Origin: a virus
Direction: 5' to 3' (one strand)
IMG/VR virus record: IMGVR_UViG_3300027973_000081
Span: 1 to 44,620 of that record
Length of the DNA: 44,620 bases
The first letter of the stretch is position 1; every line of letters starts with the position of its first letter. Positions 1 to 44,620 of the stretch are shown piece after piece. A program made the position numbers and the translations under genes. The notes beneath the pieces are model-generated. The model worked only from the letters and a program-made list of their open reading frames with translations. It had not been told where the DNA came from and searched no databases.

Positions 1-512
1 TAGATTCATTTGAATCATTCTATGATTTCTATCCATCTATGTATCTTAATATGAGAAAAAGATTCTTGTCAATAGATCCATCAAATACTGGAGAAACATA
101 TGTACATAATATTGGTAAGAGAAATACATTTTATAATATAGACTACCCATCATCAGTTACATTTAGAGTTAATGATAATTCAGATCTTGTTAAAACATTT
201 GATAACTTTATTATTAACACAGAAGTAATTCTAAATAATATCCAACTAGCAGAAACTATAACTCAATTAGGTATAGTAAATGACTATCAAATATTTAATC
301 AACAAGATGCTAACTTTACACAAAAGATTAGAAGCTGGAGAAAGCAGATACCAAGAGATGAAACTAATCCTAATTTAAATATTAAACCTAGAATTGCAGA
401 TAAGTATATAGATGTTACATTCACACATGATCCTTCAAATCTTGATAAAACATTTAGACTACATGATGTAATAACTGAGTATTCAATGAGAAGTAAAATA
501 TTACCTAGATAA
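1..512 (+). CDS. C-terminal end of a phage structural (probably tail) protein, cut by window edge
   Basis: The frame is open from base 3 to the TAA at 510-512 with no start needed inside the window. The codons before the first ATG (39) read as protein (DSFESFYDFYPS), so the gene begins to the left and only about its last 170 residues are visible. This tail is rich in Asn, Ile and Thr with alternating beta-like stretches and ends in SMRSKILPR. No catalytic motif is seen. Its position directly before the giant internal virion proteins matches where crAss-like phages keep a tail or muzzle-type protein, but that identity rests on gene order only. The next gene starts 2 bases after the stop, so the two are co-transcribed and probably translationally coupled. 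Confidence 0.6.
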   Translation, partial: DSFESFYDFYPSMYLNMRKRFLSIDPSNTGETYVHNIGKRNTFYNIDYPSSVTFRVNDNSDLVKTFDNFIINTEVILNNIQLAETITQLGIVNDYQIFNQQDANFTQKIRSWRKQIPRDETNPNLNIKPRIADKYIDVTFTHDPSNLDKTFRLHDVITEYSMRSKILPR

Positions 513-514
513 TT

Positions 515-3500
515 ATGGCTGAAAAAAACTCGCTTTGGCGCAACATTAGAAACAAAGCTGCAAAGAACAAAAGAACTGGTGCTACACCTAAAAAGCCTAG
601 TGCAGAAATGCTTAGGCAAGAAAGAAAAATTAAAGCTAAGCAGTATGCTGAAGGTGGTTATATGTATGCTGATGGTGGTAAATATCTAACAGCTGATGGT
701 ATAGCACATAGAGTGTACAGAAATGTTGATGGTGATATAATGGTTAATCATCCTAAAAATGATTATGGTAAATGGGATACAATTAATCTTACAGATAAAT
801 CAGATGCTAATACTATAGCTGAAGGAGTAAGATCAGTTAGAAAGTGGCATAGAGAAAATCCTTCCCATGCTCAAGGAGGATACATGTATAATAATGGTGG
901 GTTTATAGGTGAAGATGGTGATGGTAAACGTAAGCCTACATATTTGTCTCCTGCAGAATTAGGTCGTAGACAAATAATGCAATCTAGTACTACATCTACT
1001 AATGTTCCTAATATTGTTAGAATGCGGAGAGATCCAATGGATAGACCAGAAATTTATGCAGAACAGGCAAGTAGACCTGCTATTCCAAAAACAGCAATGT
1101 CTTATAATGACAATAGAGCATTTTATGATAGTCATGCTGTTATACCTGGTGAAAAAACTGAAAATGATCCAAGGTATAATGATTGGGTTAAAAAAAATAT
1201 ATATGAAGGAAAAATAGCATATGATCCAACAACTGGAATATCATATATGCTAAATGAAAAAATTGATATTCCAGAAGGTAGAGCTGAAACAGCAACTAAA
1301 GAGTATGCTCTAAAATCAATTCCTGAAAGATTTAGAACAAATAAAGATGCTAGAAGAAATGCAGTAATGAGTTCAATGATAGATATGGGAGATAATCCTT
1401 TATTCTATGCACCAGGTGTTGTTGCTGCTTTACCTTTTGTTGGTCCAGCTGCTACAACTGCTGCTGCTACTATGAGTAGTCCATTTACTGTTGGTGCTAC
1501 AACTATACCTTGGTTAACTGGAAATAGTATGTTAGGTTTAGCAGGAGGATTACAAGGAGCTAATATGTTAGGATCAGATATAAATAGTGGATACTATGCA
1601 TCAAATGCACCTTTAGATGAAAAAATTGCAAGGGGTCTAGAAACAGGGCTTTTTATGGGAACTTCTCCAGGTATGTTACCAGCTGTTGGTACAGGATTAA
1701 AAGGATTAAATCAAGTAAGTAAAAATATTGCAAATACACCAAAACTTTCTTTAGCATTCCAATCTCCTGCAGAAAGATTAGTAAATCCAGAAGCGTATAA
1801 AGTTTTAACAGGAAGATCTTCAGGAATAAGAGGTAACATTTTAGAAGGTTATTATAATCTTAAACAAAAAAATATATTAAAAGCTCAAAATAAATTAAAT
1901 AATAAAGTTTTTGATGCAAGAAGATCAAACCAAGATGATTTAGCAGAATCCTTTATAGAAAAAAGAGATGTTCTAAATAATGATTATGATAAAATTCAAA
2001 AAACAATAAATGATTGGAGATTAAAATATTCAGGATTACCAATAACTCCTACTAATATGGGGGGAGGTCAAGGATCAATATTTAAAAATAACTTAAATCA
2101 AAATGAATTAATTAAAGTAGGTTCTTATTTTGGAAATGAACAATCTTTAAATAACTTAGTAGAGTTAGGAAAAACTTATAATAATCCTAATGTAGCTGCA
2201 GCATTTCCTACTAAAGCTATTCCATTTACTAAAACAGTTGAATCAAATGGACTTGTTGGTCAAAATATAAATGCAGCTCAATTTATGCCAAAATTAGATT
2301 ACAATAGTGGTCTTTATTCAGCAAGTGAAATTATGACCCCTGAACAAATTAAATTTCATTTAAATAATCTTAATGAATTAGGACTTGGAATTGATTATAC
2401 TGGTTCTGCTGGTAATATTGGACGTGTAGGAGATAAACTAGGATTAGTGGATTTGACTTATGTAGGTCCTGCTGGTAAAAGAACTACTAATTATTTTGAT
2501 AGAGAAGGTCTTTTTAATCCTACATTTAGAAATCAAGAAGTACTTGGTAGATTCAAATATGATATTGATGATTGGTCAAAAGCTAGTCAACCACAACAAT
2601 TAGCAACTGGTGCACTAGATCCTGTATATCCTGAAACAGCTTTGTTGCCAGCAAATTTACCTATTAAAGCTACAAGCACATTAGGTAAAATAGGGGTAGG
2701 TCTTTTAGAAACTGCTGTAGACAATCCTGGATTTGGGCTTGGTAGTATGATTAAAAATTCTTCTGCAAAAAAGATTTTAAAGGCACAAAAAGATAAAATA
2801 TTAAAAGTTGCAAAAGATGCTAAAACAGCAGTAGATGAATTTGTTGTAACACCTATTCAATTCAGAAAAGAAATTGCTGAATTAAAACAATTAAAAAATG
2901 ATTATTCTAGTATCTTTAATACAGAAGAAGGTAAAAAAAGATTAGGCTTATTAGGTATAGATCCTAGTAAAATATCAGATTATAATTTAAAATTTAAACC
3001 TAGTGCAGGATCATATTATGCTACAGGTTTTGATGATTTTATTAATGAAATGAATATTGATTTTAGACAAGTACAACAGCTAAAAAAGAAAGGTTACATG
3101 CTATCTCCTAAATCAATATTTGAACACGAGATGGGGCATTTATTACAAAAAGAATCATATAAACAAAAAGGTATACTTAAAGATTTAGATATATATAATA
3201 AAGATTTAATTGAGCATGATAAGATTAGAGATAGGATATTAAATAATCCCTATTTGACTAGTATACAAAAATCACTTAAATTACAGATACATAAAGCTAA
3301 TGCACCTGTAAAACCATTTATAACAACTAAACCAACATTAATTGATAAAGGAGCAAAGCAGTTAACTAGAAACAATAGTGTAATAGATGATCAAAAAATA
3401 GCTGCATCTAATCTTCTAGGTAGTAATATATTAAGCTTTCCTGAAAAGTCATATTCATATTTTAATCATGGTAGTGATGTAGAAAGATTTGCTCATTTAA

Positions 3501-6500
3501 GAGAAATGAGACAAAATATGATAGAAAGTGGTGTTATTAAAAACATGTATGATCCTATAACAAATGAAGACTTACTTAAATTTGTTACTAATAATCCTGG
3601 TGATAGAGTATCTAGTTTTGTAGACGCATCTCCTAATAATATAGAATGGTTAAAAACTTTACTAAATAGTATGCCAGCAGCAGTTCCAGCTGTAGGAATT
3701 GGTGTAGGAATTGGTGTAGGAGCATTACAACAAGATTCTCAACCACAGCAGCAAGCTCAAGGTGGATACATTAATCCATATATGTACTATTCAGGTGGTC
3801 CAATGGAATATGGTAGAGGTGGTAATTTCTTAAAACATTTAGGAGCAGGTGCATATTCAGTAGGTGAAGGTATATTAGATACTGTAACTGGAGGTGCTAC
3901 TGACCAATTAACAGATAAAGGTTTTGAGTATTTAACTAAAGTAGGTAATAAAAACATGGATCTTAGTGATCCTAGAACTGCTAAATTCCACAACACACAA
4001 CAACAAATTAAAGGCTATGGTAATACTACAGCAGCTGTTGCTACGGGTATAGCTACAGGTAATGTTCAAGGAGCTATTCAGCAAGGAGCTAAAGGATTAA
4101 ACACAGCCTTTCAAGCATCAGATTGGGCTACTGATGATTTTAAAAAATGGTCAGGTATAAGTAGTCAAGCTATTGGTATAGGCGCAGGGCTAGCAGGAGG
4201 TTCTTTAAATACAACAGGAACTTCAGCAAGTGCTAGTGAAGCAGCTGGTAAAGTTGGTGAAATTAGTGGTAAAGTATCACCATATGTAAACCAAGCTGTA
4301 GGTATGTTTGGTAGTAACCAACAACCTATGTGGCAACAAGCCCAAGCTCAACAAGATTATTTAAACTCTCCTGAGTATGCAGCACAACAATCTTTAAACA
4401 ATCAACAATACGTAAACCAAGGATTGTCATTTGCTAGAGGTGGTACTATGGACCCACCTGATGGAGGTCTTGGTTTTATACAACCTACAAGAGCTGATAG
4501 TATAGCAGTATTAAATAATTCTTTGGCTGTAAGAGCTCATTACGATAGACTTCAGCAAAAAGGATTGTATGATAAACCTGTAATATCTACAGAATACAAA
4601 TCTGGACAACAAATCTATGACTACTATAAACCAGGGAGTTCAGAAAACAAGGCTTTACAATCTACATTACAGACATTACCTAGAATGAATGATTACATAA
4701 AAGAATATGGACGACACCACAATTTAAATCCTTCTAAACTAACCGCACTATTAAAAACAGCCTACAAAACTGCTAATATACAAGACCCAAATAAAGCCTA
4801 TCTTTATGATTACTATCCATATAAAGTAGATATAACTGCTCCTGCTACTATTATTGATAGACGCATATCTCCTCAATATTTAATTGAATATTATTCAACA
4901 AAAGGGAATGACATACCAGGAGGAGCTATTACAGGCTTGCCTGCTTATGATCCATTAGCTGTCACTCCTTGGGACATGTTAAGAGAAGATCAAAAAAAAG
5001 AAAGGGTCGAAAAATTTGGTAAAGATGGTAAGCCTATTGATCCTTCTACTTCACCTCCTCCAAGAAATGTTAGACCGAACATAAACAAACTGCAGTCTAA
5101 ACAATCCTCTGAGAACTTTGATTCAATGGGTATAGTAGGTAGTCCTCAACAATTACCACCAACTGCACCTATGTCTGCTGATTCAGAAGGTCATTATAGA
5201 ACTTATAAAATTCATACTCACGGTGAACCTATTTATCAAGTATGGGAACCAGGTAAACCATGGAGGGATGTTTCAAATGAAGAATTTGAAAAAATTAGCT
5301 CAGAAAAATACTTAACAGAGTACAGAAGTACAGGTGGTAACATAACAAATAATTCATTAAATTTACAATCCATGAAAGGTAGATACCAAAACTATAAACA
5401 AAGAATGTCTAAAGGTGGAACATTCAATCAGTATGGAATAGATATGATTCCAGATTCTGCAGGACTACACCACCAAAGTGCTTATGGTGGAGTTCCTATT
5501 GGACCTGATGCTTTAGCTGAAGGTGGTGAGATTAAAATGGATACTCCTGATGGTGGTCAGTATATAGTATCAGATCAAGTTGATGGTACAGAATCTCAAA
5601 TGGATTTCACCTTTTCTAAAGGTGGTAAGTATAAAGAACTTAATAGAACATTAGCTGAAGGTATGAAGCAAGACCTTAGCAAGTATTCAATGGGCTCACT
5701 TGCTACTAATAGTAGTTCTAAAGAGGATGTAAGAAGACCTATGGACTCTTACTCTACTAGTACTATTGATCAAATTAAGCAAAAGTGGCGACAGAAAACA
5801 GAATTTGCTAGACAACGTAGTCAGCAAGAACAAGCTATTGCACAAGCTGAAGAACAAAAAAGATTAATAGAGGAAGAATATATTGCTGCTTATGGTGGCA
5901 AGATTAATCCTAAGAAATATCCAGGGCTCAATAGATCTAAGAAATCTAAAGGTGGTTATGTATATAATGCAATGACACAACCTATGTTAGCACATGGTGG
6001 TCCAGTAGTATCTAATATCCAACAACCTTTTAATGGACCTGCTGCACAGAACAGAGGTGGTATGATGATGGCTGATGGTGGTATGATGCAACAACAAGGT
6101 GGTCAAGATCAAATGATGGAATTGATTCAAGCATATGCTCAAGTTATGGGAATACCTCCAGAAGAGATACTACAACAGCTTCAGCAAATGGATCCTAAAT
6201 CTCAAGAAAAAGCTATGCAACAAATGGCTGAAGAGTTACAGGGAAGTCAGCAACAATCTATGCAACAACAAATGCCACCTCAACAAAATATGATGGCTAT
6301 AGGTGGTACAATGCCAGGTCCTGATATGGAAAAATTAATGAATTTTACTCCAGATTCTTCTTATTTAGGTGAAGATATTCTAGAAGAAAATAATTTACCT
6401 TTTGATTATAGAATGAGAGAACCTGACTTAGAATCTATTAAACCAAGAACATACCCTGATACAAGGCAAAAAATAGTAGGAAGTCAAGAACCAATGCCAG

Positions 6501-7285
6501 GGTTATCAGAAGATTCTACTTTTATAAGCCCTTATCAAAAATACTTAGCTGAAAATAATCCTAAAATTTTAGATAAATTAAACTATGATAATTCTGGTGA
6601 ATACACTGGATATATAAATCCATATGGTAAAGGTGATAAAAACTCAAAAAATCTTGGCTCAACTACACCTTGGTATGAGGAACCTGCATATTCTAAAGCA
6701 GCTAGGTATTTACCATTGTTAACAAGTGCTGCAGGAATTGCTACAGGTCTTAAAAATAAAAAAAGAACTCTTGCCCCTGAAAGAGTAAATGCACAAAGAA
6801 TTGATTTAGAAAGATCTAGAATAACTTCTATGGAAGAAGGCAGAAGAGCACTTGATTCAGGATTAAGAGATGGTACACTTGGTAGTAATCCTGGTCAAAT
6901 AGCAGGTAACACAAAAGATATGATTCTAAATTACATGAAAAATATGGGAGCTAATATTGCAAAAAGCTATGAGACTGAAGAAAATACTAATGCACAATTA
7001 GCACAACAGGCTGGATTAGCAAATCAACAAGCTGGTAACCAATTTAAAATAGGTAATGAAGAGATGTTCCAAAATGCACAAACTATGGCATTGAGAGCAG
7101 CACAAGAAGGAGCAGTACTTACTCAAGGTGCAGCTGAGCAAGAAAGGAAACAATACTTACAAGAATGGATTGCTAAAAACAGATTAAATACAAGAAGCTA
7201 TAAAACAAATATTAATGGAAAAGATGTGTATATCTCTCCTGATGGTAAGATGTATGATGAACAAGGTAATCCTATTATTCAATAA
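515..7285 (+). CDS. Giant 2,256-aa internal virion (cargo/ejection-type) protein with zincin motif and repeated GG boxes
   Basis: Starts at ATG 515, two bases after the previous stop. Visible parts are: a basic N-terminus; short x-x-G-G boxes at residues about 45-130; a hydrophobic Gly/Ala/Pro-rich stretch near 298-352 that could touch membrane; a mixed helical region with an HExxH motif (HEMGH, H871-H875) followed about 115 residues later by an ERFAHLREMR segment that could hold the third zinc ligand; a Gly-Val stretch encoded by a 12-bp tandem repeat near 1060; then long low-complexity regions with many further GG boxes (about 1080-1110, 1307, 1633-1703, 1792-1930) and a Gln/Met-rich segment near 1850-1925. 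The family is not one I can name. The size, place before the RNA polymerase gene and repeat-rich build fit the head-internal cargo proteins of crAss-like phages. Protease activity is inferred from the HExxH motif only. Confidence 0.7.
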   Translation: MAEKNSLWRNIRNKAAKNKRTGATPKKPSAEMLRQERKIKAKQYAEGGYMYADGGKYLTADGIAHRVYRNVDGDIMVNHPKNDYGKWDTINLTDKSDANTIAEGVRSVRKWHRENPSHAQGGYMYNNGGFIGEDGDGKRKPTYLSPAELGRRQIMQSSTTSTNVPNIVRMRRDPMDRPEIYAEQASRPAIPKTAMSYNDNRAFYDSHAVIPGEKTENDPRYNDWVKKNIYEGKIAYDPTTGISYMLNEKIDIPEGRAETATKEYALKSIPERFRTNKDARRNAVMSSMIDMGDNPLFYAPGVVAALPFVGPAATTAAATMSSPFTVGATTIPWLTGNSMLGLAGGLQGANMLGSDINSGYYASNAPLDEKIARGLETGLFMGTSPGMLPAVGTGLKGLNQVSKNIANTPKLSLAFQSPAERLVNPEAYKVLTGRSSGIRGNILEGYYNLKQKNILKAQNKLNNKVFDARRSNQDDLAESFIEKRDVLNNDYDKIQKTINDWRLKYSGLPITPTNMGGGQGSIFKNNLNQNELIKVGSYFGNEQSLNNLVELGKTYNNPNVAAAFPTKAIPFTKTVESNGLVGQNINAAQFMPKLDYNSGLYSASEIMTPEQIKFHLNNLNELGLGIDYTGSAGNIGRVGDKLGLVDLTYVGPAGKRTTNYFDREGLFNPTFRNQEVLGRFKYDIDDWSKASQPQQLATGALDPVYPETALLPANLPIKATSTLGKIGVGLLETAVDNPGFGLGSMIKNSSAKKILKAQKDKILKVAKDAKTAVDEFVVTPIQFRKEIAELKQLKNDYSSIFNTEEGKKRLGLLGIDPSKISDYNLKFKPSAGSYYATGFDDFINEMNIDFRQVQQLKKKGYMLSPKSIFEHEMGHLLQKESYKQKGILKDLDIYNKDLIEHDKIRDRILNNPYLTSIQKSLKLQIHKANAPVKPFITTKPTLIDKGAKQLTRNNSVIDDQKIAASNLLGSNILSFPEKSYSYFNHGSDVERFAHLREMRQNMIESGVIKNMYDPITNEDLLKFVTNNPGDRVSSFVDASPNNIEWLKTLLNSMPAAVPAVGIGVGIGVGALQQDSQPQQQAQGGYINPYMYYSGGPMEYGRGGNFLKHLGAGAYSVGEGILDTVTGGATDQLTDKGFEYLTKVGNKNMDLSDPRTAKFHNTQQQIKGYGNTTAAVATGIATGNVQGAIQQGAKGLNTAFQASDWATDDFKKWSGISSQAIGIGAGLAGGSLNTTGTSASASEAAGKVGEISGKVSPYVNQAVGMFGSNQQPMWQQAQAQQDYLNSPEYAAQQSLNNQQYVNQGLSFARGGTMDPPDGGLGFIQPTRADSIAVLNNSLAVRAHYDRLQQKGLYDKPVISTEYKSGQQIYDYYKPGSSENKALQSTLQTLPRMNDYIKEYGRHHNLNPSKLTALLKTAYKTANIQDPNKAYLYDYYPYKVDITAPATIIDRRISPQYLIEYYSTKGNDIPGGAITGLPAYDPLAVTPWDMLREDQKKERVEKFGKDGKPIDPSTSPPPRNVRPNINKLQSKQSSENFDSMGIVGSPQQLPPTAPMSADSEGHYRTYKIHTHGEPIYQVWEPGKPWRDVSNEEFEKISSEKYLTEYRSTGGNITNNSLNLQSMKGRYQNYKQRMSKGGTFNQYGIDMIPDSAGLHHQSAYGGVPIGPDALAEGGEIKMDTPDGGQYIVSDQVDGTESQMDFTFSKGGKYKELNRTLAEGMKQDLSKYSMGSLATNSSSKEDVRRPMDSYSTSTIDQIKQKWRQKTEFARQRSQQEQAIAQAEEQKRLIEEEYIAAYGGKINPKKYPGLNRSKKSKGGYVYNAMTQPMLAHGGPVVSNIQQPFNGPAAQNRGGMMMADGGMMQQQGGQDQMMELIQAYAQVMGIPPEEILQQLQQMDPKSQEKAMQQMAEELQGSQQQSMQQQMPPQQNMMAIGGTMPGPDMEKLMNFTPDSSYLGEDILEENNLPFDYRMREPDLESIKPRTYPDTRQKIVGSQEPMPGLSEDSTFISPYQKYLAENNPKILDKLNYDNSGEYTGYINPYGKGDKNSKNLGSTTPWYEEPAYSKAARYLPLLTSAAGIATGLKNKKRTLAPERVNAQRIDLERSRITSMEEGRRALDSGLRDGTLGSNPGQIAGNTKDMILNYMKNMGANIAKSYETEENTNAQLAQQAGLANQQAGNQFKIGNEEMFQNAQTMALRAAQEGAVLTQGAAEQERKQYLQEWIAKNRLNTRSYKTNINGKDVYISPDGKMYDEQGNPIIQ
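3692..3721 (+). repeat. 12-bp tandem repeat inside the 2,256-aa gene
   Basis: Two perfect copies of gtaggaattggt (3692-3703, 3704-3715) are followed by the partial copy gtagga. They encode a Gly-Ile-Gly-Val run in a short hydrophobic segment. The length is a multiple of three, so slippage would add or remove four residues without breaking the frame. Confidence 0.8.
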
Positions 7286-7305
7286 ATAGTATAAAAGAAA
7301 TTAAT

Positions 7306-9834
7306 ATGAATTTATTTCAATACAATCCTCAAACCTATAAAGGTACTCAAGTAGATCTGCCTTTAGATTTTATTTACCAACAACTTGAAACTAAACAAAA
7401 AGAGTTTGATTTGCAAAATGCTGCTGTTGATAAAGCTGCAGAAAACTTTTTAAAGATTAGTCCTGGTATGTTAACTAAAAATGCTTATGATAGAGTAATG
7501 CAACAATACTTACCTCAACTAGAAAAGATTAGAGATACTCTTATTACTACAGGTAATGTTTCATTAGCAGCTCCAGAGTTATCTAAGTTTACAACATCTC
7601 TTGCTGCTGATTCTGAAGTTAAGAATATAATGGAAGATTATAAACTAACTGATGCATACAATAAAAATTTACAAGAAGGTAAATACACTGATAAAATATT
7701 TGCAGGATTGCGTGATGCAAGTGGTAAAGAAAGACCACAATTGGAAAGAGGTCAAAGAACATCTGCAGCATATTATGCTCCTATGCAATATACTGATCCT
7801 GTATCTTCTTTATTGGAAGAAGCTAAAATTTTCAAAGCTGATGTTATTGAGGATATTAAAAGTAATCCTAATAAATACAATGTTATACAAACAGATTCAA
7901 CTACAATAGAACTTTTAGCTAATCAAAAAGTAAGAGAGTGGGCAAATAATAGATTACCTAGCTGGAGACAGAATCCTGAAAATCAAGGTTATTTCTGGAA
8001 TGCTACTGGTTATAAACCAGAAACATACACTCCTGAAATGTGGGATCAGAATGTAGCAAAAAATATAGCAGACTTAGTTTCTTACTCAAAGGTTACTAAA
8101 GGTACATCTTTCCATAACATGCCTGATATATCTATGCAGGCACCTAAACCAGATAAACCAGCTACAACTCCTGCAGAAGAAACTGCTAAAAAAACAGGTG
8201 CTCCAGTAAATCGTCGTATTATAACTGGTAAAGAAGGAGGGTTAGCATCTTTTGAACAAGGTAGATATAATGGTAACTATATTACAAACTTAAATGATTT
8301 TAATACTGATTTAGAGTATACTAAATCATCAATGCAAGAAAATTACCAAGCTTTAGTTACACTATCTAATGGTGCTATACCTGCAAATTTGGATGTAGCT
8401 TCTGGTAAAAATGGAAGCAGAACTGATGTTAGAGATTGGATAAATACAAACTATACTAAGAACCAATATAGTGAGTGGGTAGCAAAAAGTGCTACAGCAC
8501 CACCAGTTACTCCTGAGATAGCAGCTACACTAACTGGCTTTACAGAAGCTAACTATGCTCATAATGCTAAACAAAAACTTTTCAATAGTTTAAGTGAACA
8601 AACTGGTGTAAAAAATTATAATCCACAAGTTACACAAGACGCTGTTTTTAGAGCACTGCATACAAATGATGCAAATATTGATGTACCTCAAGAAGTAATA
8701 GACTACAATAGAGCTGCAGATCGTGCAATAGATGAGCTATTACTTAACAAAGGTTATAATCCTAGAAGTGATATATATTTAGAAGAAAGAAAAAAACTTC
8801 AAAGTTTAGGTATTGCAGAACTAACTACTAAGCTTCAAAACAGCCCAGGTCAGAGTGTAGATTATTACTTAAAGTCTTTTGGTAAAAATTCTAATAACCC
8901 TAAAAATGATGTAGTTAATAAATACTTAACTGAAGCTACTGGTATTTTATTACAAGGTACTAACGAAGGTAAGATTCATAAAGCTTTTGAGAATTTCAAA
9001 AACAAAATGAGTGAGTACCAACTATCTGATTTACCTGGAGACGGTAAATTCCCTGAGTATGAAAGACAGTTGATTAATATGGGTATAGCAGGTCAGCTAT
9101 CTGGAGTAACAGATATTATAAATAATGTAAAGGCAGATGAAGGAGATGGTCTAACAGAGTTTGTAGAATCTATACCTTATAAAGACGGAGATCCTAAAAA
9201 AGGAATTGACACTGATAATATATCAGTAAGTATGGGTTACACACCTAAAAAAGGTGTTGTAGGTGTTTTATCTTTTAATGGAAAATACTATGAGTTTGAT
9301 CTAGATAAAGCTAATATTGATCAACAGTTTACATATGAATATCCTGAGTTAACACAAGAACTTAGAATTTATAGAGACATTAGTAACAGTGTAAAAAGAA
9401 GTAGTAATACAGAAGGTAAATTTAATATAGGTGATATACCATTTGAATTTAAAGTTCAAACAAAAAACATTGGAACAGATAAACCTGAATTCTATTATGA
9501 GTTTAGTGGTGATGGTGTTAACTCTCAAAAATATACTAATGTGGGTGAGATAATTGCACAAGCTAGTGATATTGCATCTAAGAGATTAAACCAACAAGAT
9601 ATAATTATCAAAGGGTTACAAGCTGAGATACTTGAAAAAGCAAATAGAGCAATAGCTGCTTTACCAATGAATACTTCTCCAGATGTAGTTACTAGAATAA
9701 AACAACAAGCAACTATAGAAATGCAAGAAGTACCTGCAAAAGTAAGCAGTGTATATAAAACAAACACTAAACCTATAGGCAGTGTGGGAAAGCAGGCGCA
9801 GTTTCGTCCAACGCCCCAGACGCCACTGCAGTAA
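7306..9834 (+). CDS. 842-aa helical internal virion protein; zero-frame product of a probable -1 frameshift gene
   Basis: ATG 7306 follows the previous stop by 20 bases (an A-rich spacer, no clear Shine-Dalgarno). The protein is mostly helical and rich in Asn, Lys, Gln and Glu, starting MNLFQYNPQTYKG, with a Pro/Thr/Lys linker near residues 285-300. I see no enzyme motif and no signal peptide. The last 13 codons (after K829, base 9792) are odd. They are GC-rich and Pro/Gln-rich in a genome otherwise near one-third GC, and directly follow a G GGA AAG heptamer read in the phase required for -1 slippage. I infer that ribosomes make this 842-aa form and a minority 1,455-aa form that runs on into the next frame to 11672. 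By position it belongs to the set of proteins packed in the head with the virion RNA polymerase. Confidence 0.7.
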   Translation: MNLFQYNPQTYKGTQVDLPLDFIYQQLETKQKEFDLQNAAVDKAAENFLKISPGMLTKNAYDRVMQQYLPQLEKIRDTLITTGNVSLAAPELSKFTTSLAADSEVKNIMEDYKLTDAYNKNLQEGKYTDKIFAGLRDASGKERPQLERGQRTSAAYYAPMQYTDPVSSLLEEAKIFKADVIEDIKSNPNKYNVIQTDSTTIELLANQKVREWANNRLPSWRQNPENQGYFWNATGYKPETYTPEMWDQNVAKNIADLVSYSKVTKGTSFHNMPDISMQAPKPDKPATTPAEETAKKTGAPVNRRIITGKEGGLASFEQGRYNGNYITNLNDFNTDLEYTKSSMQENYQALVTLSNGAIPANLDVASGKNGSRTDVRDWINTNYTKNQYSEWVAKSATAPPVTPEIAATLTGFTEANYAHNAKQKLFNSLSEQTGVKNYNPQVTQDAVFRALHTNDANIDVPQEVIDYNRAADRAIDELLLNKGYNPRSDIYLEERKKLQSLGIAELTTKLQNSPGQSVDYYLKSFGKNSNNPKNDVVNKYLTEATGILLQGTNEGKIHKAFENFKNKMSEYQLSDLPGDGKFPEYERQLINMGIAGQLSGVTDIINNVKADEGDGLTEFVESIPYKDGDPKKGIDTDNISVSMGYTPKKGVVGVLSFNGKYYEFDLDKANIDQQFTYEYPELTQELRIYRDISNSVKRSSNTEGKFNIGDIPFEFKVQTKNIGTDKPEFYYEFSGDGVNSQKYTNVGEIIAQASDIASKRLNQQDIIIKGLQAEILEKANRAIAALPMNTSPDVVTRIKQQATIEMQEVPAKVSSVYKTNTKPIGSVGKQAQFRPTPQTPLQ
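9786..9829 (+). promoter_or_regulatory. Probable programmed -1 ribosomal frameshift site (GGGAAAG slippery heptamer plus hairpin)
   Basis: Bases 9786-9792 read G GGA AAG with GGA and AAG as zero-frame codons 828 and 829. This is the X XXY YYZ form and the same heptamer used by the lambda G/GT tail-chaperone frameshift. Five bases later a hairpin can form: gcagt 9798-9802 pairs with actgc 9825-9829, then a 2x2 internal loop, then cgtc 9805-9808 pairs with gacg 9819-9822, with a 10-nt loop. After slipping, reading goes on at GCA 9792-9794. The new frame is open to 11672, and holds no ATG, GTG or TTG codon before 9984. The whole site sits in a GC-rich island unlike its surroundings. Use in vivo is inferred. 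Confidence 0.75.
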
Positions 9835-11672
9835 AAAATAAGGGTGAGTATGTAAGTGGTGTAAGAAGTGAAAGGGGTGTAGGAAAAGTAAATTCTTATG
9901 ATAATCCTAGAGATGCTTACAACAATACTTATGGTGATATACACGCTAAGTTTAATAATGGTTCATCTTGGGTAACCCCAAGCATGTCATTATCAGACTA
10001 TATACATAGGTATGCTCCTGCAAAAGATAAGAATGATCCTGTTAGGTATACTAATGATATGGTTAATAGATTTAATCAGGTAATTGGTAGAAATGTAATA
10101 ACAAAAGATACATCTTTAGGGGAGTTAAAAGAAGCTTTAATAGAAGCAGGATTAGATCCTGAACATACTATTACTAAAGCACATTTACAAACAGAAGATC
10201 CTAGAGTATTAAAAGATTTAGGTATAGCATCTGGTAAACCTTCTGAAGCTAGTACTGCAACACCTCCTGCTAACAAGGCTACTGTAACTGAAAATAAACC
10301 AACACCTAAAGTAATAGCACCTACTTATAATAGTAATCCTACATTTACTGCATCACCATTTGCTAAACCTGCAGTAACTGAGCCTGAGCCTAAAGCACAA
10401 CCTAAAGTCAAAGCTCCAGTTCAAGCTCCAGTTAATAAACAAGAGCCTGCTACTAAACCTGAAGTTACAAAACGTACTTTACCTAAAGCTGAAGAAGTAG
10501 TAAACAATAAACCAGCAAGACCTTGGTTTACTTTACCTGAAGTTAAAGTAGAATTTAATTGGAAAACATCAGCAGCTGTTGGTGATTGGATATATTCTAT
10601 TTTTGGTGGAAGTGATGAGGATGTAAAAAATGTATTCAAGTATTTAGAAAATGGAGGTAGTTTACCAGATGCATGGGATATTGCTGAAAACTATGTAGCT
10701 AAAAAACTTGGTTCTGAAGTTTCAGATTTAATAGGTGATACTAAGTCTATGCGTAATCCAGAAACTGATCCTGGTAGAGCTGCTGCTAATTGGGGTTCAT
10801 CGTCTCTAGGTATTAATAAAGAACCTAGAGTTAAATCAAATGTTATTGTACCTAAACTATACGTATCTAATACACCTTCTGTAGATAAAGATGTTTATAC
10901 TTCAAAATCTTTTATAGCTAACTTAAAAAACAGCGATAACAAGTTTACAGTATTAAATAATATACACGCTAATTCTGGAATTAGAGATTTGAATAGTTAC
11001 TATAATAATTTTAATCCTGTAGATGGATCAATAGTGTTTACTATTCAGAATGATGTTGTAAGTGGACAAAAGCCTTTAACTAAAATTACTAAAGATGATA
11101 AATGGTATAGTGATAATGACTTTCTTCTTAAACTAGAAGATGGTAATATTAAAGTTACAAAAGGCTCTTCTTTAAAAGAAGGTGATGATGTCTTCAAACT
11201 TAAAAACAAAGTTTTCTCATTTGATGATTTTGATATAAAAGATGGTAAGATAAATACAGTTTTTGATACTAATATTAATGCTTTAATTCCAGTAATTAAA
11301 AAAGATGCTAAAACTTATAAAGGTGGAACCAGCTTTGTAATTGGTCTTACAGATAAACTAGGTGCAGGATATATACCTATTGAAAGTGCTTCTCAATATG
11401 GAAAATCAAGAGGTGGTTCTTTTATAGTGTTTAATAGTGATATGTCTCAACAGTATATGGTAGGTGGTTCTTTTAAAAATCTATATGACTTTTACCAAGA
11501 TCTAAAGACAAGATATCCAAATGATACCTTTAAGTTTTTTGGAAGTGACACTGGAAGTTATAGTAATTCATTCTTTCCAAAGTCAGGTAAAATAGATGGA
11601 GATGTTTATAGAAAGTCCAATAACAGAAATACTTGGGGAGAAGTGCAGCACATTGTTTTAATGAATAATTAA
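9792..11672 (+). CDS. Frameshift-encoded C-terminal half (626 aa) of the 842-aa virion protein; lysozyme/P5-like segment, Pro-rich linker, unknown C-terminal domain
   Basis: A stand-alone frame could start at ATG 9984 (562 aa), but the same frame is open and protein-like from 9792. The reading before the ATG (EYVSGVRSERG, then DNPRDAYNNTYGDIHAKF and SSWVTP) runs smoothly into SLSDYIHRYAPAKDKNDPVRY. That block resembles the small domain of phage P5/lysozyme-like virion proteins, where a dpe-G-ira-type helix is followed by I-x-x-YAP-x-x-DxND and a Tyr. If so, ATG 9984 would cut the domain in half. After it come a Pro/Lys/Ala-rich linker (about 75-175 of the 562-aa numbering) and a C-terminal domain with Gly-rich strands ending GEVQHIVLMNN, which I do not recognise. 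No ribosome binding site precedes 9984. I therefore read this as the trans-frame part of a 1,455-aa fusion. A separate gene or a sequencing error at the junction remain possible. Confidence 0.7.
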   Translation, partial: AGAVSSNAPDATAVKNKGEYVSGVRSERGVGKVNSYDNPRDAYNNTYGDIHAKFNNGSSWVTPSMSLSDYIHRYAPAKDKNDPVRYTNDMVNRFNQVIGRNVITKDTSLGELKEALIEAGLDPEHTITKAHLQTEDPRVLKDLGIASGKPSEASTATPPANKATVTENKPTPKVIAPTYNSNPTFTASPFAKPAVTEPEPKAQPKVKAPVQAPVNKQEPATKPEVTKRTLPKAEEVVNNKPARPWFTLPEVKVEFNWKTSAAVGDWIYSIFGGSDEDVKNVFKYLENGGSLPDAWDIAENYVAKKLGSEVSDLIGDTKSMRNPETDPGRAAANWGSSSLGINKEPRVKSNVIVPKLYVSNTPSVDKDVYTSKSFIANLKNSDNKFTVLNNIHANSGIRDLNSYYNNFNPVDGSIVFTIQNDVVSGQKPLTKITKDDKWYSDNDFLLKLEDGNIKVTKGSSLKEGDDVFKLKNKVFSFDDFDIKDGKINTVFDTNINALIPVIKKDAKTYKGGTSFVIGLTDKLGAGYIPIESASQYGKSRGGSFIVFNSDMSQQYMVGGSFKNLYDFYQDLKTRYPNDTFKFFGSDTGSYSNSFFPKSGKIDGDVYRKSNNRNTWGEVQHIVLMNN

Positions 11673-11681
11673 CTATATTTG
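11652..11681 (+). promoter_or_regulatory. Bacteroides-type promoter before the giant RNA polymerase gene
   Basis: TATATTTG at 11674-11681 matches the Bacteroides -7 consensus TAnnTTTG exactly. A weak -33-like attg lies at 11652-11655, leaving 18 bases between the two, close to the usual spacing. The predicted start point is a few bases after 11681, giving a leader of roughly 18 bases before ATG 11705. This is one of two exact boxes found before plus-strand genes. Confidence 0.5.
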
Positions 11682-11704
11682 CATAATAATCATTATCATA
11701 CAAT

Positions 11705-14700
11705 ATGGAAGAACTGGAATTAATGCTTCAAAATGGTATTATTGATGCAACTACCTATCAAAAACTAAAGCAAAGATTAACAAGCTCAGAATTAGAACAA
11801 GGAAGAAAACAGAATGAATCTGCAGTAAGGGATGTTGAAAAATATGTATCTAAAGAAAGATCTTTAGGATTAGGTGATGTAAGTGTTGGAGGTAGTACTA
11901 CTGGTAATATATACATGGATCAAGATGAACTTGATACTTATACTTCAAGAGGCATTGCTCCAACTGCAGGTGTAGACTACCGAAACATAAGAGCTGAAAG
12001 ACAAACTTGGCAAGATCAACTTGCTAACGGTGTAACAAAGTTTGCAGGTAAAACTGCTACTGGTGTTGCAGGTGGATTAGCAATGATTCCTACATTAGCT
12101 ATTGTAGTTTTAGGACAACTTACAGACATGGTTAGTCCTTATGATAATTTTCAGTTTAAAGATATTTATGATAATGGTTTTCAAAGAATGATGGATTCTG
12201 CAAATGAATCTATGGATTCTGCATTACCTAACTATGTAAGTAACGCTCAAAGAGAAGCTAGTGTTTGGAATTCAATGGGTACAATGAACTTCTGGGCTAA
12301 TGATTTATTAGGAGGAGCTTCTTTTGTTGCATCAGCATTATTAACTGAATACTTATCAGCAGGTATGGCTACACCACTTGCTTTAACTAGAGTTTCTAAA
12401 TTATTAAAAACAGCTAGTACAGCAGATGATATGGCTACTATTAATAGGTATGCTGAAAGGTTTAGTGGTCTTGTTAAAACAGATAGAGCATTAAAATTTG
12501 GTAGACAGATTGCAACAGGTGCTGGTTATGAAGCTGGTGTTGAAGCAAGACATTTTGTAGATCAAGCTAAAGATCAATATATTAATGATTACATTGAACA
12601 GTATGGTCATGAGCCTACTGAAGAACAATTAGCTATTGCAATGGATGATATACATTCAGTAGGTAATGGTGTATTTGGAGTTAACTTAGGATTAGTTTCA
12701 TTAGGTAATATGATTACACTACCTAAAACATTTGCCCCAGGATTAGCTTCTAAATTTGGATTTAAAGCAGGTAAAGTTAAAGATGCTGATTGGGTTGTTA
12801 AACCATCAGAACTTACTGATACTCAATTAGCTAGAATGTCTAAGAAGACAGGTAAATCTATTGATGAACTTAAAGCAACAGATTATGTAAATAAATGGGA
12901 TGGTCTATCTAAAGTAGAAAGGTTAGCAAGAGCAGGTAAAGGTAGATTTGCACCAATGGTTACAGAAGGATTCTTTGAAGAAGGTTTTCAAGGTGTTACC
13001 CAAAATGCTGCTTTAGATTATATCAGTAATAGATTTAATGTTGATAATATAGGTGAAGTTGCTAATTTAAGTGAGTCTATTATTAGAGGTTTTGAAGAAC
13101 AGTATGATGTTGGTAAGGCTGAAGGATGGAAAGAGATTATCATTGGTTCTATTCTTGGTGGTGTAGGTGCTCCTAATATTGGTGCAGGTAAAGGACAACC
13201 TATTTGGCAAGGTGGAGTATTTGGTTACCAATCTCCAGGTAAAAGAGAAAATATTCAAAACCTAATTGGTGATGCTATTAAATATGGTAAAGCAACTACT
13301 GAAAACATAAAGCATGCTGCTACTGTTGCAGGTATTACTAAAAAGCAAGATGATGCTATTAAACAAGGAAATATGTTTGATGCTAAAAATCAAGAGTATG
13401 CTTCGATGTATTCCTATGTTAGTACAATGGTTAAGCTTGGAAGGTTTGATGAAATTGATTCTGAAGTAAGCAAAATGGTTGAGGGTATGACCACTGAAGA
13501 ATTTGCAGAACAGTTTGGTTATGTTAATAAAACAGAAGAAGAGCTAAGTAAAAGAAAGGCTGAAGTAATTTCTAAATTTAAAAATAGAGCAGATGATATT
13601 AGAGAAGCTAGAGAATTAGCTGATAGGATTTCTATTTATGAAGATGATGAAGATTTAAAAGATGGTTTAGGATATGTTCTTGGTATATCTAAAAACATTG
13701 ATGAGAGAGAAATGCAAATGTTTAAATCTCTTCAAGAAAAATTAGGTAAGATATATAGTACAGATGAAGTTAAACAAATGGCATCCTATGTTAACTTTCA
13801 AAGAACTACTGATGGTAAAGATTTAAAAGAGTATGGAGATAAGGCTAGAGAAAAAAATAAAAAAGTAGCTGAACTTGAAAAACTAACAAAAGAAGAACTT
13901 ACTCAAAATAAAAACAGAACCTCTAAATCTATAATGGAAAGAGGTAAAAAGTTAGATACTTTAACTAATGAAATTGCTGTATTAGAAAATACTATTAATA
14001 GTATTGAAGAAAGATTAAATAGACAATATACTGAGTATTTAAAAGCTAATGGTATTCTTACTGAAGGTGGAGAGTTTATTGAATATACAAGAGATAAGCA
14101 AGCTTTTAAACAAGACTTTGAATTATTTAGAAGAGTACAGAAAGATGTTACTGATGCAGTAGGTGAAGATTTTTATAATAGACCTGATATTAAACCAGTA
14201 CTTGATGATCTAATGAAACTTGCTACTTATAGACAACAGCAAATTACATTAGCTAATTACTACATGGGTAAAAAAGGTCAGACTAAACTAGCTGATGAAA
14301 TTGCAAATCTTAAAAAGATGGCAGAAGAAGAACTTGTTAGTGATGAGTTAGATAAAACAACTCAAGTCTTTCAAGAACAACAGCGTCAACTTGATAATAT
14401 GCAAAGAGTTGCAGCTGAAGCTTATAAAGCAAATGCACAAAGAGTTCATGGTACAGCTTATGTTATTAAAGAAAGAGCTAAAATAGTATCTCAACTTAAT
14501 GATGCTATTAATGATGTTAAAGATCCTGAGTTAAAAGCTACAGTTGAAGATTTAATTTCTAAACTTCAAGGTTTTATTTTGACATTTAATTTAGAAAAAG
14601 ATGATGCTGCTAAATTAAAAGTAGCAACTGATGCATTGGGTTATGTTGAGTTTGTTAAACAAATTCTTAATAGTTTAAAAGAAAGTGCTAAACCAGAACA

Positions 14701-17700
14701 AGTTGCTGAAATAGATGCATTTCTTAGTGGAGAAAAGTTTAATACAATTATAAAACAGTTCCAAGACTTTGTTAAAAATTATAAGAAGGAAGATGGTAAA
14801 GATGAAAACTTATCATCTTATCCTAGAGTAGCTGATCCAAGTAGTCTCACTGTAATGATTCAAAATTACATAAGTCCAGATGGTAAAGCTTTACTTGCAG
14901 ATAAATCTGCTGAAGATATTTTAAACAATCTTGTAATTAGAGTTCTTGAATTACCTGATGATGGTCAAGGTATGGTTAACCTTAAAGATGCTGAAAAAAA
15001 TAAATTTGATAGCAAAGTAATGCTTCAAAGAGGTCTTGTAGGTATGAGTAATTTTGGTTTAGCTATATACTATAAAGATGGTCCTTCAGCTGGTGTACAC
15101 ATAGGTAACATACTAGATCCTAATAGATTTAGATTTAAAGATGAAGATGGTAATTATGTAGATTTTAATGTTGAAAATCCAGAAGAGCATCTTGAACTTT
15201 TAAATCCAAGTTTTGTAACTACAGATAAAGATGGTAATAAAATTGTAACAAGAGATGGTAAATTATTTATAGATAACTATGTTCAAGGTGTTAATGCTTT
15301 TAATGAAATTAAGGAACAAATAAAAGAAGGTAAAAGAGAATTTAGTAATGCTGAAGTAGATCAGTTATTTGATGTTAAAGCAATATTTACAGGACTATCT
15401 AGATTTGAAGAATCTAATACAGAAAAACTTAGTGAATGGTCTTCATTAAAAGATGGTAAACTACAAACAGACTTATCTAAATATAATGGAGAAGGTAAGG
15501 GTATATTGATATTTTACAACTTAAAAAACGAAGCTAACTTTTATTTATATAATCCTGATACTAAACAATTAAAGAGTTTAAATGAAGATACTGCTTTAAA
15601 TTTAAGTTTAATTGAAAACTTTTATTCAGGTGCAGCTAAAAAAGATGTAGATTCTTCACCAGGTAAATTAAAAATCATATATAAGTTTAATGATAATATA
15701 AAAAGTATTACTTTAAAACAACCTGAAGTAGATCCTGATTTTAATGTATCTAATTTAATTATAGATAAATTATTTGAAACAAGTGATAAAGTAAAAGAAG
15801 AACAGGCTAGAAGAAAAGAAGGTGAAGAAAAGCAAACTGTAAATGGTTGGGATACTAATGAACTTTTATTCTTTACAGCTGAAGGAACTGATAAACAGTT
15901 TTCAATATCTGTAACTGGAGTAGGTAGTGGTGAAAAATCTATTGAAAGAAATGGTTCAGCTTTAAATTTAAAAATATATACACCTGGAACTAAAAAAGGT
16001 GAAAGTGGAAAAACAGATACAATTACTTTAACAAGTACTGATGATAAGTTTGATGAAAAATCTACTGCATATTCAGGTTTTAATCTAAGAAGATTATCAA
16101 ATGGTTCTACAGTATTAGAGTATAATAAAAAAGTAATTAAAAATAATGTTGATTTTTTAAATGCTTTAAACAATTATATTAAAGATAAAACAACTGCTTA
16201 TCTTAAAAAGGAAGAAAGTGGTGAAGAGATAAAAAACTTTTTTGAAAAGGTTGGTGCAAACTTATTTCAAAATAAAATTGTAGATGGTAAACTTGTTAAA
16301 AAACCTGTTCAACTTTTAAGAATAAATCAAAACTTTGACAAAAACATGTTAGAGTCTTCCATTAATGATTTTACTCCTTTAAGAAATCCAACAGTAACTT
16401 ATTTCTTTGATGGTAAACCAGTAAAATATGAAGACACTAAGTTTTCAAAAGTATTAACTGAATTTCGTAAAAGTTTAAAGAATGCTAGTAATCTTGGTGT
16501 AAATGGATTAAATGAACTTAAGTCTGTTGTTAAAGATGCTTATGAGCAATTAAGTTCTACAGCTCAAGCTCAAAATAAAGTTCCTTATGAACGTATGTTA
16601 AAAAACATTGATGAGGAAATTAAGAAAAAAGAGAAAGAACAACCTAAAGAGGAAACTGAACAAAAACAACCAGAACCACCACCAGGTCCACAAAGTATAG
16701 ATGATATAACAAAATCTATATTTGGAACAGATCCTCTTCCACCAGGTGAAGGACGTAAAGATGAAGAATCATCAGATGATAGTGAAGGTTATGATGATAG
16801 TCCTTATTTTGCAACCAATGAAATTGTAAGTACAGAAAAAGTAAACTTAGAAGAAGTTAGAGAAAGATTAAAACAAATACTTCCTGATTCAATTAATGTT
16901 AAGTTTATAGATGAGTTTGTAGATGCATTAGCAAATAATACAATTACTTATGGTGTATTTAAGAATGCTGTAATCTATTTAGGTAAAAAAGTTCCTAAAG
17001 GTGTTGAGTATCATGAAGCATTCCATGCTGTGTTTAGAACACTTCTTACAGAAGCTCAAAGAGTTAAAGTATTACAAGAAGCAGTTACAAGATATGGTAA
17101 ACCAACTTCTGAGCAATTAGATCAACTTAAATCTTTAAGTGATAAATATGCTAAACTATCATTAAGACAACTTACCAACTTATGGTATGAAGAAAAACTT
17201 GCTGATGAGTTTATGGATATTATGAATGGTGACAAGGAACTTCCTAAAGAAAAATCATTCTTACAAAAAATATTAGACTTTTTAAAAAGCATTGTAAACT
17301 TATTTAAAAGTGGTGATGCTGAAACATTATCAGAAATAGATGCATTATTTAAATCTATTAAGGGTGGACAGTTTAAAAATGCTAAAACCTTAGATATAAT
17401 AGATGACAACCTTTCAGTGTTTTCATCACTTAAATATGCATCATCTAATGATACAGGTAAACCTATAGCTAAATATCAAGACTCATATTTAAATACAAGG
17501 TTAACAAACAAAGTATTTTATAAAGCTTATCAGAAACTTAAAAATCAAGGTTATGTTACTGATGCTGATATATTAGATGCAATTAATGTTATTGCTAATG
17601 ATTACAAACAAATATATCTAGAGGTTATACAGCAAGATAAATTTTCAAGATATGGTTCAGGATTGCATTCAAAAGAACAAGATGCTATTCAGTTATATAA

Positions 17701-20700
17701 TATAATAAGAAGTATATCAAGTATTAATGAACCTAATGAAGCAATAAAAAATCTTTCAGATAAATTAAGAGAAGAAAATATTGCTAAAATTATTAAAACT
17801 GTAAGACAGAATATTGATACTATTAAGTTTGATGATTATGATGTTGAGAGTGAAGAGTTTGAAGATGATGCACCAACTGAACTTGCACAAAAACCAAATC
17901 AAAGAGTAGGTGGTATGTCTTCTACTACTAAAGAGTTTAGAAGATATATAATGTTTACAGAGTTACCAATTGATGAATTTAACTTTGGTATACCTGAAGA
18001 AATTTTAAAATCAGATCCTAAGTACATTAATTATGTAAATGGTGTTAAACTTTATAATTCATTAGAAAGAATGTTAGTTAATACTGAAAGAGAAGATCTT
18101 CTTAAAAAATTATATTACATTAAAGAAGGTCAACCTCAAATGGAAGCTTTCTATTCTAGATTAGTTAAAGACATTTATAAAGAGTTAGATTTACCAATGG
18201 TTGGTAACTATGAAAAGGATATTACTGAAATGTCAATAAATGATTTAAAAGATTCTAGTAAGTTTTGTTTGTTTACAGCTTGTTTAACAAAACATAAACT
18301 TGAATCTGTAGTAAATATAGTAGATCCTGATACAGGTCAATCTAAAGTATTTATTGCAAATGTTAATGATGCTAGAAAAACTCAAAGAGAAAATTGGTTT
18401 ACTAATTGGAAAATATTAGGTCTTGATAATAAAAAGGATGAAGTAATATCTACATTAAACTTAATATTAAAAACCATTGCTAATACTGATGCAAATGCTA
18501 AATACTTATTTTCTAATTTCAATCAGGCTGTTGCAGATGTTAAACGTCAGTTCAATGAAATAGGTATAACTTTATCTGATAAGTATATTCAGTTATCATT
18601 ATTTAAAATTATAAATGATAAATATCCAGATTTAAATATAGAAAATGAATCTCAGTTTAAATCTCTTAATGAGATAGTTAAAATTTATAAAGACATACAA
18701 TACATTACAGAAGATAATGTTAGAGGTATATTAAATTCAATATCAGTAGATGGTGACCCTTATAGTAATAAAAAAGAATTACAAAAATTCATTTCTAATA
18801 AAATACAACTTACTGAACAAGAAGAAGATGCATTAGGTGCTAAAGGTAGAATTAATGATATAGCTGGTGGTAATGCAATGTTTGATGAATCAGTATCACC
18901 TTCTACTATTAGAAATGTAGATAATGAAATGGTGTATATACACTTATATCCAAACTACATTTCAACATTACTATTAAAAATAAGAAATAGTTATCCTGCT
19001 TTATTATCAGCTATTGATGCTGATACTTTTGAAGAAGGTTTAGATAGCTTTAGAACTTTTTTAAATAATAATAATTTATATTTAGAAAATCCTGAATCTA
19101 CTGAATTAATTGAAAACTTCTTTAGAACTCTTTATAACAATCCAATATTAAATGATAAACATTTAAATGGTGAGTTAAGAGAAACATATTTAAAAAATTT
19201 AACAGCATACTTACTTGATGGTCTTAAACAACAAAGTATGGATGATGATGGTAATGCTGTTAGTTATAAAGGTTCTAAAGCTTCACAATATGCTGCTCTT
19301 GATAAAAGAGGTAAGTTTATAATGATGTTAAACCTATTTGCTAAAACAGATAGAAACAGTTTAGCTAAAACTATAACTATAGGAACTGAAAACTTTGATA
19401 CATATTCATTAATAGCTTTCCAAAATGAAGGTAAAAATACTCAGTATGCATTTAATGTAATTAAAAGAAACTTTGTTGATAGTACAGGAGCATTATCTGA
19501 CTTAGGTAAAGAATATCTTCAAATGATGTTTAAAACTGAAGCAGATAACATTAGAACTGAATATTTAAGAATGTTATCTGGTGAAGGTTCTTTAAAAGAT
19601 TTTAATGAAAACAATGGAGTAAAAATTGGTGATGTATCTTATTCAAAGCAAGAAGTTATTGATATATTAAAAAATACAAGTGATCCTAACTTTATGAAAG
19701 TTGCATCTAAATTTAGAGCACTATCATTTGTAGAGTTTGATCTTCTAAAAGTATATTCTCCTGAATTATATGAATCTCTTTTAAAGTCAGTAGTTAAAGG
19801 TGAAGCTATACCAGAGTTATCTAAAGTTGTAGAAACTACAGCAGCACTTGGATTTAATAACTTCTTAAATGAATTATCTTCTTTAGATACTAATGTTATT
19901 AGTAAATCAAAAGATGGAACTTATGTTTCAGTTACTTTACCACAAGATTATATAGATCCTAATGGTAAGGTGGATATGAAAAAACTTAAAGATTTCTTCT
20001 TTAACAATTGGATTAATGCATCTACTATTAACAATTTAATGTTTGGAAACATTAATACTGGATTAAAAAATTCAGTTGACTTGTTTAAAAGATATGCAGG
20101 ACCAAATGCTGCAGGACCTGCTTTAGGTTTTGGAGATTTAAGATTAGCAATAGTTGAAGATGAGTTTTTTAACTATACTAATCCTGCTACAGGAAAAGTA
20201 GATGAAAATATTGAAAGAACTAATGCTCAAAGTTATGGTACTTTAGATTGGTATTACAATAACTATTTAAAAACTTTCTCTAAAGTTAATCCTGAGATTG
20301 ATAGAATATATAGAAAGATTAGAATGATGTATGAACTTACAGGTAAAGAAAGAGATACTTTAGATAAGTATGGAGCTTTACTTAATCCTAGAAAAACATC
20401 ATTGTTTAATGCATTCATATATGGTAAAACTTCTACAGATATAATTGATAGAAATGAAGTTAGTTATGTAGAGGAATCTAAATTACCTGAGTTTAGAAAA
20501 GCAATAGATGATCTTTTAAAAACTAAAGATAAAGATGATTATCATGCTAAGTTAATTGCAATTCAAAGTTATTATAAACCTTATCCAAAATCAGTTGCTT
20601 TACATAATAAGCTTAATGAGATGGAACAAACTAAAACTGATATAATAATTTTTCCATCAGCAGTTAAAACTAATAAGCAAAACATTACTAAATGGAATGA

Positions 20701-23700
20701 ACCTTTAAAACCAGTAGTAGTTAGTAATGACTTCTTTAGAGAGCAAGTTGTTACTGATAACATGAAAACTGAAATTATTCATGGTACTCAGATGATGCAA
20801 CTTATATACTCTGAGCATAATGATAATACTATTGTTAAACTTAAAGGTAAAGAAGGAGAGTATCAAGAATATAGTGTTGGTACATTAAGAAAATTATATA
20901 GAAAACTTCTTGGTGATAGATTATTTAGAACATATGGTGAATTAAGAAAAGCTGTTTTAAATCCTGATGGTTCTACAAACTTTAAATCATTATTGAAAAG
21001 CTTTAAACAATCTCTTATTGAACAAGGTGGAGATCCTACATTATTAGAATTATTTGATGGTGTAGGAGAAAAAAGTAACTACAATTTAAATTTACCTAGA
21101 ATATTATCTCTATATGAAAACATGTTCCTATCCTTTATGGGTAAAGGAACATTCTCTCAAAAAGTACCAGGACACAAGTTTACTCTTGTAACTGATTTTG
21201 GTAATGGTGTAATGGAACAAGATGGTAAGATTGTTACTGATAAAGAATACAGAACTAATCCATCTAAATATGAGAAAGTAAGTGTTAGAGATCTTGAATT
21301 TAAATATGATGCTGAAAAAAATGCTTGGTATGGTGAATGTAAAATACCAATGCAGCTAGCAGAAACTATTGGTCTTAAGGTAGGTGATGAGTTACCACAA
21401 GAGTTTTTAGAACTTGTTGGTGTTCGTATTCCTACACAAGATAAACACTCTATGGTTTATTTAAAAGTAGTAGATGTGCTTCCTGCTCAAAAAGGTAATA
21501 AGATTATTATGCCTAAGGAAGTATTGATTTTGTCAGGTGCTGACTTTGATATTGACTCTGAGTTTGCTAGAACAGTATCTTATTATGCAAGTAAAGATGC
21601 TCAAGGTAAATCTCATCTTAATATTTATGGATCTTATTTAGAGAAAGATGCTCCTGAAAGAAGAATTAAATATGCATACTTTGATTTTAGAGAAGAAACT
21701 TTAAATTCTAAAGCAGTTAAAATAATTCTTAAAGATACTAAAGAGAATGATGTTGAGTTAGTTAATCTTCAAAGAAGTATTGATACAGTATCTAATGATA
21801 TTAAAGAACTTAGAAGACAACTTTATGAAGAAAAGAAACTTTCATTTGATTTAGATAATGATATTAATGCTGCAATTGAAGCAGATGAATTTACTTTTGA
21901 TTCATCATTAGTTAAACTAAGTGAATCTTTAAAAGAAAATATATCTTACTATAAAGAAGATATACAAAAATTCTTACAAGATAAAAAAGAACTTCTTGAA
22001 CAAAAGAAAAAACGTATTAAAGAACTTGAAAATAAAGTTCTTAAAGAAAAAGGTTACCCTACAGATGTTGAATCATTTAAATCTTATAGAATAGATGGTA
22101 AAGCTACTGCAGAAACTATTGTAGAAAATAACTACAACAACTTTAATAAGATTAATGGTGGTTCTATTGATAGAATACAACCTATTACTATTGGAGAATT
22201 AAATAACCTTTTATTTAATATTGAAAAAGTTTTAATTAATAATGGTAACCTTACTAAAAACAATGAAGGTAATCATGGTATTGCTCAAACACCTGCATCA
22301 AGAGATGCTGCTGTAGATTTTATTGAAAAATATTATGATACAGGAATATTTAAAGATCCTGTAAATGTAATTGAGTATTCAACTCCTACAGCAGTTGTTA
22401 AAATGGCTGAAGCAAATAGTATAGGTAAAGAGAATATTGGTATTGCAGCTATTGGTAACATTGTATTTCAATACTTAAAGAATGCTAACATACTTGTTGA
22501 AGGTGGAATTAATGTTAAAATAGATAGTTATACTAATGATCAGCAACAAAGAATAAATGACTTGATTTCTACAATCATATCAATGGCTGTAGATAATGCT
22601 AAAGAGCAGGATGCTATTAGATTTAATATTACTCCTGCAACTCAAGGTGCATTTATGTTTATGATAATGACTAAAAAAGGTTTTGAGTATACTTCATTAA
22701 TACATTTACAAGATTCAGTATTAAGATTTTCTCAAATGTTTGCTAATAATAGTTCTCCTATTAAACCTAAAAAAGAAAAAGATGATTCAGATTTAGATGA
22801 TTTGGCTAAATTACTTGTTGAATATTCTACTAATATAGATGTAGAAGAACTTGTAGTTAAGTATGGTCCATTAACTATTGAAATGTTAGTAGAAGCTAAA
22901 AAGTATTCTGAAAATAAAGAAACTAGTACTTTAACTGAAGAACAGTTTAAATATATTAATTACATGTCTTTATCAGAATTTCAAACATATAAAGATGTTT
23001 CTCAAAACAGTACAGGATTTTCACAGTTTGTATCTTTAGTTAAAGGTCTAAGAACTGAAATTGCTGAAACTGAAAACATAGCTAGAAAATTAGATACTAT
23101 TGGACTTGAAATTGTTAAAAGAGAAGGTACTGATGGTAATAATTTTGATGATTACAGTTTAAGACATACTGATAAATACATTGAATATATTAATAGTGTA
23201 AGAGCTTTAGAAGCTCCTAATATGAAATATCCAATTGATTATCTTGAAGTAATTAAAGCAGACCCTTTCTTAATGAATCAAATTAAAGCTTATGCTTTAT
23301 TTATGAATGATTCATCTAAATTTTTCTTAGCACAAACACCTAAAGCTAAAAAACTTATTAATAGATTATCAGAATCATTAAAAACAAACTATTTAAATAA
23401 TATTGATAACTATAATAAACTTGTAAAGCTTATAACAGCTTACTATGGTAATAAAGCTTCTTTACATAAATTAACTAAAGATTCAAAGTTAAGTCCTGTA
23501 ATTAAGGAGATGTTAACAAATTATGATATATCAGAAATGGTTACATTATCTGGTGAAGAAGAAATGCCTCAAATAATTTCTTTGTTAACTGAACTAATAA
23601 CAGTTCCTGAATTAGCTAGTAATAAGTTTTTAAGAATGCTTGAGTTTGATAAGATTATATATGATGATAAAAGTAAAGCAGGTTTTAAAAATAGAAACGT

Positions 23701-25486
23701 ATATACTGTTATATCAAATAGTTATATAAGACTTTCACCAGAAGAACAACAAAGAGTAACTTCTGATTTTGAAATGCTTAAACTTCCTCAATCAATAACT
23801 AATGATAAATTACTTCAAGAAAAAATATCATTGTTTAGAATACTATTAAGTAAGCATCTTATAATGAAAGATCTTTCTATGTATAGAAACAATAGTTATG
23901 TTTCATTTTTACCACCATCATTTTTTGCACCAGTATCAGAAGGACTTGATTTAGCACAAAGTGCTCTTGAAGGTAAATTAAAATATGAAGATGTATTTGG
24001 TGTATCAGAAGATGAATTTAATAGAGATTTTGTAGAAAGATATTGTAGAGATATCAATAATACTTTTGATTTAAAATCTCAAAGATCTGATATTGTATTT
24101 AATCAAATTAAAAATGGATATTTAAGACTTTTAGGAGAATTAAGTCCTGAAGATGTTGCAAGTCTTAAAAAAACTAAGCTTGGTGAAAAAATAATTGAAC
24201 TTTCAAACTTAGTAAAATCTAGTGCAACTGAAACAGAAATTAAAGAAATAATAAAAGAGTTAAGAGAAAATGATTTACTTCCTTTAAAGTATACATCACC
24301 TAATAAAGAAAAAGGTACACCTGCTAAATTGGAAGTAAGTATATTTTCTAATATAGGAGTTGATAAAGATGATGTAGATCCTGCTAGTTATAATCCTGTA
24401 ATGGTAAATGCAAATAAAGAAGCTTTATTTTCAACAAGGTTATTTGGTATTGAACTTGTTAAAAAAGGAAAAAAATATTATAAAAATGTAATATTCCCTG
24501 AATTTATTGTGTTTAACTTTAAAGACAGTAAAGGAAATAGTAACTATAAAGTATTAAAAAGAAAAAAACTTTTTAATAAAAACATTGAATCTAAAAATCC
24601 TAATGCAGGATTTAAAGCAGAATATGAAGAGGTTACAAGAATTGGTAGTAAACAATTACTTCCTTACATGTTAACACTTGCTCAATTAGAAGATGCTGCT
24701 AAAGGTACAATGCCAGAAGAAATTGATTTTGAATTAACTGCAGAAGACTTTGATGAAAGATTTGGAACTCCAGAAACTAAAGTTCAAAACACTGATGAAA
24801 TTATAAAAAAGGTAAAAGAACTTTCTTTAACTCAAAAAGTAGTTAAGTATGTTACTGAAAAAGATATTTTTACAAATAAAGAAGTTAAAGTTCCTATAAC
24901 TGAACCATATCCTGTAACAGAAGAAAGATTAAAAAATTTAAAAAATTATTTATTAAGTTTAAATATAAATTCTGATTTTAATAAATATGTTCAAGAACTT
25001 ACTACAAAGTTTTTTAATAAAAATGAAAATAGAACATCTTTAATTGATAGAGTAAAATCCGAACTTAATAAATCTAAAGAAAAAGTTGAAACTAAAAAAA
25101 CAGAAATAAAAGTTACAACTATAAAAACAGAAGAACTTTATAATTTAAATAAACAATACTTTCAAGAAAAACTTAAATTAACATTAGAACAAGTAAAAAA
25201 GATATATGGAGAAAATTTATCTTCTGATAAATTAACTACTTTACTTAAAATGGCAAAAGATATAGGGTATACTTTAAGTACTTCAAAACAACAAGTAAGT
25301 ACTTCAACTACTACACTTGATTATAAAACAATGTCACAAAAAGAATTAGAAAGTATATTTGAAAAACATAAAGATAAACTTGCATCAAAATATAAAATAA
25401 CCAATCTTCTTGATTTCTTTGCTTCAATTAAAAATCCAGCATACAGTAATGAGATAATTCAAATGATGCTAGACAGTTGTATGTAA
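11705..25486 (+). CDS. Giant 4,593-aa virion protein containing the crAss-like RNA polymerase and a zincin domain
   Basis: This is a single uninterrupted frame of 13.8 kb. In order: an N-terminal part with hydrophobic stretches (about 118-142, 202-226, 478-498) like crAss-like cargo proteins; coiled coil near 715-775; a Pro/Glu- and Asp/Ser-rich linker (about 1638-1702); an HExxH zincin motif (HEAFH, H1770-H1774) with a candidate third ligand in EEKLADEF and an amphipathic FLQKILDFLKSI helix; then the polymerase region. There RIPTQ (R3241) is followed by GADFDIDSEF, with D3280, D3282 and D3284 as the metal-binding triad of the two-barrel RNA polymerases of the YonO/phi14:2 gp66 type. A coiled coil follows at about 3350-3455, and the C-terminus is Lys-rich. 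Family knowledge: such polymerases are packed in the head, injected, and transcribe early genes. The protein is much longer than the roughly 2,200-aa gp66, so cargo and polymerase appear fused here. Cleavage by its own or a neighbouring zincin is inference. Confidence 0.85.
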   Translation: MEELELMLQNGIIDATTYQKLKQRLTSSELEQGRKQNESAVRDVEKYVSKERSLGLGDVSVGGSTTGNIYMDQDELDTYTSRGIAPTAGVDYRNIRAERQTWQDQLANGVTKFAGKTATGVAGGLAMIPTLAIVVLGQLTDMVSPYDNFQFKDIYDNGFQRMMDSANESMDSALPNYVSNAQREASVWNSMGTMNFWANDLLGGASFVASALLTEYLSAGMATPLALTRVSKLLKTASTADDMATINRYAERFSGLVKTDRALKFGRQIATGAGYEAGVEARHFVDQAKDQYINDYIEQYGHEPTEEQLAIAMDDIHSVGNGVFGVNLGLVSLGNMITLPKTFAPGLASKFGFKAGKVKDADWVVKPSELTDTQLARMSKKTGKSIDELKATDYVNKWDGLSKVERLARAGKGRFAPMVTEGFFEEGFQGVTQNAALDYISNRFNVDNIGEVANLSESIIRGFEEQYDVGKAEGWKEIIIGSILGGVGAPNIGAGKGQPIWQGGVFGYQSPGKRENIQNLIGDAIKYGKATTENIKHAATVAGITKKQDDAIKQGNMFDAKNQEYASMYSYVSTMVKLGRFDEIDSEVSKMVEGMTTEEFAEQFGYVNKTEEELSKRKAEVISKFKNRADDIREARELADRISIYEDDEDLKDGLGYVLGISKNIDEREMQMFKSLQEKLGKIYSTDEVKQMASYVNFQRTTDGKDLKEYGDKAREKNKKVAELEKLTKEELTQNKNRTSKSIMERGKKLDTLTNEIAVLENTINSIEERLNRQYTEYLKANGILTEGGEFIEYTRDKQAFKQDFELFRRVQKDVTDAVGEDFYNRPDIKPVLDDLMKLATYRQQQITLANYYMGKKGQTKLADEIANLKKMAEEELVSDELDKTTQVFQEQQRQLDNMQRVAAEAYKANAQRVHGTAYVIKERAKIVSQLNDAINDVKDPELKATVEDLISKLQGFILTFNLEKDDAAKLKVATDALGYVEFVKQILNSLKESAKPEQVAEIDAFLSGEKFNTIIKQFQDFVKNYKKEDGKDENLSSYPRVADPSSLTVMIQNYISPDGKALLADKSAEDILNNLVIRVLELPDDGQGMVNLKDAEKNKFDSKVMLQRGLVGMSNFGLAIYYKDGPSAGVHIGNILDPNRFRFKDEDGNYVDFNVENPEEHLELLNPSFVTTDKDGNKIVTRDGKLFIDNYVQGVNAFNEIKEQIKEGKREFSNAEVDQLFDVKAIFTGLSRFEESNTEKLSEWSSLKDGKLQTDLSKYNGEGKGILIFYNLKNEANFYLYNPDTKQLKSLNEDTALNLSLIENFYSGAAKKDVDSSPGKLKIIYKFNDNIKSITLKQPEVDPDFNVSNLIIDKLFETSDKVKEEQARRKEGEEKQTVNGWDTNELLFFTAEGTDKQFSISVTGVGSGEKSIERNGSALNLKIYTPGTKKGESGKTDTITLTSTDDKFDEKSTAYSGFNLRRLSNGSTVLEYNKKVIKNNVDFLNALNNYIKDKTTAYLKKEESGEEIKNFFEKVGANLFQNKIVDGKLVKKPVQLLRINQNFDKNMLESSINDFTPLRNPTVTYFFDGKPVKYEDTKFSKVLTEFRKSLKNASNLGVNGLNELKSVVKDAYEQLSSTAQAQNKVPYERMLKNIDEEIKKKEKEQPKEETEQKQPEPPPGPQSIDDITKSIFGTDPLPPGEGRKDEESSDDSEGYDDSPYFATNEIVSTEKVNLEEVRERLKQILPDSINVKFIDEFVDALANNTITYGVFKNAVIYLGKKVPKGVEYHEAFHAVFRTLLTEAQRVKVLQEAVTRYGKPTSEQLDQLKSLSDKYAKLSLRQLTNLWYEEKLADEFMDIMNGDKELPKEKSFLQKILDFLKSIVNLFKSGDAETLSEIDALFKSIKGGQFKNAKTLDIIDDNLSVFSSLKYASSNDTGKPIAKYQDSYLNTRLTNKVFYKAYQKLKNQGYVTDADILDAINVIANDYKQIYLEVIQQDKFSRYGSGLHSKEQDAIQLYNIIRSISSINEPNEAIKNLSDKLREENIAKIIKTVRQNIDTIKFDDYDVESEEFEDDAPTELAQKPNQRVGGMSSTTKEFRRYIMFTELPIDEFNFGIPEEILKSDPKYINYVNGVKLYNSLERMLVNTEREDLLKKLYYIKEGQPQMEAFYSRLVKDIYKELDLPMVGNYEKDITEMSINDLKDSSKFCLFTACLTKHKLESVVNIVDPDTGQSKVFIANVNDARKTQRENWFTNWKILGLDNKKDEVISTLNLILKTIANTDANAKYLFSNFNQAVADVKRQFNEIGITLSDKYIQLSLFKIINDKYPDLNIENESQFKSLNEIVKIYKDIQYITEDNVRGILNSISVDGDPYSNKKELQKFISNKIQLTEQEEDALGAKGRINDIAGGNAMFDESVSPSTIRNVDNEMVYIHLYPNYISTLLLKIRNSYPALLSAIDADTFEEGLDSFRTFLNNNNLYLENPESTELIENFFRTLYNNPILNDKHLNGELRETYLKNLTAYLLDGLKQQSMDDDGNAVSYKGSKASQYAALDKRGKFIMMLNLFAKTDRNSLAKTITIGTENFDTYSLIAFQNEGKNTQYAFNVIKRNFVDSTGALSDLGKEYLQMMFKTEADNIRTEYLRMLSGEGSLKDFNENNGVKIGDVSYSKQEVIDILKNTSDPNFMKVASKFRALSFVEFDLLKVYSPELYESLLKSVVKGEAIPELSKVVETTAALGFNNFLNELSSLDTNVISKSKDGTYVSVTLPQDYIDPNGKVDMKKLKDFFFNNWINASTINNLMFGNINTGLKNSVDLFKRYAGPNAAGPALGFGDLRLAIVEDEFFNYTNPATGKVDENIERTNAQSYGTLDWYYNNYLKTFSKVNPEIDRIYRKIRMMYELTGKERDTLDKYGALLNPRKTSLFNAFIYGKTSTDIIDRNEVSYVEESKLPEFRKAIDDLLKTKDKDDYHAKLIAIQSYYKPYPKSVALHNKLNEMEQTKTDIIIFPSAVKTNKQNITKWNEPLKPVVVSNDFFREQVVTDNMKTEIIHGTQMMQLIYSEHNDNTIVKLKGKEGEYQEYSVGTLRKLYRKLLGDRLFRTYGELRKAVLNPDGSTNFKSLLKSFKQSLIEQGGDPTLLELFDGVGEKSNYNLNLPRILSLYENMFLSFMGKGTFSQKVPGHKFTLVTDFGNGVMEQDGKIVTDKEYRTNPSKYEKVSVRDLEFKYDAEKNAWYGECKIPMQLAETIGLKVGDELPQEFLELVGVRIPTQDKHSMVYLKVVDVLPAQKGNKIIMPKEVLILSGADFDIDSEFARTVSYYASKDAQGKSHLNIYGSYLEKDAPERRIKYAYFDFREETLNSKAVKIILKDTKENDVELVNLQRSIDTVSNDIKELRRQLYEEKKLSFDLDNDINAAIEADEFTFDSSLVKLSESLKENISYYKEDIQKFLQDKKELLEQKKKRIKELENKVLKEKGYPTDVESFKSYRIDGKATAETIVENNYNNFNKINGGSIDRIQPITIGELNNLLFNIEKVLINNGNLTKNNEGNHGIAQTPASRDAAVDFIEKYYDTGIFKDPVNVIEYSTPTAVVKMAEANSIGKENIGIAAIGNIVFQYLKNANILVEGGINVKIDSYTNDQQQRINDLISTIISMAVDNAKEQDAIRFNITPATQGAFMFMIMTKKGFEYTSLIHLQDSVLRFSQMFANNSSPIKPKKEKDDSDLDDLAKLLVEYSTNIDVEELVVKYGPLTIEMLVEAKKYSENKETSTLTEEQFKYINYMSLSEFQTYKDVSQNSTGFSQFVSLVKGLRTEIAETENIARKLDTIGLEIVKREGTDGNNFDDYSLRHTDKYIEYINSVRALEAPNMKYPIDYLEVIKADPFLMNQIKAYALFMNDSSKFFLAQTPKAKKLINRLSESLKTNYLNNIDNYNKLVKLITAYYGNKASLHKLTKDSKLSPVIKEMLTNYDISEMVTLSGEEEMPQIISLLTELITVPELASNKFLRMLEFDKIIYDDKSKAGFKNRNVYTVISNSYIRLSPEEQQRVTSDFEMLKLPQSITNDKLLQEKISLFRILLSKHLIMKDLSMYRNNSYVSFLPPSFFAPVSEGLDLAQSALEGKLKYEDVFGVSEDEFNRDFVERYCRDINNTFDLKSQRSDIVFNQIKNGYLRLLGELSPEDVASLKKTKLGEKIIELSNLVKSSATETEIKEIIKELRENDLLPLKYTSPNKEKGTPAKLEVSIFSNIGVDKDDVDPASYNPVMVNANKEALFSTRLFGIELVKKGKKYYKNVIFPEFIVFNFKDSKGNSNYKVLKRKKLFNKNIESKNPNAGFKAEYEEVTRIGSKQLLPYMLTLAQLEDAAKGTMPEEIDFELTAEDFDERFGTPETKVQNTDEIIKKVKELSLTQKVVKYVTEKDIFTNKEVKVPITEPYPVTEERLKNLKNYLLSLNINSDFNKYVQELTTKFFNKNENRTSLIDRVKSELNKSKEKVETKKTEIKVTTIKTEELYNLNKQYFQEKLKLTLEQVKKIYGENLSSDKLTTLLKMAKDIGYTLSTSKQQVSTSTTTLDYKTMSQKELESIFEKHKDKLASKYKITNLLDFFASIKNPAYSNEIIQMMLDSCM

Positions 25487-25490
25487 TTGT

Positions 25491-25498
25491 TATCTTTG
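25491..25498 (+). promoter_or_regulatory. TAnnTTTG box before the 1,663-aa gene
   Basis: TATCTTTG is an exact -7 match, placed 14 bases before ATG 25513. The bases after it (taaaaaattaaa) nearly repeat those after the box at 35704-35711 on the other strand. No -33-like TTTG stands at the usual distance, so the promoter may be weak or need an activator. Confidence 0.45.
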
Positions 25499-25512
25499 TA
25501 AAAAATTAAAAT

Positions 25513-28500
25513 ATGAGTTGTGTAAATACTAGTTTACCTGAATATAAAGCACTTGCTAAAAAGTTTAATCCTTTTGAATTGCAATTAGTAATAATGCAAT
25601 ATCAATCTGATAGTAAAACAGATAATTTTCCTTCTGAAGATTTTATTAAAGATGCTATAGGATATAGTGATCAATATTTAAAAGAAAGAAATAAAGGATT
25701 AGATGATACTACATCTCTAGAACTAGCTAAAACTTTATCTGAAAGGTTTAAAGTACCTTATGAAGTTATTAGTGAATCAGATTTAGCTAAACTTCATCCT
25801 GATGTTGATAATGATGTTAACTCTTTTTGGGATGGTACAACAAATAAAGTAATGCTTATATCAGGTAGATTTAATGGTAGTACAGTATTTCATGAATTTA
25901 CACATCCTTTAGTAGAGTATATATATCAAAACAATAAAACACTATATACCTACTTAATAAATCAATTAAGTGATGCTAATGGTAATAGACTAAGTTATTT
26001 ACAAGTTAGAAAGTATTTAGCTGATAAAGGTTATCAAGTTGGTAGAATGGAGAAAGCTGATGTGTATAAAGAAGCTTTAACACATTTTATACAAGCAGAA
26101 GCTAATGCAATGAGTAAAGGTTTATTAACTGAACCTACTACTCTTTATCAAAAGTTTTGGAATTTTATTAAAAAAATATTAGAAACATTAAATCCTTACA
26201 TTTCAAAAATAGATGTTCTACAAATTCCTAGAATGTCATTTAATGAAATAGCCCAATATATATTTACATCTGATGGTTTAAATTTATCTAACATTAGGGC
26301 TCAAAATAAGTATTATGAACTTAATGAAAAGATTTCAGAAATACATACAGAAGCATATACTTATCAAGCTGAAAGATTAGGTGATAACCTTACAGAAGCT
26401 CAGATACAAGAAGCTAAAAAGCTAATGTTAAATTCTGCAGAGTATGAATCTTTTGAAGATTTTTATATTAAAACATCTACTGGTAAAAAATTAAATAGAG
26501 TTTCTGGACAAAAGAAATCAATGAAAGGTCCTCAAGAACAAGAAAACTATTTTGCTTTTGATGAAGATGAAAATCAATATTGGGAAAGAAGAGAGTTTGG
26601 TAATCAAATAAATGATATTGTAGATAGTATTGTTAAAGGATTATCATTTGAAGATGGTTTATCATATGTTAGAGAAAAACAAAATGAAAGACAATCTAAA
26701 AATAAAAATCCTGATATAGATATTTTAAATGCAGTTGTTAAAGATGATGTTTTAGAAAGTATATATAATGAACTATCAGAAGTTCTAGATGATCAATTTG
26801 CAGATTACATGTTAATTCCACAAGTTGTGTTTGGAAGTAATAAGATGGGAGTAGCAGGTACAGCAGATATTGTTGCTATTGCTCCTGATGGTAGAATTAA
26901 AATTATAGACACTAAATCTGCTAAATATAGAGCTTTAACTGAATCTGGTAATATAACCTATGAATATAGTAGACAATATTCTAATAAAACAAGAGCTTCT
27001 AAATTAGAAGGTTATAGAGCACAGTTATCCTTTTATAAAGGAATGGCACTAGAAAATGGTTTTGTATTTGAAGATTCTGATGAGTTAGCTTTATTACCTG
27101 TAGCATTAACTAATGATAAAGTTGATGGTGTAACTAATGATAATGTTATTAGTGATGCTCTTGTTGAAGGTGTTTTAAGTGTAGATGGTTATGATTATAT
27201 TATATCTCTATTTAAAGAAGGTAAATCAAAAGAATATACTGAAGAACAAAAAAACATTTTAGATAGTATTAAACTTAAAGTATTAGAGAGAATTGAAATA
27301 CTTAAAAGAAATCCACATGTTAAAGGTAAAAAGTTTAGAGAAAGAGAATTAGCTAATCTATATGAAGTAGTATCAACAGTAGAAAGATCTAAAGCATTGT
27401 TTAGTTTTATTGAAGATGCTTATAGTAACCTTGTTTTAAAAGAAGTTAAGGGTAAAAAATATTCTATTAAAGGTGCTGTTGATAAAATAAATGAAGTTAA
27501 AGGTAAATATGCTGCTGGTAAACTAACTGCTGATGAAACATTAGAAGAATTATTTTACTATAAAACTCTTGCTGAATTATATAAACCAGTTATATCAGAA
27601 ATACAAAGTGTTTTATTAACAGAACTTGGTAAAGGATTTCAAGTTGGTTCAGATAATCAAGGTTTACTTATGATAAAAGATGTTATTGCTGCAATAACAA
27701 ATATTGAGAATGATTATAAAAAGAATGCTATACCAGTTATTGCAGATATACTTTATGAACAAGTTGAACCAGGATTAAATGAAAAGGTAGAACAAGCAAT
27801 AAGTGAATTAAGAAATGAGTTAGCAGATGTTCAAGGTAAATATGGATTAGAATCTAAAGAATATAAAGCCAAGAAAAAAGAATATGATTATTGGTTAAAA
27901 AAATCTAGAACAGAAAATGGTGTAACAAAAGATTACCTAATTAAAATATTACAATCTGGTTCAGAAGAAGATATTAGTTGGTTAGATTCAAGATTATCTC
28001 CTGCAATATCATCAAATAATGAGTTAATATCACTTTCTTCAAAAATAATTAAAGAAAGATTTGAGAATGCTAGACAAGAATCTATTGAGGTAATACAAGG
28101 CGCTGAAGAATCTTTTAAAACTTATTCTAAAAATGCTAACATGAATAATGTTGCTGAGTTTAATAAACCATTTTATGAAGTTGTAGAAGTTTATGATGGT
28201 TTAGATACAAATGGTAAAGCTAAATTTAGAAAAGAATATCACTTTGTTCAACAACTAGATATGAATGCATACCAAAAAAAATATGCAGAATTTAAAGAAA
28301 GAATTGCAACCCTTACTGATGAAAAAACTAAAAGAAATTTATATAGAGAGTTCTTTAGACAAAATCACAGGCTTAGACCAAAGAATGATATTGTAGTTAA
28401 AAATCCTCAAATACCTGGAGAGTCTATAGTTTTAGTTAAAGGTTTAGATACTTTAATTAAAGAAAAAAGAAAACTTGTTGATGAAGGTATTGAAACAGAG

Positions 28501-30504
28501 AATGATTTTGAAAACTATGTTAAAAGAATGCAAGGTACTACTGAAAATAATATTACATATTATGATTCAGAATTTACTATTCCAGATTTTGAAAAGTTTG
28601 AGAATCAAAAATATAAATCAATGAATCTTTCTCAAAAAGTTTATTATAATTTTATGATAGCTACATATTTTAAATCTCAAGAAAGAGGACCATTGATGCC
28701 AACTTATAGAATACCTTCAGTAGCTAAATCAGGATTTGAAAGAACTCTTGAAAAAGGTGTTTTGAACTATTTAAATTATTTAAGAAAAGATAGTTTTCAA
28801 GAATTATCTGAAGATATTGATAGATATGGTGAAACTAGAACTAGTTCAGGTATTAAAATAATACCAATGTTATATTCTAATGAAATGAATATTGATGATG
28901 TTTCATTAGATTTATTATCATCAGTTTTAAAATATGATTCAGCTTCTTTAATATATGAAGCACAATCTAAATCACAACCATTTGCAGAAAGTATATTAAG
29001 TGTAGTTAAGGAAACTTTACCTAAGCAAACAGATAGTTTAGGAAGAAAGACTGTAAATAAACTTGCACAAAAAATTCCAGGTATATCTGATAATTTAAAA
29101 TTTCTTAATGTAGAAGATGGAACTAACAATATATACTTTTTAATGAATGCATTTTTTGATACACAAGTGTATGGTATAAAAAGAGTACCTTATACAATAA
29201 GTGTTGGTAATACAGTTGTTAAAGTTGACAAAGTTGCTGACATGATAAAAGGATTTGCATCTAAAACACAAATTGGTGGTTTTAACTTATTAGGTGGTAT
29301 AGCTAACTCTTTACAAGCTAATGTGTCTACAATGATAGAAGCTGCAGCTAAACAGTATATTAGTGATAAATCTATGGTATGGGCTAAAAAAGAATATTAT
29401 AAAAACTCAATGGCTTATATAAATGATTTAAGAACAGGTGTAGCAACTTCATTTTTAGGACAACTTAGTGAACTATATGATCCAATGCAAGGTAACTATA
29501 GAGATCAGTATGGTAGAAGAATAACTAAGACAATGTTTAAAAAACTTATGTCTACTAACTCTTGGTATTTTTTACATAAAGCTGGTGAACATGCTATACA
29601 AACACAAATGTTCTTAGCATTTTTAAAAGACACTAAAATACTAATTGATGGTAAAGAAAGTTCTTTGTATGATGCATATGAACTTGGATCTGATGGTAAA
29701 ATAAAGCTAAAAGAGGGGGTTAAACTCCCAGGTAAGATAAGTGCTAATGGTAAAGTGTCAATAATGATGCAAAATAGAATCCATGCTATCAATAAAAGAA
29801 TCAATGGTGTGTATAATGAATTTGATTCTCCTGAGTTAAAAAGACACTGGTATGGTTCTTTATTATTCATGTATAGAGATTATGTAGTTCCTGGTTTTAA
29901 AAGAAGATACAAATCTTTAACTATGGATCAAGAATATTCTGATTATAATGAAGGTTATTGGAGAACATTCTTTAGAGTATTAAAATCAGATTATAAAAAA
30001 TTAGCTAGATATTCTTTAGGCTTAGATAAACCAAATACTGTAGTTGGAAAGTTTGAAAGAGAAAATGTTGCAAGAGCAGCAAGAGAACTTGCAATTGTAT
30101 TTGGTACAGGTATGTTAGCTATGTTATTAAATTCTTTAATGAAAGCTGCAGATGATGAAGATAAAGAAAAATTTAAGCACCTTTTATATTTAACAATGAA
30201 ATTAAATCAAGAGCTTGGTGCTTATGGTACTATTGGTGACCCTCAAAACTGGGGTATACCTAACGTACAAGAAATGTTTAGAACTTTAAGTCAACCTACA
30301 GTAGCATTTGGAACTGTTAAAAGATTATTTAAAGTATATACTATATTAACTACTGATCCTTTTGGAGAATATCAAAAAGATACTGGTATATTTGAAAAAG
30401 GAGATAGTAAATTATTAGCAGCTTTAATGAAGTTATTTGGTATCACAGGTGTTAACTTTGATCCAGAAGAATCTATCAAATACATGAAGATGTCTAATAA
30501 ATAA
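25513..30504 (+). CDS. 1,663-aa virion-associated protein with zincin and PD-(D/E)XK nuclease motifs
   Basis: Starts at ATG 25513, 26 bases after the polymerase gene stop. An HExxH motif lies near the N-terminus (HEFTH, H127-H131), followed by a Glu-bearing helix (VYKEALTHFIQAEA) and an amphipathic LYQKFWNFIKKILETL helix. This is the same arrangement as in the zincin part of the preceding giant protein. Further on, GTADIVAIAPDGRIKIIDTKSAK gives D452 and D466-x-K468, the core of a PD-(D/E)XK nuclease fold as in Cas4/RecB-type enzymes; a Tyr/Gln helix (YRAQLSFYKGMA) follows as in that family. The rest is long, Lys/Glu-rich and helical, with a short hydrophobic stretch (IVFGTGMLAMLL) near 1530. 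Crassvirales encode giant proteins of this sort beside the virion polymerase, and it is probably packaged too. Why a head protein carries a nuclease is unknown; trimming or host DNA attack are guesses. Confidence 0.75.
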   Translation: MSCVNTSLPEYKALAKKFNPFELQLVIMQYQSDSKTDNFPSEDFIKDAIGYSDQYLKERNKGLDDTTSLELAKTLSERFKVPYEVISESDLAKLHPDVDNDVNSFWDGTTNKVMLISGRFNGSTVFHEFTHPLVEYIYQNNKTLYTYLINQLSDANGNRLSYLQVRKYLADKGYQVGRMEKADVYKEALTHFIQAEANAMSKGLLTEPTTLYQKFWNFIKKILETLNPYISKIDVLQIPRMSFNEIAQYIFTSDGLNLSNIRAQNKYYELNEKISEIHTEAYTYQAERLGDNLTEAQIQEAKKLMLNSAEYESFEDFYIKTSTGKKLNRVSGQKKSMKGPQEQENYFAFDEDENQYWERREFGNQINDIVDSIVKGLSFEDGLSYVREKQNERQSKNKNPDIDILNAVVKDDVLESIYNELSEVLDDQFADYMLIPQVVFGSNKMGVAGTADIVAIAPDGRIKIIDTKSAKYRALTESGNITYEYSRQYSNKTRASKLEGYRAQLSFYKGMALENGFVFEDSDELALLPVALTNDKVDGVTNDNVISDALVEGVLSVDGYDYIISLFKEGKSKEYTEEQKNILDSIKLKVLERIEILKRNPHVKGKKFRERELANLYEVVSTVERSKALFSFIEDAYSNLVLKEVKGKKYSIKGAVDKINEVKGKYAAGKLTADETLEELFYYKTLAELYKPVISEIQSVLLTELGKGFQVGSDNQGLLMIKDVIAAITNIENDYKKNAIPVIADILYEQVEPGLNEKVEQAISELRNELADVQGKYGLESKEYKAKKKEYDYWLKKSRTENGVTKDYLIKILQSGSEEDISWLDSRLSPAISSNNELISLSSKIIKERFENARQESIEVIQGAEESFKTYSKNANMNNVAEFNKPFYEVVEVYDGLDTNGKAKFRKEYHFVQQLDMNAYQKKYAEFKERIATLTDEKTKRNLYREFFRQNHRLRPKNDIVVKNPQIPGESIVLVKGLDTLIKEKRKLVDEGIETENDFENYVKRMQGTTENNITYYDSEFTIPDFEKFENQKYKSMNLSQKVYYNFMIATYFKSQERGPLMPTYRIPSVAKSGFERTLEKGVLNYLNYLRKDSFQELSEDIDRYGETRTSSGIKIIPMLYSNEMNIDDVSLDLLSSVLKYDSASLIYEAQSKSQPFAESILSVVKETLPKQTDSLGRKTVNKLAQKIPGISDNLKFLNVEDGTNNIYFLMNAFFDTQVYGIKRVPYTISVGNTVVKVDKVADMIKGFASKTQIGGFNLLGGIANSLQANVSTMIEAAAKQYISDKSMVWAKKEYYKNSMAYINDLRTGVATSFLGQLSELYDPMQGNYRDQYGRRITKTMFKKLMSTNSWYFLHKAGEHAIQTQMFLAFLKDTKILIDGKESSLYDAYELGSDGKIKLKEGVKLPGKISANGKVSIMMQNRIHAINKRINGVYNEFDSPELKRHWYGSLLFMYRDYVVPGFKRRYKSLTMDQEYSDYNEGYWRTFFRVLKSDYKKLARYSLGLDKPNTVVGKFERENVARAARELAIVFGTGMLAMLLNSLMKAADDEDKEKFKHLLYLTMKLNQELGAYGTIGDPQNWGIPNVQEMFRTLSQPTVAFGTVKRLFKVYTILTTDPFGEYQKDTGIFEKGDSKLLAALMKLFGITGVNFDPEESIKYMKMSNK

Positions 30505-30512
30505 AAAACAAA

Positions 30513-30541
30513 AGAGGGGCTTAAAACAACCCCTCTCTTTT
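30513..30541. terminator. Bidirectional intrinsic terminator between convergent blocks
   Basis: agagggg (30513-30519) pairs with cccctct (30530-30536) around a 10-base loop. On the plus strand the stem is followed by ctttta, on the minus strand by a longer T-rich run (the complement of ataaaaaacaaa). It stands in the 35-base gap between the 1,663-aa gene stop (30504) and the dUTPase stop (30540), so it can end transcription from both sides. Confidence 0.85.
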
Positions 30542-30965
30542 AACTACCTGTACTACCAAAGCCACCTTCACCTCTATCAGAATCTGATAGTTCTCCTTCT
30601 TCAAAATTAATTTGTGGATAAGGTATAATCATTAACTGACCTACTCTATCTCCTGGTTTATAATGTGAAGTATCAGGAATATGCTTAAACCTAACTTTAA
30701 CTTCTCCTCTATACCCAGAATCAATTACACCAACAGAGTTAGTTAGAATTAAACCTGAATTACTGATAGAACTTCTAGGAAATATTAATCCTACATATCC
30801 TTCAGGAATTTCAAAAGCTAATCCTGTACCATACTCTAAATAACCAAACTCATTCTTATCAACTTTAGTTAGACTAATAGCTGTAAGATCCATAGCAGCA
30901 TCCCCAACCTTACTATAGGCTGGAGTTACTGCTTTAGCATTAAGCTTTTTAAACTTTACAATCAT
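30540..30965 (-). CDS. dut: dUTP diphosphatase (trimeric dUTPase)
   Basis: Hydrolyses dUTP to dUMP and pyrophosphate, which keeps uracil out of DNA and feeds ThyX. All five family motifs are present in the 141-aa protein: GDAAMDL (21-27), PRSS (63-66), GVIDSGYRGEV (79-89), RVGQLMI (107-113) and the C-terminal RGEGGFGSTG arm (131-140). Motif 1 has Ala where DAGxDL is usual. I chose ATG 30965 because it overlaps the preceding stop as ATGA; a TTG 27 bases upstream would add nine residues that are not part of the fold. Last gene of the minus-strand block, ending in the shared terminator. Confidence 0.96.
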   Translation of the reverse strand: MIVKFKKLNAKAVTPAYSKVGDAAMDLTAISLTKVDKNEFGYLEYGTGLAFEIPEGYVGLIFPRSSISNSGLILTNSVGVIDSGYRGEVKVRFKHIPDTSHYKPGDRVGQLMIIPYPQINFEEGELSDSDRGEGGFGSTGS

Positions 30966-31288
30966 ACTGCACCAAATATTTTCTTGATCCACTTAGGAAT
31001 TTTACTAAGCTTAGTTAAATAACCAGCTGCTATGATATTCTCATTAGTTAATGAACGTCTTAGTTTATCATTACTGTTTCTCAGATCATTATTTGTAGCT
31101 GTAAGTTTCTTAACTTCAGATTCAATACCTCTAAGACCATTCTCTAATGAAATCAACTGTGAAGTCTTTTCATCAATCATCTTAGTGTGCTCTTCAATTG
31201 TTACAAACATTACAGGACTACCTGCCTCTGTTGTAGTTTCATTTTTTGGTTGTGGTTTACGTCTGTTTTCTTTTACTTTATTTTCCAT
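30962..31288 (-). CDS. Small coiled-coil protein of unknown function
   Basis: A 108-aa protein, not recognised. The N-terminal 30 residues are charged and Pro/Lys/Thr-rich; residues about 35-85 form a coiled coil (ENGLRGIESEVKKLTATNN); the end is a basic amphipathic helix with a hydrophobic finish (IPKWIKKIFGAV) that might lie on a membrane or a partner. It overlaps thyX by 11 bases upstream and dut by an ATGA downstream, so it is translated from the same message. Nothing visible ties it to nucleotide metabolism beyond its place. Confidence 0.8.
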   Translation of the reverse strand: MENKVKENRRKPQPKNETTTEAGSPVMFVTIEEHTKMIDEKTSQLISLENGLRGIESEVKKLTATNNDLRNSNDKLRRSLTNENIIAAGYLTKLSKIPKWIKKIFGAV

Positions 31289-31919
31289 TAGTAATTGATT
31301 TTATTGTTTGTTCAAAAGGATTACCTTCAATAGACTTAACTAAGTCTAACATTTGTTGTGCTATTTCTTTTGTTTCTTTTTGAGTATCTGGCTTTAATCT
31401 TAAATTAAATAAATGAATAAAAGCTAGTAAACTTCCCGTCCAAATAAAAGTTGTATTAAGATTTAAAGGAAGTATAGTTCTTGCTTGTTCTTTAGATACT
31501 CCAAGTTCAATTAATTTTTGATATGCTGTTTTACAATACCCAATAATACCCGCTTCTATTTCAGAAGCTGCAAATTGTTCTTCAATTAAACCCTCACTTC
31601 CTTGTTTAGAAGAGGTTGATTGTTTTCTCCATTCTTTAATAGTAGTATATGAATCACTAAAATCTACATATCTACCACTAATACTATTTGCTGACAATCC
31701 AACTTGATGTTTAAACAATTGTCTTTCTACATAAATAGGACAAGTTATTCTAAATTGAAGTTGAGGATGTCTAAATGGAGCAGTATGTTTATGTAAAACT
31801 AAATAATCAATAAGTTTAGAATCTTTTTCATCAAAAATTTTTTTACTCTTACCAAATGAAACTCTTGCAGCATTTACAATCATTAGATCACTTCCAAAAT
31901 AATCTATTAATTCTACCAT
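31278..31919 (-). CDS. thyX: Flavin-dependent thymidylate synthase ThyX
   Basis: Makes dTMP from dUMP with methylene-tetrahydrofolate, FAD and NADPH. The 213-aa protein shows the family layout: H-x-HTAPFRHPQLQFRI near 43-58, then ERQLFKHQVGLSANSISGRY (65-84), the counterpart of the RHRxxSxNxxSxRY signature with Lys and Gln in place of the two Arg and one extra residue. Such KHQ forms occur in phage enzymes. The C-terminal ARTILPLNLNTTFIWTG segment is also typical. ATG 31919 overlaps the last codons of the GIY-YIG endonuclease gene (stop 31913-31915). Together with dUTPase and the class II reductase it forms a complete route to phage dTTP. Confidence 0.93.
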   Translation of the reverse strand: MVELIDYFGSDLMIVNAARVSFGKSKKIFDEKDSKLIDYLVLHKHTAPFRHPQLQFRITCPIYVERQLFKHQVGLSANSISGRYVDFSDSYTTIKEWRKQSTSSKQGSEGLIEEQFAASEIEAGIIGYCKTAYQKLIELGVSKEQARTILPLNLNTTFIWTGSLLAFIHLFNLRLKPDTQKETKEIAQQMLDLVKSIEGNPFEQTIKSITNGK

Positions 31920-32695
31920 ATAATTTTATATTTGTTTTTTATTTTTTTACCTACATTACCTAGTTTAAGTCTATTTAATGTAGCTAATGAAATTGGACAA
32001 ATTTTAGATAATTCTTTTAAAGAATTTCCAGTCCATGTTAAACCTAATTCTAAATCAATCAAAGTATGTGAAATTGCATTAGGAGGTAATTTGTCTTTCC
32101 AAGTAGCTAATTTTTCAATTCTAGGATCATCTTTTTTAGTAAGACCTTTATTCCATCTTGGAACAGAATTTAAATTAGCACCTTTAGTTTTTCTTTCTTC
32201 CTCTGATAACTTTTTACCATACATAGGATTTTTATTTCCTAATTTTGAATTTCTAATTTTTTCTCTAGTTTCTTCAGAATGTTTATATCCTGCAGGTTTT
32301 CGTATCAAATTACATTTAATAATATTAAGTTTTAATTGTTCTTTTTTAATCAAAGACATTTTTAATTTAGATTCAATAGTATGTTTATATCCTAAAGGTC
32401 TATCTGATTTTATACAGGCATTAAATCCTATATTTCTATCATAACATTTAGTATGATCCATCCAATATTGTTCTTTAATTAATAAATTATCTTCTTCACA
32501 ATTTTCTAATATTTCAAATACAAAGTTACATTCACCATATTTATTCCAAGAATTTTGTAAAAATTCATTAATATGATTATTAGAATTTAAATGTCTAACA
32601 TGAACTTTCCATCTTTTAGGTATATCTTTAGAACTACCTATATAAATTTTATTATTTACAATACATGTTATTTTATATACACCTGAATTATTCAT
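31913..32695 (-). CDS. Free-standing GIY-YIG homing endonuclease with NUMOD repeats
   Basis: A 260-aa protein. The catalytic GIY-YIG domain is N-terminal: GVY (5-7), YIGSS (18-22), a conserved Arg in KRWKVH, and a Glu in IKEQYW as the metal ligand. It is followed by two NUMOD3-type DNA-contact repeats (GYKHTIESKLKMS, GYKHSEETREKIRNSKLG) and a C-terminal helix-turn-helix segment (SLKELSKICPISLATLNRL) of the NUMOD1/IENR1 sort. This is the standard build of phage homing endonucleases. It stands between nrdJ and thyX, two common homing targets. Its stop overlaps thyX, and both flanking genes look intact, so this is an intergenic insertion rather than an intron ORF. Codon use is as AT-rich as the neighbours. 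Confidence 0.93.
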   Translation of the reverse strand: MNNSGVYKITCIVNNKIYIGSSKDIPKRWKVHVRHLNSNNHINEFLQNSWNKYGECNFVFEILENCEEDNLLIKEQYWMDHTKCYDRNIGFNACIKSDRPLGYKHTIESKLKMSLIKKEQLKLNIIKCNLIRKPAGYKHSEETREKIRNSKLGNKNPMYGKKLSEEERKTKGANLNSVPRWNKGLTKKDDPRIEKLATWKDKLPPNAISHTLIDLELGLTWTGNSLKELSKICPISLATLNRLKLGNVGKKIKNKYKIIW

Positions 32696-32700
32696 AATTG

Positions 32701-32708
32701 TAAATATA
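32701..32708 (-). promoter_or_regulatory. Near-consensus -7 box before the GIY-YIG gene
   Basis: On the minus strand the bases read TATATTTA, one change from TAnnTTTG, ending only 5 bases before ATG 32695. If used, the transcript would begin at or next to the start codon, giving a (nearly) leaderless message. Single-mismatch boxes are expected by chance in AT-rich DNA, so this is weak. Confidence 0.25.
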
Positions 32709-32737
32709 CAGATATTTCTTCACATTACCAAATAAAA

Positions 32738-34633
32738 TTACTTTACTTCACAACCCATAGGTCCAGAACATGCTAATTCTGCACTAAGATCTGTAATATC
32801 ATCATCTTCAGTAACTAAAGATAAATCAATAGATGTCAGTTGACCTACAAGTTCATTATATTGTTCTTCTGTAATATCCTCGAAAGGCGCTTGGCTGTAA
32901 GAGCCACCATCAAATGGAAGTACAGATAAACCATTATAGAATTCCTTGTTATCCCACATCCATTCTCCAACAACACACCATTCATCTGCTTCTAAATAAG
33001 GGTCTACTCCACTAGAATAAATTCTATTTTTATCAATAGAGATAGTAGCAGATACATTGTGTGTATTATCACCATGAATATGTCCTGGTTTAATCCAGTC
33101 CATAGATACTTTCTTAACTCTTTCTAATGTATCAATAGCAGTTTCAGTTCTTATTACAGAACCAGCAGGTGCTTTAATAGGAATCTCAACTACTGCAGAA
33201 TTAGGAATTAACAAGTGATCTTTAACTAGATTAGGATGATTAGCTGCTAGATACTTATAAAGATCTTCTGACTTAGACATCTGCATTCTTCTAATATAGA
33301 AGTCATTATGCCAAGCATGAATACCTGATGCAGTACCTAATACACAGCTTGTAGTACCTGATGGTTTAACACAAGTAATTCTAGATGCTCTGTTGATACC
33401 TAAAGTTTGAGCTAACTCAATGTTCATAAGTTCAGCTGAGTTAGCTGCTTGTGTAAGGTCATACTTAAATACTTCCATACTAGCAATACCAGTCATACCA
33501 ATACCTACAAGAGCATCCTTTTCAGTAGTCTTTTTCCAAATAGGTCTCAAGTAATGGAAATCAGTAAACCCTGCTTGTAAAGTACCAAAGAATGATGCAG
33601 CAATAACTCTAGAGTTTAGATCATCTTGAGAAGTAACATCACTTACATTAACTTCACATAGATTACAAAACTGATAAGGTCTTAATGCAATCTCACAACA
33701 AGGGTTAGTACCCCAATCTGGATTGTTAGTAAAATAAATACCAGGTTCACCAGCATAACTGAGCTCAATCTTTTTCCATAAGTCTAAGAAGAACTCTTTA
33801 GTTACTCTATGTCTTACTAATACTGCAGAGTTATTAGCTCTACCACGTTGTGGATTAAGTTCCCACCAATTACCAAACTTACAAGTTAGCATTTGCTCAT
33901 CATCAGCTGAGAATAAACTAATCAAAGCTGCTCTTCTAATACCACCTGCAAGAACTGCATCTGCAATATGACAAACCATATCATGAACTTCAATAGAAGA
34001 TAATCTATCTCCATTTTCTTTTCTATCAAGGATTTGTTCTAATTCAAATAAGCACTTCTTAAGTGGCTCAGGTCCAGGTGCTTTACCACCAGCAGTAATT
34101 AATCTTGCTCCCTTGTGTCTAATATCACTAAAGTCAAATCTAGGTTTAGTATTTCTAAAACCTAAATAACTTCCAATCATATGTTTAACAGCATCAGCCC
34201 AACCTTCAATACTATCACCCACCAAAAACTTTTGTTCTTTAGCAGGTTTTCTAATCTCAGGTAATTTCTCAATGTGTTTAAACTGTACAGAGTAACCTAC
34301 TCCTGTACCACCTAGTAGTAAGAACATAATCTCACCAAAAGCTCTGTAATCATCAATAGGTAAATAGCAGCAATTATAAATCCTAGCTTCATTCTTTTGA
34401 ATAGCAGGACCTGCAAACTGTAATGCTCTCATAGAAGGTAATACCTTTTTTTCAAATAGGTAAGTACCATAGTGCATAATCTGATTAGCAAGGTCAGGAT
34501 ATTTATCTACCATCATCTGTAGATACCTGATAATGATTTCATTATATGTTTCTCGTCTTTTTTGTTGTGGTAAGTATTTTGCATACTTATTAAAGACTAC
34601 CACGTTAGATAGAGTTTCTAATCCAATTTCCAT
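32738..34633 (-). CDS. nrdJ: Class II (adenosylcobalamin-dependent) ribonucleotide reductase, monomeric type
   Basis: Reduces ribonucleoside triphosphates to deoxy forms using a radical from adenosylcobalamin, oxygen-independently. The 631-aa protein resembles the Lactobacillus leichmannii-type enzyme: YNCCYLPIDDYRAFGEI with a redox Cys and the Gly-rich LLLGGTGVGYS segment early; NPCCEI (N310-E314) with C312 as the likely thiyl-radical site and E314 as active-site Glu; FCNLCEVN with the second redox Cys; VKPSGTTSCVLGTASGIH; and a C-terminal shuttle pair C622-x5-C628. It is shorter than the roughly 740-aa prototype. I chose ATG 34633: the frame runs on to a TTG at 34657, but a TATCTTTG promoter box overlaps that codon. 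The cofactor must come from the host, and gut Bacteroidota commonly import B12. Confidence 0.93.
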   Translation of the reverse strand: MEIGLETLSNVVVFNKYAKYLPQQKRRETYNEIIIRYLQMMVDKYPDLANQIMHYGTYLFEKKVLPSMRALQFAGPAIQKNEARIYNCCYLPIDDYRAFGEIMFLLLGGTGVGYSVQFKHIEKLPEIRKPAKEQKFLVGDSIEGWADAVKHMIGSYLGFRNTKPRFDFSDIRHKGARLITAGGKAPGPEPLKKCLFELEQILDRKENGDRLSSIEVHDMVCHIADAVLAGGIRRAALISLFSADDEQMLTCKFGNWWELNPQRGRANNSAVLVRHRVTKEFFLDLWKKIELSYAGEPGIYFTNNPDWGTNPCCEIALRPYQFCNLCEVNVSDVTSQDDLNSRVIAASFFGTLQAGFTDFHYLRPIWKKTTEKDALVGIGMTGIASMEVFKYDLTQAANSAELMNIELAQTLGINRASRITCVKPSGTTSCVLGTASGIHAWHNDFYIRRMQMSKSEDLYKYLAANHPNLVKDHLLIPNSAVVEIPIKAPAGSVIRTETAIDTLERVKKVSMDWIKPGHIHGDNTHNVSATISIDKNRIYSSGVDPYLEADEWCVVGEWMWDNKEFYNGLSVLPFDGGSYSQAPFEDITEEQYNELVGQLTSIDLSLVTEDDDITDLSAELACSGPMGCEVK

Positions 34634-34654
34634 TTTTAAATTTTTTAAGGGTGC

Positions 34655-34662
34655 CAAAGATA
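34655..34662 (-). promoter_or_regulatory. TAnnTTTG promoter box for nrdJ
   Basis: The minus strand reads TATCTTTG, an exact -7 match, 21 bases before ATG 34633. It lies just after a hairpin with a T-run, so transcription from the phosphoesterase gene could stop and restart here. The box overlaps the in-frame TTG at 34657, which argues against that codon as the nrdJ start. Confidence 0.5.
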
Positions 34663-34663
34663 T

Positions 34664-34702
34664 AAAAAATTCCAGACTTCCTACCCCTTTATATCTGGAA
34701 TT
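34664..34702 (-). terminator. Hairpin with T-run upstream of nrdJ
   Basis: On the minus strand AATTCCAGA pairs with TCTGGAATT (9 bp; plus-strand positions 34694-34702 and 34668-34676) around a 17-base loop, and runs straight into TTTTTT. It is a likely intrinsic terminator for the phosphoesterase transcript, though the stem is AT-rich and the loop long. It could also serve as an expression platform for a leader. Confidence 0.6.
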
Positions 34703-34755
34703 AACCTGCTTATCTCATGTATTTTTTAGCCAACGGTTATATACTCACGCTCAGG

Positions 34756-34797
34756 GTATTGCAATACATTAATACGAGTTTACACTGTTTACACAGT
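34756..34797. repeat. Palindromes in the nrdJ upstream region
   Basis: GTATTGCAATAC at 34756-34767 is a perfect 12-bp palindrome. Sixteen bases on, actgt (34784-34788) and acagt (34793-34797) form an inverted repeat with a 4-base spacer. Both lie in the 188-base stretch between the restored phosphoesterase stop (34822) and the nrdJ start. Candidate operators or RNA hairpins; no known repressor site was recognised. Confidence 0.4.
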
Positions 34798-34821
34798 TTC
34801 AAGGGTACAGGTATATTTTTT

Positions 34822-35690
34822 TTATATACTCATTGGAATGTTTATTGGGAGTTTACCACCCAATATAACACAACAAGCCACTACTGGCTTTCTAGTATTC
34901 TGTTTACCATATGCAAATGCATACTTTTCATGTCAATACCACAACCTACAGTAACTCCAAATATTAAATCCTTGTAACTTGCCAAGAATCTAGTATTCAT
35001 TACTGTATGTAAGTGACCTATTACAGTAGATTGTCTGTTTTCTCTAGCAGCATTTATAGCTGCCATCTCTCCAGATAACCCTGTACCATGTTGGTAAATA
35101 ACACCATTGATTTGATGTACAAAATCCCATTCCCAAGTAGGTGGACTTTGTAATAGTTCTTGGTAAGTCTTTAACCAGGTCTTAGGAAGACCAGCTGTAA
35201 AAGCTTTTCTAAATGGTAATGCATCATGATTTCCAATGCAAACTTTTACATTAGGAAATGTGTAATACCATCTCTTCATTCTTTCTAAAGCTAGGCTAAA
35301 CTCATCACCTGCTGACATACCTTCAGGATCTTTCTCATGATAACTAACTGCATGATTATCAACTGCATCACCAATGTGAACTACAGTACCACAATCATAC
35401 TCTTCTTGAATTGATCTACAAAACTCTAAGTAACCTTCTTTTGTGAAAGGTTCATGCGGATCTCCAATTACAAGTACATTATCAGGATTACCATCTAAGT
35501 AAGGTTCAACAATACTCTCACTAGTTTTATCAACATTTCTAAATAGTTCTTTAGCTAATTTGATTATTTCTGAATTAGTTTCACCAGTAATCTGACTAAT
35601 TATTTCAGATGATTTTTTGTAGTAACCAGGCTTAGACCTTAAGAACTCATATACAAGATTGATTCTTGTATTGTAACTTTGTTTACTCAT
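34822..35690 (-). CDS. Calcineurin-like metallophosphoesterase with a 1-base frameshift near the C-terminus
   Basis: The dimetal phosphoesterase motifs are all present and in order: GDPHEPF (76-82), HIGDAVDNH (105-113), GNHDA (153-157), YQHG near 199-202, and GHLHT (225-229). The N-terminal 60 residues look like a small helical DNA-binding or adaptor part. As written, the frame stops at 34881 after 269 residues, and the last 14 residues look foreign. Adding one A to the A4 run (34925-34928) gives GIDMKKYAFAYGK and a tail ending LPINIPMSI, with stop at 34822-34824 (289 aa). KxYAFAYGK plus a Cys-rich strand and an IPM-type end is what I expect of this phage family. So this is either a base-call error in a homopolymer, a recent mutation that trims a non-catalytic tail, or recoding. 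The substrate (nucleic acid or phosphoprotein) is not known. ATG 35690 follows a promoter box. Confidence 0.85.
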
Positions 35691-35703
35691 AGTTTATTTT
35701 TTA

Positions 35704-35711
35704 CAAATATA
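35704..35711 (-). promoter_or_regulatory. TAnnTTTG promoter box for the phosphoesterase gene
   Basis: The minus strand reads TATATTTG followed by taaaaaataaac and ATG 35690. The 20-base stretch from the box onward nearly matches the one before the 1,663-aa gene (25491). A 10-bp palindrome (ggtaattacc) lies immediately upstream, across the end of ung. No -33-like TTTG was found at the usual spacing. Confidence 0.5.
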
Positions 35712-35717
35712 CGGTAA

Positions 35718-36377
35718 TTACCATTTTATATCATGATATAGGTTAATAGCCTTAAAAACATTCTCATGATTCCAGTCTCTACCTGCATACCCTGAAGCTG
35801 CAGGATGTTCAACACAGAATACAACATGTTTGTCTTTATTGATATACTCTTTAACAGATTGTGCCTCTTTACCCATAAGCAAATAACATATTTTGTTATC
35901 AGACCTATTAAGTAAATCAATGGTTTTAGCAGTAAAGAATTCCCAACCATATCCTTTATGGGACAAAGGTTTCCCTTTCTCAACAGTTAATATTTTGTTG
36001 AGAAGGAAAACACCTTGACTAGCCCATCTAGTAAGATCTGGATCTTGGTCTATCTTAAAACCACCGTATATAGTTTGTTCAATTGCCTTAAAGATTATCC
36101 TCAATGATGGAGGTACTTTAACAGCATCTTGTATTGAAAATGATAAACCGTGAGCTTCATCAGGATTGAAATATGGATCCTGACCTATTATTACAACTCT
36201 CACTTTATCATAAGGTGTAAGTTTGTAAGCATTAAATACATTTTCTTGTTTTGGATATATAGTCTTGATTGTTCTTTCTGAAGTAATTTTTTTACTTAAA
36301 TGTAACATGTATTCTTTCTCAAACTCACCTTTCAACAACTCATGCCAACTATCACCTAATGATGTCTTCAGATTCAT
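35718..36377 (-). CDS. ung: Uracil-DNA glycosylase, family 1
   Basis: Removes uracil from DNA, leaving an abasic site. The 219-aa protein has the family's water-activating loop GQDPYF (65-70, catalytic D67), the Gly-Leu-Ser-Phe segment, LLNKILTVEKGKPLSHKG (125-142) and the leucine-loop motif as HPAASGYAGRDW (191-202), where HPSPLS is the bacterial norm, so the DNA-intercalating Leu is replaced. Length fits the family. ATG 36377 overlaps the preceding gene by 26 bases. With dUTPase and ThyX close by it points to a phage that keeps thymine DNA free of uracil. Confidence 0.95.
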   Translation of the reverse strand: MNLKTSLGDSWHELLKGEFEKEYMLHLSKKITSERTIKTIYPKQENVFNAYKLTPYDKVRVVIIGQDPYFNPDEAHGLSFSIQDAVKVPPSLRIIFKAIEQTIYGGFKIDQDPDLTRWASQGVFLLNKILTVEKGKPLSHKGYGWEFFTAKTIDLLNRSDNKICYLLMGKEAQSVKEYINKDKHVVFCVEHPAASGYAGRDWNHENVFKAINLYHDIKW

Positions 36378-36942
36378 CTTGTGTCTTGTATTTATTAAAA
36401 TATGTTTCTTGTTCTATATCAGCAATAGAAGATAACTCTGCATCTTCTGGTAACTTCATATCTATCTTTTTCTCTATTTCCAGTCTACGCCATTCTTTCT
36501 TATAAAGAACACCTGCTGGACCAAATTTATCATTTGAAGTTACTGAATAGAAATCCAATATTTTCTTCTTATCCTCAAGTTTAAACTTAGAATACTCACC
36601 ATTATCAAAATGTTTTAGTGTCTTCAAGCTATCTGTTGGAAACTCAAATATAACCATTACGATATACTTATCATTATCAACAATAGAATGAAAGTTAGCA
36701 GTCTTCTTAAACTTGTTTAGAAAATCATCAAACAGTGGATTAGGACTATATTTATATAATATAAAAAGATGAGTATCCAATTCTGGAAACTCTTCACAAT
36801 ATCTAAAAACATTAATAAAATTGCATTTAGGAAAATGTTCATCATCCTTAAAATCTGCAAGTTTACTATTCTTATTTGCTACCAAAGGCAATAAGTAGGC
36901 AATGCTTTTATTTTTAATTTTCTTTACTTCTTCTAGAGTCAT
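36352..36942 (-). CDS. Conserved-looking protein of unknown function, 196 aa
   Basis: Not recognised. A compact alpha/beta protein with an N-terminal helix rich in Lys, a central strand-rich part (HLFILYKY, KYIVMVIFEFP) and a long charged C-terminal helix (KEWRRLEIEKKIDMKL). No Cys pairs, nucleotide-binding loop or membrane segment is visible. ATG 36942 overlaps the exonuclease stop by ATGA, and its own end overlaps ung by 26 bases, so it is translated between two DNA-maintenance enzymes and may help them. That link is positional only. Confidence 0.8.
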   Translation of the reverse strand: MTLEEVKKIKNKSIAYLLPLVANKNSKLADFKDDEHFPKCNFINVFRYCEEFPELDTHLFILYKYSPNPLFDDFLNKFKKTANFHSIVDNDKYIVMVIFEFPTDSLKTLKHFDNGEYSKFKLEDKKKILDFYSVTSNDKFGPAGVLYKKEWRRLEIEKKIDMKLPEDAELSSIADIEQETYFNKYKTQDESEDIIR

Positions 36943-37685
36943 ATTACAAGATTGTTCACATTAACTTTTAATGGATTTACAAGTCCTGTAGCTGGAAAAT
37001 CATCTTTTATCTTAAGACATACATAGTTCTGATAAAACTTTGATATTCCATGATATTCACCATACTGATTAATATATTCATCAAAGACTAAAGTTCTCAT
37101 ATGATCAACATCATTTTCAGTTGTTAATAGCACAGAAGCAAAGACTTTACCTTTACCTTCTAAACCTTTAATATTATCTGCTGAATCTCCAATAATCATA
37201 GATTGCCAAAAGTAAAGATTAGCTTCTTGTTTACTAGTAGTTACCCACTCATTCTTTTTATAGTTGTAGTGAGTACCTTCTAGCATAAGAAGATCTTTAT
37301 CTATAGCACAGACTACACTACCTTCTAGTTGTAATCTAACACTGTTTACCATATCATCAGCTTCTATACCATGTAGAGCACTAAACTCCCATTTCTTCAC
37401 CATATACTCCTTAATTGCTTTAAGGTGTTCTAATGGTTCTCTATCTTTTCTATTAGCTTTATACTCAGGATATACTGCATTTCTTTCAACACAGCTACCA
37501 AATCCTACAAAACCAATATACTCAGTAACTCCAGTACTTATTAGTATATTACTTATGATCTGATCTACAGCTTTAAAGATATCTTCTATAGGTTTATCAA
37601 ATGATTTACTGTCAGAATCCCAATGTGCTATAAAACATATACTGTCAGCATCAATCACTGCTACTTTTCTTGATTGTAATTCCAT
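36939..37685 (-). CDS. 5'-3' exonuclease / flap endonuclease (PolA-N, T4 RNase H type)
   Basis: Degrades 5' ends and flaps, such as RNA primers of lagging-strand fragments. Metal-binding and helical-arch motifs are visible in order: VIDADS (10-15), YKANRKDREP, GIEADDMV, AIDKDLLML, and IGDSADNIKGLEGKGKV, the last holding the final Asp pair and the helix-hairpin-helix for DNA. The 248-aa length fits a stand-alone phage enzyme without a polymerase domain. I chose ATG 37685; the frame can be extended only two codons to a TTG. The start overlaps the resolvase-like gene by 35 bases, and its end meets the next gene as ATGA. Confidence 0.92.
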   Translation of the reverse strand: MELQSRKVAVIDADSICFIAHWDSDSKSFDKPIEDIFKAVDQIISNILISTGVTEYIGFVGFGSCVERNAVYPEYKANRKDREPLEHLKAIKEYMVKKWEFSALHGIEADDMVNSVRLQLEGSVVCAIDKDLLMLEGTHYNYKKNEWVTTSKQEANLYFWQSMIIGDSADNIKGLEGKGKVFASVLLTTENDVDHMRTLVFDEYINQYGEYHGISKFYQNYVCLKIKDDFPATGLVNPLKVNVNNLVI

Positions 37686-38091
37686 TTTCAAGTAACTTTT
37701 TTAAAATGAGATACCAATCCTCTTTTCTTAGAACAACAACTTCATCACCCTCCTTTTTATGAAATACTAGATTAACATATATTTCCCTCTCAGGTACAAG
37801 TTTAGGTATTGCTGTTTCCATAGCACCAAGTACAGTAAATACATTAAGACCAGTTCTAACAGCTTTACATTGTATATTATAGGTAACACCATTGATATCT
37901 ATCTTAGCATCATCCATTACTCTACTACTAGCCCTAGTGGTAGTAGCTTTTGTAAAACCTAAATCCCTTAGCTCCTTAACTATTTTCCTTTCATAATTGT
38001 GTCCTATTCTTCTAACATTAGGTCTTGCCTTAGGTTTTTCAGAAGGTAGGTCACTCTTATTCCTGATTTTCTTTCTATTTGGATCTCTCAT
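37651..38091 (-). CDS. PD-(D/E)XK endonuclease, Holliday-junction-resolvase-like
   Basis: A 146-aa protein. After a basic, disordered N-terminus (about 30 residues) comes GHNYERKIVKELRDLGF (E34 as first metal ligand), then TRASSR, D65 in KIDI, and YNIQCKAV with Q74-x-K76, the order E...D...(E/Q)xK of Hjc-like and related PD-(D/E)XK enzymes. Gln replaces the more common Glu/Asp in the last motif, a known variant. It would resolve branched DNA from replication or recombination, or trim ends at packaging. Starts at ATG 38091, overlapping the previous stop as ATGA, and overlaps the exonuclease start. Confidence 0.75.
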   Translation of the reverse strand: MRDPNRKKIRNKSDLPSEKPKARPNVRRIGHNYERKIVKELRDLGFTKATTTRASSRVMDDAKIDINGVTYNIQCKAVRTGLNVFTVLGAMETAIPKLVPEREIYVNLVFHKKEGDEVVVLRKEDWYLILKKLLENGITIKKSSSD

Positions 38092-38267
38092 ACATTTTTG
38101 TTATTAATCAGCACATCAATTACCTCTTGATATGCTTCCGCCTTACCTTCAAAGAACTTTATAAGAAGATCATCTGATGTTACAGTATCTAACTCTGTAG
38201 CTACTCTTTCAGCAGCATCTTTCTTCTTATAAAGTACCTGAAGTAGTTTCTCAACTAAATTATCCAT
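38088..38267 (-). CDS. Small helical acidic protein of unknown function, 59 aa
   Basis: Not recognised. Two predicted helices with many Glu, Asp, Lys and Leu (MDNLVEKLLQVLYKKKDAAE, FEGKAEAYQEVIDVLI). The frame reaches a TTG at 38273, but ATG 38267 is the better start because a TATATTTG box ends at 38271. It overlaps the resolvase-like gene by ATGA, so it heads a short operon with the resolvase and exonuclease. Confidence 0.7.
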   Translation of the reverse strand: MDNLVEKLLQVLYKKKDAAERVATELDTVTSDDLLIKFFEGKAEAYQEVIDVLINNKNV

Positions 38268-38270
38268 ATA

Positions 38271-38278
38271 CAAATATA
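38271..38278 (-). promoter_or_regulatory. TAnnTTTG box, possibly driving a leaderless transcript
   Basis: The minus strand reads TATATTTG, with only three bases before ATG 38267. If it acts as the -7 element, the first base of the RNA would fall at or next to the start codon. It could instead mainly serve the downstream resolvase and exonuclease genes. An 18-base palindrome stands 5 bases upstream (38284-38301). Confidence 0.45.
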
Positions 38279-38283
38279 ATAAA

Positions 38284-38323
38284 GTAGATAAACTTATCTA
38301 CATATATTTAGGATAATTATCCT
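38284..38323 (-). terminator. Two palindromes between genes: probable terminator and/or operator
   Basis: gtagataa/ttatctac (38284-38301, 2-base centre) is a perfect inverted repeat that, on the minus strand, is followed by TTTATTATATTTG, so it can act as an intrinsic terminator for the gene ending at 38317. A second, aggataattatcct (38310-38323), is a perfect 14-bp palindrome across that stop codon. The first also covers the place where a -33 element of the next promoter would lie, so operator use is equally possible. Confidence 0.5.
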
Positions 38324-38622
38324 TGAGTTACAAAAGCGTTAGCTTCATCTGAAAATGAAACTTCCATTGGAGTGCCATTATCAACAAAGCTATCAATAGC
38401 TTCTGTAAGGTTATCTACAGGAGTACGCTTAAGATCAAAGTCAAAAATAGGGTTAATAACATAATCAATAGTAGTTTTTGTTGGTTTAGCAAATCCAAAT
38501 CCTACAAGAACATCTCTCATTTCTTTAATTGTAATACCAAAATGTTCTGACATTGTTCTAATGTCTGTCTTGTAAGCTCTTAGAGCTGCTACTGCTGTTT
38601 GTGAAATGTTAATAGTTTTCAT
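38317..38622 (-). CDS. Small protein of unknown function, possible helix-turn-helix
   Basis: A 101-aa protein, not recognised. Residues about 8-45 (TAVAALRAYKTDIRTMSEHFGITIKEMRDVLVGFG) can be read as a helix-turn-helix, with SEHFGITIKEM as turn and recognition helix. The rest is acidic with beta-like ends. ATG 38622 overlaps the primase stop as ATGA. A DNA-binding role in replication or regulation is plausible but unproven. Confidence 0.65.
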   Translation of the reverse strand: MKTINISQTAVAALRAYKTDIRTMSEHFGITIKEMRDVLVGFGFAKPTKTTIDYVINPIFDFDLKRTPVDNLTEAIDSFVDNGTPMEVSFSDEANAFVTQG

Positions 38623-39647
38623 AATAAATAATCATTTAAATTTTTTGTTAATTGTTTAGTTTGATCATATCCCTTAATGGATATGTAATCAGAAATGTCT
38701 TTTATACCATCTGGTATGACAAAACTCCTTATTCCAAATTTCTCTGAGAACTTTTTCATATTAGAGATTCCTGTTTCATCATTGTCATAGTTTATAATTA
38801 TCTCATCAAATCTTAGTGATAATAATTTAAACTGATTTTCATTGAGAAACATCATCTCACTTTGTGGACTAATAGCATTGATACGAAACAATTTGTACAC
38901 CATGCAATCCTTTAATCCTTTTGTTATTATTAGTTTATCTGATTGTTGATCTAACTGGTCCCAGCCACTAAAAATGTGTCTTGGGATATTACTAGTCCAC
39001 TTCTTATTTTTCTCAGCATTTGGTCTAAGAATTTTTCTCATACCATTACCATGCTCATAACTATATGCATAATCATTAACTGACTCTGTATATACATTTA
39101 CAAGCTCTTCGTTTTTAATACTTATCCAATAGTCTGTAATAGGTACAACATTATAGAAGTTTAATATATCTCTATTGAGGTGATATTTATCCCAGTAAAT
39201 ATCAGAATCCCGCCAATCTCTTTTCTTTATTCGTATAACTGTGTTGTATCTATCAAGCTTATCAGGTAAGCCTAGATAATTTAAAGATGGTATAATTTTT
39301 TTATTGTCTAGCTTTTTAATGACACCTAAATCATTTGCTATAACTCTAAGGGTTTCTTGAAAATTTAGATCTTCATTAAACCTGACTTTCATATACTTTT
39401 GTACATATGAAAAACAATCATAATAATCTCCTGTACCAAAATCCTTGTAGAACAATCCTTTAGGAAATGCTTTTATAGAACATGATGGAGATTTATCTAA
39501 CCTTAAGTCAGAGCAAAATATTTTATTTACATCAATAAAATTCTTACAATAAAACCTAAAGATCTGGTACTCAGAAACTTCTCTGAGCACCATCTCTTTA
39601 GTAAAATGTATTACATCTAATCCCCCAAAATTAGAACCCTGGATCAT
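38619..39647 (-). CDS. DnaG-type primase with TOPRIM domain
   Basis: Makes RNA primers for DNA replication. The N-terminal part (FCSDLRLDKSPSCSIKAF then KDFGTGDYYDCFSYVQ) resembles the CHC2 primase region, here without a full set of zinc Cys. The TOPRIM fold lies near residues 237-300, with LIITKGLKDCMV (Lys where Glu is usual) and IIINYDNDETG supplying the DxD pair. At 342 aa it has no helicase or C-terminal domain. I chose ATG 39647, which overlaps the SSB-like stop by 17 bases and keeps FTKEMVLREVSEYQIF; ATG 39686 (13 residues longer) is possible. The Lys for Glu at the TOPRIM catalytic position may lower or alter activity. Confidence 0.82.
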   Translation of the reverse strand: MIQGSNFGGLDVIHFTKEMVLREVSEYQIFRFYCKNFIDVNKIFCSDLRLDKSPSCSIKAFPKGLFYKDFGTGDYYDCFSYVQKYMKVRFNEDLNFQETLRVIANDLGVIKKLDNKKIIPSLNYLGLPDKLDRYNTVIRIKKRDWRDSDIYWDKYHLNRDILNFYNVVPITDYWISIKNEELVNVYTESVNDYAYSYEHGNGMRKILRPNAEKNKKWTSNIPRHIFSGWDQLDQQSDKLIITKGLKDCMVYKLFRINAISPQSEMMFLNENQFKLLSLRFDEIIINYDNDETGISNMKKFSEKFGIRSFVIPDGIKDISDYISIKGYDQTKQLTKNLNDYLL

Positions 39648-40197
39648 TAGATGGAGCACCGAAGAACCCTGCACCAGAATCAGCATCTGGTTGTTTAGTT
39701 AGTTTCTTAATATCAGTATCTGCATTAAATACCATTCTAGTATCAGCAACTACTGCATACTCTGCACCTTCTTGGATAGATTCTGCAAATTCAGGAAGAC
39801 CAATAACTGCTCTTACTCCTGTGTTACCATCTTGCTTTAGGTATTCCTCACCATTGAATTTAATTCTTAGTGACTTACCTGCAAGTTTAGTGTTATATAC
39901 AGTACCCAATTCTTCAATATCAGAAGCTGTAGCTTGTAGATAATCTACATCTTTTACTACTTTAGTAAAGATGTGTCTGATTTTCTTGTAAGTACTTGTC
40001 TGAGCCTTTTCTGAAAGGTAGAAACGGAAGTCAGTAGTTGCTTCTGGATCACCATCTACAAGGTGAAAACTGAATGTAAGTACAGGATTACCATTTTGGT
40101 TAGTTTCACCTTTTACACTTTTAATTGTTACTTCATGAATACCTGGTCTGATATACTTAGGTTTGTTAATTTCTGGAGTGTCTTGTCCACCGAACAT
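39631..40197 (-). CDS. Single-stranded DNA-binding-like protein
   Basis: A 188-aa protein with an OB-fold-like beta pattern (YIRPGIHEVTIKSVKG, NGNPVLTFSFHLVDG, SLRIKFNGEEY) and a flexible C-terminal tail ending APSNDPGF, an acidic/aromatic tip like that used by SSBs to bind partners. I do not see a name-giving motif. The call rests on this layout and on its place between the Sak4-like ATPase and the primase, a usual neighbourhood for phage SSBs. The small protein downstream overlaps it by 17 bases, while the upstream gene ends 21 bases before it. Confidence 0.65.
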   Translation of the reverse strand: MFGGQDTPEINKPKYIRPGIHEVTIKSVKGETNQNGNPVLTFSFHLVDGDPEATTDFRFYLSEKAQTSTYKKIRHIFTKVVKDVDYLQATASDIEELGTVYNTKLAGKSLRIKFNGEEYLKQDGNTGVRAVIGLPEFAESIQEGAEYAVVADTRMVFNADTDIKKLTKQPDADSGAGFFGAPSNDPGF

Positions 40198-40218
40198 AAT
40201 TTTAATATTTAGTTATTG

Positions 40219-40944
40219 TTATTTGAATATTTTATCCCAATTAGCTACAAGCTTACCGTCTGTAGATTCAGTTAGAATAATCTCTTGATTTTTTAGATGC
40301 TCTGGTCTAGCACCACAAGTAATCTCATCAGATGTTTTGAAATTCAAAATAACTTGATTACCTTTTCTGCTCAATAGACCAATAGCGTCAGCTTTAGCAC
40401 ATACTAAAGCTTTAATTTTACCTGATAAATCTAGGTCAACTGCTGAAACTTCTTTACCATTAGTCTCAATCATCTTATCTTTTAAGTGACCTAGTAGAAT
40501 AATACTACCATCTTCAGGTACCAATGTTTCAATGTAATCTAGAATCTTAAAGAAAGCTTCTCTAAGATATAGATAACCTGCACCATTAGGTAGTTTAAGT
40601 ACATTGTCACCTGCAAATGATTTACCCATAGGTGTATCTGTATACAAAGTTTTAGCATAGGTTAAACACATTTCTTCCAAAGCAGTTACAGTATCTACTG
40701 CAATATACTTGTAAGGTTTACCAGCTTTAACAATTTCAGAACCAATCTCTTTAAGAGTTTGAAGACTATCCACTTTAAGCTTCATTGCATCAACATAATC
40801 AGAACCTTTCTCGAAATCTAGTAAAAGGCAATTATCTAGTAAAGCCAAAGCTGATGTTTTACCAGCTTTAGGCTTTGAATAGATAACCAACCTTTTAGGA
40901 TTAGCTCTTGTGGCTAATACCTTTTGTGTTGGTAATTGGATCAT
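40219..40944 (-). CDS. Sak4-like RecA-fold ATPase (AAA_24 family), likely recombination/annealing factor
   Basis: A 241-aa P-loop protein: Walker A as YSKPKAGKTS (22-31), a hydrophobic strand ending LLLDFEKGSDYV, Walker B KYIAVDT (near 79-85), and a sensor-like IILLGHLKDK strand. Phage Sak4 proteins of this size are RecA-related recombinases that work with an SSB, which is encoded just downstream. The first Gly of the usual GxxxxGK loop is Ser here, a known variation in this family. ATG 40944 overlaps the preceding small gene as ATGA. Confidence 0.85.
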   Translation of the reverse strand: MIQLPTQKVLATRANPKRLVIYSKPKAGKTSALALLDNCLLLDFEKGSDYVDAMKLKVDSLQTLKEIGSEIVKAGKPYKYIAVDTVTALEEMCLTYAKTLYTDTPMGKSFAGDNVLKLPNGAGYLYLREAFFKILDYIETLVPEDGSIILLGHLKDKMIETNGKEVSAVDLDLSGKIKALVCAKADAIGLLSRKGNQVILNFKTSDEITCGARPEHLKNQEIILTESTDGKLVANWDKIFK

Positions 40945-41297
40945 AGTTTTGCACTTAGGTCTAAAAGACGTTGAATTAGAATAGGATACATTCCTGGATA
41001 TTGGCTTTTAACCAAATCAATGTTAGTACCACCAACAATAACTGGAACTCTCTGATCTCCCTTATTCTGTAATTCTGTTTTTGGAACTGTAGTTGTTAGA
41101 GATAGTACTTTACACAAAGCATTGACAGAATCAATAGTTTCTTGCTGTGTACTATACTTAAACCTACCAGCTTCAATTTCAGAAATGTAGGCTAAGTACT
41201 CTTGCTTCATTTGTTCTTGTGTGTCTGCGGTAGTTTCTTGTTGAGCTACATCACTAAATTGTGCATCTTGCACTTCTGGTTCTTTTACGATTTCCAT
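40941..41297 (-). CDS. Small protein of unknown function, 118 aa
   Basis: Not recognised. The N-terminal 45 residues are Gln/Glu-rich and probably disordered (EPEVQDAQFSDVAQQETTADTQEQ); the rest is a helical part with a VPVIVGGTNIDLVKSQYPGMYP stretch. It meets the Sak4-like gene through an ATGA overlap. A 30-base T-rich spacer with ttatttgtttg repeats separates it from the peptidase gene. A helper role for the recombination pair is only positional. Confidence 0.75.
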   Translation of the reverse strand: MEIVKEPEVQDAQFSDVAQQETTADTQEQMKQEYLAYISEIEAGRFKYSTQQETIDSVNALCKVLSLTTTVPKTELQNKGDQRVPVIVGGTNIDLVKSQYPGMYPILIQRLLDLSAKL

Positions 41298-41327
41298 TTT
41301 TAATTTATTTGTTTGTTTATTTGTTTA

Positions 41328-42254
41328 TTATAAAAATCCTCTATCTGATAAACTCCAATGCCCTCCAGCATTTAGAGTTTCTTGGTCATAGAATGGGTCT
41401 GTATCATTTATATAGTTAAAACAATCCATACAATAGAACTGAGTCATTGTATTGTCATATTTTACATTCCTATGTTGACAATCTTTGTCAAAAATAAGAC
41501 TCTGTTGTGTTGGTGATTGTACTATTTTATCAGTAAGTTCATCAGTAATTTCTGAATCATCTAGAAAATCTAGATACTCTTCAATCATGTCTGAAAGATA
41601 CGGAAGATCATTGTAACTACCATCAACTGCCTCATCAGCTTTTCTAATTAAATCGTCAAAAAAGCTGAATGCTATACCATAAGCATAAGACATCTTATTT
41701 GACTTTACATACTTTGGGTGCTTTTTAAATCTATCATATAGTTTGTTATATAGATCACTTCTAGCACTAGAAATTGGTCTAGTTACTGGTTGAAGTACAG
41801 GTCTATTGTATACAAATCTCTTATCAGCTGATCTAATCAAGTCTGTAAGTAACTCATAACAATTATGTACATCTGATATACATACATATTCTGTTGAAGT
41901 ATGTGCATTGTAATAACCACATGAAATATTAAAGCATGCTATACCTACATTTCTTTTAGATAGTGCACCTGCATCTGTTGCAACACCTGTACATTCTTTG
42001 TATTTATAGTTCTCCAATATAGGCTTTACAAAATCACTAAACTCATCATTAAATAGTTTTACACCATTTGAATGGTTTATGAAATCTTCATTACCCTTTC
42101 TATCTGCTTGACCTATAAACATACAATCATCAAAGAAAGATAAATCAGCTTTATAAGATCCAATACAGCCAATTTCTTCTTGTAGGAAGAATGCTATCTT
42201 AATGTTATCTATTGCATCTAACAAGCTTAAACACATAAATACACCTACTAAATC
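41328..42254 (-). CDS. M20/M42-type dizinc peptidase, exon 2 (C-terminal 308 aa)
   Basis: This exon starts DLVGVFM and is joined to exon 1 (43253-43552) by removal of the group I intron, giving a 408-aa protein. In joined numbering it supplies the second Asp of GGDD (D101), the catalytic Glu pair QEEIG (E126, E127), a metal Asp in QADRKG (D151) and a late His in NAHTSTEY (H218), the ligand order of M20/M42 and PepT-like peptidases. The C-terminal third adds an acidic helical part and a small possible zinc knuckle (CQH ... CMDC). An ATG at 42255-42257 formed by the last three intron bases makes this look like a separate gene, but that product would lack half of the metal ligands. Substrate unknown. 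Confidence 0.85.
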   Translation of the reverse strand, partial: DLVGVFMCLSLLDAIDNIKIAFFLQEEIGCIGSYKADLSFFDDCMFIGQADRKGNEDFINHSNGVKLFNDEFSDFVKPILENYKYKECTGVATDAGALSKRNVGIACFNISCGYYNAHTSTEYVCISDVHNCYELLTDLIRSADKRFVYNRPVLQPVTRPISSARSDLYNKLYDRFKKHPKYVKSNKMSYAYGIAFSFFDDLIRKADEAVDGSYNDLPYLSDMIEEYLDFLDDSEITDELTDKIVQSPTQQSLIFDKDCQHRNVKYDNTMTQFYCMDCFNYINDTDPFYDQETLNAGGHWSLSDRGFL

Positions 42255-42390
42255 CATTTGTTACCGTAAAGGCTTTTTATCCTTTACTTCTTATAGTTTC
42301 CTATAAGTTCAGCATACATCTTCACCCTACTGACTGTAGGGGCTGCTCACTCTTGGAGATATTTTATTCTTGTTAAACAAGGTTCAATCT

Positions 42391-43137
42391 CTATGCGTTA
42401 CGGAGTTCAAGATTTTTTAATTCCCTGAGTTCCCTCGGTGTTAACATAGTATCTTCAAATTTTAATTTCTTTCTTTTCAAATAAAACACAGAATTATCAT
42501 AAAAATAAGAATACATTATATGTATGTCTTTTAAGTTTGATGAGGCTAAATTAAAAACATTTCTTGTATTACAATTATATACTTTTAAATTTATTTGTAA
42601 TAAATTATTTAAATATTTTTGCAGTTCAACAAGAATGTTTTTATCATAAGATGTTATTCTAAATACACTTTTAGCTCTTGTGCCTATAGGTCTATCAGAC
42701 CTTTTAGTTAAATTATTAACACAAGTACCATCTGCATCAAAATAACCTCTTATAAAGTGTTTCATCAAATCATCATTTAGGTTGGGTAACCCTTTTGATG
42801 AATATGTTTTTCTATAACCATATCCTATATTTACCAAATCTTCTACTAATGTTTTTGAATAAACAGTAAAAGATAAAGCTGGACTACATTTATAAACTTT
42901 ATCGTTTTGTACTATATCTAAAGGCTGTGTTTTATACAAAGGTCTGGTTGATATGTATTCTTGACATAAATTTAAAATATATCCATCTTTTTCTGAAACT
43001 GTTATTTTAAAACAATATTCTTTACGACTTTCTCTATAACTTACACAACCATCTCCTAAATAAAAACCTAGTAAATAAGATTGTACCTCTGTTGTTATAT
43101 TCTTAAAGAAATTTTCATTTAAAGGGTATTTTCTCAT
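42391..43137 (-). CDS. Intron-encoded LAGLIDADG homing endonuclease
   Basis: A 248-aa single-chain enzyme with two LAGLIDADG helices: YLLGFYLGDG (21-30) and HFIRGYFDADG (127-137), each ending in the metal-binding Asp. The spacing of about 107 residues fits a two-domain monomer. It lies wholly inside the group I intron, between P3-side elements, and does not disturb the P1, P3, P8 or P9 pairings. It would cut intronless copies of the peptidase gene and drive homing; a maturase role is possible as for some relatives. It has its own TACATTTG box 18 bases upstream of ATG 43137. Confidence 0.93.
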   Translation of the reverse strand: MRKYPLNENFFKNITTEVQSYLLGFYLGDGCVSYRESRKEYCFKITVSEKDGYILNLCQEYISTRPLYKTQPLDIVQNDKVYKCSPALSFTVYSKTLVEDLVNIGYGYRKTYSSKGLPNLNDDLMKHFIRGYFDADGTCVNNLTKRSDRPIGTRAKSVFRITSYDKNILVELQKYLNNLLQINLKVYNCNTRNVFNLASSNLKDIHIMYSYFYDNSVFYLKRKKLKFEDTMLTPRELRELKNLELRNA

Positions 43138-43155
43138 AATTTATTTGCATTTTCA

Positions 43156-43163
43156 CAAATGTA
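43156..43163 (-). promoter_or_regulatory. TAnnTTTG box inside the intron, before the homing endonuclease
   Basis: The minus strand reads TACATTTG, an exact -7 match, followed by an A/T-rich 18-base leader to ATG 43137. It would let the endonuclease be made independently of the peptidase pre-mRNA. No clear -33 element is seen. Confidence 0.4.
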
Positions 43164-43252
43164 CAAAATTATTTTATACCTAATACGTTAGTCTCCTCCG
43201 ATTTTGAGCAGTTTTTTACTATTCATTACTGAATAGGGTGACAATTTAGTCT

Positions 43253-43552
43253 ATCACCACCTGTACCTATCTGTCTAGCATTATCAAATGCCATTAGATA
43301 ATCACCATTTGCAACAATAGTTTTATTGGGATTATACTTATGTACTTGATCTAAATGGCTAACTATACATGGGTAAAGATCTGCTTTACCTTTAGTAACA
43401 TAAATATTACCATGTTCATCTTCATCTACAGTAAAGGATTGATCTTCTAAGCTTTCTAAGTATTGTTTAAGTGTGGGTATAATTTGTTCTTTTTCTTTAG
43501 AAGATTCAGACTGCCAGCCTAAAATTTCAATTAATAATTGTTTGTTAAACAT
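43253..43552 (-). CDS. M20/M42-type dizinc peptidase, exon 1 (N-terminal 100 aa)
   Basis: ATG 43552 overlaps the upstream gene stop (43545-43547) by 8 bases; a TTG at 43588 would add 12 poor residues. The exon ends ...QIGTGGD at 43253, exactly at the U of the U.G splice pair. It carries the first metal-site motif SHLDQVH (H66, D68) and D100, the first Asp of the GGDD bridge site, completed by exon 2 (41328-42254). Read without splicing it ends eight residues later at a TAA inside the intron and would be an inactive fragment. A phage-encoded exopeptidase could recycle peptides or process phage proteins; neither is shown. Confidence 0.85.
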
Positions 43553-44620
43553 TTTGTGTGTCTTGGTTTTGTTCTCGTTGTGGTACAATGTTAAAATAAT
43601 CTAGTATTGATTGAGGTGTGATATGTGTATAACGTCCAGGATCACTAGTTCTCACCGTATTTGTTACAGTATTATCATCTAAATTAGGATTAGCGTACAC
43701 ATTGGATATATCTACTAAATCTTGAGTAACAGCAACAATTGTTTCTAGTTCTAACTCTTCATCAGTATAATCATCATCATCATCTAGATCAAAATCATCA
43801 AAATCTTCATCCTCCTCTTCCTCTTCAGGAACAAGGGTTGGACTATCTAATGTTACAACATCTGTATTTAATGTAGGTACACCATTTCTATTACTTACTA
43901 AATCTCCATTATAAACTGAATCACCAATAATTACATAATTATTAATATCAATAATAGTTTCACTAACAGTACAACCAAAAGTATCTTCAATAGGTAATAG
44001 ACTAGCTTGCATTGAATTTGCATTAATAAGATTAAAGTTATCTATATACGGAAGTTGTAAAGAATTAGTAATAACAACTGCTCTAGTTGTAAAAGCGTTT
44101 ATAAACTTAGTTGAAAGACTAGCGTTTGCCAGATTATCTGGTATATACTGAAGATCTACAATATAGTTTCTATCATAGTCTAGCAACCAATAAACAGGTG
44201 ACATTGCAGTAAAGTCTTTTTTATCTTTATGCTTTCTAACTTCATATATATTTAGAAAACCATTCTCAGCAGCATACTTATGAAATAAAGAAACTAATTT
44301 ACTGTTAGAAGTATAAATCCTATCCATAATTTTAGTACCATCTGTTGTAGTCCACAGTAAAGCTCTGCCTATAATTGAGTCTGAACCAGGAGGTTTAGCA
44401 ATAATAAGGCTTATATTACTATTCTTATCATAAAACTGTACAACAGCTTGCTTATCATCATGTTTCATACATGAAGTACCTAGATCACCAGTATTAGTAA
44501 AATAACTATTAACAGCATAATACTTAGAAATATCTGAACCAGTTACTATACTAAACATAGATGGATCATAATTAGATAACATCTTATTATACTCTATGTA
44601 TTGCTGCAAAACTTTAGGAT
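43545..44620 (-). CDS. Phage protein of unknown function with acidic stretch, N-terminus outside window
   Basis: The frame is open to the window edge (codons PKV precede the TTG at 44609), so the true start lies to the right; ATG 44582 is the first ATG in view. The visible N-terminal domain has the pattern LGTSCMK...VQFYDKNSNISLIIAKP...GRALLWTTTDGTKIMDRIYT, a block I associate with uncharacterised proteins of large tailed phages. A variable middle and a highly acidic run (EEEEEDEDFDDFDLDDDDD, near residues 262-285 from 44609) follow. The acidic run could mimic DNA or bind a basic partner. The stop overlaps the peptidase start by 8 bases. Confidence 0.7.
   Translation of the reverse strand, partial: PKVLQQYIEYNKMLSNYDPSMFSIVTGSDISKYYAVNSYFTNTGDLGTSCMKHDDKQAVVQFYDKNSNISLIIAKPPGSDSIIGRALLWTTTDGTKIMDRIYTSNSKLVSLFHKYAAENGFLNIYEVRKHKDKKDFTAMSPVYWLLDYDRNYIVDLQYIPDNLANASLSTKFINAFTTRAVVITNSLQLPYIDNFNLINANSMQASLLPIEDTFGCTVSETIIDINNYVIIGDSVYNGDLVSNRNGVPTLNTDVVTLDSPTLVPEEEEEDEDFDDFDLDDDDDYTDEELELETIVAVTQDLVDISNVYANPNLDDNTVTNTVRTSDPGRYTHITPQSILDYFNIVPQREQNQDTQNV

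Follow-up and report, generated by a model that had tools for sequence, protein, structure and literature searches.

The window, the whole stretch of DNA analyzed here, is a 44,620-base IMG/VR virus record from a crAss-like phage. Its genes of interest follow each other in this order: the C-terminal part of a muzzle gene, then ORFs of 2,256, 842, 562, and 4,593 aa. The muzzle C-terminal domain crAss_MUZ_C (PF25729) was recognized among the upstream neighbors (E = 5e-9). The 4,593-aa ORF (11705..25486, plus strand) is a giant RNAP-associated gene, homologous to crAss001 gp47 and to phi4:1. These two features indicate that the virus belongs to a Crassvirales-like lineage. The 842-aa ORF (7306..9834, plus strand) occupies the crAss001 gp46 position, with the gp45-position gene on one side and the giant RNAP-associated gene on the other. 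The crAss001 virion contains such cargo proteins in its interior, and they are expected to build the channel through which the DNA is ejected; most of them were not resolved in the structure, and cargo sets differ among groups (PMC10172136). The first-pass annotation had described the 842-aa product as a crAss-like internal virion protein. The gene position agrees with this assignment, whereas HMM comparison detected no similarity to crAss001 gp45 or gp46. The CARG1 domain (PF25725) did not match the 842-aa protein (positive control crAss001 gp45, E = 2e-66), and a PDB sequence search with the N-terminal part (N-part) yielded nothing. Based on gene position and not on sequence similarity, we regard the 842-aa protein as a putative internal virion protein of the cargo/ejection type.

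Elsewhere in the window, a ribonucleotide-reductase-like ORF on the minus strand (31913-34657) matches the barrel domain only in part and adjoins a GIY-YIG/NUMOD3 homing endonuclease, which suggests an intron- or intein-disrupted gene. A LAGLIDADG ORF was found at 42391-43137.

The 3' end of the 842-aa ORF overlaps a second reading frame. The heptamer G GGA AAG (9786..9792, plus strand) is read in frame 0 as GTG GGA AAG, which is the X XXY YYZ phase, and lies 48 nt before TAA 9832-9834, where the zero frame ends. Open from 9771 to 11672, the -1 frame crosses this stop. Counted from the heptamer GGG, the extension (9786..11672, plus strand) comprises 628 codons, 626 of which would be added after the slip. 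The predicted fusion has 829 residues from the zero frame (7306-9792) and 626 from the -1 frame (9792-11669), giving 1,455 aa. Both the exact slip phase and this length had been given in the first-pass annotation, and a recount of frames and lengths reproduced them. The frame-shifted product is predicted to yield the tryptic peptide AGAVSSNAPDATAVK and a Glu-C peptide spanning VGKAGAVSSNAPDATAVKNKGE. The GGGAAAG word occurs twice in the window in any frame, against 2.7 expected. Without regard to frame it is not rare, so the test of the site must rest on relatives; in phase, it is rare.

Between the slip site and position 9984, the -1 frame contains no ATG, GTG, or TTG, as had been claimed; a single ATA lies at 9939. 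The stretch 9846-9983 codes for protein: its codon-position G+C (0.43/0.46/0.20) matches that of the adjacent ORFs, and its translation is shared with the related locus L008. The other frames across this stretch contain many stops. Reassigned stop codons were considered and set aside, as most zero frames end in TAA and the standard code already keeps the -1 frame open. A perfect 6-bp hairpin (CTTGGG-TAAC-CCCAAG, 9967-9982) lies directly 5' of ATG 9984.

The first ATG of the -1 frame (9984..9986, plus strand) opens the 562-aa ORF that runs to 11672. This codon is residue 47 of a conserved 134-residue domain (9846..10247, plus strand), which is 51% identical to the domain following the M23 peptidase in L008. 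Upstream of Met 9984, 26 of the 46 residues are identical to L008. Because the conserved domain starts 46 residues before ATG 9984, initiation there would cut it in two, as the first-pass annotation had argued, and we rejected this codon as the sole start. In a low-depth AlphaFold model, extension residues 36-150 were modeled with fair confidence, and the helix at 41-56, which precedes Met 9984, is part of the same compact domain. A Pro/Lys-rich linker and low-confidence region follows (10248..11117, plus strand; pLDDT mostly below 50). The C-terminal domain of the extension (11118..11669, plus strand) is common to loci L003, L008, L026, and L050, with 22-25% identity. It has no counterpart in the short extensions of L009, L034/L059, and L051, and was not seen in L058 and L074.

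The search for relatives started from the giant neighbor gene and continued with the 842-aa protein. This yielded L003, L008, and L009, whose aligned N-parts are 49%, 39%, and 38% identical to that of the window, respectively. All three end with an in-phase GGGAAAG (GGGAAAA in L009) and an open -1 frame. The long plus-strand ORFs of these loci and the window contain six GGGAAAR words per 26,294 in-phase positions; four are the slip sites and two are background. For a wider set, a hand-made degenerate DNA pattern of a giant-gene motif led to 39 loci with a homologue, including some already-known records. Seven of the further loci (L026, L034, L059, L050, L051, L058, and L074) have the slip architecture. 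In each, a long -1 ORF overlaps the zero-frame ORF by at least about 50 nt just upstream of the giant gene, and an in-phase GGGAAAG lies 45-54 nt ahead of the stop. L034 and L059 are near-identical and were counted once, giving ten distinct viruses including the window. All ten have an in-phase G GGA AAR 45-60 nt before the zero-frame stop and an open -1 frame. A profile of the first four N-parts matched L026, L034, L059, L050, L051, and L074 with E values of 9e-13 to 2e-27; L058, whose contig starts inside the gene, has a truncated N-part that the profile left unrecognized. The zero-frame ORFs checked in full have 717-759 aa and stop shortly after the heptamer, and most members keep a related GK..PQ.. 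ending in the zero-frame tail. Single ORFs stand at this place in phi4:1, csAssE-Sib, crAss001, and bajarodcaudo virus 1, where upstream sequence is present. No homologues of the fusion were found in INPHARED, and protein-derived scans of viral and genome collections matched the fusion gene in L003, L008, and L009 only.

A tree of the N-terminal region of the giant protein placed the ten slip-site viruses in one clade of eleven (support 100/99). The eleventh member, L044/L108 (record G023), carries a 628-aa homologue of the N-part and has neither slip site nor extension. The history of the trait looks like one gain and one nested loss. The sequences are all uncultivated contigs, most of them incomplete, and the count refers to ten viruses of one clade, not to ten independent origins. 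Since nine further distinct IMG/VR contigs share the architecture, chance and assembly error are, on comparative grounds, effectively excluded as its cause. The proposal of a lambda-type -1 site fusing two frames thus gained strong support: heptamer type, phase, and frame offset persist in nine relatives, mostly together with a stem. A single unbroken frame without the heptamer in the relatives would have spoken against it; apart from the nested loss in L044/L108, the opposite was seen.

A two-part hairpin had also been noted shortly past the heptamer, and it is present in the window (9796..9832, plus strand) with outer GCAGU/ACUGC and inner CGUC/GACG pairing. It starts about 3-5 nt after the heptamer and has a folding energy of -11.1 kcal/mol (z = -2.1, p = 0.04). 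A longer fold of 68 nt was no better than shuffles, so the window hairpin is only modestly significant on its own. Across the group, a stem begins about 3-8 nt past the heptamer in nine of the ten distinct viruses. Seven visibly share one stem, starting with CCYCA 4-8 nt after the heptamer and ending with UGGGG. Within this stem, position 6 is G-C or A-U, position 7 A-U, C-G, or G-C, position 8 C-G or U-A, and position 9 U-A or C-G. These two-sided changes read as compensatory, and part of them is synonymous in the zero frame (CAG/CAA for Gln with CUG/UUG for Leu). They are confined to the homologous stem of the seven relatives; the window stem shows none, and the stems of the window and of L008 are distinct from the shared element. 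Against dinucleotide shuffles, the ten sites gave a mean z of -2.06 and a Stouffer score of -6.5, to which neither L003, where the stem is weak (z = -0.7), nor L058, where it is absent (z = +0.6), contributes. H-type pseudoknots drawn by eye are possible in the window, pairing a 5' GGCG with CGCC in the apical loop, and can also be drawn in L008, pairing GGGG with a CCCC loop. An upstream Shine-Dalgarno-like stimulator (AGGAG, 9-10 nt 5' of the heptamer) was rejected as a shared part of the signal, being evident in L008 and L009 only.

The -1 parts of the relatives carry recognizable enzymes. An M23 peptidase domain was found in L008 (E = 6e-29) and a phage tail lysozyme domain (Phage_lysozyme2) in L058 (E = 5e-27). 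A third domain type, marked by an A-x-G-x-Y-Q motif and by one Glu and one His that never vary, occurs in seven distinct members (L003, L009, L026, L034/L059, L050, L051, and L074). The best PDB matches of its profile were chains of the gp144 lytic transglycosylase/endolysin, with marginal E values of 0.009-0.01. A domain of Leptolyngbya phage Lbo-JY46 is 36% identical to it and has a weak Pfam transglycosylase match. As these matches are marginal or weak, a transglycosylase-like enzyme is likely but not proven. Two AlphaFold models were of low confidence (mean pLDDT 51 and 37). Foldseek with the L009 domain listed mostly T4 lysozymes, none of them significant (E of 0.3 or worse), and this resemblance may be taken as a hint only. 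Overall, in nine of the ten distinct members the -1 part contains a hydrolase-like domain, recognized either outright or at profile level, and three families are represented. In the partial records of the frameshift viruses, these families were found in the -1 part only. The rest of the 92.5-kb L044/L108 record gave no match to the transglycosylase-like profile, Phage_lysozyme2, or M23. The label "lysozyme/P5-like", previously attached to the window extension, was not confirmed. Neither Pfam, PHROGs, NCBIfam, nor a PDB fold search gave a match, no catalytic domain was recognized, and a fold search with the model of the extension returned nothing. By sequence comparison, the hydrolases are demonstrable in the relatives only.

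Proteins with such a domain in frame were seen in two other phages. The CARG1 cargo protein of bajarodcaudo virus 1 (L022 7011-9974) contains an in-frame Phage_lysozyme2 domain and represents an in-frame alternative to the frameshift layout. Lbo-JY46 has a giant gene homologous to the crassvirus-like one; upstream of it, a protein annotated only as hypothetical (L024 7873-9360) contains a transglycosylase-like domain in frame.

From window position 11658 and L003 position 9958 onward, the DNA is about 90.6% identical over the giant gene. The cargo-position ORFs share only 44% protein identity in this comparison, and the -1 payloads are different. With the giant gene alike and the fusion gene diverged, the end of the fusion gene is the probable place of a recombination boundary. 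Just 5' of the giant-gene ATG at 11705, the window reads TATATTTG (11675-11682), which we take to resemble the Bacteroidota -7 element TAnnTTTG.

Tandem slippage on an X XXY YYZ heptamer followed by a downstream stem is known to give a minority -1 product. With the above results in hand, we consider it very probable that a programmed -1 ribosomal frameshift provides a minority of a cargo/ejection-type protein with a C-terminal payload, which is usually a peptidoglycan hydrolase. Most ribosomes would stop at TAA 9834 and release the 842-aa protein. A minority would pause at the GC-rich stem just past G GGA AAG, shift back onto GGG AAA, and read the -1 frame to 11672. The resulting 1,455-aa product would consist of the common N-terminal part and the payload. 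In the clade, the payload is usually transglycosylase-like, a phage tail lysozyme, or an M23 peptidase, and in some members the hydrolase is followed by an accessory domain and the shared C-terminal domain; the window payload has no recognized enzyme domain. Through the common N-terminal part, the long form would be packaged with the short one, so that, in the ejected complex that accompanies the DNA, the payload would sit on a fraction of the subunits only. The sequences themselves show the signal with its phase and conservation, the covarying stem, a -1 frame that is open and codes for protein, and the hydrolase domains in that frame of the relatives. That ribosomes slip here and how often, the place of the protein in the virion, co-assembly of the two forms, and digestion of the cell wall during DNA entry are inferred. 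In the simplest reading, frameshifting sets the share of ejected subunits with a wall-cutting domain. It seems somewhat more probable than not that, in this clade, the end of the internal ejection protein offers a conserved frameshift "socket" into which unrelated peptidoglycan hydrolases are swapped by recombination, with frameshift efficiency and not promoter strength setting the number of enzyme-bearing subunits in the ejected DNA channel.

The same layout could arise from two separate genes, the downstream ORF being started at ATG 9984, or at a GTG in the relatives, and coupled to the upstream stop. The window does contain this ATG, L003, L008, L026, and L074 have a -1-frame GTG no more than 15-45 nt from the heptamer, and other crassvirus-like phages have hydrolases as separate genes or in frame. 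With such a close GTG, an independent start could be drawn for each of these four loci taken alone, and L058 has an in-frame ATG past the heptamer. Independent initiation could thus serve these five loci and not the group. In L009, L034/L059, L050, and L051, the invariant, putatively catalytic Glu and the GKYQ motif both precede the first ATG, and in the window, protein homology extends 46 residues upstream of ATG 9984. Separate genes would also leave the conserved in-phase heptamer without a reason, and we find this arrangement improbable. Still less probable is a real frame change by another route, such as slippage during transcription, bypassing by the ribosome, or removal of an intron. Introns are abundant in crassviruses (PMC7886860), but the site has no long homopolymer run. 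The overlap of the two frames falls exactly on a classical -1 heptamer followed by a stem, and joining them needs no removal. An assembly or sequencing indel within one long gene might be suspected from a single metagenomic contig. The relatives have already refuted it in practice, as the same -1 offset recurs at the same place, always at the heptamer, in ten distinct contigs, and the zero-frame tail keeps its related ending and stop in most members; we assign it almost no probability.

The remaining alternative accepts the frameshift and concerns function only: the extension may be structural or host-binding, in the manner of the Ig-like extensions of coat proteins, the hydrolases of the relatives being incidental. 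The window extension, which lacks a recognized enzyme domain, fits this, as does the C-terminal domain common to five members. Three hydrolase families in the -1 parts of nine of the ten members speak against it, and we hold it to be unlikely, although clearly less so than the alternatives to the frameshift itself.

The heptamer of the lambda gpG/gpGT tail assembly chaperone is of the G GGA AAG type. In lambda, the frameshift products serve tail assembly, adjoin the tape measure gene, and have no place in the mature virion, whereas here a cargo-position gene adjoins the RNAP-associated gene, and what the frameshift adds in the relatives is an enzyme. A lambda-type tail assembly chaperone was rejected for the window, since the neighbors are the muzzle C-terminal domain and the giant RNAP-associated gene, not a tape measure. 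The G GGA AAG heptamer is highly shift-prone in E. coli, and in the T7/T3 coat protein, Lactobacillus A2, and Listeria A118/A500/PSA, frameshifting gives a minority virion protein with an exchangeable C-terminal extension (PMC5009743). Those cases concern coat or tail proteins, to which Ig-like domains are often added; here, the extended protein would be internal, and a peptidoglycan hydrolase is usually added. The phage frameshift cases on record also include a lytic enzyme, but it serves host lysis and is not a virion protein. Ejection proteins such as T7 gp16 and the gp15-like proteins of K1E/K1-5 have transglycosylase/lysozyme domains that are swapped between phages (PMC8954989). In these proteins, the enzyme lies in the same frame and is thus present on every copy; here, it would be reached only via the frameshift. 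With Crassvirales gp45 (C1)/gp46 (C2), the locus shares its neighborhood (muzzle, one gene, cargo-position gene, RNAP-associated gene), but the crAss001 cargo proteins have no such extension, and no sequence similarity to the window protein was found. Virion proteins extended by frameshifting are known, and so are ejection proteins with a hydrolase in frame, as is the class of mechanism. The non-subscription papers searched did not describe the two together, preserved across a clade whose members have exchanged the enzyme. Within that scope, the first-pass statement that use of this signal on a crAss-like internal virion protein is undescribed still stands, and such use appears undescribed.

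The finding explains why gene callers report two genes at this locus, and it adds a bacteriophage -1 signal with a stem that covaries across diverged viruses. Shine-Dalgarno interactions are thought to be weak in Bacteroidota. If the host belongs to this phylum, as do those of known crassviruses, the locus would provide a natural cassette for frameshifting studies there. Attaching a hydrolase to a fraction of an ejection-type protein by a conserved frameshift would be a directly testable dosage mechanism. It bears on how crAss-like phages may breach peptidoglycan and how the copy numbers of their ejected proteins may be set.
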